From Panopea generosa (taxonomy: Eukaryota; Mollusca; Bivalvia; Adapedonta; Hiatellidae): 64,000 nt of DNA. Within the stretch, counting starts at the first letter, position 1; each line of letters opens with the position of its first letter. The notes beneath the pieces are model-generated. The model searched no databases, had not been told where the DNA came from, and saw only the letters and a list, made by a program, of their open reading frames with translations. Positions 1 through 64,000 of this stretch are shown here, in pieces. The position numbers were made by a program, and so were the translations under genes. The stretch is taken from assembly GCA_029582155.1 (NCBI GenBank), contig CM055899.1, positions 78,527,719 to 78,591,718 of the forward strand, given 5' to 3'.

Positions 1-589
1 CTGTCCTACAGGGACACTTTATTGATAAAAGCACTTCTAAAAGCCTTTATCCCTGTGACCTCTTATGAATAAACAAATACTCAGTCTATTCTAATTTTGG
101 TCAAGATTTGTTGAAAATTATGAGCACTATCACAAACACAAGATCAAATAAAGAAAATTTAAACAATTCAAGGACAGGTAACTCAAGCAGTGATTATATG
201 ATCCGGCCAGTTCAATAAAGGAAGCACTGCTACTACCACAACTATTTTTGGCACAAAGTACTTAAAAACTCCCGCACTTCTACGGTACTGCAGAGTGCAG
301 ACATAACTGCGGTAAGAGCATGACCCCGCTGTCCTGCAATATGTCTGCAGGAATTTCTGAAGGCATGTTGCCAAACACGCAAGGGGTAGGTAGGGGAGGG
401 GTGTCCCCAGCTGTGTTGAAAAGTTTGACACTTATGAATGGTGCATTTTTAAGTATGTGTTTCTGTTTAGAATATTGCTGCAATAAAAATGCTTACAAAG
501 AAATTTAAAGTGTTTTTTTAATGGATGACTATCAAGGAATAACATGTCTTGATAAATTTTCCTTCAAACTTCAATATCTTTAATTCAAG

Positions 590-775
590 ATCATTTTGCG
601 TGATCAACATGTTTAAACATCTAAGATTACATACAACTTACAGTTTATGTAAAAGAAATCAGTTGCCTGTGAATTATGAATTTGCCAAATAATTAATCCT
701 TCATGTACTATTTCATCAACATTTAGTCTGGAGATGCAAGTTTCCTACCCTTCTATACAAGTCATTGAGGACTAG
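590..775 (+). repeat. Dispersed repeat family A, copy 1
   Basis: This stretch matches 6949-7120 in inverted orientation and about 42050-42200 in direct orientation. Shared landmarks are a CTGTGAATTATGAATTTG-like block, TTTCATCAACATTTA, and GATGCAAGTTTCCTACCCTT. The end CTATACAAGTCATTG resembles the terminal TATACAAGTCCTTG of the better preserved copy at 6949-7120. That suggests a degenerate short inverted-repeat transposon rather than a gene. Confidence 0.6.
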
Positions 776-1287
776 TCATATTTAAAAGTTACAATTTATA
801 TGTTTTAATGTTTGATTCTATATAGAAGAAAATTATATTTTTCATATTTTTCATATAGTATTTGTGAATTTCCAAATGATTACCAATTTTATAAAAGTAA
901 ACACAAATAAATTATTCTTAAAAAAAGTTTTTTTCGCTATCCCCTAAATGTCCCTGTAAATGACCATCATCACAACTGGGTACTTCCAATGAAAAAAAAA
1001 CGCTTTATTTCATGTAAAAAAACAACAACATTTTAAGTGGGGATTTTATTCTAGTTTTGTTGAAATAAGATGCTGAGAAAACCAGGGTATATGTGCACTT
1101 CAAATATATTTTTCTATTCTATATTAGAATAGTATCGCCATAAAAATATAGAATAAGGAGTGTTTTTGTCACATTTCAAAGATAATACAATTGAAAAGTT
1201 TGCATTTATAATGTTTGATTTTGTAATTTTCATAAGGTGTCTGTGTATTTCCAAATAAATATAAATTTTATAATAAGAAACATTAAT

Positions 1288-1735
1288 AGTTAAAGGGATT
1301 ATTACAGGAAAAAAGCACTATAAATGTCTAAAAAATATTTTTTTTTAAAAATAGATAAAGAGCATCTCATTATCATTAATAACAAAAATCCAAATGGTTT
1401 AGTATGTCAAATTCACCAAAACGTGACATAACTGATATTTAAATTGGAGTGCAAAACTTGAAATGAAATTACCATTCTAAAAATAGACAGCACTTAATTA
1501 CCTTTAAATCGTCATTCAGACATGTTCTAATGAAATAAATTATATTACATGTAAACCTGTATAACAGATCATACTGAAATCAAAATGAAATCTCACGACT
1601 CATTTAATACGCCGAAAAATATGTTGCAATTTTGTGCCGGAAATCTATTTTAGTCTAACTTAGGCGCGTAGCCCAAATTAGGAAATCCCTTTTCAATATA
1701 ACAATTTGGCATGTTTAAATAGATATCCTTCTGGA
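1288..1735 (+). repeat. Dispersed non-coding repeat family B, copy 1
   Basis: About 430 bases align by eye with 19510-19940. Shared blocks include TTATTACAGGAAAAA, CATCGTCATTCA-like, TGTAAACCTGTATAA, AAATATGTTGCAATTTT, TCTAACTTAGG/TCTAACCTAGG, TAGCCCAA and CCCTTTTCA followed by GGCATGTTTAAATA. The left edge reads TTAAAGGGATTATTACAGG, which resembles the TTAA-AGGGATTAT edge of the MITE at 39957. No coding capacity is visible. I do not recognise the family. Confidence 0.65.
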
Positions 1736-2629
1736 AATGGGGGATCATTGAGTATAGAGTATATATAGGGATGCTTTATTGGAAATAATGTTTTAGCCAA
1801 TTTAAAATTTTTGACAAAAATTGATTGATTGAATATTAAGCGTCATTTTTATGTCATCGAGGGCTAACAAATGATCAGTTACACGCATTCTCAATGAACC
1901 TGTCAAAACCATGTCCCAGCCTTCATTACCTAATTTTCGTGCAAATTATAATATCAAATATGTTATAAAAATTGTCTACTGGTAAGTATGTTCTAATACA
2001 AAATATAAAATACTGAAAAATTCAAACCATGGACTCATATCATCAAATCTCATAAGTCTGAAAAGACAACCCCCCTGCAAAACACAGTGTCACAACCTTA
2101 AATCCTACTTTTCAGTCATTTTTTTAACGTTATACATGCAATAACTAAAAAAACAATTTCTTTTATACACGGAGAGTATGCTGTTAAGTCCTCATAATCG
2201 TCAGGTTACAATGCTTTCCAACTGTAAAAAAAAATAGAGCCCTTCAAAATGATGTCACAACATATGTGAAAATTACGTGACATATTATCCAAAACCATCT
2301 ATATATAATAGAGATATATGGTAACTATGCATTATGTCTTTCAAAGTGGCTCTTATTACAGTATATTTGAGAAAAAAATCACTTCCTTCGGCAGAAATCA
2401 TTGATGCATTCTCAATAACAACTTTTGGCATTATGGGAATTTTCAACTTGTATCTTTACGTGACAGCTATGTGAAGCAATACATATGAATTAGAACCAAA
2501 TTCAGCCTTGTGTCTCATTGGTATACATTTATTTAACATTCTGATTTATATATGAAGTCGAAATTGTATTTTAACTAATTATAAAAGAAAATAACAAGTT
2601 GATATTTATTTTACGTGAAGCCTTACGTG

Positions 2630-2783
2630 ACGTCATTGTCGAAATGAAGCGAAATTTAACATGGCGACAACAATACTTTGTTTGTGCTTTATTTAGTGAC
2701 AAGCGCAGGGAAGTTTGGACCCACCATTTGCATTTCAATTTTTGTAAACACGAGATCAAGAGAAATTGAGGGTTGTATAAAAG
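2630..2783 (+). other. Possible 5' exon of the relic gene at 3561
   Basis: A CRE-like TGACGTCA lies at about 2628. The stretch ends in AAAAG followed by a consensus donor GTAAGTA at 2784. The next good acceptor, TTGTATTCCAG at 3550-3560, begins the recognisable coding exon. The stretch has no clear open frame, so it could be untranslated. This is inference from splice-site strings only. Confidence 0.25.
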
Positions 2784-3560
2784 GTAAGTAAAATCATTTA
2801 TGTGGATCATGTTCATTATCATGTTTATCTACAAATATAAAAAGTATTGATGTTAAATGAATGTAAAGTATTGATGAAAAAAAGTTTTTTCCTTCAAAAT
2901 TGTTGCATATCTAACACTATGGACAGCTGAAAATCGTCACGTAAAACACATTACGTTGTCATGTAAAATTCAAATTTTCAAGTTTTATTTTCTAACTTGT
3001 AATTTCAATTAAAACTCTCCCAACTTGAATGTTATGAACATATTATAGTGTTAAGTACCTTATTTTAACATTTCATTTGCAAAATGTTGCACTGCGTGCA
3101 TAATGTGGCATAATGTGTTGGGAATTGTATATATGCAGAAAAATGTCATTCGGGTAATTGATTGAAATTGTCATTGACTGCTGTGTATGAAAAATACAAT
3201 TTATTCTGCCTAGAACCTATTTCTTATACACTTACAAGTTTTTTTTTCACTGTATCCAATATCAAGATGATTAAAGTAAAGGCTAGTTTGAAGTACAGTC
3301 CAAAACAGAACACTGTTACGTAAATTGTCACATAAAATACATATGATTAAGATTCTGTAAGTTTCCATTGCTATTCGAAAATTTATATTAAACTAACAAC
3401 AGAACTTAAATGGAAAGACATACAGCCTTCTCAAAGAAAACCATCAATTAAACGGCTATATTTACACCTATAAGTACATTGATATGAGACAGTTGTACTG
3501 TAGAACAAAATATCTATAAAACACAATCTAAATCCTGTTTGTTTTGTCTTTGTATTCCAG

Positions 3561-4880
3561 AGAACATGACCATCGATCAAATGAGCAGTGCATTTTCAAC
3601 AACTGTCTTTACTGAGGACATGAAAAAAAATTGAAGAATTCAAAGAGCATGCTAACCGAGTTAAGGTACAGTTTCAGGCATTTAAACAAATGAAAGAAAG
3701 TTTAATGGATAAGAAAGAACACGTATGTATTCAAATGGACTTCTCTGAAAACCACAGCGTTAAAGAGATTGAAGAAATTCAAAGCGCCTACTGGAATTCT
3801 GAATCAGTGACACTTCATCCAATAGTGATATATTTCAATAATGGTGAGGACGGAGTAACGCATTCAAGTATGGTAGCAGTATCTGAAGTATTGAATCACA
3901 ATTCAGCCATGGTTCAAGCAATAATCAAAAAGCTAATTATGGAAGTCAAAAGCCTATGTCCAGCTGCTAAATTCATTCATTATTGGACAGACTCCCCAAC
4001 ATCTCAATACAGGAATAAAACAATGTTCAATTTGGTAGCTAGACATCAAACCATCTATGGTATGAAGGCAAGCTGGAACTATTTTGAAAGTGGTCATGGG
4101 AAGGGGGCTTGTGATGGTATAGGAGGAGTTGTAAAGAGAACAGCGGACACAGCAATTAAGACAGGAAAAGTTAGTATCAACCAAGGCAAAGATTTCTATG
4201 AATGGGGATCGAAAATTGAGAGCAAAATTAAGTATTTGTATATAGATAGAGAAGAGTATGAAAAATCCAACAAATTTATTGAAATATGCACGGCAGATGT
4301 CAGTGCCATAAAAGGCACAATGAAGCTTCACAGCGTTGCGGGACTGAATGCAGAGCAGATCATGTGCAGAGATACAGCATGTGTTTGCACTGAATGTTTT
4401 ACAGAAAAAGAGTTTGTTTGGCTCGAAGATAACCAGTGTGGGTGGAAAAGATATAGCATTCGCAAGTCATCCGTAAGCAGAGAGACACACAGTCTGGAAT
4501 CAAAAGAAAACGAGTCAGAGCAGTTGGTAAATATGATTGAGATTTCCAACGAAGAAAGAATTGCCATAAATGAAGCAGATGGAAAAGAGAATGGAGATAA
4601 AATGAAATTTGTGGCAAATGTAGAACAATGATACTATGTAGCAGCTACATATGACGATGCAACATACATTGGAAAGGTCATTGACATTGATGAGGGACAG
4701 TATGAAATATCATTTATGGAGAGTGGAACAAAATTGAGAGGCTGTTTGAAGTGGCCTAAAAAGGAAGACAAAATATAGATAGATCCTGAAGATATGATTT
4801 GCAAAGTTAATGAACCAATACCCACTGTAAAAGCAAAGCGCTTTTACAAACTGAAGGACAGAAACATAGTACATATTTAA
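3561..4880 (+). pseudogene. Relic of an uncharacterised DDE/RNase-H-like protein gene
   Basis: The longest open part (3690-4631, 313 codons) carries three spaced acidic signatures: QMDFSENHS, HYWTDSPTSQYRN and ESGHGKGACDG. These suggest an RNase-H-fold or DDE-like catalytic domain. I recall the layout from large uncharacterised invertebrate protein families but cannot name the family. It is followed by a Cys-rich stretch (CRDTACVCTEC). After the stop, the same frame continues with a Tudor-like segment (YYVAATYDDATYIGKV...YEISFME) and KWPKKED. Lesions seen: a run of eight A at about 3629-3636 shifts the upstream frame (ATG at 3566) relative to the main frame. TGA at 4629-4631 and TAG at 4776-4778 each stand where Trp (TGG) is plausible. 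The frame then runs to TAA at 4878-4880. A good acceptor (3550-3560) precedes it. It may be a decayed transposase-like gene or a decayed host gene; function is unknown. Confidence 0.7.
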
Positions 4881-5779
4881 AATAGTGGGGTTATGTAGTT
4901 TACGTGACAAAAAGAAAGTGAAAACTGAAAACGTATATGATGTTTCAGTTATACACAAGTATTTTCTTTGTTGTGATATTATCACAGTTACTTGTGGTTG
5001 TTTTGTTATAGATTGTTTGTTCCAGATAAGAGCATTACTTGTATATGCGCATTTTACTAAATTGTTCAATTTACAGGACTTTCTGAGATTATCCGGTTTT
5101 TTTTGCCAAAAGGTATTTCAAAGTTCCAAGAAGTGAGTTAAAATTACTTAATATGTCATACTGAATTTGTTCCACGTATGTATTCAGGATATATTTATTG
5201 TTTTACCAAATAATAGTAAGACTTATTGTTCACGTGACGATCAGACCTCTTACTTATGCAAAATCCAACAGTTTGATAACCAATGTTTGCTTTAATAATT
5301 AAGTTTTGATGGTTTATTAATACAAAGTGCTAATAAAGCAATTTGGAAGTATAAACTCTTGTCTGCTTTCAAAAATAAGAAGTAGAAAACAAGAATGCAC
5401 TGCTGCATAGTGTTTATGAGCAGACATTAAAACAATGAAAGTTGGTATTAAATATAAATCATGTTATTAGTTCCAGTATTTTTGCTTTTATATTATTAAT
5501 GGTACGCATCTTGTTCAATAAAGACCAGTCAAGTCTATTTAAATATGTTTTTTGTGTTTTATTGATTAAATATATAATTGTACCGTAAAATACAAACATA
5601 TTTACACACACTTTCTTCAAATTGCTACAGATTAAACAATTCTGTGTCTGAAAGTGTGCCATATATAAAAAAAAAACATCTGTAAAAGTATATAGTTTCA
5701 AAACATTTGGTTATCAAACACTCTACAGCCAATTTTATTTTCAATTTTAGCACCAGCCAAATTGGCAGGTTCTTTGAGA
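4881..5779. other. AT-rich stretch, no gene seen
   Basis: The open frame on the plus strand at 4885-5136 has no recognisable domain and is probably chance. ACGTGAC motifs occur at about 4902 and 5231. I see nothing else. Confidence 0.5.
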
Positions 5780-5985
5780 ATGCGTGTTAATCTAACCACT
5801 GTTTCCTGGGATTAACCAGTACTCGAGTACACCCTGTCTCCGCAAGTAACTCATAACTTTCCCACTTGAAGAAGTGGTGAGAGACGAATGATAATGAGAC
5901 ACAATGTCATATATCAATCATCACGGAGACTGTTGCCGGGCAGGGGATTCGATCTCACGACCCCTGGATTGATAGTCACACAAAA
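5780..5985 (-). mobile_element. tRNA-derived SINE, minus strand
   Basis: Read on the minus strand, the stretch near 5985-5940 has a tRNA-like head with a B-box-like GAGATCGAATCCCC. The body ends in a GAGTACTGGTTAATCCCAGG-like block at about 5810. The same tail block (GTA-TGGTTCT-CCCAGGAAG) recurs at 25675, 30240 and 30700, which supports a common SINE family. Confidence 0.55.
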
Positions 5986-6948
5986 ATACCTGTAAACATA
6001 AAAATTCTTCATTTCTTTAAATTTATATAAGAAAGTTCACCACCCCAAGTTACAATCAACCCTTTTCTTTTGACACCAAAATCACAAAATATGTTGGTTG
6101 TTTCGGTAGGAGTTGTGTTTCCAAGATTTGGAAAACGTCAAATGTACCTTCTGAAAGTTATACAAACTTGTCCTGTAGTTGCCCGTTTAAATTAATGTTC
6201 CTGTTTTTTTTCGTATTTTCTACTTTCACATGACTTTCATTACAAAACATTATTTCTGAAAAGATACCACTGCAAAGGTCAGTTACATATATTATTATCA
6301 GATAATATCAGATCAGATGTTGAGAGACGGAAAACATGAATACTTGAAGAGGTCAGAACAAGTCTCGAAATTGTAGCTCAAACTTGATTATGAATAAAAA
6401 CAATATTGGTTATCATAATATCGAAATATTTGGACATTTCGTGAGAAATATATATAATGCATAGGCTGGCATTAACATAGCATGTATTTATTACCGTATA
6501 TAGGTCGTAAACGTCTTTCAACAACCTCTGATGTTACCCGCATATCCACATGGCTACGGGCCGCCATCTTGTTTTGGAAACTCTCGTAGTTGCAAGCGCT
6601 TATCGTGAGATTTCCAAACAAAAATATATAGTCTTGGTCTGCCTACGACCTATTTCGTAGCTTTGGATTGTATTGGTTAATAATATCAATACAAGTCATT
6701 GCCAATCACTGTTATAACAGAGGCCAGAGACATATATTAATTAAGTCATTACAGACGCATATAAACATGTGCTTGGGCCACTGCACAAATGCATACATCC
6801 CATTTCTATATGATATGTACAGGGCTAATTTCAGACAGTAAACCACTACGAGCGTACGAACGTAACTACTAGTGAAACTGACCACAGGTTCAAAAGTACT
6901 TTAGAATATTGTAAAAATAGGAATTATCTTTATAGATCTATTTATTCA

Positions 6949-7120
6949 ACAGGACTTGTATAGAAAGATCTCCAGAATAAAATATACTCGAACCAGAGAC
7001 ACTATGTCTCTGCTTGAACTAAATGTTGATGAAATAGATCTAGCACAGGAAGGATTAATAATTTGGCAAATTAATCACTCATAATTCACAGGCAACTGAT
7101 TTCTCTATACAAGTCCTTGT
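6949..7120 (-). mobile_element. Short TIR element (MITE), repeat family A
   Basis: Perfect terminal inverted repeats AGGACTTGTATAGA (6952-6965) and TCTATACAAGTCCT (about 7105-7118) bound the element. Its interior matches 590-775 in reverse complement. A further inverted copy of the end, CAAGGACTTGTATA, lies at 7247-7260, and a related CAAGGACTTATATATAA occurs at 9848. The element is non-coding; its superfamily is not recognisable. Confidence 0.6.
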
Positions 7121-8156
7121 CTTTATATATAATTCTTTGATCTGCGCAAGAATAAATATTTTCATTGAAAAAAAGATACAGCAAGTGTAAACTACTTTGT
7201 CATAGGATATATATACATATGTATATTAGTGGTTGTACATTTTAGTCAAGGACTTGTATATAATCTGTATATAATTCTTTGATTTTAGACAAGTTGCTCT
7301 ATGATATTACTAAACGGGTGAACTTAAAAAAATAGCTAATAATTAAGTGGAAGCTGTAGCGACTATATATATATATGGTTACCAAGATTATTGTTTAAAA
7401 AAAAAAAAAAATAGTGGAAAGGTAAAACCAAGTACTAAAATGCCGCATCGCACCGTTCAAAAAATAATTCTAAATAAATATATATACATGTATAAGAAGA
7501 AAAAAACAGAACTTTTCACTAAATCAATATTTTTTTCAATAAATGTGGTTCAGTAGTTACAACAAAATCATGTTTTAAACATACATTTGATGTTTCGCCA
7601 AAGGGCTAGAAGTAAAAAATTTCTAAATGTATATATAATAATAATGTTAGATTCTTCGAGGACGTGTATCTCTACTGATATTATTTATATTTGTATGAAA
7701 CATTAACAGACAATTAAATATTGACTTTACAAAGCCTAAATATTCTTTCTTATTCAAGTTCAAATTTCAAGGAAATTACTTCGATACTTTTTAAGAAAAT
7801 ACAAATGTACATAAAAGATCAGGTACTTAAAATGTCAGGTCGTGGGTTAGCTATTTCGTTCAGTATACAATGCATAAACAAAGAAAAAGTAAGAAAAGAA
7901 ACGTAAATAAAAACCGTCACACTTGATTATTCTCTTACAAATGTTGCTGGAGTCAACAAACTGTGTTGGTTGTACAGTTCATTTATTGCATACTCTCCTG
8001 TGCTGCTCCAAACATATTCAGTGTATTAATTTATAACAGTGAGTTTTGTTAAAAGTAAATCCGATGAATCAGCCGAGGTCGGAAAAGGTTTGTTTTACAG
8101 AGTTGTGGGTGGTTTCATTAACGATGCTGCACTGTGCTTTATTGATTGTGGGATTC

Positions 8157-8335
8157 TCCGTGACCAAGTGGCCTAATGCGCCGTCTCAGGATCATTTACA
8201 TCTTACCACTAAGGATCTAGGTTCGAGTCATTTACCAATAAAACTGGGTATGCCATATAAAACCTGAAATGTGTTGAAATGGCGGCCATTTCAATACATT
8301 TCATTGGCGTTAAACCCCATTAAAAATATTTATTC
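8157..8335 (+). mobile_element. tRNA-headed SINE with mollusc-type tail
   Basis: The head TCCGTGACCAAGTGGCCTAA resembles a tRNA A-box region and GATCTAGGTTCGAGTC is a good B box. The 3' end reads TTGGCGTTAAACCCCATT, a tail I know to be very common in mollusc interspersed repeats. The body is short and non-coding. Confidence 0.65.
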
Positions 8336-9186
8336 TATTAGTCTGATGATTCCCAGCCCACCATTCCCTTAAATTAGTTGATAGTATGATTAAATATATA
8401 GAATGTTACTCGTCAGACATTTGAGGGTATCAATACTGAGATAAAATTGAAAATACCCAGATACGTTTCTGTAAACGATATGCTGCTGCACCACAAAATA
8501 TTACAAATTATTTTGCTCTTGGAGAGTGCATTCGAGACCCTATATGTCAAACCATATAAATTGGTGTATAAAACTTATACGTGTGCAAATATGTAAGTGG
8601 ATATCCTAAACAAAGCTACAGCATGCTTAAAGCTAGAGATGAAGCTGGAAAATAATTGGGTCTGTAAATTAAAAAAGAACAGTTTTCTTTTGGTTATAAT
8701 ACACATTTTTTTAATTGAAATAATGTTTTAAATATGTGCACTTGTCATTTTTTCTGAAAAAAATATCGTAAATAATAAATGTATATAAACTCGTCTTTTT
8801 GTGTAATTGATTAATTTACCACTCAATCATAATCTATTAACAATACTTGTGAAAACAACCATTGTCACCTGCAGTACAGTAATCTTATATGTGGGGCGAA
8901 TCTTCCAAAATGGGGCGATTTTGTAGTGGGGCAAATATCCCAGAATTCGTTTTGGCTACTCTTGGCTAGCACAAGATGTAGGAAATTATATATTTGTTCA
9001 TAGATTTCTTAACCCAAAGATTAAAAGAGTGCAAACATAAAACAGTGATCTCGAATCCTCATACCATTACACACATTTTAAATAATTGTTATTTAAGCTC
9101 AAACTTTCCCTGAAGCAGCTGACCAATTAAAGTGCTCAAACGTATTGCAATGTAACGAACACAATTAGGAGGGCTGGGTCCGTTCT

Positions 9187-9214
9187 ACCAGAGACATAAT
9201 ATTATGTCTCTGGT
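9187..9214. repeat. Perfect 28-bp palindrome
   Basis: ACCAGAGACATAAT is followed immediately by its exact reverse complement ATTATGTCTCTGGT, without a spacer. Partial relatives (ACCAGAGACACTATGTCTCTG near 6993, CCAGAGACATATAT near 6723) lie in the same region. Confidence 0.9.
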
Positions 9215-10025
9215 TCTACAGACTACAATTAAGTTTTATTGTTGCATAAAATGTGTCACGTGATAAATAAATTTATTGAATGTATGTATAATATATGTTT
9301 GTAATGAGAAATATTATATGTTTAAGATACAAATGAGGAAATCTTGAATCTTTAAAAAAATCTTTATAATTACGATGGTTTCATCACCTACTGGCTCGTT
9401 TCCCTAATTTTGTATAAAGTTCATGAAGTGATTTGGTCTACAGCATATTTTCCTTTAAATACATATGATGATGACGATGAAGCTTTACATAAAATTGTTT
9501 TAATTGTTTTGATAAAAAATAAATGAATAAAATTGAATATTTCTCTATTTGACTAAATGAGCATTTCCATAAAAAGATTATGTTTTAAGTTGTATGTTAT
9601 GTTAGAACAGAATGGTCAAATAATGTTTTAAATAAAACAGTTTTTTTTTGTAACGGTGTAATTTATTCTTATAAATAATACGCTGGCCATAGTTTTGATT
9701 CTTCTTCTATGCAGAACCACTATGCTATTGTAGCATTGTCATAACTACTCGCCGAAACAACGGAACTTCGCTCGGCCATATCCACTAACAATAACATTCA
9801 TTCGTAGGCGGAAATGGCCGATTGATGTTCAGATTGTTTGGCAAATCAAGGACTTATATATAATTATTTATATAATTCCTTGGCATTAATATATATCTAT
9901 TAATTTTTGCTGGATTTTATCAGTGATTGAATAACATATTTATATGTCTCTGATTCATGCATAGTAGAAACGGTACTATTATTAAGGATTAAAGGCCGAA
10001 TTTTTTAGTTTTCATCGGGCGATGA

Positions 10026-13000
10026 AAAACATTAGGCCATTTTAATGTTCGTGAAGCCCGAAGTGACAGACAGACCACCGAAGATAACGCTTACGTTGAG
10101 AATTGTTATCAAACAGATGATCAGTATGAGCATGATCAATATGAGCACACGCCTGATGTCCCACCCCCATCTTCGCGTAGAGTTAGTACTAAGAAATCGC
10201 CTTCGAGGAAAGTTTTTCATAAGCATTATGCGTTAACTGTCACGCTTGATACTGGCGCGGAAATAAATATGATCAAAAGTTCTGTTGCTAAACATATTGG
10301 AGCAACTGTTCAGTCAACCAGTCAAAATGCGCTTCAAGCAGATGGGTCAACTCCGCTTAACATTACAGGGGAGACACATATCACACTTTCTCTGGGGATA
10401 AAACACTTCAAACTTGATGCGCTTGTAGTTGAAAATCTCGATGTTGATGTTTTAGCTGGTGTTACCTTTATGGCATACAATGACATCTCAGTCAGACCTT
10501 CGAAACATGAAATCACTATAGGTGACTCTGAGAAAATCAACTATGGTGCTTTTAGATCCGAAACTGACAACTCTAGCATCCGTCATGTCCGGCCGTTTGT
10601 TTTGCGTATCACCTCCTCTACAGTAGTTTGGCCCGGTGAATACATTGTAGTAGGTATTTCAAGTGATGCTCACCCAGATGCTACTCTTGCCATCGACAGG
10701 CGTTATTATTGTGACAAGACTGTTGCTGACTGGCCATTTCCTCAGATAATAGAGGCTGTTGATAGCAGGATTCGCATACTTAATGACTCTAGGGAACCGC
10801 AAAAGCTTGATAAGCATGATCACTTTTGCCAAGCAAGACTTACCTCCCCTCTTACAACTGTGCAATCAGCTTTAGATTCCCCTATTTCACCCCCTTCTTC
10901 GGCTCATTTGAAGAATTCCCGTGACAACCTCACTGCTAACTCAGATTCGGTTAACCTAGATCCAAACAATATCCTTCCGCCCAAGTCACGCTCTGAATTT
11001 CAGGCCTTCCATGACCAGTTTGATAATGTTTTCAGTACTGACATAACTAAAGGATACAAAGGTGCTGTAGGTCCTTTTCAGGCTAAAGTCAATATGGGTC
11101 CTGTACAACCTCCCCAACGAAAAGGGAGAGTACCCCAATATAACCGAGATAAGTTAGTTCAATTACAGCAAAAATTTGATGAACTTGAACATCAAGGCGT
11201 TTTCTGCCGTCCAGAAGATCTTAATATGTCTGTTGAATATCTTAACCCATCATTTTTGGTAAAAAAAAACCAGGGGGGTTACAGATTAGTTACATATTTT
11301 GCCGATGTTGGCCGGTACAGTAAGCCCCAACCACCCCTTATACATGATGTAGATTCTACTCTTCGCATTATTGCTCCTTGGAAGTACATTATTAAAACTG
11401 ACCTTACAAGTGCTTTCTACTAAATTCCACTTTCCAAGGATTCTATGAAATACTGTGGTGTTGCAACACCATTTAAAGGCGTAAGGGTCTATACTCGCAC
11501 TGCTATGGGTATGCCAGGGTCCGAGACAGCATTGGAAGAGCTCATGTGTTGAGTTCTTGGCGACTGTCTTCAAGAAGGCATTGTTGCTAAGTTGGCTGAT
11601 GACCTATATTGTGGTGGTAACAGTCCCGATGAGTTATACACAAATTGGAAACGTGTCCTTACAGCCCTTAATAAGTCCAAATTGAGATTGTCACCTTCCA
11701 AAACTGTTGTCGCCCCTACTTCAACAACAATTCTAGGTTGGACATGGTCAAATGGTATCATCACTGCCAATGCCCACCGCATCTCTGTACTGTCCTCTTG
11801 CCCACCTCCTACAACGGTACGTGGCCTTAGGTCATTCATTGGCGCTTACAAAGTGCTTGCAAGGGTTATACCTAATTGCTCCTCTATACTTGCCCCACTT
11901 GATGACACAATCGCAGGCCGACCTTCACATGAAAAGCTTGAGTGGACTGATGACTTAAATGTTCACTTTGCGAACGCTCAAAAACTTTTAATGACGCATA
12001 AGGCTATCAACCTTCCTAGGGCTTCAGACCAATTATGGATTGTTACTGATGGATCTGTTGTCAGACGCGGCATAGGCGCAAAACTTTACGTGACAAAACA
12101 CAATAAATTGTCACTAGTTGGCTTCTTTAGTGCTAAGTTAAGAAAGCACCAAGTTACGTGGCTCCCTTGCGAAATTGAAGCGCTCGCGATTGCCGCTGCA
12201 ATCAAACATTTCAGTCCATATATTGTTCAGTCTAAACATAGATCATGTATTTTGACAGATAGCAAGCCATGCGTTCAAGCTGTTGAAAAACTCTACCGTG
12301 GGGAGTTTTCTGCCAGCCCTAGATTGACATCGTTTTTGTCGTTAGTTAGCCGGTACAGCCTTAACATTAGACATTTAGCAGGATCCGTGAACATACCATC
12401 GGACTTCGCAAGTCGCAATGCCCCAGACTGCACAGAACCGCACTGTCAGATCTGCTCTTTCATAATTGAAACAGGAGATTCTGTTGTTAGATCGGTTCAG
12501 GTGAATGACATTCTGAATAATTTGTCCAATTTACCGTTCACTACCCGTTCTGCATGGTCAGATATCCAGTCTGAAGGCCCAGATCTTCGCAGAACTCATG
12601 CTCATCTTAAACAAGGCACTCGTCCTTCGAAGAAACTGACTAATATTAAAGACGTTAAGCGTTACCTTAATGGCGTCTCAATCGCAAGGGATAATCTATT
12701 GGTGGTACCGAAAAATGATCCACTTAAACCCTACAATGAACTCATTGTTGTACTCAGTCATAGATGGACTTGTGACAGCACTCCATCTAAAGCTGAATCA
12801 TCCAACCAAGCATCAAATGCAACTTGTAATGAAAAGGCACTTTTATGCTCTGGACATGAATAAAGCCATTGATTGCGTCTGTGAATCGTGTCATACATGT
12901 GCATCATTGCAGAAGTATCCAGCTACCCTGAACGAATAGTCAACAACACCTCCACCAGAGGTGTTTGGAATTTCTTTCGCGGCTGACGTTTTAAAACGAA

Positions 13001-14030
13001 ATAAACAATTGATACTGGTGCTTCGTGAAACTGTGAGCTCTTATACAGCAGCTTGTATAATTGAAAATGAAAAACATGATACACTACGGATTGCTTTGTT
13101 GAAGCTTATCCTCGGGTTACATCCACTTGAGGGTCCATATGCTATTATCAGATGTGACGCAGCTCCAGGGTTTGTAGCCTTGCGAGACAAAACACTCAAA
13201 TCCCTCAGAATTTTACTTGAAATTGGCTTGTGAAAAATGTTAATAAGAATCCTGTAACAGAGAGCGCAATTCTTGAATTTGAAAATGAACTATTCCGTTA
13301 TGATCCATCTGGTAGTCCACTTTCAGAATTAGGTCTTTCAATTGTTATCGCAAGACTGAATTCGCGCATTCGTAATTGTGGCTTATCATCACGTGAACTG
13401 TGGTCTCAACGAAACCAATTTACAAACGAACAGTTACTAATATCAGATAGAGCTGTGATTTTAAATCAACACGAAAACCGTCTTCATAATCATCCATACA
13501 GTGAAAAATAAAAAATGAAGGGAGATAAGCCTTCGAAATGTCAAGAGTTATCAGTGGGTGATATTGTTTACCTTGTTTCTGAGAAAAGCAAGCTCCGGGG
13601 TCGCGACAGATATCTAATCGTCTCTATTGAAGATCCATGGTGTTACATTAAGAAATTCTCTGGATCACAATTGAGAGCAACATCCTACAAAATAAAACTT
13701 AGCGAGTGTTACAGAGTTCCAAGTCAATTTAGTGAGTGTATACCCAATCAAGTGAAATATGAAAGTAATGATGATCTTAATGAACCTGAAAACACGGTAC
13801 CACCAATTATTAACATTCCGGACACTCTTTCTTGTCCGGCATATGAACCGCAAAATCCTGTACAAAATGAAAGTGATTTGTTGTCTATGGAATCGCATGT
13901 GGGAGTTGCTGATGAGTCTGATAAAAACTGTGTGGATTCTAGTGTTGAACTCTCAGATAGTAATACAACAAAAAGGCCGCAAAGCGCTCGAAAGCCTCCA
14001 CGTTATCTCAATGACTATGAGTTATCTTAA
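10026..14030 (+). pseudogene. Degenerate Ty3/gypsy retrotransposon pol, 5'-truncated
   Basis: Modules appear in order. A possible end of a gag zinc-knuckle region lies at about 10030. The aspartic protease active site LDTGAEIN is at about 10245. Reverse transcriptase follows (VKKNQGGYRLVTYFADV, KTDLTSAFY, catalytic LADDLYCGG at about 11590). RNase H follows ([34 protein letters not shown]), then the integrase zinc-binding region ([12 protein letters not shown]...CESCHTC). Integrase catalytic segments hold D (FAADV), D (RCDAAPGF) and E (NPVTESAI), and an SH3-like tail (VGDIVYLV) ends it. Breaks: TAA at 11421, TGA at 11548, a frameshift between about 12730 and 12780, TAG at 12937, a frameshift at about 13229, and TAA at 13509. 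No gag body and no 5' LTR were found, so the copy is dead and truncated. Best intact stretches are 10269-11423, 11592-12863 and 13515-14030. Confidence 0.9.
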
Positions 14031-14234
14031 TATGACATGATAATATGTATGTAATGTCTGCACATTTTCATTAGTTGGTATGACTATTACCGGTAATCTA
14101 CAGTTAATATACCTTTTGAATTTACATGTTATTATTTTCAAAATGTTAATTTTGCTTAAAACTGACCAGAAGCTATAGTTGACCATTTCATTTATAGATG
14201 ACACATATCATCACTTGTTCAACTTTATTATTAG

Positions 14235-14420
14235 TAAGGGAAAGAAAAAAGGAGTCACGCCACTATATATATAGTGTCCGTTGACCTGTGAACATTTAGT
14301 AGTAGTACACATTGTGCGTGTGGGAGTTGTTCCCCTTTGTTTTGTTCTCTCCATTTGTTCGTTCATTGAACGCTGCATTTAATAAACATAAAGTCTATCC
14401 CGTATTCTTGTTTACTGGCG
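14235..14420 (+). repeat. Putative 3' LTR remnant of the 10-14 kb gypsy copy
   Basis: A polypurine tract AAGGGAAAGAAAAAAGGAG (14235-14253) precedes a TATATATA box and a polyadenylation-like AATAAA near 14381, as expected at the start of a 3' LTR. No matching 5' copy exists in the window, so the boundaries are a guess. Confidence 0.4.
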
Positions 14421-15987
14421 TAGCCTTATGTGTTTTTAATTAGGAAATTAAATGCAGTAAATCTATATAGTTCATTTACGCAGATTGCAGTGGAAATGTT
14501 AATATATACTCATATAATGCAATCATCAAAATGTCAGCGTTACACATATTTTGGGCCATGCTTTGATCCGGTGCGGCTCAGCTGTGTCATTTACCAGCTA
14601 CAATTCAAAATGGCGAGTTAAAAAAAATGTCAACAAATCTGGATCGTTTCTTCGGCGGAAGTAATTAAGGTAAAACACGAGTCAAAGATGTATCAAAATA
14701 TGTCTTACAGCACCACATTTTAAAGGGTACACAAATTACGATGTTCACAAATATTGAAATCTGTTGTCTTGAGTTTTGATGTCAAACTTCAAAGTGGTTA
14801 CAGACACTAGCGACAGTGAATAATGTACAAACATGCAGTGTGAAACGTTTATCAATGGAACAATAATATACCTCAGCGAGCTGTTTGCTTGTATTTAATT
14901 ACATGACTTAATGAGAAACAGAGGGACAGTGCCAAGTAGACTAATTTCCGTTTACTTTTCGTTCGTTTGCAGCCAGTCTAGGACTCAAACCCGGGACCCT
15001 TCATTTACAGGGCGAATGCTCTACCGTCTGAGCTAACTGAACCTACATACATTTCTCTCCTAGTAGGTTACGAACACACTGTGACAGACACCGGTGGCCG
15101 GAGTTTTTGTTTATAGCAACGGCTGGTTGCCCTCTTTGCTTACATGGAAAGTCCCCAAATGAGAGCCAAGCTCTTATTTATAACCTCTTGAAAATGTCCA
15201 CCTGACCTGATACGATCAATGGCTAAGGACTTGGAGGGGTCCCGCAGCTGGGCTAACAACTCAGAACAGGCACGGTTCACCGACAACCAATCGCTATCGA
15301 ATCCGGTAAATCGTGCAAGTCTGACTGAGAGCACCTGCTCACCGGACCTGTCAAAAGTCGGCAGCCCTTGATACACAACTAAAGTAAACATGTAACGTAA
15401 GTTAAAATGCACAATATTGCATTTAGTATAAACTTTCAGCAATTTCATCATGACAAGGATATAATATAGGTTTATGAATAAAGGTCTCGCTTTCATGAAA
15501 GTTACCATAAAGTGAGACCAGTTCAGACGATCACAATGACCTCTAATCCACATGTTGTATATCAAATCTTTTTATATAAATAAGTAATCTGTCTACAATA
15601 GTTATATAAATAACCATAAGATTTACACAGCAATACTCATCAACTGGTATGACAATAGACAATTGTATAGGAATGACATAACTCAGTTATCGATACTTTT
15701 AACAACAACAGACAACTGTCAAACGGAGAGTTTTACTCCTCAAATGTATTATATAAACTGTTTAATAGTGACCTTCAGTATAATAAGAAGTGGTCTAAAT
15801 ATTCATTAGTTCAGTGTATAAATATTGACTTTAATTTATTATTGTAAGTTATTTTGTTAAATTAGTTATGATTCTTACAATATATATATATCATATATTC
15901 ACTGCTGGATCACATATATCTGCTGATTCATTTTCATCATGTTTTCACTGCTGAATCATTTAAGCATTTTTTCTTGCTTGATAAATC
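14421..15987. other. Intergenic DNA with one tRNA-like relic
   Basis: Apart from the tRNA-like block at 14971-15045 I see no supported gene. The minus-strand open frame at 15140-15565 has no recognisable domain. Confidence 0.45.
14971..15045 (-). repeat. tRNA-like SINE head or tRNA pseudogene
   Basis: On the minus strand the stretch reads GTTAGCTCAGACGGTAGAGC, a near-perfect D arm with internal A box. It continues through an anticodon-like CCTGTAAAT region to a B-box-like GGGTTTGAGTCCTAG. The acceptor stem pairs poorly and the T stem is mismatched, so it is more likely a SINE head or pseudogene than a working tRNA. Confidence 0.55.
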
Positions 15988-16172
15988 GAATAAGTGATAT
16001 CACCTATTCAGATAAGTGATATCACTGATTTGTTTTGAATAGGTGATATCACTCATTCAAATAAGTGATATCACTCATTTGAATAAGTGATATCATTTAT
16101 TCGTTTCAAATAGGTGATATCACTTATTCGAATGAGTGATATCACCTATTCCGATAAGTGATATCCCTTATT
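15988..16172. repeat. Cluster of GTGATATCAC palindromes
   Basis: Eight copies of the self-complementary 10-mer GTGATATCAC (six exact, two with one or two changes) sit 20-35 bases apart. They are joined by linkers such as CTATTC, GAATAA and CATTCAAATAA that also pair between neighbours. The cluster lies about 600 bases upstream of the BTB zinc-finger coding start. It could be a structured repeat or a multi-site regulatory element. Confidence 0.8.
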
Positions 16173-16750
16173 GAGGTTAAATAGTAAAACTGCACTCCAT
16201 ACACATGCATTGGTTTAATCTATAATGTTAGTTAAAGTGAAATATACTGAGCAACATATACCCATTTGGGCCTCGTGTTTTTCATGCCCGTGTTATTTGA
16301 AAAATGGTGATGGGGTATTAAGTATTGCCCCCATGCGTCTGTTCTTTTGTCCGTCTGTATGGAAAATTGTTTCCTATTAATAAATTACTTCTGATTCTGA
16401 AGGATCTATGTATTTGATTGATATTTCTGTGTGCCTGTATAATTATAAAGTACATGTGGCAAGCTTAATATTTGTCAAAATGGGTCAAATTTTACAGGAA
16501 TTATGGCCACCTATTTAATTTTTGGTAAAAAATGGGTTTCCAGTGAATAGCACTATTAGCAGGGACATTCATGTTGACAGACACATTTCTAATTTAGCAT
16601 GCCTTATTTGTTAATAAATGTCCAAATTGTGACGTTTGAATTATCAAAAATTACTTTGCACAATCTCTTTGCCACAGGTGAGTGATTTAGAGCCGTCATG
16701 ACCCTCTTGTTTCTTTTATAATAAAATAATACAAGACATTATATTTTCAG

Positions 16751-18193
16751 ATGCAAGTATCACTCATGGACACCCTGGATATATTGGGGTATCCTTCCAA
16801 CCTTTTACATCAGATGCTGGCCTTACAAACAGATGACATTTTGTGTGATGTACGATTAACATCGCAGGGAGGTGGCGTCTCTGCTCACAGGATAGTGCTA
16901 ATGGCAGCAAGTCCCTATCTTAAAACAAAGCTTTCTGCTGTGTACCAGACTGGACGTGGTAAAGATTTGGTGCATTTTGGTGACATTTCACTCAATCTTG
17001 TTGAGAGAGTTGTTAAGTATTTGTATACCGGAAAGTTAGAGGTATGTCCAGATGATGTAGAACAGCTAGAAAAATTGTGTGAAGATTTGGAACTGGAACA
17101 AGCAGTGGAAGCATGTAAGGAATACATGAAACACTGTCGAAAAGTTAAAGTAAAGACACTTGATGAAAAATCAGGAACCGAAGGTGATGTGGGTGCTTGC
17201 GATATAGAGTTTGGAGTTGAAGTAGATATTGAAAAGAATGGAGCAGATGTTGCATGGCATGCTGCACAATCAGCGTGTCAAACAGAGATAGACGTTGGAA
17301 GTATAGATGACAAAGACATTGAGAGTAAATCAATGAAAAGACGAGTTCAAAAGATGCCTTGTAAAATACTTAAACCCAATGTTACCAATAAGGAGGAAAA
17401 AGTCAAAAGTGATGAATGCACTGTCCGTAAAAGTAAAAGAGGAAGACCACCAAATAAACAACATTTGATAGCAGCAAAAAGATCAAGAGGGCGACCTAAG
17501 AAAAATGAAATCAGTAAAGGAAGTGAAATCATTCAAGCAAAAATATTGAAAAGGAATATAAAAAAAGAAAGCAATATCAGATTTGAGACAGAAACAGTAA
17601 AACATGACACAGATTCTGATACAGATGTAGCTAACACAGCATCTGACGCTAGAAAATATTCTAGACTAGAAGATTCAGAGTCGGACTTGGATGAAAACTG
17701 TGCCAAGGAGATAAGAGATGCATTGAGTGACTTGGGAAAATTGACACACCATCATACACCTGCAGATAGCTATACAGTGAATGAAGTGGGCAGTGACTTA
17801 GAAAATGAAAGGGCTAACAAAGACACATGTGAAGAGGATATTCACAAACAAACTGAAGTTAAGAGAATAGACAGAGACATAGAAACAAGTGTCAATGAAG
17901 ATCATAAAACTAAAATTAAAAAGCAAATTCCCAAATCTACCATTGTAAGAAAGATGAATAACTCTAAGCAATACAGAAAAAATAAAAGACAAAGTAGACA
18001 TCAAATTGAAGCTGATGAGAGTGAGAAACCAAAAAAGAAAACACTTATTAAAATTCGACGACAAAAAACATTCCCGTGCTCAACATGCTCCAAGATTTTG
18101 TCGAGTCATAAACGACTCATGTTTCATGAGTTTAGTAAACATGGAGCTCCGTATGATACGGATATGTACACAATTTTTCCATGCAAGCAAGAG
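16751..18193 (+). CDS. BTB zinc-finger gene, coding exon 1
   Basis: The exon has 481 codons and encodes the BTB domain, the acidic/basic linker, the AT-hook-like motifs and finger 1 (CSTCSKILSSHKRLMFH EFSKH). It ends within finger 2 after CKQE. The donor is GAG|GCAAGT, so the intron starts with GC rather than GT. The join to exon 2 (CKQE|DC) rebuilds a C-x4-C finger exactly in phase 0. Reading past it gives 32 unrelated codons to a stop at 18289. Confidence 0.9.
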
Positions 18194-21100
18194 GCAAGTA
18201 TTCTGAAAGGTTTCGCTATCTTAAAAATCCAAAATATATGCAGTTATATAATTTCCAAACAAAGCCTGGATGGCGTGCAGTACCAGTAAATGTTTGCTAT
18301 CACTGATTATTTAGTTTATTTCTTGGACACTGGCTGAAACTTTAATTAGCAAGTAGTCAAACCTGTCTTAAGCAGCCAGTCATGGGAAGGAGCAAAAGTG
18401 GTCTTTTAAGATGGGTTGTTGTTTAATACAGGTTGATTTGCTCTGAAATGATATAATAGAAAATAACATATGGGACTGCTTAAGACAAGTGGGTGCTTAA
18501 AAGAGGTGACCACTTAAACAGGTTTGACTGTATTACGTGATTGAACCAGGTATTTAATGTGTTTGGTGGTAAATTGTACTGAATGCTGCCCTGGTCACAT
18601 GACAGTGTGTATTATTTTGAACCTGTATTAAAAATAAAGTTCCATCAAGTGTTGATAGACATATATATATACATATCATTAAGAATAATACCAGTATTTC
18701 CTCTTTATTTCAGCATGTTTTATAAATTTATGGATTCATTGACGTGAATATGTAAAGAAGCAGGAGTGTGCCAATTTTTAAAATTAATAATTATTTTATT
18801 TCAGTGCATGAAACTTATTAATTTAATGTTTACGCAACATCTTTTCTTTATATTTCAGAAGACACTTGTTGTACATAACAGTGTTCGAAATTAAAAATGT
18901 TTATGATATAAAATGGCTGAAGGAGCATGAATTTCAAATTTTACATGGCTCTGGATGATTTATTCTGGCCCCAGACAGACAAGTTTCCTGATCACATGCA
19001 GATTATGTTCATGAAAAAATAAGCACATGGTACATTTTCTGAAGCATTCAGAGCCACATCAGTTTATAACTCTTGGTATCGCAATGTATACCTTGCTAAG
19101 AGAGTTATTTTTACTGTAATTTCCAATCTTTTAAAATTATTGACATTTTATGACTTAATATAATATAGCCCTACTCAATTTTCCATGGCCAATGCATATC
19201 GCACAATCTTTCATTTCGCACACTGCAAAATGTGGTTATATCATATATTTATTTAACATTATATTATACAGTTGCAGCTTTTAAATTAATTAATAATCAA
19301 TGAATTTTGTTTTTCTGTTTCCCCACTTAAATTCACACAATGTTCTCTTGACCAATGTTGTATGCTTGTTTGAATTATAACGGTCAGTCGCTGCTCATGG
19401 ACAGTCCTTGTTTATATCATGAGAGATTTTTATTAAAACTTTGGTATACATGTATATGTACGAGGGGTGTTCAAAAGGTTCTGGTATGATCATAGTAGCA
19501 TCTGTTTTTATTACAGGAAAAACGCTATAAATGTCTTAAAAAATAAAATAATTATCAAAATGGATAATAAGCCTCTCATTCTAATTAATAAATAAAATCC
19601 GAATGGTGTCAAAAATTCCAGAACGTGGAAAAAATCTATTTAAATTAGAGAAACAAAATCCCCAGTCAAAAAATAGAAAACACTTAAATACTGTTTGATG
19701 ACCTTTGCATCGTCATTCAAACTCTCTCTAAAATGAAACAGTTTCTACTATGTGTAAACCTGTATAATGGATAAAAAATCAATATGACATCAGATGACTT
19801 ATTTAATACATCACAAAATATGTTGCAATTTTAAGCAGGAATTCTATTTCAGTCTAACCTAGGTACATAGCCCAAGCTAGAAAATCCCTTTTCAGTATAT
19901 TATTTTAGCATGTTTAAATATATATCCTTTTAGCAACAATGCAAGTGCAGGTCATGTTTATTACAAGAGAACTTTTCTGTTTGCTCAGTGAATACTGTTG
20001 ACTAAGTGAAAGTAGACTACAGAAATCGTGTATTCATACCCCAATTTTCAAGCGTCGATTATTTTCTTAATTCTAAATTCAAACACGACAATGCTTTTAA
20101 AATGTTCCAAATACATAAATAATGCCATTTAAATCACAAAATGAGCTTTAAAATAAGGAAAATGCATTTTTAAATAAGAAAAAACAAGGATTATTTATCA
20201 CCGCCCCACGCGACTACCCTGTGGAAGCACTTCTTGTTTTTAATGGATGTGTTATGCCTATACCGGTAATCGCATGGTTCCGCACGCTGGTCAGCTGTAA
20301 TTTTGGATGTTGTTTGATTATTTTTGTATTTTTTAAATTAAATAACTGCTTATTTCTTTTCTTTGATTTTTGAAAATCTATTGAAGATTCAGTTTACTGA
20401 CAGTAATTAAGATTTGAGAATACTTTTTTATTCACGATTTGTATTTTTATTATAAGTAAAAAAAACAATGTGATTGGTTAGAATTCCACAAGTTAAACAG
20501 CTATACATATTTGATACCAAAGTTTCAAATTTAAATCTCTTATCTGCTTTTTAGGACTGCACATATGTAGCGGCTAATCGACACAACTTAGACACGCATA
20601 TGAAAAGTCGTCATGGCGTAGATCGTCCCCACATTTGTGAATTTTGTGGGAAAGCATTTAAGCTGCCTAATGTTCTAGCCACTCACTTAAATATACATAC
20701 GGGCAAGAAGTTGTGGAACTGCGAGCAATGCGGGGAGAAATTTAACCAGCAAAGTGGCCTCGATGTGAGTATACTTTGTTCATCCAGTATTATTTATACT
20801 TTTCCTTTCACTGTTTACCTCAGTATCCAGACCGCGGCGTGGTCATACCAAAGACTTTAAAAATGGTACTAGAAGCTTCCTCGCTTGACGCTCAGCATTT
20901 AGAGGAGAGTTCTAGGTCTGGTCGGCCCAGTGTCAGTATAATGTGACTGGGTGGGGTATCAAACCATGTGTCTGCGGCATGAAACTCCAGTGTGACAGCG
21001 CTTAGAATACTGTCTCAAGTAGACACCGTCGCAATATGACTGAAAAATTGTTAAAAGCGACGCTAAACACCATACAACAACAACTCAATATCCAACTGTC

Positions 21101-24100
21101 TTACAAACTAGATTTATCTCAATATCTGACTGTCTCACAAACTAGATTTATCTCAATATCTGACTGTCTCACAAACTAGATTTATCTCAATATCTGACTG
21201 TCTCACAAACTAGATTTATCTCAATATCTAACTGTCTCACAAACTAGATTTATCTCAATGTTTGACTGTCTCACAAATTAGATTTATCTCAATATCTGAC
21301 TGTCTCACAAACTAGATTATCTTAATGTCTGACTGTCTCACAAACTAGATTTATCTCAATATCTGACAGTCTTACAAACTAGATTTACTTAAACTTCTGC
21401 CTGTTTGGCTCAAACTGGATTTACAATAAGTGTGTCTTTTAGTTTCTGACAAACAATATTAACTGCAAGTTCTTCCTGCTCTAAGATAGATTTACCTTAA
21501 TTTCTGACTGTGTGGTATTCTAGGTTTACCTCAAATTGTGTTTTTCTGACAGACATAACTAGATTACATCCAGGTCTATCCGTCTCGCAAACTAGATTTA
21601 TCTCAATGTTAACTAGATTTACCTCAATATCGGACTTTCTCACAAACTAGATTTATCTCAATGTCTGACTGTCTCACAATCTAGATTTATCTCAATGTCT
21701 GACTGTCTCACAATCTAGATTTACCTCATTATCTGTCTGTCTCACAAACTAGATTTATCTCAATGTTTGACTGTCTCACAAACTAGATTTATCTCAATAT
21801 CTGACTGTCTCACAAACTAAATATATCTCAATGTTTGACTGTCTCACAAATTAGATTTATCTCAATATCTGACTGTCTCATAAACTAGATTTATCTCAAT
21901 GTCTGACTGTCTCACAAAACTTGATTAACCTCAATGTCTGACTGTCTCACAAACTAGATTTACCTCAATGTCTGACTGTCTTAGAAACAAGATTTATATC
22001 AATATCTGACTTTCTCACAAACAAGATTTATCTCAATGACTGACTGTCTAATACTTGAGACACACTTCAATGTATGTTGTTCTGAAATATAAAGCTATGT
22101 CAGTGTGTGTCTCACAAACTAGATTTATCTCATTTGTATTTGATTATCTGGCGTCTAGATTACACTCTTTGCCTTTCTGTCATGTAATAGATTTACCTTT
22201 ATGTCTGACTGTCTGGAATACTATACCTCTGACTATCTGGAAAACAAGATTTACATGCATTGTCTGTTTAGAAAATCATATTTACACACATTGTCTGAAA
22301 AACAATATTTACACTCATTTTCTGTCTTGCAAATCATATTATATATGCATAAAGAATTATGTACCAAAGAATAATGTTTAGTTTGGGTGGGAACAAGTTT
22401 CCATGAAACAGTGATCCCAAGGCATAGAATTTATTATCTGAAACAAAAAAGCCATAAATATTTTCTTACATAACACATTGAATAAATATGTCTCCTGCTA
22501 ACAGGGAGACACTGTTATTGTGCTTTCCATCTGTCTGTCATAAAATCTTGTCTGGAAAACACCTTCATCATCCATGGTTGGATTTAGCTGAAACTTGCAT
22601 AGAAGTATCAGTGTGAGGTCTGGTTACACATATTACTTTTGTGTTCTGGTTCAATGATCTTTGACTGAGTTATTGCCCTTTGCATTTTTGAAATTAACAC
22701 AAAATGTCTGTGCTTCTGAATTGAACCAACATTCACATTTCAGTGCAACTTTCTAGAAATTATATCATAAGTTTAAGATCTAGTTGTGTTTTGGTTCAAT
22801 GATTTGCTACCGAGTTATGGCCCTTTTCCTTCTCTTGAACCAAAACTCACATTTCAATATTCAAAACCTGCTGGGAATTTAAGGATCAGTATGAAATCTA
22901 ATAATGCATATCCCTTTTATATTTGATAATATTTGGCCCCGCTATGGCCCATATCAATGTTGGAATGAAGAATCTTGTCTGCCTTCATCTCTAGAACTGT
23001 CAGTAGGAATTCACTACTTGCTGTGTACGATCAGCATAAAGCCTTGTTTTGCATATTCCTTTTGCATTCTAGTTCAATGATGATTTTCCCAAGTTATGGC
23101 CCTTTGAATGATTTGAATGAAAAATTTGGCTCTGGGTCTCAAAAACAAACTATTATGTTTGACAAGACTTCCTGTGAATGATTGATGTGAAGCCACGATG
23201 TGCATATTCACTTTGTTTGTTTTTTTGTGCAATTGTAGTTTTTCTTGCAGCCAAACCTAAAATATCAACAACAACAACAACAATTACATGTATGGTAATT
23301 CTCACAATTGTATGAGAGGGAGACATGTCATAGCTTTCATCCCCCTCTCCCCAAAAATTCCACTATCGTTTTTAAGACATCAAATCATATAAATCATTTG
23401 CGTCATATATTTTTACTGTATATGTTACATCACAGCACAAAGAATGTAGGAAAGACACATGGATGAAATTTCTGTACCCGGTATAAGACTTATAATCAGT
23501 GTCTTGTATGCAAGCAACACATTTTTATCACAGCATTTTTCTGGTGTTTGTTTCATACCATGTTTTCATGTTCTTCTTGAAGCGACATTGGTGCTCATTT
23601 ATAACATTTGTTTGTAACTGTATACTTGGTTTCCATGTTTTTCAGGTTCACATAAAAAGACACCATATTGGAGAGGCCTCATGGGGAGAACTGTGTCATT
23701 TGTGTTCAGAAAAGTTCTTGCAAAAATCAGAACTTGTATGGCACCTTTTCAAGACCCATGACGTCCCACTGCCAGCAAAGTACAAGGCGTAAGTGTTAAA
23801 AATCATAAAATATTTGGAAATGTCATAAAAGAAAAGCCATGCAACAGAGTCACACGACAGGGTTCATCAACTAGCAATTGCTTTTACTTGTAGATGATAA
23901 TACTGTTGTTTTTCACATCTTGGATTAGAAGACTATAAACAAGCCATTTATTCTTTCCTTGACTCCCAATTAAGTGCCTCCGGCATCAATACATTTTTAT
24001 TTCCTCCCACACCCCTTCCCATTTTTACTTCCCCCCCTTCTGTCCTTCCGTCCAGTATTTCGTGTCCAGCTTGTAACTTTGTCATGCATAGATGGATTTT

Positions 24101-27100
24101 GTTGATACTTGCTACAAATGATCAACATAACATGATGACGTGTCGCGAGTAAGACCCACACCCGTCCTTCAAAGGTCAAGGTCACAATTTGAGTTAAACA
24201 ACACTTCCAGTTTGTGTGTGATTTCGTGTCCGGCCTGTAACTTTGTCATAGAAACATGAATTTTAATGATACTTGCTACAAATGATCAGCATAACATGAT
24301 GACATGTCCCGAGTAAGACCCATACCCATACCTCAATGGTCAAGGTCACACTTTGAGTTTGTTTGACAACACTTTCAGTCTGAAATTTTGCGTCTGGCCT
24401 GTAACTTTGTAATGCATAGATGGATTTTGTTAATACTAGCTACAAATGATCAACATAACATGACGATGTGTTGCGTGTTAACCCAGAATCCCACTTCAAA
24501 GGTCAGGGTCACAATTTAACTTTGTTTGATGACACTATCAGTCTGATTGAGATTTTGTGTCCGGTCTGAAACTTTGTCACCTATGGATAAACTTCAAAAA
24601 CACTTGGCTCTATTCATCAGCATGACATTACAACATGTCATGTGTAAGACCCACATGCGTACCTCAAAGGTCAAGGTCACACTTTGAGTTTGTTTGACAA
24701 AACTTTCAGACTGTGTGAGATTTCTTGTCCGGTCTATAACTTTGTCATCTATGGATACATTTTAAAAATACTTGGCTCAGTTGATCAACATGACATAATT
24801 AAGTGTCGTATGAAAGACCCAGAACCTTTCCTCAAAGGTCAAGGTCACACTTTCAATTTGTTTGATATTGCCTGTCTGGTCTGTGACTTTGTCTTTAATT
24901 TGGCTCAATTTATCAAGATGACATGACGACGTGTCATAAGTAAGACCTAGACTCGTACCTCAAAGGTCAAGGTCACACTTTGAGTATGTATGACAACACT
25001 TTGAATCTGTTTGAGATTTCAAGTCTGTCCTTTAACTTTATCATACATGGATGAATTTCAAAAACACTTGGCTCAATTTATAAATTGATCAACAATTGAT
25101 CTGTAACTTACATTTAGGGATTTTAAAATAGCTTGACACAAGTGATCAGCATGCCATGTTAATGTTTCACCTGCATTTACCTGTAGAAATACCCAGATCG
25201 TTACATCAGATGTCAAGGTTACACAAAGGTCAAAGTCACACTTTAATGTGAAAAAAACATGAAATTGCATGTCCAGTCTGAAACTTCAGTCCATTACTCT
25301 TGATATACATGGATACATCACTACCTATTATATCATATATTGTTGTTTTTCACAGACCATTTGGGGGACATTTAACAGTGACATTTCTTGTTCAAAAAGA
25401 TTTTTGATAAATTTTGAGAGAAGGAGGGGTGGTGGTGGACAAGGATTTTATAGCATATGATGTTGCACTGACTTTGAAACTTCATGCATAGATTAATAAT
25501 TGTACTTTCATTACTTTGATGCTGTTACCACCAGCTTTACAACTGACTAAAAATTGGTGTGGAGTTGGCATTAAGGTATAAATTACTAGCTCAGTGACAA
25601 TGTTTGACTGAATTAGTTAACACTAATTTATTTTAGCACAATTGCGAGGAAAGTTCCAACCTGAAGATATGAATTTTCCTCAAGTCTGTTTCCTGGGTAG
25701 AACTGTTACTAAGCGTTTGTTTTTAGAGACCATTAGGCTGAGTCAGGAATCAAACCTGCAACATCTTGCTGGTATGAAGGGCAATCATCTATCCAATGCA
25801 CTACCACTTTACTGAATACTGCTCACCTTTCTTGCGTCCACTAGTTTCCATTTCAAACTTGATTTTTTTTAAGAGCTCTTGTTTTCCCATTTTTGGGACC
25901 GTTATTCTGCCCCATTCCCACTGGCAAATATTATCTTTTGTTCTCAGTCCAAAGTAACAAAATTCCCAATTTCATAAGGCAAAGAAACCAAAATATTTGG
26001 GGGAAAAGTTTTTGGGGTGGCATATAGTAATCGCAGTGTCCGTCCGTCCGTCCGATAATTCATGTCCGGCCTGTAACTTTGTCATGCATAGATGGAATTT
26101 GTTAATACTTGCTACAAATGATCAACATAACATGACGGCATGTCATGCATAATACTGACTTCAATCAAGGTCACAATTTAACTTTGTTTGACGACACTTT
26201 CAGTCTGTTTGACATTTTGTGTCCAGTCTGTAATTTTGTCACCTATGGATAAATTTCAAAAACACTTGACTCAATTTATAAGCATAGCATGTTGACATGT
26301 CACGCATAAGACCCACACCCATACCTTAGAGGTCAAGGTCACACTGAGTTTGTATGACAACTCTTTGAGTCTCTTAGATTTCGTGTCCGTACTGTTACTT
26401 TGCCATGCATAGATGGATTTTACAAATACTTGCTACAAATGATCAACATAACATGATGTGTCGTGCATAAAACACCCAGAATCGTGCTTCAAAGGTCAAG
26501 GTCACAATTTAACATTTACACTTTCAGTCTGCTTGAGATTTGGTGTCCTGTCTGTAACTTACCTATGGATAAATTTCAAAAACACTTGGCTCAGTTGATC
26601 AACATGATAATAATGGTGAAGGGTCACTTGCAAGAACTAGAATGTTTCCACAAAGGTCAAGGTCATACTTTCAACATGTTTGATATTTCATGTCTGGTCT
26701 GTAACTTTGTCTTCAACTTGGCTCATATAATCAAGATGACATAACAACGTGTCACACATAAGACCCAGACCCATACCTCAAAGGTCAAGGCCACACTTTG
26801 AGTTTGTTTGACAACACTTTGAGTCTATTTGAGATTTAAAGTCCGGCCTGTAACTTTATCATATGGATTTCAAAAACACTTGGCTCAATTTATCAATTGA
26901 TCAACATGACATGATGACGTGTCGTGTTAAGACCTAGAACCTTATGTCAGCAGTCAAGGTCACACTTTCAGTTTGTTTGATATTTCATGTCTGGTCTTTA
27001 ACTTTGTCTTACATGGAGGGATTTATTTTAAAGTAGCTTGACACAAGTGATCAACATATGATGATGTGTCCCCTGCATTTACCTGTAGAAATACCCAGAC

Positions 27101-30100
27101 CGTTACATCAGATGTCAAGGTTACACAATGGTCAAGGTCACACTTTAATGTGAAAAAAACATGAAATTGCATGTCCAGTCTGAAATGTCAGTCCATTACT
27201 CTTAATATTCATGGATACATTGCTACCTATTATAAAATATATTGTTATTTTCACAGACCATTTGGGGGGCATGCAACACTTACCAGTGACATTTCTTGTT
27301 TAATATTATTATTTCAATGTAATCTTCTACAAGAACATCACATTTTTAATACATTTAATATACATTACACATATATTGTTACATATATTGAAGGAACCTG
27401 TGCTATGCAATTTTCCCAGTTTCTTTAAAAACAACGCTTATTTTCCCAAAGTCAGGGACCCTGACCCCATTCCCAAAAGTGTGAGCAAGAGCCCTGTATT
27501 TTGAGTTAGTAACAGTTTCAACCTGAAAAATACCATTTTGTTAGCAAACAGCAAAAAAACACAGAAAATATAAACTCTATCCATGAGGGTACTGTACATG
27601 TATTTCATCACCAGTTGTCCTGCGCTAGTTTGCATGTTAAACATCATTGTGTGATGTTGGAAATCCTGATATATATCAACAATCTCTGATGGTGCCAGTC
27701 AGGGAAATTGGCGACATTGAGCAGGATTTGTCTTGTTGTAGTAATAACTTTTTTTTAAAAAATTGATGTGAAATGAATTTAAATCATAAGATGAATTCAA
27801 AAATTTTTAGAGCAATTTTATGTCTTTAATTATTTCACCTTAATTTAATTGCAGGAAAAAACATTCTAACATTAAATGTTTTAAAAAGTCTTTTAGCCCA
27901 AATAAAAAAATAATTTTTGTTTCCTGTGACCTGCAGGAAAAAAATTGGACAGGCAGGTTGGAATTTCTTTTATTTTCTTTCTGCGGTTCATGGATCGAAA
28001 TAGAGCAAATAAAACTAAAATAAATGTTATAAATAAATAAAAAATTTAATAATTTTTTTTTAGATTTGTGGGTTCTAGAATATTGACTCAGTCAGGTCAC
28101 AAGAAACAAAACTATTTTTTCGTTTGGCCTTATAAATACTTTACTGATTGATGCTGTCTTTACCTGTGTACAATGTACAAATATATCTATATTAGCATTA
28201 AAAAATGTTTCTGTTGTGAAATTGTGTGTGTGTATTTTCTGCAGGTACATATGTGAAATATGCAACTACTTGACCAAGAGTAGCCAGGATTTAGAGAGAC
28301 ACGAGAATGCACATAAAGGTCTGGCAGCCATCCATCATGCCCTGTAGTTGTTAAGGAAATGACAACAATTCTTTAGTTATATATATTACAACATAGAAGT
28401 GGACTTGTTAGACTTGGTTGATTATATATGAATAACATTCTTGTAGTTTTTACACCTGTACCAGGTATTTTGCTCTTAAAATTATGGTTGCCATTACGAA
28501 AGTAAATAAAAATTGCACTATTTTCCTCTCCAGGTCATGGAGATGTAGAAAGGGGAGGGAGACTTATTGCTAAATCCGGAGATATTGGTAAAATCCGTAG
28601 ATGGTAAATGCATTACCTAAAAAGAAAAAACTTATTTATCGCAGTTTTCTCTTTATAGACTCATGTATCAGGTACATAGTATTACCAAGAAAGTTGGTAA
28701 TGGTTATAAAATATTAATGTATGAAAAAAAATGTCCAAGAAAATGAAGAGCGATAGATTGAACAAATTAGAACCAAACATACAATATTTGACATACACAT
28801 TTTTGGGGGGAAATGAACAAATTGATGGAACGTTTTATCTTCCCAGGATAGGTGACAATATGCTCATATAAATAAGTAATGGTAGAGATTATACTGCCCA
28901 TTAGACAAACCACTGATATTCATGTGTTTGATGCCAGCTAATAAATTGACTTTTACTGTTGTGATTTGTATATTAGACACTGTGAGGGGTCAAGTGTCGC
29001 GAGGTTAAGTGTATACAGTAACAGTCCTGTTTGTTTCAAAACTGCATGGAATAGAAAAAAAATGTATTTCCTAATATTTATGTGAAGGTTTGCTGAATGC
29101 TGTTAGTTACTGCACTTTTGTACAATTATAAATTAAACCTGTCCAAGGGTGGTAGATGTGGATAGAAAAGACTGAAATCAATTGTTTCTATTTATTTTCT
29201 ACAATACTTTTTCTTTCTTTTTTTTCTAAAATTTTAACTTTTCAAATTGTCAGAATCAATCAATAATTAAAATTATGTATGCATAAAATTTGATTTTGTG
29301 AAATTGTAAAATCAAAAAAAAAAAGTGCAGTTTCATGAGAAGCAAAGACAGGACTGTAGAAATAGTTGACATTTAATCCTCCGTGAATCCGATACCCTGT
29401 ATATGTAGATAATTATATACCCTGTATATGGAGATATATACCCTGTATATGGAGATATATACCCTGTATACGGAGATATATACCCTGTATATGGAGATAT
29501 ATACAGATGTTTATATGTTGTTATTTCTGGAATTAGAAAAAAACATTATACAGTCAAACCTGTCTTAAGCAGCTAGTCAAGGGATGGAGCAAAGGTGAAC
29601 TTTTAAGACAGGTTGTTACTTAATACAGGTTAATTTTCTCTTAAAGCATTATGATGGGAATAACAAATGTGGCTGCTTAAGACAGGTGGCTGCTTAATAG
29701 AGGTTGCCACTTACACAGGTTTGACTCTATTATGAATAAAAACCAACATAATACATGTACTTTGTATTGTGACAGGTTTTTGTGTGCATGATGAGGTCAT
29801 TAGAAATCACTGGCTAGATTCTCATTTCTCATCCAAATTCTTCTTAAAAAGGGGAAGGAGGGGGGATTTTATTTATTTTTTATGAAAATAAAAAGGGTCG
29901 GGATGGCATGAAAATTAGGGGGCGGGCGGGAATGATAATCTAGCAATTATTTTATTATGGCCTTATGGACCATGCCTAAAACCATGGTAACATGTAAACA
30001 CTGTATATATCTTCATAGAAAATACCCCTGCTATTAATGAGAACATCTTTGATTATGCAACAGGTATTGCAAGTTAAATGAGTAAAGGGAGGTAATCGTT

Positions 30101-33100
30101 TGGAAAATCTCTGAAAGTTGTTTTAAATTTAGATGGCAAATTATATATTCCTTGACATAATTTGTGTTACCAATAACTCAGTTTAAACTTATCTATTTTA
30201 CTATAATTGTGAGACTAAGACAAATCATGCTCAAAGTCTTCCTGGGTAGAACCAGTACTACCAGTAAGAATATGTGGAAAAGGTGTCATAACTCAATTGT
30301 GTGATTAACTCAAAGCTTATATGAATCACTCTTGAATTTCATTTCTTGGGAAGAAGCAGTAAACTAGTACCAAGTTGTTTTTGAGAGGTTGCTGGTGGTC
30401 AAGCATTGGATCAAAATGTGTGACCTTTGATATGGGCAGCCAACACTATCCACTGCAGTAACATCCTGCTTAACTTTAATTCAAGGGTGCATTAGAAGTG
30501 GTCTGTATTCACCATTAACTATGTGCCGTAACCGAATTTAAAGGAAAACAGCATTGAATTATTACATTTTACAAGTTTTTAATGTATGGTGGAGTGCTTG
30601 GGCTACTGTATCCAGGTGTCGTGAGTTCAATCCATCACCATGGACATGGGTAGTTTTCTTGAGCAACACACTTCGTCTGCATGTGCTTGGTATTGGTTCT
30701 GCCCAGGAAGACATCAAGCAAGATTTGTATGAGTTTATAAAACTTGTTTCACAATCAATGAAAAATTCATAGGTTTAAAATATTTTTATAAGACACCGCT
30801 GACTTGTTTGTACAAAGCTCGTAATTTGAGATAGTTCTCATTAAATAAGGAGTAACAACTGTTGTTAGAGGGGTTAGTTAAGATAATGGTCAAGAAAGGA
30901 AATATGGTGAGACAGTCCCCCATTACTATACACAGGTATGTGTGTGATATATGTGGATACAAGAGCCGGAAAGGACATGATTTTGTACGTCATACTAACG
31001 CTCATGCAGGTAAGTACACACCTGTTTCCATGGTAACTTTATTAAATAAGAATTTTTATTGGCTTAGTTCATTAGTCAGAAATGGGACTCAATATAGTTA
31101 AGCAGGGTCCTTTGTGGCTGAATGGTCTGAGGCATAAAAGAGGTTGAAGTTTATTCTCACTGTTGAGATTGAAGGTTCCTCTCACTGTTGAGGCTGAAGG
31201 TTACTCCCGCTGTTGAGGTTGAAGGTTACTATCACTGTTGAGGTTAAAGGTTACTCTCACTGTTGATGTTAAAGGTTACTCTCACTGTTGAGGCTGAAGT
31301 TTACTCTCACTGTTGAGGTTGAAGGTTACTCACTGTTGAGGCTGAAGGTTACTCCCACTGTTGAGGTTGGAGGTTACTCCCACTGTTGAGGTTGAAGGTT
31401 ACTCTCACTGTTGAGGTTAAAGGTTACTCTCACTGTTGAGGTTAAAGGTAACTCTCACTGTTGAGGCTGAAGGTTACTTCCACTGTTGAGGTTAAAGGTT
31501 ACTCTCACTGTTGAGGGTGAAAGTTACTCTCACTGTTGAGGTTAAAGGTTACTCTCACTGTTGAGGTTGAAGGTTACTCCCACTGTTGAGGTTAAAGGTT
31601 ACTCTCACTGTTGTTGAGGTTGAAGTTTACTCTCATTGTTGAGGCTGAAGGTTACTCCCACTGTTGAGGTTGAAGGTTACTCCCACTGTTGAGGTTAAAG
31701 GTTACTCTCACTGTTTAGGGTGAAGGTTACTCTCACTGTTAAGGTTGAAGTTTACTCTCACTGTTGAGGCTGAAGGTTACTCCCACTGTTGAGGTTGAAG
31801 GTTACTCCCACTGTTGAGGTTAAAGGTTACTCTCACTGTTGAGGGTGAAGGTTACTCTCACTGTTGAGGTTAAAGGTTACTCTCACTGTTGAAGCTGAAG
31901 GTTACTCTCACTGTTGAGGTTAAAGGTTACTCTCACTGTTGAGGTTGAAGGTTACTCATAATGTTGAGGTGGGGGGGGGGGGAATCTTATTTGAACCTGT
32001 CTGTCTCACATGATGGGTCAAATATTATTCTGACATAATGTCTAGCTCTATTTTATTGTTTTATATGACAAATTCAAGTCATTATATATTTTTGAAGGCA
32101 GAAAAATAAATAACCCTTGAGTCAAGATATGAGCAAAGAACTTGGCAGTCTCATTCTTAGCACATTTTTTACTCTGCATAGGTAGAGATTCCTTTTTCTT
32201 GCATACCAGACAAGGATTTCCACATATTTTTACCGGGTATAGATTTTTCATTCTACACTTCCTTCACACACTTATCCTACCCTCCTCGCTATGACATGAT
32301 GTCCATGAATACTTGTGCTATGGCATAATCCTGTCCCTCTGTTTAAATGCTTTGGCAGTGACTATGCAGTCCCTTAGGCACATGGCAGCTATTTATAATC
32401 CACACTACAATGTTGTTGTGTATTTTCTATGTAACAATTAGGGATGACTTGTATGTAACACCTTCCCTATATTACAATTAGGGATAACTTGTTTGTTACA
32501 CATTCCCTATATAGCAATTATAGATGACTTTTATGTTACAGATTCTCTATATAACAATTAAGGATGACTTGTATATTACACATTCCCTATATAGCAATTA
32601 TAGATGACTTTTATGTTACACATTCTCTTTATAACACTTAAGGATGACTTGTATGTTACACATTCTCTATAAAACAATTAGGGATGACTTGTATGTTACA
32701 CATTCTCTACATAACAATTAGGGATGACTTGTATGTTACACATTCACTATGTAACAATAAGGGTTGGCTTGTATGTTACATATTCTCTATAAAACAATTA
32801 GGGATGACTTGTATGTTACACAATCTCTACATAGCAATTAGGGATGACTTGTATGTTACACATTCACTATGTAACAATAAGGGTTGGCTTGTATGTTACA
32901 CATTCACTATGTAACAATTAGGATGACTTGTATGTTAAACATTCCCTATATAGCAATTAGAGATGACTTTTATGTTACACATTCTCTATATAACAATTAA
33001 GGATGACTTGTATGTTACACTTTCTCTACATAACAATTAGGGATGACTTGTATGTTACACATTCACTATGTAACAATAAGGGATGGCTTGTATGTTAAAC

Positions 33101-36100
33101 ATTTACTATGTTACAATTAGGGATGACTTGTATGTTACACATTCACTATATGTAACAATTAGTGATGACTTGTATGTGACACAGTAACTATGTAACAATT
33201 AGGGATGATTGTATGTTACACATTCCCTATATACCAACTAGGAATGACTTGTATGTTACACATATCCTATATAACAATAAGGGATGACTTGTATGTTACA
33301 CATTCTCTATATAACAATTAGGATGACTTGTATGTTACACATTCCCTATGTTAAAACTAGGGATGACTTGTATGCTACATATTTTCTATATTACAATTAG
33401 GATGACTTGTATGTTACACATTCCCTATATAACAATTAGGGATGACTTGATTGTTACACATTCTCTATATAACATTAAGGGATAGCTTGTATGTTACATA
33501 TACATTGTATGTAACAATTAAGGATGACTTGTATGTTACACATTCACCTTGTAACAATTAAAATGACATGTATGTTACACATTCACTATGTAACAATTAG
33601 GATGACTTGTATGTTACATATTTTCTATCAAACAATTGGGGATGACTTGTATTTTACAGGATCACTATGTAATAATAAAAGATGATTTGTATGTTACAGG
33701 TGGTTCACTATGTAACAATAGGGGTGACTTGTATGTTACAGAGCCATTATGTAACAATAAGGGTTGATTTGTATGTTACACATTCACTGTATGCAACAGT
33801 TAGTGATGACTTGTTTGTGACACATTAACTATGTAACAATTAGGATGACATGTTTGTTACATATTCACTTTGTTAAAATTAAGGATGACTTGTTACACAT
33901 TCTCTATATAACAATAAGGGATGACTTGTATGCTACACATTCTCTATATAGCAATAAGGGATGACTTGTATGTTACACATTCCCTATATAACAATGAGGG
34001 ATGGCTTGTATGTTACACATTCTCTATATAACAATAAGGGATGACTTGTATGTTACAAATTCCCTATATAACAATGAGGGATTACTTGTATGTTACACAT
34101 TCCCTATATAGCAATAAGAGATGACTTTTATGTTACACATTCTCTATATAACAATAAGGGATGACTTGTATGTTACAAATTCCCTATATAACAATGATGG
34201 GTGACTTGTATGTTACAGGTTCACTATGTAACACTATTGGATGACTTGTATGTTACAAATTCACTATGTAACCAATTAGGGATGAATTGTATGTTACAGG
34301 TTCACTATATAACACTAAGGGATGACTTGTATGTTACAAATTCACTATGTAACCAATTAGGGATGAATTGTATGTTACAGGTATCAAACAGTTTACTTGC
34401 CCCATCTGTCAGAAAAGCTGCAGTACCAAGAGTGAACTGAAGAGACATGTTCGGTTCCACGGAGGTAAGGCACAAAGGTTCCTAAATCAATCACTGAAGC
34501 ACCTTCAGTTATTTGCCTGTATCTTCAAAGGCAATGTTGATAAATTTTCACTCAAAACTTTTTCTGATAATTATATTATTATCTACAAGATGTAAATATA
34601 AAATTTAAATACTCAAGTATTTCTGCGGAATTTTGGTTTCTTTCTGTTTTAGGAAGAGGCATAAATGTTGCTTTGAACTTCGTCTTGTTTTAACAATTTC
34701 AGAGAAGAGCTTTAAGTGCACATTCCAGGGCTGTACGTATGCGTGTGTGGACACCATTGGTCTCAGCAAACATGTGAAGCTGATGCATACTCATAAGGTG
34801 AGATATATTTCTCAACTTTGGCTTGTAAAGTCATGGTGTGTTTATGTTATGCTCTTCCTGTAGTCTGCAGACTGTCATCATTGTTGTCCACTTGTTTTAA
34901 AGCAATTCAATAAATGTTGGTTTCAATTTTCATTACCTGGTGTCATTTCTAAGTTTTTGTTATCGGTTGCCGTTCTAAATTAATGTGGCTGCTGTAACTG
35001 AAAAAAAAAAAAATTTGAGAATATGATGCATGTTGAGCAGGCTCCTCCACAGCAAGGAATGCAAGCACTGGGGTAAAAGCCCATAAACACATTCAAGTTG
35101 TGTAAGGTACTTGTTAGTAAAACTTGTATTAATCAGTTAAAGACATCATATTTAGTATGTTTCATTTTAGGCATTAAAATGAGAAAAGACATGCAAAGAA
35201 AAATAAAGATTTAGAGCAAAGTAAGCTTCTGCAAAATTTTGTTAAAGTATTCAAGCGCTAGGGGAATACCATTTCTGATAGTCATAAGCTGGGGTGCCCC
35301 TGTGCTTAAACAGCCTGTGGAGAAGCCTGCTGAGCATGCGCAATGTATCATACTACAGTAACTAATATAACAATACAAAAGATATGAAGTCTACAGTAAG
35401 TTATATAACAAAGTAATAAAACTAACAGCTCTGTTGTTTTGTTATAGTACTTTTTTGTGCTACCCCAAAGGAGGGAAGCATATAGTCGCCACTTCGTCCG
35501 TGCGTGCATTCGTGCAAGCGTGCGTCCGTCCGTCTCATCAAATACTTGTCCGGGCTATTTCTCTACAACCTCTTGTTGGAATTTTATGAAACTTGCTAGG
35601 ATGCATCATTACCAAGTGCAGATGTTCATAATATCTTTGTGTTTCGGTTCAATGATTTTTCACGGAGTTATGGCCCTTTAATTGAGTCTGTGACCAAATT
35701 CTTGTCCGGGCTATTTCTCTACAACCTCAGGTTGGAATTTTATGAAACTTGCTAGGATGCATCATTACCAAGTGGAGATTTGCATAATATCTTTTTGTTC
35801 CAGTTCGATGATTTTTCATGGAGTTATGGCCCTTTGATTTTGTCTGTGACCAAATTCTTGTCTGTGCTATTACTCTACAACCCCATGTTGGAATTTTATG
35901 AAACTTGCTAGGATGCATCACTACCAAGTGGAGATGAGCATATTGTCTTTGTGTTCCGGTTCGATGATTTTCACGGAGTAATGGCCCTTTCATTGAGTCT
36001 GTGACCAAATTATTGTCCGCACTATTTCTCTACAACCTCAGGTTGGAATTTTATGAAATTTGCTATGTTTGTGTTCCAATTCGTTAATTTTTCACGGAGT

Positions 36101-39100
36101 TGTGGCCCTTTCATTCTGTCTGTGACCAAACTCTTCTCCGCTCTATTTCTCTACAACCTCAGGTTGGAATTTTATGAAACTTGATAGGATGCATGATTAC
36201 CAAGTGGAGATGTGCATATTGTCTTCATGACGCTATTTCGCTTCAACCTCTGGTTTTAATTTTGTAAAATTAGCTAAGATATGCACATATTGACATTTAA
36301 TTCCAGTTCAATGATTTGCGAATGAGTTCTGTCAAGCGCAGAGCCACATATTGTTCCTGCTATGCAGTTTGGTATTTTACAACCAAGTCGCCATCAGCAC
36401 TAAGGGAATATGGTACAAACACTCGCTTGGGGAGCATCCATCGGTTCCACCGATATTTTCTTGTTGTTTAGAGCTTTAATTTCTCATTGTGAATGATTGA
36501 AATACAAAATAAAATACAAAATACAAAATGAAAAAAGATAAAATCTTGAAATAATGGAGCACTGAACTGAGTTATTATCTGTTACTTATAAATAAATTGT
36601 TTTGATTGGCTGGGAAGCACTTGCATGTTATCGAGTAAATTTTGACCCCTTTTTACTTCCTTGCAGTAGGTTTCAGGTCACTTATGTGTTTTCAACGCTT
36701 TAAGAGAAAAAAATTATGCTGATATTATTCATCATTCAGCAGATTTCTGTACTTGTAATTGAAAGTTTATTTGTAAATAAACTAGGTTTATAGGAATTTA
36801 TAATTTAGGCTCCTTACTATTGTAGTCACAATACTAGCAGTACCTTGTGTTTTGTATCCAACTTTCTGTTTTATTTTGTGTAAGCATAAACACCATTTCA
36901 TGTTGAATAACATGTTGACTCAGTTTATTGCCAGATCTTTATCATTCACCATTGTATAAATATATAATAATTTACAATAATAATGTTCTAGTCAGTTATT
37001 AATACTATATAGTCTGGTGTATAAATATATAATAACATACAATTGTAATGTTCTAGTCAGTTATTAATACTATATAGTCTGGTGTATAAATATATAATAA
37101 CATACAATTGTAATGTTCTAGTCAGTTATTAATACTATATAGTCTGGTGTATAAATATATAATAACATACAATCGTAATGTTCTAGTCAGTTATTAATAC
37201 TTTATAGTCTGGTGTATAAATGTATAATAACATACAATCGTAATGTTCTAGTCAGTTATTAATACTATATAGTCTGGTGTATAAATGTATAATAACATAC
37301 AATCGTAATGTTCTAGTCAGTTATTAATACTATATAGTCTGGTGTATAAATGTATAATAACATACAATCGTAATGTTCTAGTCAGTTATTAATACTATAT
37401 AGTCTGGTGTATAAATGTATAATAACATACAATCGTAATGTTCTAGTCAGTTATTAATACTATATAGTCTGGTGTATAAATGTATAATAACATACAATCG
37501 TAATGTTCTAGTCAGTTATTAATACTATATAGTCTGGTGTATAAATGTATAATAACATACAATTGTTATGTTCTAGTCAGTTATTAATACTATATAGTCT
37601 GGTGTATAAATGTATAATAACATACAATCGTAATGTTCTAGTCAGTTATTAATACTATATAGTCTGGTGTATAAATGTATAATAACATACAATCATAATG
37701 TTCTAGTCAGTTATTAATACTATATAGTCTGGTGTATAAATGTATAATAACATACAATTGTAATGTTCTAGTCAGTTATTAATACTATATATATCAGGTG
37801 TTTAAATGCATAATAACATACAATTGTTATGTTCTAGTCAGTTATTAATACTATATAGTCTGGTGTATAAATGTATAATAACATACAACCATAATGTTTT
37901 AGTCAGTTATTAATACTATATAGTCTGGTGTATAAATGTATAATAATATACAATCATAATGTTCTAGTCAGTTATTAATACTATATAGTCTGGTGTATAA
38001 ATGTATAATAACATACAATTGTAATGTTCTAGTCAGTTATTAATACTATATATGTCAGGTGTTTAAATGTATAATAACATACAATCATAATGTTCTAGTC
38101 AGTTATTAATACTATATAGTCTGATGTATAAATGTATAATAACATACAATCATAATGTTCTAGTCAGTTATTAATACTATATAGTCTGGTGTATAAATGT
38201 ATAATAACATACAATTGTTATGTTCTAGTCAGTTATTAATACTATATAGTCTGGTGAACTAAGTCAGCATATGCCAATAAATATAAATTCAGTAAACTTT
38301 TGTGGGCTATCTTTCCATGAATGTAAGAGTATAAAAAAAAATGTTATTTATTACCACTGAGGTCTAGTCTGTAAAGCCGACCCAGCTCTCCCGATTGGGT
38401 CTGTTAAATAGCAATGTTGGGAAAGCCACATTTAAGCACGTTGATTGGTCAGTTGCTTTAGGGAACGATTGTGCGACGTCACAGTTAAGTACATGCAAGG
38501 GTTCAATTGTTATGAATTGTGGGACAAGCATAGAATTTCCTGCTTTTTCATTGGTTTTTAATAGTCGTAATTCGGGAGATATCAGGTTCTGGGAAAGACT
38601 AACTGAGGTCAGTGGTTCTAACTGTTCTTCCAATTAAATTGTTGTATACTAATTGTCTCTTTATTTTCAGAATTTCAAACCATTTATGTGTCCTGTGTGC
38701 CCGTACAGAACGGGTGTGAAGGGAAATGTAGACAAACATATACGCACAGTCCATAACCTTGATGTGGTCACCAAACACACCGTCCACCTTAAGATGAAGT
38801 ACGCACATTTCCAGTCTGGTGACATCATCACAAAAGATGGCCGTCTTGTCGCTACAGCTGAAGACAGGAAAAAACTGGAAGAGAGGCAATCGGAAAATGA
38901 GGACAAAGGCGTGATGGATTCTGAAACTGCCATGAGTGTTAGGGGTATAAGTAATCTCAGTGCAAGTGAAGAAAGTAAAGATGATAACATGGAAGCCAGC
39001 ACAAGTTTGGAGAAGATAAAAACCTATTCAGGTCATTCATCTGCGACGTTGAACCACTCATATCCGCCACATTCTGCAGATGTCACTGTCACTTCTGAGG

Positions 39101-39342
39101 ATCAGTCGCATTCACCGAGCGATCAAACTTGCGAACGGTATTTAACAAGTCTCTCCAACTATGTTTATACAACATCAGTGTCGTCCACAAGTCCAGGACA
39201 GATTGGGATGGAAGTTGTCGCGCAGGATTTACGTATGTCGCTAGGCAACCAGACCACAACTGCTGGGACAAACCTCTATCAAGTGGACCAAAGTGGGGGT
39301 CTGTTCTTGCCAGCAAAATATGATTATGAACCCCAGGAATAA
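16751..39342 (+). CDS. BTB/POZ-AT-hook-ten C2H2 zinc-finger protein gene (9 coding exons)
   Basis: Joining nine exons (listed separately) gives 2865 coding bases, or 954 residues. Every intron phase is consistent (0,0,2,1,2,1,1,0) and zinc fingers are restored across junctions. A BTB/POZ domain spans residues ~20-125 (DDILCDVRL, SAHRIVLMAASPYLK, VVKYLYTGKLEV). A long charged linker holds two AT-hook-like motifs (KRGRPPNK, SRGRPKK; about residues 225-250). Ten C2H2 fingers run from about residue 440 to 755, and a Ser/Thr-rich tail ends the protein. By family knowledge such proteins are nuclear DNA-binding regulators that oligomerise through BTB and often repress transcription. The ATG follows TTTTCAG directly, so an upstream non-coding exon is expected but was not located. 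I cannot assign an orthologue; the BTB + AT-hook + fingers layout resembles ZBTB proteins generally. Unlike its surroundings, the gene shows no disabling lesion. Confidence 0.9.
18355..18530 (+). mobile_element. Pogo-like MITE, copy 1 (intron 1)
   Basis: The element is about 176 bp with terminal inverted repeats (A)GTCAAACCTG / CAGGTTTGACTG and flanking TA. The interior contains repeated TTAAGACAGG/CTTAAGCAGCC motifs. Two more copies in the window (29551-29727 and 44134-44293) match along their length. The CAGTCAAACC-type end and TA target suggest a Tc1/mariner-pogo relative; it has no coding capacity. Confidence 0.75.
19461..19940 (+). repeat. Dispersed repeat family B, copy 2, beside a mariner-like end
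   Basis: The first bases, CGAGGGGTGTTCAAAAGG after a TA, look like a mariner-type terminal inverted repeat, but no matching right end was found. From about 19510 the sequence aligns with 1288-1735 (see that entry). It lies in intron 1 of the BTB gene. Confidence 0.55.
20555..20764 (+). CDS. BTB zinc-finger gene, coding exon 2
   Basis: The exon has 70 codons between acceptor TGCTTTTTAG and donor GAT|GTGAGT. It completes finger 2 (DCTYVAANRHNLDTH), carries finger 3 (ICEFCGKAFKLPNVLATH, then HTGKK linker) and starts finger 4 (CEQCGEKFNQQSGLD). Confidence 0.9.
20832..21080 (+). mobile_element. tRNA-Val-type SINE, head-truncated copy
   Basis: From TGGTCATACCAAAGAC onward it matches the full copy at 43353-43661 almost base for base. 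Shared blocks include GAGGAGAGTTCTAGGTCTGG, AATGTGACTGGGTGGGGTAT and GAATACTGTCTCAAGTAGAC. Most of the tRNA head is missing. It sits just after exon 2 of the BTB gene. Confidence 0.8.
21088..22050 (+). repeat. 34-bp minisatellite (intron 2)
   Basis: The unit is CTGACTGTCTCACAAACTAG plus ATTTATCTCAATAT. Near-identical copies run from 21090 to 21390, degenerate copies to about 21600, and good copies again to 22050, roughly 25 in all. Confidence 0.9.
22493..23180. repeat. Diverged interspersed repeat, CCGTC/ATGGCCC type
   Basis: Phrases such as GTTCTGGTTCAATGATCTTTG, GAGTTATTGCCCTTT and AACTTGCATAGAAG recur here and in the 35.5-36.4 kb array. This looks like an old copy of the same non-coding family. 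Confidence 0.45.
23646..23788 (+). CDS. BTB zinc-finger gene, coding exon 3
   Basis: The exon lies between acceptor TTTTTCAG and donor GC|GTAAGT. It completes finger 4 with VHIKRHH and encodes finger 5 (CHLCSEKFLQKSELVWH LFKTH). It ends in phase 2. Confidence 0.9.
24045..25395 (+). repeat. About 167-bp tandem array with nuclear-receptor-like sites, block 1
   Basis: About seven units of roughly 167 bp each contain GTCCGGCCTGTAACTTTGTC, GATCAACATAACATGA, AAGACCCA and AAAGGTCAAGGTCACA. The block ends with a distinctive segment (GATGTCAAGGTTACACAAAG ... TTTTTCACAGACCATTTGGG) that is repeated at the end of block 2. It lies in intron 3 of the BTB gene. Confidence 0.85.
25675..25815 (-). mobile_element. 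tRNA-derived SINE, minus strand
   Basis: On the minus strand a tRNA-like head (AGTGGTAGTGCATTGGATAG, then B-box-like GCAGGTTTGATTCCTGA) is followed by a tail ending CTACCCAGGAAACAG. The tail matches the SINE fragments at 5780 and 30215-30725. Confidence 0.55.
26035..27300 (+). repeat. About 167-bp tandem array, block 2 (duplicate of block 1)
   Basis: The units and their order correspond to 24045-25395, including the unique terminal segment. The pair is therefore a duplication about 1.9 kb apart, or an expansion of one composite element, rather than two unrelated arrays. Confidence 0.85.
28245..28318 (+). CDS. BTB zinc-finger gene, coding exon 4
   Basis: A 74-base exon with acceptor TTTTCTGCAG encodes finger 6 (YICEICNYLTKSSQDLERH ENAHK). 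The donor AAAG|GTCTGG is weak, but phase and finger structure fit. Confidence 0.85.
28534..28603 (+). CDS. BTB zinc-finger gene, coding exon 5 (linker)
   Basis: A 70-base exon lies between acceptor TTCCTCTCCAG and donor ATG|GTAAAT. It encodes GHGDVERGGRLIAKSGDIGK and then IRR, a short inter-finger linker. Alone it has no domain. It is supported because skipping it would break the frame between exons 4 (phase 1) and 6 (phase 2). A mutually exclusive arrangement is possible. Confidence 0.7.
29396..29505 (+). repeat. 21-bp minisatellite
   Basis: About five units of CCCTGTATATGGAGATATA plus TA lie in tandem, one with a TATACGG variant. They are in intron 5 of the BTB gene. Confidence 0.85.
29551..29727 (+). 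mobile_element. Pogo-like MITE, copy 2 (intron 5)
   Basis: It is flanked by TA on both sides and starts CAGTCAAACCTGTCTTAAGC. It ends with the inverted CAGGTTTGACTC, 177 bp in all. It matches copy 1 along its whole length. Confidence 0.8.
30215..30475 (-). mobile_element. SINE remnant, minus strand
   Basis: It begins with the tail block CTTCCTGGGTAGAACCAGTA (minus-strand 3' end) shared with other SINE copies. It ends in a degenerate tRNA-like head. Confidence 0.45.
30590..30725 (+). mobile_element. SINE remnant, plus strand
   Basis: A tRNA-like head (GGAGTGCTTGGGCTACTG ... GTCGTGAGTTCAATCC, a B box) is followed by the family tail TTGGTATTGGTTCTGCCCAG GAAG. It stands head to head with the minus-strand copy just upstream. 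Confidence 0.55.
30936..31009 (+). CDS. BTB zinc-finger gene, coding exon 6
   Basis: A 74-base exon with acceptor TATACACAG and donor GCAG|GTAAGT encodes finger 7 (YVCDICGYKSRKGHDFVRH TNAH). Confidence 0.9.
31140..31965 (+). repeat. 25-bp minisatellite (intron 6)
   Basis: About 32 units of GAGGTTGAAGGTTACTCCCA CTGTT occur, with GAGGTTAAAGGTTACTCTCA as the main variant. Variants alternate in a patterned way, which suggests higher-order expansion. The array ends in a short G run. Confidence 0.95.
32440..34380 (+). repeat. 40-bp minisatellite ending in a splice acceptor (intron 6)
   Basis: Roughly 48 units of GGGATGACTTGTATGTTACA plus CATTCTCTATATAACAATTA occur, with A/T-rich variation. Toward the end some units read TGTATGTTACAG. 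The last such TTACAG at 34380 is the 3' splice site of exon 7. Confidence 0.95.
34381..34464 (+). CDS. BTB zinc-finger gene, coding exon 7
   Basis: The exon encodes finger 8 (FTCPICQKSCSTKSELKRH VRFH). Its acceptor, TGTATGTTACAG, is the end of the last unit of the 40-bp minisatellite that fills the preceding intron. The donor is GGAG|GTAAGG. Confidence 0.9.
34703..34797 (+). CDS. BTB zinc-finger gene, coding exon 8
   Basis: The exon starts after CAATTTCAG and encodes the GEKSFK linker and finger 9 (CTFQGCTYACVDTIGLSKH VKLMH). It ends in phase 0 at AAG|GTGAGA. Confidence 0.9.
35455..36460 (+). repeat. About 155-bp tandem array, CCGTC-type family (intron 8)
   Basis: About five units begin CTTGTCCGGGCTATTTCTCT and include ACAACCTCAGGTTGGAATTT, ATGAAACTTGCTAGGATGCA and TTCACGGAGTTATGGCCCTT. 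A CGTCCGTGCGTGCATTCGTG-like leader precedes them. This is a common non-coding repeat type in molluscs (recalled knowledge). Confidence 0.85.
36950..38255 (+). repeat. 65-bp minisatellite (intron 8)
   Basis: Twenty highly uniform units contain TGTATAAATGTATAATAACA, TACAATCGTAATGTTCTAGT, CAGTTATTAATACTATATAG and TCTGG. Two units share an ATATATCAGGTGTTTAAATG-type variant, pointing to block duplication. The array ends about 400 bases before exon 9. Confidence 0.95.
38366..38500 (+). repeat. Dispersed repeat shared with 39790-39900
   Basis: The block CCCAGCTCTCCCGATTGGGT followed by TGTTAAATAGCA recurs as CCTAGCTCTCCCAGTTGGGT and AGTTAAATAGCA at about 39800. One copy lies on each side of the last BTB exon. 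Confidence 0.5.
38671..39342 (+). CDS. BTB zinc-finger gene, terminal coding exon 9
   Basis: The exon follows TTTATTTTCAG and encodes finger 10 (FMCPVCPYRTGVKGNVDKH IRTVH). About 195 residues without a recognised domain follow, rich in Ser, Thr, Glu and Asp. The stop is TAA at 39340-39342, and the tail DYEPQE is acidic. Confidence 0.9.
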   Translation, partial: NFKPFMCPVCPYRTGVKGNVDKHIRTVHNLDVVTKHTVHLKMKYAHFQSGDIITKDGRLVATAEDRKKLEERQSENEDKGVMDSETAMSVRGISNLSASEESKDDNMEASTSLEKIKTYSGHSSATLNHSYPPHSADVTVTSEDQSHSPSDQTCERYLTSLSNYVYTTSVSSTSPGQIGMEVVAQDLRMSLGNQTTTAGTNLYQVDQSGGLFLPAKYDYEPQE

Positions 39343-39374
39343 TCAAAATTGTTTCTTTATTTAATTAGACCAAA

Positions 39375-39380
39375 AATAAA
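39375..39380 (+). terminator. Polyadenylation signal of the BTB gene
   Basis: AATAAA lies 33 bases after the stop codon of exon 9, a short but acceptable 3' UTR. Confidence 0.55.
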
Positions 39381-39956
39381 AGACATTTGATTGTGATTTC
39401 AATTTGATCTGTTAAACAGGTTTACATTTTTGATAGAGACGGAACAACTATGTGAAGGTTATCGCACAGAGTTTAAGTGCTGTCTATTTTCAACTTGCGT
39501 GTCAATTTTGTTACATTTTGGTTTATTTGACATACTAAACTATTTTCGGTTTACATTTATTAATGATAGCGAGATGCTTTTTAATATCCATTAATTTATT
39601 TTTTAAGACATTTATATTGTTTATCTTGAAACACTTCCTTTAAGAGTAGAAAGGAGCAGCTTTTTATAAATATTATAAAGAACATATGTTAACAAACTGT
39701 TTACATTTTGTTATTTTTAGATCCCATTCATACAAAAGGTGGCATTTATTGCTGAATATTTTCTTTGAGCAACACATTATATCTAAGTCTGCAGAATAGA
39801 CCTAGCTCTCCCAGTTGGGTTAGTTAAATAGCAGCTCAGTTGAGCACATTCCAAATGGTACCCATGGGATAAAATTGGACCAAAACTTATTTGTTGTTGT
39901 CATTTTGTTTTTTTAGCCAATTAAAACTCCACATGCCCACTTAAATCTCATGTTAA

Positions 39957-40425
39957 AGGGATTATATTGGCATATTACCGTCAATTCCCTGTCATAAATA
40001 CACACGCCCAGCATGAAGATACACGTATAACTTAGAGATATACGCATCTAAAGAGTCTAATTGCATAACCTCTTTATAACAAACATCAAGTTTTTGAAGC
40101 CACGTCTTTGTTTTGTTTATATTTGCCATTTTCAATGAACCGCTTTTGGGTTTCCAATTAATCATCGGATAACATTGTGAAGACTCGTTCCTGACCTTGT
40201 TTTCAAGGCTTTGTTCAGGAAGTTTACGAAGTTCAATGTTAACATTGCGCAATACTTTACTGCGGGCCATATGAAAGTTTTGGCCAATATTCAATTAATG
40301 TTTATTTGATCACTTTCAAGTAAATAAAGGTTATACGTCAATACATAAGCATTGTTTTGTGCACACTGCATACAGGAAAAGTCTGGATTAACAACGTGTT
40401 TGTGTTACTTGCCAATATAATCCCT
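39957..40425. mobile_element. TTAA-flanked MITE (piggyBac/Kolobok-like)
   Basis: Perfect 16-bp terminal inverted repeats AGGGATTATATTGGCA (39957-39972) and TGCCAATATAATCCCT (40410-40425) are flanked by TTAA on both sides (39953-39956, 40426-40429). The element is 469 bp. A minus-strand 100-codon open frame (39992-40294) inside shows no motif I recognise. TTAA targets are used by piggyBac and Kolobok; AGGG-type ends favour the latter. Superfamily assignment is inference. Confidence 0.85.
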
Positions 40426-40429
40426 TTAA

Positions 40430-43340
40430 AGAAGGAGGGGTGTGTTTGGTTAGGGGAGTGGGGGGGGCAGATATGGATTATGAATTGAGCCACACAGTTT
40501 ATTCAAATTTGGTGAAGATATGAGAAGTGGAAGAAACCAGAGTGTCCACCTACCTGTACATATGGGTTAAAGTAATGGGTCATTATGACAATATAAAGAG
40601 AGAGTTTATTTTTACAAAATAACAGAGCTTGGCAGAAAAAAATGCTATGATTGTGGTGTCCATGTTACTACGAATTCAAATGAATTTCTTTCAAGTGAAA
40701 ATTCACGTGATTTTAATAAATGAATTTGGTTAAAAAATATGGTATAAAAATATCACGAATCAATTAAGGTTACATAGTAACCAGAGCTGCATTCATTTCA
40801 AACATGAATGGTTGTTAACAGAACAAACAGCCATTAAGGGAACAAATTGGATGACTGCAGCACAATATCTTGATTTATCATTTAGTCACAATTTTAAACA
40901 AGCCAAGAGTTCCTAAGGGTGTTTGCTAATATTATATAAACACTTGCAGCGAACACTTTTGTTTATTCAACTCCTATTTACTGGTATGGAACATAAACCT
41001 GGCCCAAGTTGAAGCTGCAACACTTGTTATAAATACCATCAAAGTTATCAGATTTTGACAACCAAGGTCAATTTACAGTTCACATCAATCTCTTCATATG
41101 AAAATTTTCAGCATAATATTTCTTTAAGTGTTAAATATATTAACATGTTGAATTATTAATTCCTTATTGTTTAATAGTTATTATATCGAGATAAATCAGA
41201 TATTTAAAGCTAAGTAATGACTTCTTAGTCCTGTGACCCAAAACTACATCTTAAAGTGAATGTATCAGTATTTTTTAAACTTTTAAAATTAGTTAAAAAC
41301 ATTTTTTTACAACATATCATGCTTATATATACTCACTGACCCCGTATTCACAGAGCAACTTAACAGAAGAATTGTATGCATCAACTACTGCTCTTGCTGC
41401 ACCCTGGAATCATGCAGGAGTTTAATAATTTAATCCCAATTATGAATTTGACACAAAATTATAAAAATAGACATGGCACCCATTTGGAGAATTCCTACCA
41501 CTCTGCAAAGATTGACAGTGAGCATATCCTAGTGCAGCACCCTCGAATAACACAAGGGTTGATAATTTAACCATAATTATGAATATGGCAAAAATTCAGA
41601 CCCACATCAACTGTATTGGAATAAATAAAATAACAAAAAGACAACAAACTAAACTGTAAAGTATACTTTAATTGGTAAACTGAGTAATATGGCATTTAAT
41701 TAAACAAATAATCATAGAATACCTGAATATGTTTTGTTTAGTTTATTTGACAAAATCCAGGGAATTATATAGAGAAGGTAAGCTACTCATTGAGATAATG
41801 GGAAAGCATGAGTATTCACCAAGATCTTGTTTTCATTTACCTAAATTTCCATCTATCTCGAAAAATACAACTAAAAAATGGTAACTTTGCAGAATGTAAT
41901 TATCAAGAAAATGAAGTGTGTTTAAAAAATGGTTGAAGAAGTTTTGATAACAAAATTTGAAATTGCCACTGAAAAAAAAACAACATACAACCAATTGAAC
42001 AAAACAAAACTACTTGAAATATTACTTCAAACTGCAATGTTAATTTTGCGCATTCAAAACATTATAAAACCTTTAAGGTCACATACAATGCTATGCGCAA
42101 CAAATCATTTAACTTTGAACTCTGAATGATTAATTTGCTAAATAATATATTTCGTCAACATTTATTTGGGAGATGTAAGTTTCCAATCCTTCTGTTTGTA
42201 AGTTCTTGGCAATGTCAGCATAAATAAAATGTCCTGTTGTTAATAATGTAAATAATTATGTTTCCATGGCCGGTAATCCTGTAATTAACAGCAATCAAAA
42301 TAACTTTGGTCCACTCGACTCAACTGTTGGTCCTATAAACTGTTGGTCCTATAAACTGTTGGTCCTGTAAACCTTTGGTCCTGTGAACTGTTGGTCCTGT
42401 AAACTTTTGGTCCTGTAAACTGTTGGTACTGTAAACCTTTGGTCCTGTACTTGTTGGTACTGTAAACCTTTGGTCCTGTAAACCTTTGGTCCTGTAAACT
42501 GTTGGTCCTGTAAACCTTTGGTCCTGTAAACTGTTGGTCCTGTAAACCTTTGGTTCTGTAAACTGTTGGTCCTGTAAACCTTTGGTCCTGTAAACTGTTG
42601 GTCCTGTAAACCTTTGGTCCTGTAAACTGTTGGTCCTGTAAACCTTTGGTCCTGTTAACATTTGGTCCTGTAAACTGTTGGTCCTGTAAACCTTTGGTCC
42701 TATAAACCTTTGGTCCTAAAAACCTTTGGTCCTATAAACCTTCGATCCTATAAACCTTTGATCCTATAAACCTTTGGTCAAAAGTAACACGCATAGAGGG
42801 ACTCATGGCAGTTTCAGTCAATTTTCATTTAACACTATTTTTAAGACAGTATACTATCTACAGGACGAATGCATATATCTTGTGAATGGTTGAAAGGCAT
42901 CCCATTTGACTGGTTAAAGATTAGTCATCATATATCTCAAAAAGAGCAAAATATACTGAAAGAATAAAAAATAAAATGCCAAATAAATTTCAGATTCTCA
43001 TTTTCAAACTAATTCAAACGATATTTACAGTTTCAGAATATACATGTAAAGGTATCCATTGACAAGAGTATTAATAAAATACCTTTGTACAAATATTATA
43101 AAACTTTGAATATCACTTACAATAGTTTGATAATCTAAACAATTTGGCATTATATTATTGTGCTTAACTGACATCATAACCTAAAAGTTCCAATTTAGTG
43201 TATTATAGTACACAACATGTATTTCATCTATCCTTTTAGTATATATTCTTATTACACCAGTTTCTACAAACATATAGTAAAAATTAAAAAAAAAAAGAAG
43301 AAAATATCAGTAAGGGTACTTTTTTAAAAGATTTTTTTGT
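40430..43340. other. Intergenic DNA, no gene
   Basis: It contains a family A repeat copy at about 42050-42200 (AATTTGCTAAATAATATATT, TTTCGTCAACATTTATTTGG, GATGTAAGTTTCCAATCCTT). The 16-bp minisatellite is listed separately. No supported exon was seen. Confidence 0.5.
42308..42775 (+). repeat. 16/32-bp minisatellite
   Basis: About 29 units of CCTGTAAACCTTTGGT and CCTGTAAACTGTTGGT largely alternate, giving a 32-bp higher-order period. They degrade to CCTATAAACCTTTGAT at the right end. The minus-strand open frame through it is a by-product of the period. Confidence 0.95.
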
Positions 43341-43352
43341 CTTATTTTTAAG

Positions 43353-43661
43353 GCCGCAGCATGGTCTAGTGGTAGAGCGTTCGCCTCACATGCGGAAGGT
43401 CGTGGGTTCAGTCCCCGGCCGGGTCATACCAAAGACTTTAAAAATGGTACTTAAAGCTTCCTTGCTTGATGCTCAGCATTTAGAGGAGAGTTCTAGGTCT
43501 GGTCAGCCCACTGTCAGTATAATGTGACTGGGTGGGGTATCATACCATGTGTCTGCGACATGATACTCCAGTGTGACAGCACTTAGAATACTGTCTCAAG
43601 TAGACACTGTCGTGATATGACTGAAAAATTGTTGAAAGCGACGCTTAACAACATACAACAT
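43353..43661 (+). mobile_element. Full-length tRNA-Val-derived SINE
   Basis: The head GCATGGTCTAGTGGTAGAGC is followed by a five-pair anticodon stem with loop CTCACAT (anticodon CAC, Val-like). The B box is GGGTTCAGTCCC. A body of about 235 bp is shared with 20832-21080, and the end reads GCGACGCTTAACAACATACA. No long ORF is present. Confidence 0.85.
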
Positions 43662-44133
43662 TGTCTTTATTTCGAAAATTGGTGCAACACCACTAGTTTA
43701 GTAAAAAAAAAAGAAGATAATTTTTTTTTAATATGAAAATTCCGATAGAAATGCTGGGAGATTAATATTTCCATATAGTTGAAATTTAGCATTTATATGT
43801 GTAAAGATTAGTTTGAAGCATGAGTAACAAGTAAAAATCTATTTTTTATTTCAACATTGCCACGTGTCCGTGCTAGGTTGTAGTTGCTAATCAATTTCCA
43901 TAAACCGCTGTACATAAGTTATAAACCCTGGAACAAATTCTTGACATACCTGGAAAACTTGCCAGAATTTCAGTTATATCCAATCAAGTTCTGTCATTTA
44001 AAACACAAAATGTATGGAATCCCTCCTGGACTGCTTTACACTAAGCTCATTTGTATATAAACATGCCAGAGAAAAATGCCCGAAGTCTCATGAGGTGAAG
44101 TAAAATTTACATAAACCAGAGTCTCATAAATTA

Positions 44134-44293
44134 CAGTAAAACCTGTGTAAGCGGCCACCTCTGTAAAGCAGCCACTTGTCTTTAGCAGTCACATTTGCTA
44201 TTTCCCATTGCTACACATTAAGAAAAATTTACCTGTCTTAAAAGGCCACTTTAACCCCTTCCCTTAACTGGGTGCTCAAGACTTATTTAACTA
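44134..44293 (-). mobile_element. Pogo-like MITE, copy 3 (diverged)
   Basis: It starts TA-CAGTAAAACCTGTGTAAGC. It is the reverse complement of copies 1 and 2 through TAAAGCAGCCACTTGTCTTT and CCTGTCTTAAAAGGCCACTT. The right end is eroded after GCTCAAGAC. Confidence 0.65.
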
Positions 44294-45706
44294 TAAGCCT
44301 AATGAAAAATTTTCTTGCCATTTTGTGATTTTCAGCAGACCCTGGTTTTATGAGTTTAAGTATAGTATCAGACTTAAATGTTGTCATGAAACCAGGGCTA
44401 TAGGCCTTTCGCTTCAGCATACAGGTCACACCGGGCAGGGCTTGTGCAATATATCAATTCGTTATCAACTACCTCATATGCTTCATTGGCAAATGTACAA
44501 TAATTACAATACATCTGGGATAGCACATACATTTTGAATTCAATAACAGCATTTACTCATAGCATACCAAATTTCCAGTTAAAAAAATACTCTGGGCCAC
44601 CCTTAAAAAAAAATGTTTACTTGCTGTGCTCTGACCAAATATTTTTCATGAGGGAAGGTAGGTACATGTAGCTAGTTATTTTTTGCTACATTTTGATTTT
44701 GTATTGTTTTAAAAAAAATTGGACAGAAATCACGAAACATAAAATTTAATGCTTTCATAGTAAATAAAAAAAGTCTTGGTAGCTGAAATTTTAAATGAGT
44801 AGGTAGGAGCATGGCTAACTTTTTTTTTCTTGGAGCGGCCATATTGTCTAACTGCATTGTCTTTGGAGCGGCCATATTGTCTAACTGCATTGTCTGTACT
44901 TGTAATCTATTAATGAAATTCAGAACTAGATTAAAATTAAATATGATTTATTCTTGTATATTATTAAAGCACATTTCAAAAATAGAAATAAATTTTCAAA
45001 TAATTCTTACATACAAAACCATTTAGACACATGTACATAAATATAAGATAAATCAGTTTATTATTACCCGCTTAGATAGAACATCAGACTTTTGCTTCAC
45101 CAACATTTTACTTAAATACTTTATTTAAATTTGACTGGTTATTTATCTATCATATAATCATTATCAATGAAACCATAGGCAGTTTTACTGGAACTGGTCT
45201 AAAATTATGCTTTTCTTGAAGTACATGTATATGTTGGTGGAACGGGAGCCAGGCTTCTGCTTCACCAACATTTTTTGAAACTTAACTTAATTTTGAATGG
45301 TTACGTAAATATTCTTCAATCAATGTCAGTGAAACAAATGTGTTTTTTCTGAAGCCAGTCTAAAATCATGATCACCTGGATGCTTTTCTTTGATTTAAGT
45401 TTATAAGTAAATATATTGGTGAAAAAGGGCCTAAACAGAACAAACCTGAATCAGAAAAAGTTATCAGTGGAATGGTATTGAATTAATGCTTTACCTCAAA
45501 TGTTTCTTATGACATTATTGGTGGGGAAAGACTTCAGAATGAACTGTAGTAAATCCACGGTCCTTTTTATGTTGCTTATTTTCTTATTTTCATGATGTAA
45601 CTTTTCAGAAATATAGTAAGGTGAAAAATTATTCAAAATTGCCATGTGTCCCTTTAAAAAAAACATAATCTTAACTCAATATAATTATGAACACTAGGGT
45701 CGATCC
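44294..45706. other. Non-coding DNA with a 31-bp duplication
   Basis: TTGGAGCGGCCATATTGTCT followed by AACTGCATTGT occurs twice in tandem at about 44829-44892. No other structure or gene was seen. Confidence 0.5.
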
Positions 45707-45721
45707 GGGTAAGTACGGACA
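45707..45721 (+). repeat. Outer inverted repeat, left
   Basis: GGGTAAGTACGGACA is the exact reverse complement of 63735-63749. Inward of it, a diverged match continues for about 50 bases (TAGGGGTAGT.../TAGGAAAAGT..., both reaching AAGTACAG). Confidence 0.7.
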
Positions 45722-45901
45722 ATAGGGGTAGTACCGACGGTATCAATTAACAAGCAAGTACAGCGCCTACCCTGTCTTTACATCCTACATGTCTTGTTCT
45801 ATGTATATAACAAAACATATCACCTCATCCGGGTATGGTAGGGTAGTTTTAGTTTGTGACATAAACAGATCATGCACGCTCAGATGACACCTACTTCCTT
45901 T

Positions 45902-45942
45902 TGCACCTGTCATTATTTTGCCCGCCCGGGGGGGCGGCGGGC
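45902..45942 (+). repeat. Inner inverted repeat, left (GC-rich)
   Basis: TGCACCTGTCATTATTTTGC, then CCGCCC, a run of seven G, and CGGCGGGC. The same string in reverse complement, with the G run expanded to 30, forms 62161-62224. It lies just upstream of the SAM-domain gene. Confidence 0.85.
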
Positions 45943-46157
45943 ATACACGGGGCTTTAGACAGAACACCATTCCTGAAAGGCGGGAATTTGACAAACTTAT
46001 TGAATCCGGGTACCGGGAAATAGACTTTGGCCGGTTTTTACATCCCGGGGATCGGGAATTTCAACGCCACAAAATAAAAAAGGGGAGTAACCGCGAAAAG
46101 TCGAAAGACGACGGCGATATTTTTATTCGTGTTTTTCTAGCAGCAGACAGCGCATGC

Positions 46158-46245
46158 ATGATGGATGACATATCGAGTTTTTCTGTCGAGAAAATTGTGG
46201 GATGGGGCGAGAAGATTGCCCCAGAAATAGGAAGAATATTCAAAG
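46158..46245 (+). CDS. SAM gene, coding exon A
   Basis: It encodes MMDDISSFSVEKIVGWGEKI and APEIGRIFK, the first half of a SAM domain. The donor AAAG|GTATAC is in phase 1. The frame is open upstream to 45918, but that part is GC-rich and repeat-derived, so I prefer the ATG at 46158 (or 46161). Confidence 0.7.
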
Positions 46246-46259
46246 GTATACAGGGATTG

Positions 46260-46509
46260 TGTTGTGTTTGTGGTATACACAGGAACACATAATAATACTA
46301 TTGAAGTAATGGAACTAAAATGAACGACACAAGGCGTGTGCTCTAACTAAGGTATCAAAGTAGCAAGTGATTCATGGTATGGAAACGCATGTAATTATAG
46401 AGGCAAATTATAAGAGTAGTTCTTATTCTAAGTAAAGGGAAGTAACTACAACATAGAATATGCTAAAGAGTAATCATGAGTTATGAACACATGAATAGAT
46501 AATACAACA
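46260..46509 (-). repeat. 3' LTR of the gypsy element
   Basis: 250 bp; identical to the other LTR except about two base changes and the absence of a 14-bp segment (GTTTAATGCTCAGT-like). It begins TGTTGTGTTTGTGG and ends ATACAACA on the plus strand. Confidence 0.95.
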
Positions 46510-46780
46510 TCTCCTTTCTTATGAAAATGAATGAACAATTCTTATGAATGAAATTCTTTGTATGTTACATTACAAATTACTATCAAAATAATTAATCCAA
46601 CGCGTGTGGCAACATGTGGAGTTTAATTATGTCCGTAATGTCTCATTAGTTCCACTTAATTACTATGTCCAGATAACACTTAAACAACGTGGTGGGAATC
46701 TGTCAGTTCTTGTAAATTAATAGCCACTGACTGTTGATTTAGCATTGCACTGAACTCTAAATGTGAGAGATTATCTAGTT

Positions 46781-48109
46781 TCACAAAGATTCTATTATTT
46801 TTGGCTTAACTGATCTGCCATATCTTGTCACATAAACATTTGGTTGTAAACATGAATTTGATGCATTTGCTGATAGTTCAGGTGGCGTAATGCTATTTTC
46901 ACTGGGCTGGGAATTTACATTCTGGTAATCAGTGATCAGATTTTCTTCATTTTCTGTATCTGGTGAATGAGATTCACAGGGGTTTGAGCTAGAATTTAAT
47001 GGTGGTACATGTATGTCTGATTTCTGGTTTGTTTCTGCTGGGGGTGAATGGGGGTATTGTGATGATGTATTTGTTTTCAGTAAATGACGCCTGTTCCTAC
47101 AGTATTCTCCACCTTCAGGTGTACGTACGGTATACGAACGATTGTTGTGTTTTTCTATCACAACTGCGGGTTTCCAAGTTCCGTGTTTAATCCTAACTGG
47201 TTCTCCAATCTTAAGGGATTGTAAAGATTTCGCATTTTTGTCGTAATACTGTTTCTGTTTAGTTTTTTCTTTGTACAGTTTTTCTCTTACTGTCTTGGGA
47301 TTTGGGGTACTTGGAATCAGCTGTTTAGGATCAGTAGGTAAGAGCGACCTTATTTTCCTTCCCATTAACAATTCAGCTGGGGAAAAACCAGAGTTTAGTG
47401 GGGTTGCCCGGTATTCTAGCAATGCTACTGAAAGTTCTGTACCGGACTGTTTGGACTTTTTGATCATTTGTTTAGCTATCTTGACGCAAGATTCAGCTAA
47501 AACATTGGACTGTGCATAGTGTGGAGAGGATCGAACATGGTTAATGTCCCAATCTCTTACAAAGTCCTGAAAATGTTGCGATGTGTAGTAACTAGCTCCG
47601 TCTGTCACTAGTTTAGTTGGAATCCCGTGATGGGCATACCAAGTTTTCATGTGCTTAATTACACAAGAGCTGTTTGTGTTGTGTAATTTCCCTAATTCAA
47701 AATAGTTAGAGTAGTAGTCACATACCAGAAGATAATCTTGACCATCTAATGTGAATACATCAGAGCCTACAGTTTGCCAGGGGTACTCTGGGATTTCATG
47801 AGATACCAGAGGTTCCTTGGGGTTTGAACATCTGTGTTCAATGCATATTTCGCAATTACCAACATGGTTGGTAATATCGGCAGTAATGTTTGGCCAAAAC
47901 ATTGTATTTCTAGCGCGTCTCAGACATTTCTCAATTCCAAAGTGACCAGTATGTAGAATGTTAAGCATACTTGTTCTTAATTTCGAAGGAATGATTAACC
48001 TTTGACCCTTGAAGATAATGTCGTCCATGACACTGAGCTCATCTCTATAAGTCCAGTAATCATGTAGCTGAGTAGGGCAATCTGAGCGCTTTTCCGGCCA
48101 ACCTGACAA
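46781..48109 (-). CDS. Gypsy integrase portion of the polyprotein
   Basis: 442 codons, in frame with the upstream part (26 codons separate the TAA from the nominal start, so this is a continuation, not a separate gene). An HHCC-type zinc-binding region (HTGHFGIEKCLRRARNTMFW...CEICIEH) comes first. Catalytic D, D and E lie in GSDVF, VTDGASYY and NVLAESCVK; the residues around the second and third positions differ from the usual DNG and NGLAE patterns. A GPY/F-like module (EPVRIKHGTWKPAVVIEK) follows, then a Ser/Pro-rich tail. Confidence 0.9.
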   Translation of the reverse strand: MSGWPEKRSDCPTQLHDYWTYRDELSVMDDIIFKGQRLIIPSKLRTSMLNILHTGHFGIEKCLRRARNTMFWPNITADITNHVGNCEICIEHRCSNPKEPLVSHEIPEYPWQTVGSDVFTLDGQDYLLVCDYYSNYFELGKLHNTNSSCVIKHMKTWYAHHGIPTKLVTDGASYYTSQHFQDFVRDWDINHVRSSPHYAQSNVLAESCVKIAKQMIKKSKQSGTELSVALLEYRATPLNSGFSPAELLMGRKIRSLLPTDPKQLIPSTPNPKTVREKLYKEKTKQKQYYDKNAKSLQSLKIGEPVRIKHGTWKPAVVIEKHNNRSYTVRTPEGGEYCRNRRHLLKTNTSSQYPHSPPAETNQKSDIHVPPLNSSSNPCESHSPDTENEENLITDYQNVNSQPSENSITPPELSANASNSCLQPNVYVTRYGRSVKPKIIESL

Positions 48110-48184
48110 AATAACCTGTTTTAGATGTACTAACTCAGGGTCTTGACCTGTGTGTAATCTTATCTCGTGTAACTTTCTGTCACT

Positions 48185-50809
48185 TTACGGCAAGTTTGTT
48201 GTGACAAAATGTACATGAAGGTTTGTTGCTTCGGACAGTTCTGGATATGTGTTGGGTAGAAATTTTCTTGAGAGGGTATCAGTCAGGGGTATCTGAGTTC
48301 CTGGTCGGTGCTCTAAAGCGAAGTCATAACCTTGTAGTTGTAACATCATACGCTGTAACCTAGCTGGTGCTACATAGATTGCTTTTTTCATGACTGCTAG
48401 AAGCGGTAAATGGTCAGTATGAACTGTTATATGGCGACCATATACATATTGTCTAAACCTAGTCATGCCAAATAGAATAGCGTATAGCTCCTTTTCTATT
48501 TGTGCCCAATTTATCTCAGATTGTGTAAGTGACTTGCTTGCGTAAGCTATTGGCTTACCGTCTTGTAACAGTGTTGCGCCTAGACCAAATTTTGAACTAT
48601 CACATTGCAAAACAATGTGTTTTGTGGGGTCAAAATATGACAGTATAGGACCTGGTGTTTGGGTTAATATGTCTTTCACTTTCTGAAAAGCCTTAACCTG
48701 AGGTTCTTGCCAGTGAAAAACAACATCTTTCTTTAGTACTTGTCGGAGGGGTTGTGTGACCTCTGACAGGTTTTGGGCAGATCTTGATAGGTATACAACC
48801 ATGCCTAAGATTTTTTCGAGTTCTGGCTTGTCTTTGGGAGGTTCCATATCTCTGATTGCAGATATTTTCTCAGGGTCGGGTTTGAGCCCTTGGGAGGACA
48901 GAACATGACCAAAATATCGGACTTCCGATATTCCTACTTCTAATTTGTCAGCATTCAAACGAATATGTTTTTCACGACATCTTTCAAGGACATTCCTTAA
49001 GTTTTCATCATGCTCCTTTACCGTGTCTCCCCAGACTAGGATGTCGTCAACAATGACGCTACAACCTTTAAGACCTTCCAGGCATTCATCCATTTCACGC
49101 TGGAATTCATCTTGTGATGACCTTAGACCCATGGGAGTACGAAGGTATCTGTAACGGCCCAAAAATGTATTGAACGTTGTAAGGTACGATGATTTGTCGT
49201 CAAGTAATAAACTCCAGCAGCCTGATGTACAGTCAAGCTTTGTGAAAACCTTAGCAGTTGAGAGCTGGGGTAGGATATCATCCAGGGTTTTCATTGGGTA
49301 ATGTGGTCTTGAGATAGCTTTGTTAAGGTCTTTAGGATCTATGCAGATTCGAACCTTGTCTGAACCTGGCTTGTTAACTACTACCATTGAATTGACCCAT
49401 TGTGTTGGAGTGTTAACCTTGGCTATGATGCCAGCCTTTTCCATGTTTTCTAGTTCCTTGCGAACTTTGTCCTGAATGGCTACAGGGACACGTCTGGGAG
49501 GATGTACTACAGGCGTACAATGTTTATCTACTTTAATAGAACATTTCCCAGGAAGACGACCAATACCACGAAAAAGTGCATTGTATTGTGTCAAAACAGT
49601 ATCCTTAGTGAGTGGTGTACTGGGGGTATCTACAGACATCACAATCTTAATCAAATTAAATTCAATGCAGGTTTGGAGACCGAGGATTGGTGATCTATCT
49701 GTACGAACGACATAGAAATCAACTTCTTCAGAGTGTGACTTGTATCTACATGTTAATGTGATACTACCAAGTACATTCAAGTTTGCACCATTGTATGCGG
49801 TTAGCTTGCAATTAGCTTTCTTTAGGGAGGCTTTTATGTTGAGTGTTTGCCAATTTTTTTCTGTCAAAATGTTGCAACTGGCACAAGTGTCTAATTTAAA
49901 AGGAATTGGTGTATATTTGGGACCAACCTGAATATCAGCAAATACCTGATTGTCCTTTGAATTAATAACATCCACGTGAAAATCATCACTGTCACTTTCA
50001 TTATACTCCCCGTTGTTCCTAATGTCATGAACATGACGTTTCGTTTTGGCACGGCACACAGTTTGAAAGTGATTCCATTTTTTACAAAATAAGCACTGTT
50101 TGCCTTTAGCTGGGCATACTGGGTGTGTCCGTTTCTGTCCACAATTTCCACATTTGGTGTTGTTTATGTCCCTTTTGCTGTGGTGTTCTGGATTGCGGGT
50201 GGTATTCCTATGTTTGGTGTGGCTCTTGTTCCCCTTCCAGTGTGGCTGCTTGACATCGCTGACATCATGTTGTCTTTCCATCGATTTCAGCTGTGTCTGA
50301 GAATATTCATAGGTTTGTGCTATTTGAATAGCTTTGTCCATGGATAATCTATCACCTTCCGTAATAAGTTTTTCGCGGATTTTGTTGGAACTTACTCCGA
50401 AAACTATTCTGTCTCGGATCATCTCATCCCGTTTATCATACTGGCAGTCAATGGCTGCAATTTTCAGTTTTGTGATGAAATCTTCAATAGACAATTCACC
50501 TTGGCATATATTGTTAAACTGAAAATGTTTAAATACAGAGTTAAGTTTGGGTTGAACGTATTCCCCAAATTTCTTGAACAATGTGTCCAGCTTCTTATTA
50601 TCCTCTGCGGTTAAATTCCACGATTTATGGATATCTCGTCCCTTCTGACCAATCCATAAAAGTAAGTATGTGCATTTCGTTTCTTCATCTTTATCCTTTA
50701 AAGGACCGTTGAAGATAAGATCTACATGATCTTTATATTGTTGCCATGCTTCAGGCAAGTTTGTGGAAGTCCAGTCCACTTTTGGTGTTGGTACACCGTT
50801 GAGTTCCAT
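48185..50809 (-). CDS. Gypsy gag-protease-RT-RNase H polyprotein
   Basis: 874 codons. The gag region spans residues 1-200, followed by two zinc knuckles (the second CLFCKKWNHFQTVC fits CX2CX4HX4C). The protease site reads KLDTCASCNIL, where D-T-G is expected, so the active-site glycine codon appears replaced by Cys. RT follows, with FTKLDCTSG and the catalytic IVDDILVWG. RNase H has acidic positions in CDSSKFGLGA, IEKELYAI and HTDHLP. It ends at a TAA (48185-48187) after which the same frame continues into the integrase part, so this is one polyprotein split by a single stop. Confidence 0.95.
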   Translation of the reverse strand: MELNGVPTPKVDWTSTNLPEAWQQYKDHVDLIFNGPLKDKDEETKCTYLLLWIGQKGRDIHKSWNLTAEDNKKLDTLFKKFGEYVQPKLNSVFKHFQFNNICQGELSIEDFITKLKIAAIDCQYDKRDEMIRDRIVFGVSSNKIREKLITEGDRLSMDKAIQIAQTYEYSQTQLKSMERQHDVSDVKQPHWKGNKSHTKHRNTTRNPEHHSKRDINNTKCGNCGQKRTHPVCPAKGKQCLFCKKWNHFQTVCRAKTKRHVHDIRNNGEYNESDSDDFHVDVINSKDNQVFADIQVGPKYTPIPFKLDTCASCNILTEKNWQTLNIKASLKKANCKLTAYNGANLNVLGSITLTCRYKSHSEEVDFYVVRTDRSPILGLQTCIEFNLIKIVMSVDTPSTPLTKDTVLTQYNALFRGIGRLPGKCSIKVDKHCTPVVHPPRRVPVAIQDKVRKELENMEKAGIIAKVNTPTQWVNSMVVVNKPGSDKVRICIDPKDLNKAISRPHYPMKTLDDILPQLSTAKVFTKLDCTSGCWSLLLDDKSSYLTTFNTFLGRYRYLRTPMGLRSSQDEFQREMDECLEGLKGCSVIVDDILVWGDTVKEHDENLRNVLERCREKHIRLNADKLEVGISEVRYFGHVLSSQGLKPDPEKISAIRDMEPPKDKPELEKILGMVVYLSRSAQNLSEVTQPLRQVLKKDVVFHWQEPQVKAFQKVKDILTQTPGPILSYFDPTKHIVLQCDSSKFGLGATLLQDGKPIAYASKSLTQSEINWAQIEKELYAILFGMTRFRQYVYGRHITVHTDHLPLLAVMKKAIYVAPARLQRMMLQLQGYDFALEHRPGTQIPLTDTLSRKFLPNTYPELSEATNLHVHFVTTNLP

Positions 50810-50903
50810 TGTAATTTCAATTTATGAATGTTGATAAATCTGTGATTAATCCAAAATAATAATGCACAAATGTCACAAATTCAAACTGTAACTTCTGACA
50901 CCA

Positions 50904-51167
50904 TGTTGTGTTTGTGGTATACACAGGAACACATAATAATACTATTGAAGTAATGGAACTAAAATGAACGACACAAGGCATGTGCTCTAACTAAGGTGTT
51001 TAATGCTCAGTATCAAAGTAGCAAGTGATTCATGGTATGGAAACGCATGTAATTATAGAGGCAAATTATAAGAGTAGTTCCTATTCTAAGTAAAGGGAAG
51101 TAACTACAACATAGAATATGCTAAAGAGTAATCATGAGTTATGAACACATGAATAGATAATACAACA
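50904..51167 (-). repeat. 5' LTR of the gypsy element
   Basis: 264 bp, with the 14-bp segment present. It is followed on the minus strand by the tRNA-Leu-type primer-binding site (50886-50903). Confidence 0.95.
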
Positions 51168-52204
51168 GATTGTATTCTCCATTTATTTTCACCTATACCC
51201 AGACATAGTATGCATGGGGCCGAGCGGTTTTCATGCTTGTCATCTGTTTTCGCGAATTAGACCCATTTTAATATTTTGCGAGTCTGAGAGGCGTCACATG
51301 AAACTCACTATATGTCGTATTAATAATACTAAATCCACAAAAGAACGTTCACTATACCTGTAGAATATAAACGATTACAGCAGAAAACTTCTAAAAATAA
51401 GCATTCAACTTTCATGCTTTCAAAAATATTTGACTGAAACTTTGTATGGATATTCTTTGGGACTACCCCACAGGGCCTCCCCTGGCATTCGCAATTTCGC
51501 CAAATAGGAAAGATTTTGAAATGTGGTGAAAAGAATACTCAAATGTCAACAAGAGTTTAGTGATTTCAGCTATTATTTCAATGTGTTGGCTGAGAATTCA
51601 TGAAAATGACAAAATTTGGCAAACAATGTTCAAAAGCCAGGGGAAGCCCTGCGGCTCTACTCACTTTCAAGGCCGATAATTCTGAATGCAAATAAATTTA
51701 TTATTTTTAGAATTATATGAATTTTAAAAACTTTTTATCGCTTATATTTTTTATTTTTTTATCTGTTTTATTCATCTATAATACTGTTTAACTGGATTAT
51801 TTATTTATTTGTATATTCATGGGTTAAAGTTTTCAGGACTGGTTCTGAACTTCAGGATTTCAGAAATAGCCATTTTTAGCTCTTATTGTATACATACATA
51901 TAGCATGAATTTGTATCTGGTGAAATCATTAGTTAGTTGAAAGTTCAAGCTTTTCAAAAGTATAAATATCAATAACTTAAAGAATAAAGATACAGTTTGT
52001 CTTTTTTATTTGTGTAACATAAAATACTGGTACTGGTCAATTTTGACTTGTGTTCCAATTCATTATGATTTAGCCTTTGAAACCCTGGTTTTGTCACACT
52101 CGGTGGTGCATCTTGTTTTGGAATGTTCTGGTTTAAGACTTAAAGCTTAACTAAACTCCTTTTAACAGCATTTATGTGTGTGTGTCTTTGCAGAGAATGA
52201 CATA

Positions 52205-54077
52205 CGAGGGGTTATCCAGAAGTTCGTGGACAAATGTTATAAAAAATTATTGTGCACACGTTCATAAGTGTAAATTACATAACTTAAACATTTATGTATT
52301 ACAAATCTATAGTAAGTAATTTATTGTTTTTCATGCAACCATTATAAAGTTATAGTAACCATAGTAACGTACATGCACATGAAGTGCCGCAGCTCAATTT
52401 TTTTAATAAACTCAAATTTATACATGTTAATTATTAAAAATATATTTCTTCAATTCTGCGGGAAAACATACATGTTTGACGCAACGTCATTAACGTCTTT
52501 AAATTTAACATCATTTGTTGTTTTACGCGCACACATTCGAATCTAGCGTATATTTCATTGAGGAGGTCTTCGCCAGAGTGCGTAAAAATGGCGTCTGAAG
52601 AACGGTTAAAACAACGAGCAGCAATACAATTCTGCGTAAATCTCGGACATACACCGATACAGACGATGGAACTTCTAAACAGAGCCTCAAAGAAACCTGC
52701 TGTCGCACGTTCTCTAATCTACAAATGGCATAAGCAATACAGTGATGGCAGGGAAACCATAATGGACGATGAAAGGTGTGGTCGCCCAACGTCAAAATCA
52801 CGTCAAAGTGATGTTAAATTAGTCAAAGATCTTCTAGACAAGGACCGCCGAGTAACAATACATGAACTATGCCAGGATTTGGATATGGGCTACGGCACCG
52901 CTCATAGAATCATCAAAGATGAATTAAAAATGAGCCGAATAAGTGCGCGATGGGTTCCCCGATTATTAAAAGATCATGAAATGGAACGCCGGGTAACAGA
53001 ATCTAGGAAGTTTCTAGCGAGATACGCAAAAGAGGGCGACTCATTCCTAAATAGGATTATAACTACCGACGAGACATGGTTGTTTTATTATGATCCGGAA
53101 ACGAAACAACAGTCAAGTCAGTGGAAATCAACCGATTCGCCGCCACCGAAAAAAGCCAGAATGTCCAAATCGTTAGGAAAACATATGTTCATTGTCTTCT
53201 TCGACATCAACGGAATAATCCTGAGCCATGCCGTTCCGAAAGGCCAGTCTGTCAACGCTTTGTATTATTCAAAGGTACCGATTTTATAACAAACATATAT
53301 TTTACTTATAATTTAACAATAGTTTTAAAAATAAAATAAACAACGTATTACATGTTCTTTAAAAATACAAAATTCTATATAATTTATATATTTACAGCTT
53401 TAGCAGATTAAGGAACGTGACATTTAAATAATTAATACTCGATTTTCTTGTTTTTGTATTTTCGTATAAATTTCAGGTCCTTCGCCGGCATCTTGCTAGA
53501 GCAATAACTAGGAAGCACCCAACTGGTTATGAGGGAGGGTGGACTTATAATACATCAGGACAACGCACCAGCTCACTCATCGAGAGAAGTGCAGACGGCA
53601 ATTGAAATACAAATGGAGGCAGAAGTTCTTCCACATCCGCCGTACTCCCCAGATCTCGCACCGTGTGATTTCGCACTCTTTCCGAAATTAAAGTGCGAAT
53701 TGAAGGGCAAACATTTTAATAACTTAAAAAGAACTTCAAACGGAATCTAATTCCATTTTGTATTCATACCCATCGGACTGGTACAAGCAAGTTTTTCATC
53801 AGTGGGTAGAACGCCACCGCAAATGTATAGAAAATAGCGGTGCTTACTTTGAGAAGAATTGACGTCGCGACGTCGCCTTCAAAATTGACCTGGGGCACAT
53901 CACTGTACATGATGTATATCGAATGTATGTAAATTATTTGTTATATTGTGTATTTTATTTAAAATTTGTATACAACTTACACTGAGATTGAATACTATAA
54001 ACTGAAAATATTACACATATATAAGATGTAGTTTTTATTTTATAGCATGTGTCCACGAACTTCTGGATAACCCCTCA
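52205..54077 (+). mobile_element. Mariner-type DNA transposon inserted in a coding exon
   Basis: 1873 bp, with terminal inverted repeats CGAGGGGTTATCCAGAAGTT (left) and AACTTCTGGATAACCCCTCA (right, last base differing), inside a TA duplication (52203-52204, 54078-54079). The transposase region (52588 to about 53862) contains an apparent 202-base intron and at least two frame breaks. The near-identity of the two inverted repeats suggests a fairly recent insertion. Confidence 0.95.
52588..53862 (+). pseudogene. Mariner transposase, intron-split and frameshifted
   Basis: The start MASEERLKQRAAIQFCVNLG begins a mariner helix-turn-helix. A second HTH follows, and the first catalytic Asp is in ITTDETWLFYYDP. 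At 53275 the frame meets AAAG|GTACCG, and it resumes after TTTCAG at 53476 in phase 0 (SK|VLRR), so a spliceable intron is plausible. Frame breaks lie at about 53520 (CACCC region) and about 53727 (an extra A in AAAAAG). The remaining motifs are HQDNAPAH and YSPDLAPCDF. I count 35 residues between the last two Asp, one more than the usual DD34D. It ends with Y-F-E-K-N then TGA at about 53862. It is unlikely to be active. Confidence 0.85.
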
Positions 54078-54675
54078 TAGATGGCCAAGGACTACTGGCT
54101 GTAGTAGCTGATGACACATTGTTCAAGGAATTAGTTCCGAAAATCGTTCTTAGAGCCAAGTTGAAGCAACAGTTAAACGTCACTGAACAGCAGGTGAGGA
54201 TCATTATCAGTGAGCATTAAAAGGTTTTAAGCTCAACTATTCAAAGAAAAGATAGAGGTATTGTCATACCCTTATCAAATACTGGTTTGTATATTCAAAT
54301 TTATTATTTAAACACATAAGACAGGTTAGAATGAAACCTTCATTATGAAGGTTGATTCCTGTCTCCTCCATGTTGAATTACAAGACCTAGTTACCTCTCT
54401 GGGACACAGATTTTGACAGTTGTCAAGACTTCAGCTGCAAAGAATCAGTGTATATTTAAACTATAATATATACCAAAGATCAAGTCCTTCTTGTGCCAAC
54501 TTTGGGACAGTTTGAATCACACAAATTTTATTCTGGGACATTTACAGCAATATAAACAGGGCTGTCTATAGTTTTTCTAATACCTTTAAAGACTTCAATA
54601 GCTTTTGGATATGCAGGTAGAAATTTTTTACCTGTCCAAGCTTTCACGACTGTGAGAGATGTTTTTGTCTTCCAG

Positions 54676-54789
54676 AAATGTCAAGAGGCTGGCACAACAT
54701 GCACTACAGACCAGACTGTGAAGCAGAAACAGTACCAAAAACTTATCGTAAAGGATGGGAAATGGCAATTTGAAACTGTTCAGATTTCG
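54676..54789 (+). CDS. SAM gene, coding exon C
   Basis: 38 codons lie between acceptor TGTCTTCCAG and donor TCG|GTAATT, phase 0 at both ends. The sequence begins KCQEAGTTCTTDQTVKQKQY and ends KDGKWQFETVQIS. No known domain. Confidence 0.75.
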
Positions 54790-55604
54790 GTAATTATTAA
54801 ATAGCTTTATGATTGCCCATTAATGAAATGAAATGTAGAATACATGTATATTAAGAGATATTTGAAGAAAGTGACAATTTATTGTCTTCACCCAGCTGAA
54901 TATGGGTCATTATTTGGGTACATAATTAAGAGAGTTACCAAGTAGAGTATTATAATAAATAAGATACAGTGTACAAGACTCCCAAAAAGCCTTGGCTCCA
55001 GTCACCTTTTTAGAGTACTATAAGTACTATAGTCTAGTATAGTGCAGTATAGTATACTAGCATGATAAAAAAGTTATAACTTTGATATTTGTGAATTGAT
55101 GTCATTAATATTTTGACACAACAACCCTTTGGGCAAGACCTTTTAAATTACATAATGATCTGTAACCTTGACATCTAATTAACATTGACCTTCAAGGTCA
55201 AATTCTAAAAAAAATGTGATAAATTGCCATTACATTGTTGTAACTTGAAATTATGATTATCTGTCACATTTGAACACACTAACCTTTTGGACAAGATTTC
55301 ATTGGAACTCAGTTACATGACCTGGACCCCCCAAATGACCTTAACTTTGAAGATTAAATAAGATCAGATAATAACTTAATTTTTTCCAGGGTTATGTCAT
55401 GTTACAAATGGTTTTTTTTCGTGCAAAAGCTTTACATAGATACAGACAGCTGTAACATTATTGGGCATACTTCGGGGGCATTTGTCACCCTAATGACAGC
55501 CCTTGTTAAACATTATTAAACTGAGACCACGGGGACTGAGAATTTGAGAAAAGCCCAGCTTGCTGTCCTTGAGCAGCTTTTGTTTGTTAACATTGTCATC
55601 GAAA

Positions 55605-55800
55605 GCCGGGTCCAGTTAGCTCAGTCAGTACAGTGTTAGACTGTTAATCTCTGATTCGTGAGTTCGAGCCCCAGCCCGGCCACATAACTTATGTGGGGAT
55701 TGGTCATGAAAGAATTTGATTACATCTTTTGAAAGATAAATTCAATTGGGTTCTATGACAATTAGTTTCGACTTCCAGAGACGTTTCAATTTTTTCTGGG
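55605..55800 (+). mobile_element. tRNA-headed SINE in a SAM-gene intron
   Basis: The tRNA-like head (55605-55683) has an acceptor stem GCCGGG/CCCGGC. It also has A-box-like TTAGCTCAGTCAGTA, an anticodon loop CTGTTAA (GTT) and B box GAGTTCGAGCCCC. The D stem does not pair, so it is not a working tRNA. A roughly 110-base body follows, ending in a T run. Confidence 0.65.
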
Positions 55801-56028
55801 TCGTAAGTGGGGTTGGGATATTCTTAGTCACCTTGTCCATAATGTAAAGTTACAGTGTTAAGGCTTTGTCTAATTGTTTGTAGGTTTGTTATTATTGATA
55901 AAACTACATTACTAGCACCTGTGTACTACATTAGTATCTACTGTCTTAGCACTAGTAATCTATAGAATCATGCATACAACTTAGGTGAGCCGAGCGGGTA
56001 TAATGTGGTCTTGTTCCTATTTTTTCAG

Positions 56029-59000
56029 ATACCAGACGTTAAGAAGACTGTTGAGGAATTGGCGCAGATATTTAAACCAAAACCAGGTATCACACCATGG
56101 CAGTTGGCAGTGAATGAAGCAGCAAGTCAGCTAGTAGGAAATGACCCATCATTATTACAGGACCGACAATCACTTTTTTCAAGAGCACGAGAAGAAGCTG
56201 CGCTGACCTATGACTTCAAGAAAGGAAAATCAAGAAGTGTTCAAATGGCAAAAACATCTCAGCAACACAACAATAACCAATCTGATGGAAGTCAGAAACA
56301 TGCTCCACATACAAACAGTGATTTAAGAAATATGAGAATTAAACAGTTAAAGGAAGAAATAGAATTCCAAGACCATGAAACAATTAAACTGAAAAAGAAC
56401 ATAACAAGATGTGAAGCTGTCATGGATCATGAAAGATGTTTGTCGTTAAGAAAGGAAATACAGAGAATTAGCTCTGAGAAAAATTTAAAGCAGTTAGAGC
56501 TTCATGAGCTTGAGAGAAGCAATTACAAGAGCAACTGGTACTTTAAGAATAGAGCAGGGAAAAGCAGTACTACATGTAGTAAAAGCATTAAAAAGACAAA
56601 GAAAGAACAAAACAGGTGTGAAAAGAACAAACGGGAGATATCTTCTTTCTTCAAAAGCTCTAGTGATAGTGGAAGTGTTGATGAAGAATCAGCCAAGAGC
56701 ATCACTGATGAAATGGCGACAGATAGTACACCTGCCAAGAGCGTCACTGATGAAATGGTGACAAACCGCATACCCCGCAAGAGCGTCACTGATGAAATGG
56801 CAACAAACCCTAATGAAATGGCGACAGGCAGCACACCCCCCAAGAGTGTCACTGATGAAATGGCAACAGACAGCATACCGCCCAAGAGCATCACTGATGG
56901 ATTGGTGACAGACAGCATAACCCCCAAGAATGTCACTGATGAAATGGCCACAGACATCATACCCCCCAAGAGTGTCATTGATGGATTGGTGACAGACAGC
57001 ATAACCCTCAAGAGCATCACTGATGAAATGGCAACAAACCCTGATGAAATGGCGACAGGCAGCACACCCCCCAAGAGTGTCACTGATGAAATGGCAACAG
57101 ACAGCATACCGCCCAAGAGCGTCACTGATGGATTGGTGACAGGCAGCATAACCCCCAAGAGTGTCACTGGTGGATTGGTGACAGACAGCATAACCCCCAA
57201 GAATGTCACTGATGAAATGGTGACAGACAGCATAACCCCCAAAGAGTGTCACTAATGGATTGGTGACAGACAGCATACCCCCCAAGAGTGTCACTGATGG
57301 ATTGGTGACAGACAGCATACCCCCCAAGAGTGTCACTGATTGATTGGTGACAGACAGCATACCGCCAAAGAGTGTCACTGATGGATTGGTGACAGACAGC
57401 ATACCCCCCAAGAGTGTCACTGATGGATTGGTGACAGACAGCATAACCCCCAAGAGTGTCACTGATGGATTGGTGACAGACAGCATAACCCCCAAGAATG
57501 TCACTGATGAAATGGCGACAGACATCATACCCCCCAAGAGTGTCACTGATGGATTGGTGACAGACAGCATAACCCCCAAGAGCTTGACTGATGAAATGGC
57601 AACAAACCCTGATGAAATGGCGACAGGCAGCACACCCCCCCAAGAGTGTCACTGATGAAATGGCAACAGACAGCATACCGCCCAAGAGCGTCACTGATGG
57701 ATTGGTGACAGACAGCATAACCCCCAAGAGTGTCACTGGTGGATTGGTGACAGACAGCATAACCCCCAAGAATGTCACTGATGAAATGGCCACAGACATC
57801 ATACCCCCCAAGAGTGTCACTGATGGATTGGTGACAAACAGCATACCCCCCCAAGAGTGTCACTGATGGATTGGTGACAGACAGCATACCCCCCCAAGAG
57901 TGTCACTGATGGATTGGTGACAGACAGCATACCGCCAAAGAGTGTCACTGATGGATTGGTGACAGACAGCATACCCCCCAAGAGTGTCACTGATGGATTG
58001 GTGACAGACAGCACACCCCCCAAGAGTGTCACTGATGAAATGGCAACAGACAGCATACCGCCCAAGAGCATCACTGATGGATTGGTGACAGACAGCATAA
58101 CCCCCAAGAATGTCACTGATGAAATGGCCACAGACATCATACCCCCCAAGAGTGTCATTGATGGATTGGTGACAGACAGCATAACCCTCAAGAGCGTCAC
58201 TGATGAAATGGCAACAAACCCTGATGAAATGGCGACAGGCAGCACACCCCCCAAGAGTGTCACTGATGAAATGGCAACAGACAGCATACCGCCCAAGAGC
58301 GTCACTGATGGATTGGTGACAGGCAGCATAACCCCCAAGAGTGTCACTGGTGGATTGGTGACAGACAGCATAACCCCCAAGAATGTCACTGATGAAATGG
58401 TGACAGACAGCATAACCCCCAAAGAGTGTCACTAATGGATTGGTGACAGACAGCATACCCCCCAAGAGTGTCACTGATGGATTGGTGACAGACAGCATAC
58501 CCCCCAAGAGTGTCACTGATTGATTGGTGACAGACAGCATACCGCCAAAGAGTGTCACTGATGGATTGGTGACAGACAGCATACCCCCCAAGAGTGTCAC
58601 TGATGGATTGGTGACAGACAGCATAACCCCCAAGAGTGTCACTGATGGATTGGTGACAGACAGCATAACCCCCAAGAATGTCACTGATGAAATGGCGACA
58701 GACATCATACCCCCCAAGAGTGTCACTGATGGATTGGTGACAGACAGCATAACCCCCAAGAGCTTGACTGATGAAATGGCAACAAACCCTGATGAAATGG
58801 CGACAGGCAGCACACCCCCCCAAGAGTGTCACTGATGAAATGGCAACAGACAGCATACCGCCCAAGAGCGTCACTGATGGATTGGTGACAGACAGCATAA
58901 CCCCCAAGAGTGTCACTGGTGGATTGGTGACAGACAGCATAACCCCCAAGAATGTCACTGATGAAATGGCCACAGACATCATACCCCCCAAGAGTGTCAC

Positions 59001-59491
59001 TGATGGATTGGTGACAAACAGCATACCCCCCAAGAGTGTCACTGATGGATTGGTGACAGACAGCATACCCCCCCAAGAGTGTCACTGATGGATTGGTGAC
59101 AGACAGCATACCGCCAAAGAGTGTCACTGATGGATTGGTGACAGACAGCATACCCCCCAAGAGTGTCACTGATGGATTGGTGACAGACAGCATAACCCCC
59201 AAGAGTGTCACTGATGGATTGGTGACAGATAACACACACCCCAAGAGTGTCACTGATGAAATGGTGACAGACAATACTCACCCCGAGAGTGTCACCGATG
59301 AAATGGCAACAGACAGCGCTCTCGCAAGCACACATTTTCATTGAAGCCCCTTCTCACTTGTAATGACATGGAGGGGCTTAAAAAATACTTACAGAGTGTG
59401 AAAGGGTTGTCAAAATACACTGAAAATAATGGTGTTACATTTTCTGTTTTAATAAATATGGATCTGTCTGATTATGTAAAAGTTTCAGAAG
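56029..59491 (+). pseudogene. SAM gene, giant repeat exon D
   Basis: It starts after TTTTTTCAG in phase 0. Residues 1-70 (IPDVKKTVEELAQIFKPKPG, ITPWQLAVNEAASQLVG) precede a K/E/R-rich probable coiled coil (RIKQLKEEIEFQDHETIKLK) and a basic Ser-rich stretch. The SVTDG/SVTDEM repeat begins at about 56690. The first frame stops at 57255. Seven +1 changes (about 57243, 57640, 57850, 57890, 58423, 58817, 59070) and TGA codons at about 57341 and 58521 break it. The last 50 codons (LKPLLTCNDMEGLKKYLQSV ... DLSDYVKVSE) return to the starting frame and end at GAAG|GTAACG. An alternative is that most of the repeat is spliced out; I saw no clear sites. Confidence 0.55.
56690..59335 (+). repeat. 42-bp coding minisatellite with 1180-bp higher-order duplication
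   Basis: Roughly 60 units of about 42 bp (AAGAGTGTCACTGATGGATT, GGTGACAGACAGCATAACCC, CC) encode SVTDGLVTDSITPK and variants (SVTDEMATDSIPPK, NPDEMATGSTPP). A block from about 56832 to 58011 is repeated from 58012 to about 59190 at an offset of 1180 bases. It carries the same variants, the same extra A, the same extra C and the same TGA. Long open frames also run on the minus strand but are by-products. Confidence 0.9.
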
Positions 59492-59663
59492 GTAACGAGG
59501 CTGTGAATCTTTGCTATCGTTCTCATCTTCAGTGGTCTTGTCTTGCTTTACGGTCATGACTTGCTATAATTAAAACTAAATTGAATCTGCAGAAAATATG
59601 TTTAGGCTTTGTTCCAATCTGATAAATGTGAATGTATTAAAATGTTGATTTATATTTAAACAG

Positions 59664-59753
59664 GTGAACATTTGGTTGGATCATCTGACGAGTGTTGCTG
59701 CCAACCGAAAAAGGGGCAAGGCAAAGGCAGCCGAGACACGGTCTTCGAAAAAG
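59664..59753 (+). CDS. SAM gene, coding exon F
   Basis: A 90-base exon lies between acceptor TTAAACAG and donor AAAG|GTATTT. In phase 1 it reads GEHLVGSSDECCCQPKKGQG then KGSRDTVFEK. A reading in another frame is also open, so the translation rests on phase agreement with its neighbours. Confidence 0.55.
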
Positions 59754-60687
59754 GTATTTGGGCACATTATGAGTGGAATTTTGTAAAGATTGCCTCAACA
59801 TTAAATTAGTCTGAGGCCAAAAAATCTCTTTTTTTTCTGAAAGCCATACAAAACATAAGGGGTATTGCACTTCTGTGGTCTAAATGTGTGTATTTTATCA
59901 TTGACATGGTGGGGAATCATTGACATGGTGACCACGTAACATGGTATCTTAAAGTCCCATTATGCATTTGAAAACTTTATTTGAAATGAAAGAGTATTCA
60001 CTCCAATGACATCCAGTGAAATTCTGATGTAAAAATTTGCATTGGATTTCTTGAAGACATGAAAGAAAATATTCGAAATACACTATAAATATATTGCGCT
60101 AATGTAAGCGCAAGTGTAATAATTGGAGGTATGTTTGGATGAAAAAATAATTTCTGAAGGAAAGTAATGCGAAAATGAGCCATTTTCTTCCATAAGAGGA
60201 TGAGTATGATCTGTTTATTCAGTAATTGAAATTTTACTCACAAATGCATTATGTTCCTTTAAACTTAAAATTGGTGGATTCTCCTGAAAAAGTACAATGC
60301 TGTTTATAATGTCACTGGTGGCTACTGAAAGTCCTGTCAGTTACGCATACTCTGCATACTCTCAACAAAATACTTTCTGTTAAACAAAAGATATTGACAA
60401 AAATTCTCACGTGGACACCTGAATCTGACAGATTATCAATTGCTGCGATACCATGTCATGTGGTCTCAATATCATGTGATTCCCCACCATGATTGCAAGA
60501 TTAGTTTGATAGACTACTAGCAGATTTTTGAGAAAATAATGTGTTTTCAACAAAAACAAAAAACAAAATTCAGTACCATTTTTGTTCCAATAGAATTAAA
60601 AACAACCTATTGTTTTATCTATCAAAATATATGTTGGAAATCTTTGTTAAGTTGTGCTACCAAATTATTAATTATTAAACAATCCAG

Positions 60688-60876
60688 GCTCAAGCTCCTA
60701 TCCAGGCTCAAGCTCCTATCAAGGCTCAAGTTCCTATCCAGGCTCCGGCTCCTATCCAGGCTCAAGCTCCTATCCAGGCTCAAGCTCCTATCAAGGCTCA
60801 AGCTCCTATCCAGGCTCAAGCTCCTATCCAGGCTCAAAGGCTCAAGCTCCTATCCAGGCTCCGGCTCCTATCCAGG
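60688..60876 (+). repeat. 18-bp minisatellite inside exon G
   Basis: About ten units of CAGGCTCAAGCTCCTATC occur, with AAGGCTCAAG and CAGGCTCCGG variants. One partial unit (CAGGCTCA then AAGGCTCAAG) produces the frame switch noted for the exon. Confidence 0.9.
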
Positions 60877-60900
60877 CTCTTGAGGAGAGTGCACCAGATT
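60688..60900 (+). CDS. SAM gene, coding exon G, GSSSYPG repeat
   Basis: 213 bases follow TTAAACAATCCAG. In phase 1 the 18-bp unit reads GSSSYP/GSSSYQ about eight times, then AQAPIQAPAPIQALEESAPD, ending at T|GTGAGT. An 8-base slip inside the repeat changes which frame of the unit is read, yet the whole stays open. Low-complexity Ser/Tyr/Gly; function unknown. Confidence 0.6.
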
Positions 60901-61270
60901 GTGAGTTTTTTTTTGTAGCTTTGTGTTCATGGTGAGCTATGATTGTCCAATCTTCATGTAACTTGGTCAGAATGTATGGCTGAAATCTCGGCCAAGTTCA
61001 AAGCTGGGTCATGTTGGGTCAAAAACTATGTCACAAGGTCAAATGTTAGAAAAAGAATGTGAACACATTAGAGGCCACACTTTTGGCCCATTCTTCATGA
61101 AACTTAGTGTGAATGTTCATCTCTATGAAATCTAGATCATGTTCGAAATTGGGTCATGAGGGGTCAAAAATTAAGTCTCTAGGTAAAATCTTAGAACATT
61201 TTTGGTCCAATTTAAATGAAACTTAGTCAAGTTTGAAACCTTAAAGATTATAAAATTCACTCTATTTCAG
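60901..61270 (+). repeat. Interspersed repeat in last SAM-gene intron
   Basis: The phrases GGTGAGCTATGATTGTCCAA, TCTTCATGTAACTTGGTCAG, GGTCATGTTGGGTCAAAAAC and a second related unit (CCATTCTTCATGAAACTTAG) mark a common mollusc-type non-coding repeat. A relative lies at 61384-61580. Confidence 0.5.
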
Positions 61271-61344
61271 GTATAAATGTGGAAGTGTCCAGGTTTGGCC
61301 GCAGGAGGAGGAAGAATGTCCTTTTTAGTGACTTTTTGTGTTAA
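61271..61344 (+). CDS. SAM gene, terminal coding exon H
   Basis: It starts after CTCTATTTCAG and reads C-INVEVSRFGRRRRKNVLF-SDFLC to TAA at 61342-61344. The Arg-rich block could be a nuclear or nucleic-acid-binding signal. AAAATAAAATAAG follows within 20 bases as a likely polyadenylation signal. Confidence 0.7.
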
Positions 61345-62160
61345 ATTCATTGTTAAAATAAAATAAGAAGTTTAAGTGTTGTAACTTTTTAACTCACCTG
61401 AGCACAAAGCTATTGTGATCGGTCAATGTCTGTCTTCGCAAGTCTGATGTCCTCAACTTTTAGTGTTAGCACTCTAAGAGGCCACAGATATGGTTCAATC
61501 GTAATTAAACTTGGTCAGCATGCTTACCATCTTTATAGAAACTGGGTCATGTGGAGTTAGAAACTAGGTTACTGGGTTTATTTTGTAGCTTAACTATTCT
61601 AGGAAAATAAGAGCTTACACGATCATTTGTGCGTCTGTGTCCGCATTGGTTAAAGTTTTTTAAAAGTCTTATACATTCTATACTATCAAAGATATTCAAC
61701 TTAAACTAGGTACGGGTATTTAGTGGGACTACTTTTACCATACTAAGAAGGCCCATAACCCTGGATGCATTTTTTTCAGAATTATGCCCCTTATTTACTT
61801 GAAAATACCCACTTTATAAGTTTCTTCCAAGTCTAATCATTTGAATACTATCAAAGTTATTTAACTGAAATTGATACATATATATATTCATTGGGACTAT
61901 ATCTACCTTACTTCAAATGCCCATTACTCTGGATTCATTATTTTCCTAATGATGTGCCTTTGTACTTATATTTTTTTCATTGTTTTTCTGATAGCAGCTT
62001 TATTTATTGATTGATCTTTTAGATATTTACCCTCTCCCATACCTCCGGGGCATTTGATGCACCAAGCAGGCTCAAGGGTGGGGATTTAGACAAAAATGGT
62101 TGTCTCTAGGGTGGGGATTTAGATTTCAAACATTTCAAGATGTCAAATTCCACTGGGTCA
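61345..62160. other. Non-coding DNA with repeat fragments
   Basis: It holds a relative of the repeat above (61384-61580). Near 62045-62130 it holds GC-richer phrases CCGGGGCATTTGATGCACC and two copies of AGGGTGGGGATTTAGA next to the GC-rich inverted repeat. GGAATTTGACA (minus strand) also occurs at the matching distance inside the left inverted repeat. No gene was seen. Confidence 0.5.
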
Positions 62161-62168
62161 GCCCGCCG

Positions 62169-62200
<32 letters not shown>

Positions 62201-62224
62201 GCGGGCAAAATAATGACAGGTGCA
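62161..62224 (-). repeat. Inner inverted repeat, right, with C30 run
   Basis: The reverse complement of 45902-45942: TGCACCTGTCATTATTTTGC then CCGCCC on the minus strand. The homopolymer is a run of about 30 C at 62169-62198. The run could form i-motif/G4 structures and its length is unreliable in any assembly. Confidence 0.85.
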
Positions 62225-62464
62225 TTTCAGATAAATACAAAAATTTGTCACGCAGGAACATTTGAAACAGAGAATCAAAATATCATTTCATGTAAGTTTA
62301 TTTACTTTTTGATTTATATATTGTTTGTAACATATCAGTATGCATATTTCAGCTTTTAATAAAATGTCTATTTTTGCCAAAAACAATTGCAATCGATAAA
62401 ATTAATGATTTTCTGATGTGTCTGTATTTTCTCTACTATTCTTTTTAACAGGAAAACTACGGAC

Positions 62465-62755
62465 ATGTCCCTACCAGCCAGTTTATCAATGAGAGAAGTG
62501 ACAGGCCGCTTTAACTATACTACTGTGCAACATCAATGTACTGGACTAATAACTCATTATTACAAACATCAGTACATGTATGACCATTCAGACATTGCTG
62601 TACTCTACCTTCTGTTACTGGAGAGAATAAAAATCAGTCCTAGCGCACTTGCAATTATGTTCGATTACTGCAGCACTAATGAAAAGTGGATGACAACAGC
62701 ATTGCGTGGCTTGCCTCTTATTACATTAAGAAATCAAATGACAATATCGTAGCAA
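62465..62755 (+). CDS. Hypothetical 95-codon open frame
   Basis: It starts MSLPASLSMREVTGRFNYTT just after an acceptor-like TTTTTAACAG (62443-62452). It runs to TAG and has no domain I recognise. It lies between the inner inverted repeat and the psq relic. It could be an exon of the same element or chance. Confidence 0.25.
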
Positions 62756-62936
62756 TCTGCGAGGAAATAATTAAACACTCTTTGTAATATAAATTATCGC
62801 ACTGATATCTGAGTAAATTGTTATTATTAAATGAATAAAACATAAGTTACAAGACCTATGAATTGTGTTTATTTTGTTGAATTATTTGTTGTTTTAGAAC
62901 GTCAAATATATATGTTTACACGTACGGGGTAAAACC

Positions 62937-63620
62937 TTGAACTATCAAGACAAGCAACTTGAAGACACTATTAAAGCTGTCGAAGATTGCTCACTTTCAA
63001 TAAGGAAAGCCTCTGCATCATTTAGTGTCCCCAAGTCTACCATTGGTGATAGAATAAGTGGGAAGGATGACATGCATGTACAACGTGGCAGACCCAAGCA
63101 TATCCCTCGGGATACTGAAAATAAATTGTGGACGCTGTAAAGATGGCTTCAAGGTGAGGAATTGGCCTTACCAGAAAATAGGTAAGGAACGTCAGAATAA
63201 ATGAGTCCATGAATGCCACTGATTCAGTCAATGAATGATGAACCGGGAAGTTATCAGTAGCTACTTCAATGACTTAGTTGAAGGACTGAACATTGCAACA
63301 AAGCCTCGCATAATGATGCATCCAATGCATCGTACGTTACTACGTCAATTGATGGATTCATATTGCCGCAATTGACAACATTGTTTGATCAGTTGCTCAC
63401 AGAGACATGTTCACCATCTCGGGACAATTCATATGAACTGACATTAAATGAATTGGATAGTCCCGAAATCCAAAGCGATGTAGGATTACAGTCAGTCAGT
63501 GACGTTCTGGACTAAAGCGATCTGCAGCAACATTTTCAACTCATATCTGGAGGAAACTGCTCAGTACATACACTGACAGATCAGAACGGCCAACAAATCA
63601 CCGTGCCCTTTAGAATGTAA
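62937..63620 (+). pseudogene. Relic of a psq/pogo-type transposase or DNA-binding protein
   Basis: Residues 5-45 (DTIKAVEDCSLSIRKASASF, SVPKSTIGDRISGK) match the helix-turn-helix psq pattern typical of pogo-like transposases and of Pipsqueak proteins. After GRPKHIPRDTENKL the frame slips at about 63126. The next frame contains TGA and TAG. Later pieces (63239 onward EVISSYFNDLVEGLNI; 63350-63620 GFILPQLTTLFDQLL ... VGLQSVSDVLD) also look once-coding, with a TAA inside. No DDE domain remains. Confidence 0.65.
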
Positions 63621-63734
63621 AAAAAATACTAGAATCAGAATGTATAATTCTGTTGAAATATGAAATGTCTTTAAAAAGGTTTTACTATCTGTACTTTCCA
63701 TATGTGTTGTATCATGTCCACACTTTTCCTACTG

Positions 63735-63749
63735 TGTCCGTACTTACCC
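63735..63749 (-). repeat. Outer inverted repeat, right
   Basis: TGTCCGTACTTACCC, the exact reverse complement of 45707-45721. It stands 115 bases past the end of the psq relic, where a terminal inverted repeat of that element would be expected. Confidence 0.7.
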
Positions 63750-64000
63750 TTCTTTGATACTTTCTTTATAATGACTTTTTACAATATCTCGCACTCATAT
63801 CACCATTGAAAACCAGGGTCAAGTCTGTAGAAAATAATTTCCAAATGGCACATGTCAAACAACGTCAGTTATGCATTTGACAAATTACAATACTACGAGT
63901 TTAAAGCCTCTGGTGTACCCTACCCCATGAAAGAGTAAGGCTCAAACAAAATGTTTACACAAATATTCTCTTTTTTTCTACAAAAGCACCGTATAATTAT
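63750..64000. other. Non-coding flank, nothing recognised
   Basis: AT-rich DNA without supported features. Confidence 0.4.

Follow-up and report, generated by a model that had tools for sequence, protein, structure and literature searches.

A probable decayed DNA transposon in the bivalve Panopea generosa combines a Harbinger-like 3-bp target with an unclassified candidate transposase

Eukaryotic DNA transposons are grouped into about two dozen superfamilies, with 24 listed in Repbase (PMC12730594). PIF/Harbinger elements are described as duplicating a 5'-TWA-3' target, and the PHIS groups NuwaI and NuwaII as carrying two open reading frames (ORFs) (PMC4482050). Academ elements are reported to be common in bivalves, where curated elements average 5565 bp, and AcademX to generate 3- or 4-bp duplications (PMC10045372, PMC10294476). 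For the CMC group (CACTA/Mirage/Chapaev), duplications of 2–4 bp and an animal element of 9.2 kb have been reported. KolobokP is described as rich in molluscs, with solo repeats flanked by 3–4 or 4–5 bp duplications, and the canonical Kolobok duplication is given as TTAA (PMC9587614). We analyzed a 64,000-nucleotide stretch of the Panopea generosa genome (assembly GCA_029582155.1, contig CM055899.1, positions 78,527,719–78,591,718; hereafter the window), in which an initial annotation had noted a SAM-domain gene enclosed by two nested pairs of inverted repeats, read as a possible cargo-carrying transposon of ~18 kb. Positions 45902–62224 probably represent a decayed copy of a cut-and-paste DNA transposon that would once have been autonomous; its 3-bp target resembles that of Harbinger elements, and its candidate transposase is unclassified (Table 1).

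The inner inverted repeats, located where the initial annotation had placed them, are the transposon boundaries. They match over 33 bases exactly (40 bases at 95%), and no other exact inverted pair in the window is as long; their 23-base core occurred twice in the window at ≤3 mismatches, compared with 0 of 100 shuffles. Searching the P. generosa genome with the element end returned 23 matches (reversed control, 0), of which 22 fell within 12 element copies. Twenty of these formed 10 inverted pairs spaced 10.9–19.0 kb apart, so that 10 copies retain both ends, and the search yielded no short derivatives. The seven paired copies free of large insertions measured 10.9–12.8 kb, and the less-damaged form of the element is ~11 kb. 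Copies are nearly identical, with a mean pairwise divergence of 0.6–0.9% across four stretches, and the element was most likely active until recently. Each terminus is a ~41-bp terminal inverted repeat (TIR) with TGCACC at its end and a G tract, differing in length, that is framed by a 7-bp palindrome; the predicted folding energy of this terminal palindrome was no better than that of shuffles (z −0.25). In the C12 copy, a 42-bp inverted repeat was the only sequence shared between the first and last 2 kb. Multiple copies bounded by TIRs are characteristic of class II elements, as is a target duplication of fixed length, and looking for duplications outside the inner repeats, as had been proposed, revealed a matching 3-bp direct repeat at all 10 paired copies (TTA in five, TAA in three, TAT and TTT in one each; for the C4 copy, which lies in a TA repeat, a duplication of 1, 5, or 7 bp fits equally well). 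Two empty sites were also found. That of the window copy is a paralogous, diverged relic on C8, and that of the C19 copy is the surrounding tandem array, in which eight intact units read ACAGTGATTTACTACTG compared with ACAGTGATTTA[element]TTACTACTG at the occupied site.

The outer pair has a different origin. Its 15 bases (starting at 45707 and 63735) are exact and inverted, as first described, which speaks for a single ~18-kb composite element. Exact inverted pairs of at least 15 bases are numerous here (33 in the window compared with 5–10 in ten Markov versions; six in the 19-kb segment compared with 0–3 in twenty Markov versions), so a single 15-bp pair is unremarkable by length alone. The 15-mer itself recurred four times in the window at ≤3 mismatches (shuffle mean 0.68; 0 of 100 shuffles reached four), which fits a motif genuinely iterated within an older repeat. 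The right arm holds the psq relic noted initially, confirmed by Pfam (HTH_psq, E 2.2e-4, 21.3 bits, cut-off 20.4), and the inner element is absent from the C8 relative, which does have the outer motif. Judged from these sequence comparisons, the outer pair is part of an older, psq/pogo-like element into which the transposon inserted. The flanks immediately beyond TGCACC also differ among copies, and the composite element, refuted by the C8 relative, is very improbable. The joint recurrence proposed as a check held for the gene and inner repeats, which reappear with the same edges as one element, but not for the outer motif at C8. The same recurrence bears on the fallback reading of a host gene flanked by repeats by chance: a lone 15-bp inverted pair lies within chance expectation, but the target duplications flanking 10 complete sites, together with the two empty sites, refute this explanation, which we regard as practically nil in probability.

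Table 1. Features of the window copy and of the older element around it (positions in the window)
Feature	Position	Strand	Remarks
Left 3-bp target-site duplication, TTT	45899..45901	.	C8 empty site
Left TIR: TGCACCTGTCATTATTTTGCCCGCC, C-G7-C, GGCGGGC	45902..45942	+	
Exon 1, SAM-like first half (by eye)	46158..46245	+	donor GT in 11/11 exon-holding copies
Later gypsy LTR retrotransposon	46260..51167	-	LTRs 46260-46509, 50904-51167; 5-bp duplication GATTG
Exon 2, SAM-like second half (by eye), split by mariner	52194..54193	+	
Later mariner-type element inside exon 2	52205..54077	+	TA duplication
Exon 3	54676..54789	+	
Exon 4: NCD2-like, then coiled-coil-like (by eye), then 42-bp minisatellite (56693-59317)	56029..59344	+	
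ORF2 (candidate transposase), first codons; remainder deleted in window copy	59368..59491	+	
Junction of ~3.6-kb internal deletion	59491..59492	.	comparison with other copies
Exon 8, downstream part (VNIWLDHLTSVAANRKRG...)	59664..59753	+	
Exon 9, 18-bp repeat coding AQAPIQ...	60688..60899	+	acceptor AG and donor GT present in window copy
Last exon and stop codon	61271..61344	+	
Right TIR, G tract expanded to 30	62161..62224	-	
Right 3-bp target-site duplication, TTT	62225..62227	.	C8 empty site
Older psq/pogo-like element, left arm	45707..45901	+	C8-aligned from 45730; outer 15-mer at edge
Older psq/pogo-like element, right arm	62228..63838	+	HTH_psq relic 62931-63140; outer 15-mer 63735-63749

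All 12 copies share the multi-exon gene region, with common splice sites wherever the alignment reached them. The gene span proposed initially (46158–61344) is consistent with the splice sites kept in other copies; its SAM assignment stands by eye only, as Pfam reported no SAM domain in the element frames. The best chains in a PDB sequence search with the SAM-like part were weak matches to calmodulins (E 0.74 and 0.87), followed by a chain of L3MBTL3 (E 0.92), presumably its SAM domain. The region comprises ORF1, which combines an NCD2-like stretch and a minisatellite with SAM-like and coiled-coil-like parts recognized by eye, and ORF2, which lies in a different reading frame. In two of the 12 copies (C12 and C7), exon 4 can be read to its stop without interruption; in the window copy its frame is broken. 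The exon-2 acceptor is missing in C14. As the gene region is common to all copies, it most simply belongs to the element, and what the inner repeats enclose is most likely the element's own gene, now damaged, rather than a passenger from the host. As annotated initially, later gypsy and mariner insertions interrupt the window copy. The initial account, which gave ~11 kb without them, needs correction here too: less-interrupted copies measure 10.9–12.8 kb, and the window copy has lost ~3.6 kb that included the main open frame. This segment is complete in ten other copies and partly deleted in C19.

ORF2 extends up to 942 codons and continues into short Cys/His-containing exons. It runs without a stop over 942 codons in two of the 12 copies (C14 and C5c) and over 903 codons in a third. 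We consider it the candidate transposase, probably of RNase H/DDE type. For ORF2, nothing in Pfam exceeded its cut-off (DUF499 at 7.5e-4 and DUF2605 at 0.066 fell below theirs), and the PDB gave no sequence match; Pfam showed no known transposase family in any part of the element's own frames. Searches in viral contigs, prokaryote genomes, and phages established no relatives of ORF2; one bacterial stretch (L038) came up in a prokaryote search. Nonsense codons in at least eight of the 11 ORF2-bearing copies, together with a pN/pS of 0.63 among copies, make for weak evidence of selection on ORF2. Since none of the copies examined was open in both main frames and C14, one of the two with the longest open ORF2, lacks the exon-2 acceptor, we infer ancestral autonomy rather than observe it.

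One close resemblance is to PIF/Harbinger: eight of the ten 3-bp duplications fit TWA, with TAT and TTT as exceptions, and the element, like the PHIS groups as described, has two ORFs. It differs in its length of ~11 kb and in showing neither a transposase nor a Myb/SANT family in Pfam; with matches listed up to E 5, Pfam gave no transposase, the Harbinger-type DDE enzyme included, for the start of ORF1, for ORF2, or for the exons further downstream in the copies of this assembly. Some evidence favors a non-autonomous cargo element, in which a PIF/Harbinger transposase recognizing the ends would mobilize a captured host gene region in trans. Eight TTA or TAA duplications match the reported 5'-TWA-3' target (PMC4482050), the NCD2-like stretch of ORF1 is known from NAB co-repressors, and the element has no Pfam transposase and no copy open in both frames. 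Against this, the same gene region is present in 12 of 12 copies and the end search returned no short derivative, and a frame of ~900 codons, whole or partial in 11 of 12 copies, exceeds the needs of passive cargo. A search of the P. generosa genome for a separate host copy of the C-terminal part of ORF2 gave 11 matches among 13 candidates, all of them element copies, although distant ones could be missed. Cargo, as the SAM gene had initially been labelled, is rejected as the default reading, the gene region being common to all copies, and we consider it unlikely.

Resemblances to the other groups are partial. The 3-bp duplication fits the 3- or 4-bp range described for AcademX and the host is a bivalve, whereas the element, at 10.9–12.8 kb, exceeds the reported mean of curated bivalve Academ elements. 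One copy contains an inserted ORF that we take to be Academ-like; in a single indirect comparison relying on this presumed label, ORF2 showed no detectable similarity to it (E 0.32). The duplication also lies within the range reported for CMC, a group in which the 9.2-kb animal element is likewise large, but the ends read TGCACC, not CACTA or CCC, and Transposase_21 (CMC/CACTA) had no match in the element frames. With KolobokP it shares a mollusc host and a duplication fitting the 3–4 bp described for solo repeats; it differs in its 3-bp, not 4-bp TTAA, duplications and in the absence of long terminal direct repeats, the C12 ends sharing only their inverted repeat. In the window, psq/pogo sequence occurs only as the older element entered by the transposon, not as part of it. 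Large size might also suggest a virus-like self-synthesizing element (Polinton type) or a retroelement. We reject this reading as highly improbable: polymerase, integrase, capsid, and ATPase families were absent from the element's own frames scanned, and the reverse transcriptase of the window copy belongs to the later gypsy.

We hypothesize that ORF1 oligomerizes and aids assembly or DNA recognition, and that both element ends would be brought together and then cut. Insertion at a TWA-like site through 3-bp staggered cuts would leave the 3-bp duplication. The window copy landed in the relic of a psq/pogo-like element; it also lost the middle portion of ORF2 and took in the gypsy and mariner insertions.

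No description of the element appeared among the papers listed in literature searches for motif strings and for SAM-containing or unclassified transposons, in a collection with few subscription papers. Clean ends and clean duplications, very young copies, and no recognizable transposase would point to an added superfamily or to extreme drift of a known transposase. We tentatively suggest, at somewhat less than even likelihood, that this is the first described family of a new animal DNA transposon superfamily. The element would be spliced and ~11 kb long, would use a 3-bp TWA-type target, and would bear palindromes with G tracts at both ends. Its ORF1 would combine SAM-like and NCD2-like parts, and its transposase would have no sequence relationship with known superfamilies as represented in Pfam and the PDB; the element may have entered the genome recently, possibly from another species. 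Because young copies exist and ORF2 is open in some, activity is directly testable. The element also cautions that, where an animal annotation lists a gene with parts resembling SAM domains and coiled coils, that gene can belong to a transposon.

The two nested inverted pairs that the initial annotation had drawn around a gene region are both present in the window (see table). The inner pair matches without mismatch for 33 bases and at 95% identity over 40, and its 23-base core (≤3 mismatches) occurs twice in the window, both occurrences being the pair itself (0/100 shuffles). The outer 15-mer has four matches in the window at ≤3 mismatches, a number reached in 0/100 shuffles; exact 15-base inverted pairs number 33 in the whole window (5–10 in Markov versions) and six in a 19-kb segment (0–3), and one such pair is within chance expectation. 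A search of the window's own 1.47-Gb genome with the 23-base core (≤3 mismatches, reversed core as control) returned 23 matches, against none for the control. Twenty form 10 inverted pairs spaced 10.9–19.0 kb apart, two are single ends of additional copies (C5 at 32.09 Mb, and C7; C-numbers denote contigs of this genome and the copies on them), and one, on C2 with 3 mismatches, lies in a stretch without reported similarity to the element. The gene region and inner repeats recur together, a point that the initial annotation had proposed for checking, in 12 copies genome-wide, 10 with both ends, and the search with ORF2, a candidate transposase frame, was concordant (18 pieces in 12 copies). Two-ended copies measure 10,887 to 18,987 bases, and the seven lacking a large insertion 10,887–12,819. 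Because copies C5a and C5c have an identical left flank, they are either a single insertion copied along with the flanking DNA or a duplication made by the assembly. Among the best 13 candidates scored in this genome, none was an older or more diverged relative.

Positions of features in the window and at two other loci
Feature	Position	Remarks
tRNA match, minus strand	14970-15042	weak; 32.8 bits, gathering score 29
Cluster of several long minisatellites	31140-38256	units of 25, 40, 156 and 65 bp
Outer 15-mers	45707; 63735	
Inner inverted pair	45902-45942; 62161-62224	
Exon starts with counterparts in other copies	46158, 52194, 54676, 56029, 59664, 60688, 61271	
Minisatellite within exon 4	56693-59317	42-bp unit; length and frame vary among copies
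Site of missing segment	59491/59492	
Stop codon ending the downstream exons of ORF2	61342-61344	
C run in right end	62169-62198	30 C
Open frame in older psq/pogo-like element	62417-62752	111 aa; diverged counterpart on C8; no Pfam match
Insertion inside C5b copy	L014:1464-8460	7 kb; ends TAGGCTGGTAAA...TTTACCAGCCTA; 3-bp GTA duplication; 601-aa ORF with ADNADHNVRTLDGHGTFHGMGII; presumably Academ-like
Replaced left end of C7 copy	L030:7250-7700	other sequence, retroelement-like by eye

Target duplications, also proposed for checking, flank the inner pair: a matching 3-bp direct repeat borders both sides in 10/10 two-ended copies. It reads TTA in five, TAA in three, TTT in the window copy and TAT in one, where it lies within a TA repeat and 1, 5 or 7 bp match equally. 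For the window copy, the joined flanks align insert-free to C8 at 5.03 Mb (194 columns spanning the junction, 81% identical), where a single TTT stands; the portion of this block to the right of the junction comprises just 15 columns, 11 identical, with more homologous blocks from 62429 onward. The C19 copy lies inside a tandem array whose intact units (n = 8) read ACAGTGATTTACTACTG, the occupied unit being ACAGTGATTTA[element]TTACTACTG. Both empty sites agree with a 3-bp duplication, and the inner repeat is the boundary of a transposon.

The outer pair had been read as possibly part of one ~18-kb element, but the C8 relative, an uninterrupted form of the sequence surrounding the window insertion, holds the outer motifs without the insert. 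The left edge of this relative bears AGGTAAGTACGGACG; on its right lies the exact outer 15-mer, adjoined by three similar motifs 20–29 bases apart. The left alignment begins at 45730, just inside the left 15-mer, and the right homology runs ~90 bases beyond the outer repeat. The suspected psq-type relic in the right arm was borne out by an HTH_psq match. Given the uninterrupted relative, the similar motifs and this relic, the outer repeats are iterated motifs close to the termini of a psq/pogo-like element that was already in place when the transposon inserted there.

GT/AG splice sites are present in other copies at every point covered by alignment: the exon 1 donor is intact in 11/11 copies holding that exon, the exon 9 acceptor AG in 12/12 and its donor GT in 10/12, the remaining two failing to match the search string. 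In C12, exons 1–4 join into a 644-codon open frame, minisatellite included; exon 4 is open through to its stop in 2/12 copies (C12, C7). Part of this upstream frame, ORF1, matches NCD2 of NAB proteins (Pfam, 26.1 bits, cut-off 25), and the Pfam scan of the element's frames gave no match for the SAM domain first assigned to the gene. Relative to other copies the window copy lacks ~3.6 kb, a segment of 3,612–3,626 bases in the nine copies measured, about 3.6 kb in C7 (a separate estimate) and 3,264 bases in C19, owing to a deletion within. This segment holds ORF2, with stop-to-stop frames of up to 942 codons and a first Met at codon 23, which runs on through exons (CMLWFPGGPP..., GVELPPS..., VNIWLDH...) with splice sites common to the copies. 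No Pfam family scored above cut-off for ORF2: the intact frame reached DUF2605 at 0.066, one half of the C4 copy DUF499 at 7.5e-4 (17.9 bits, cut-off 23), and the sole hit of the downstream exons, Cementoin at 0.0089, also fell short of its cut-off. A PDB sequence search gave no significant match. Uncharacterised ORF2-like proteins presumably occur in cnidarians and other animals.

The ends, parsed in 21/22 cases, read TGCACCTGTCATTATTTT, then GCCCGCC, a tract rich in G, and finally GGCGGGC. Their longest G run spans 4 to 34, and one end's run can expand while the opposite end stays short. Since shuffled sequences are just as stable as the palindrome, any structural role for it would be a guess. 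Comparing the two ends of C12 revealed a 42-bp inverted repeat as the sole similarity, with no terminal direct repeats.

The element is built like a DNA transposon. Insertion would proceed with a 3-bp stagger, ORF2 serving as the putative transposase and ORF1 as a putative accessory protein, because no other candidate for the enzyme was found in it. The target resembles the TWA given for PIF/Harbinger in an excerpt of PMC4482050, but the Pfam scan gave no Harbinger transposase in the element; a placement in CMC or Kolobok fails on a defining feature, and one in Academ would be tentative. The excerpts of PMC10045372, PMC10294476, PMC9587614, PMC5718144, PMC12730594, PMC1636069 and PMC4482050 contain no description of the element, Repbase being outside this comparison.

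Mean pairwise divergence among copies is 0.92% in intron 3 (12 copies), 0.60% in intron 8 (11), 0.81% in the 3' part (12) and 0.60% in ORF2 (10), with the window copy standing furthest from the rest in intron 3 (1.7%) and the 3' part (1.5%). In none of the copies examined are exon 4 and ORF2 both open. Stops apart, 65 variant ORF2 codons are singletons versus nine shared, and this predominance of differences private to one copy is as expected of a recent burst. With an ORF2 pN/pS of 0.63 over all pairs and 10 nonsense codons spread over 8/11 copies, the copies seem to have decayed since they inserted, and there is little to suggest selection on any individual copy.
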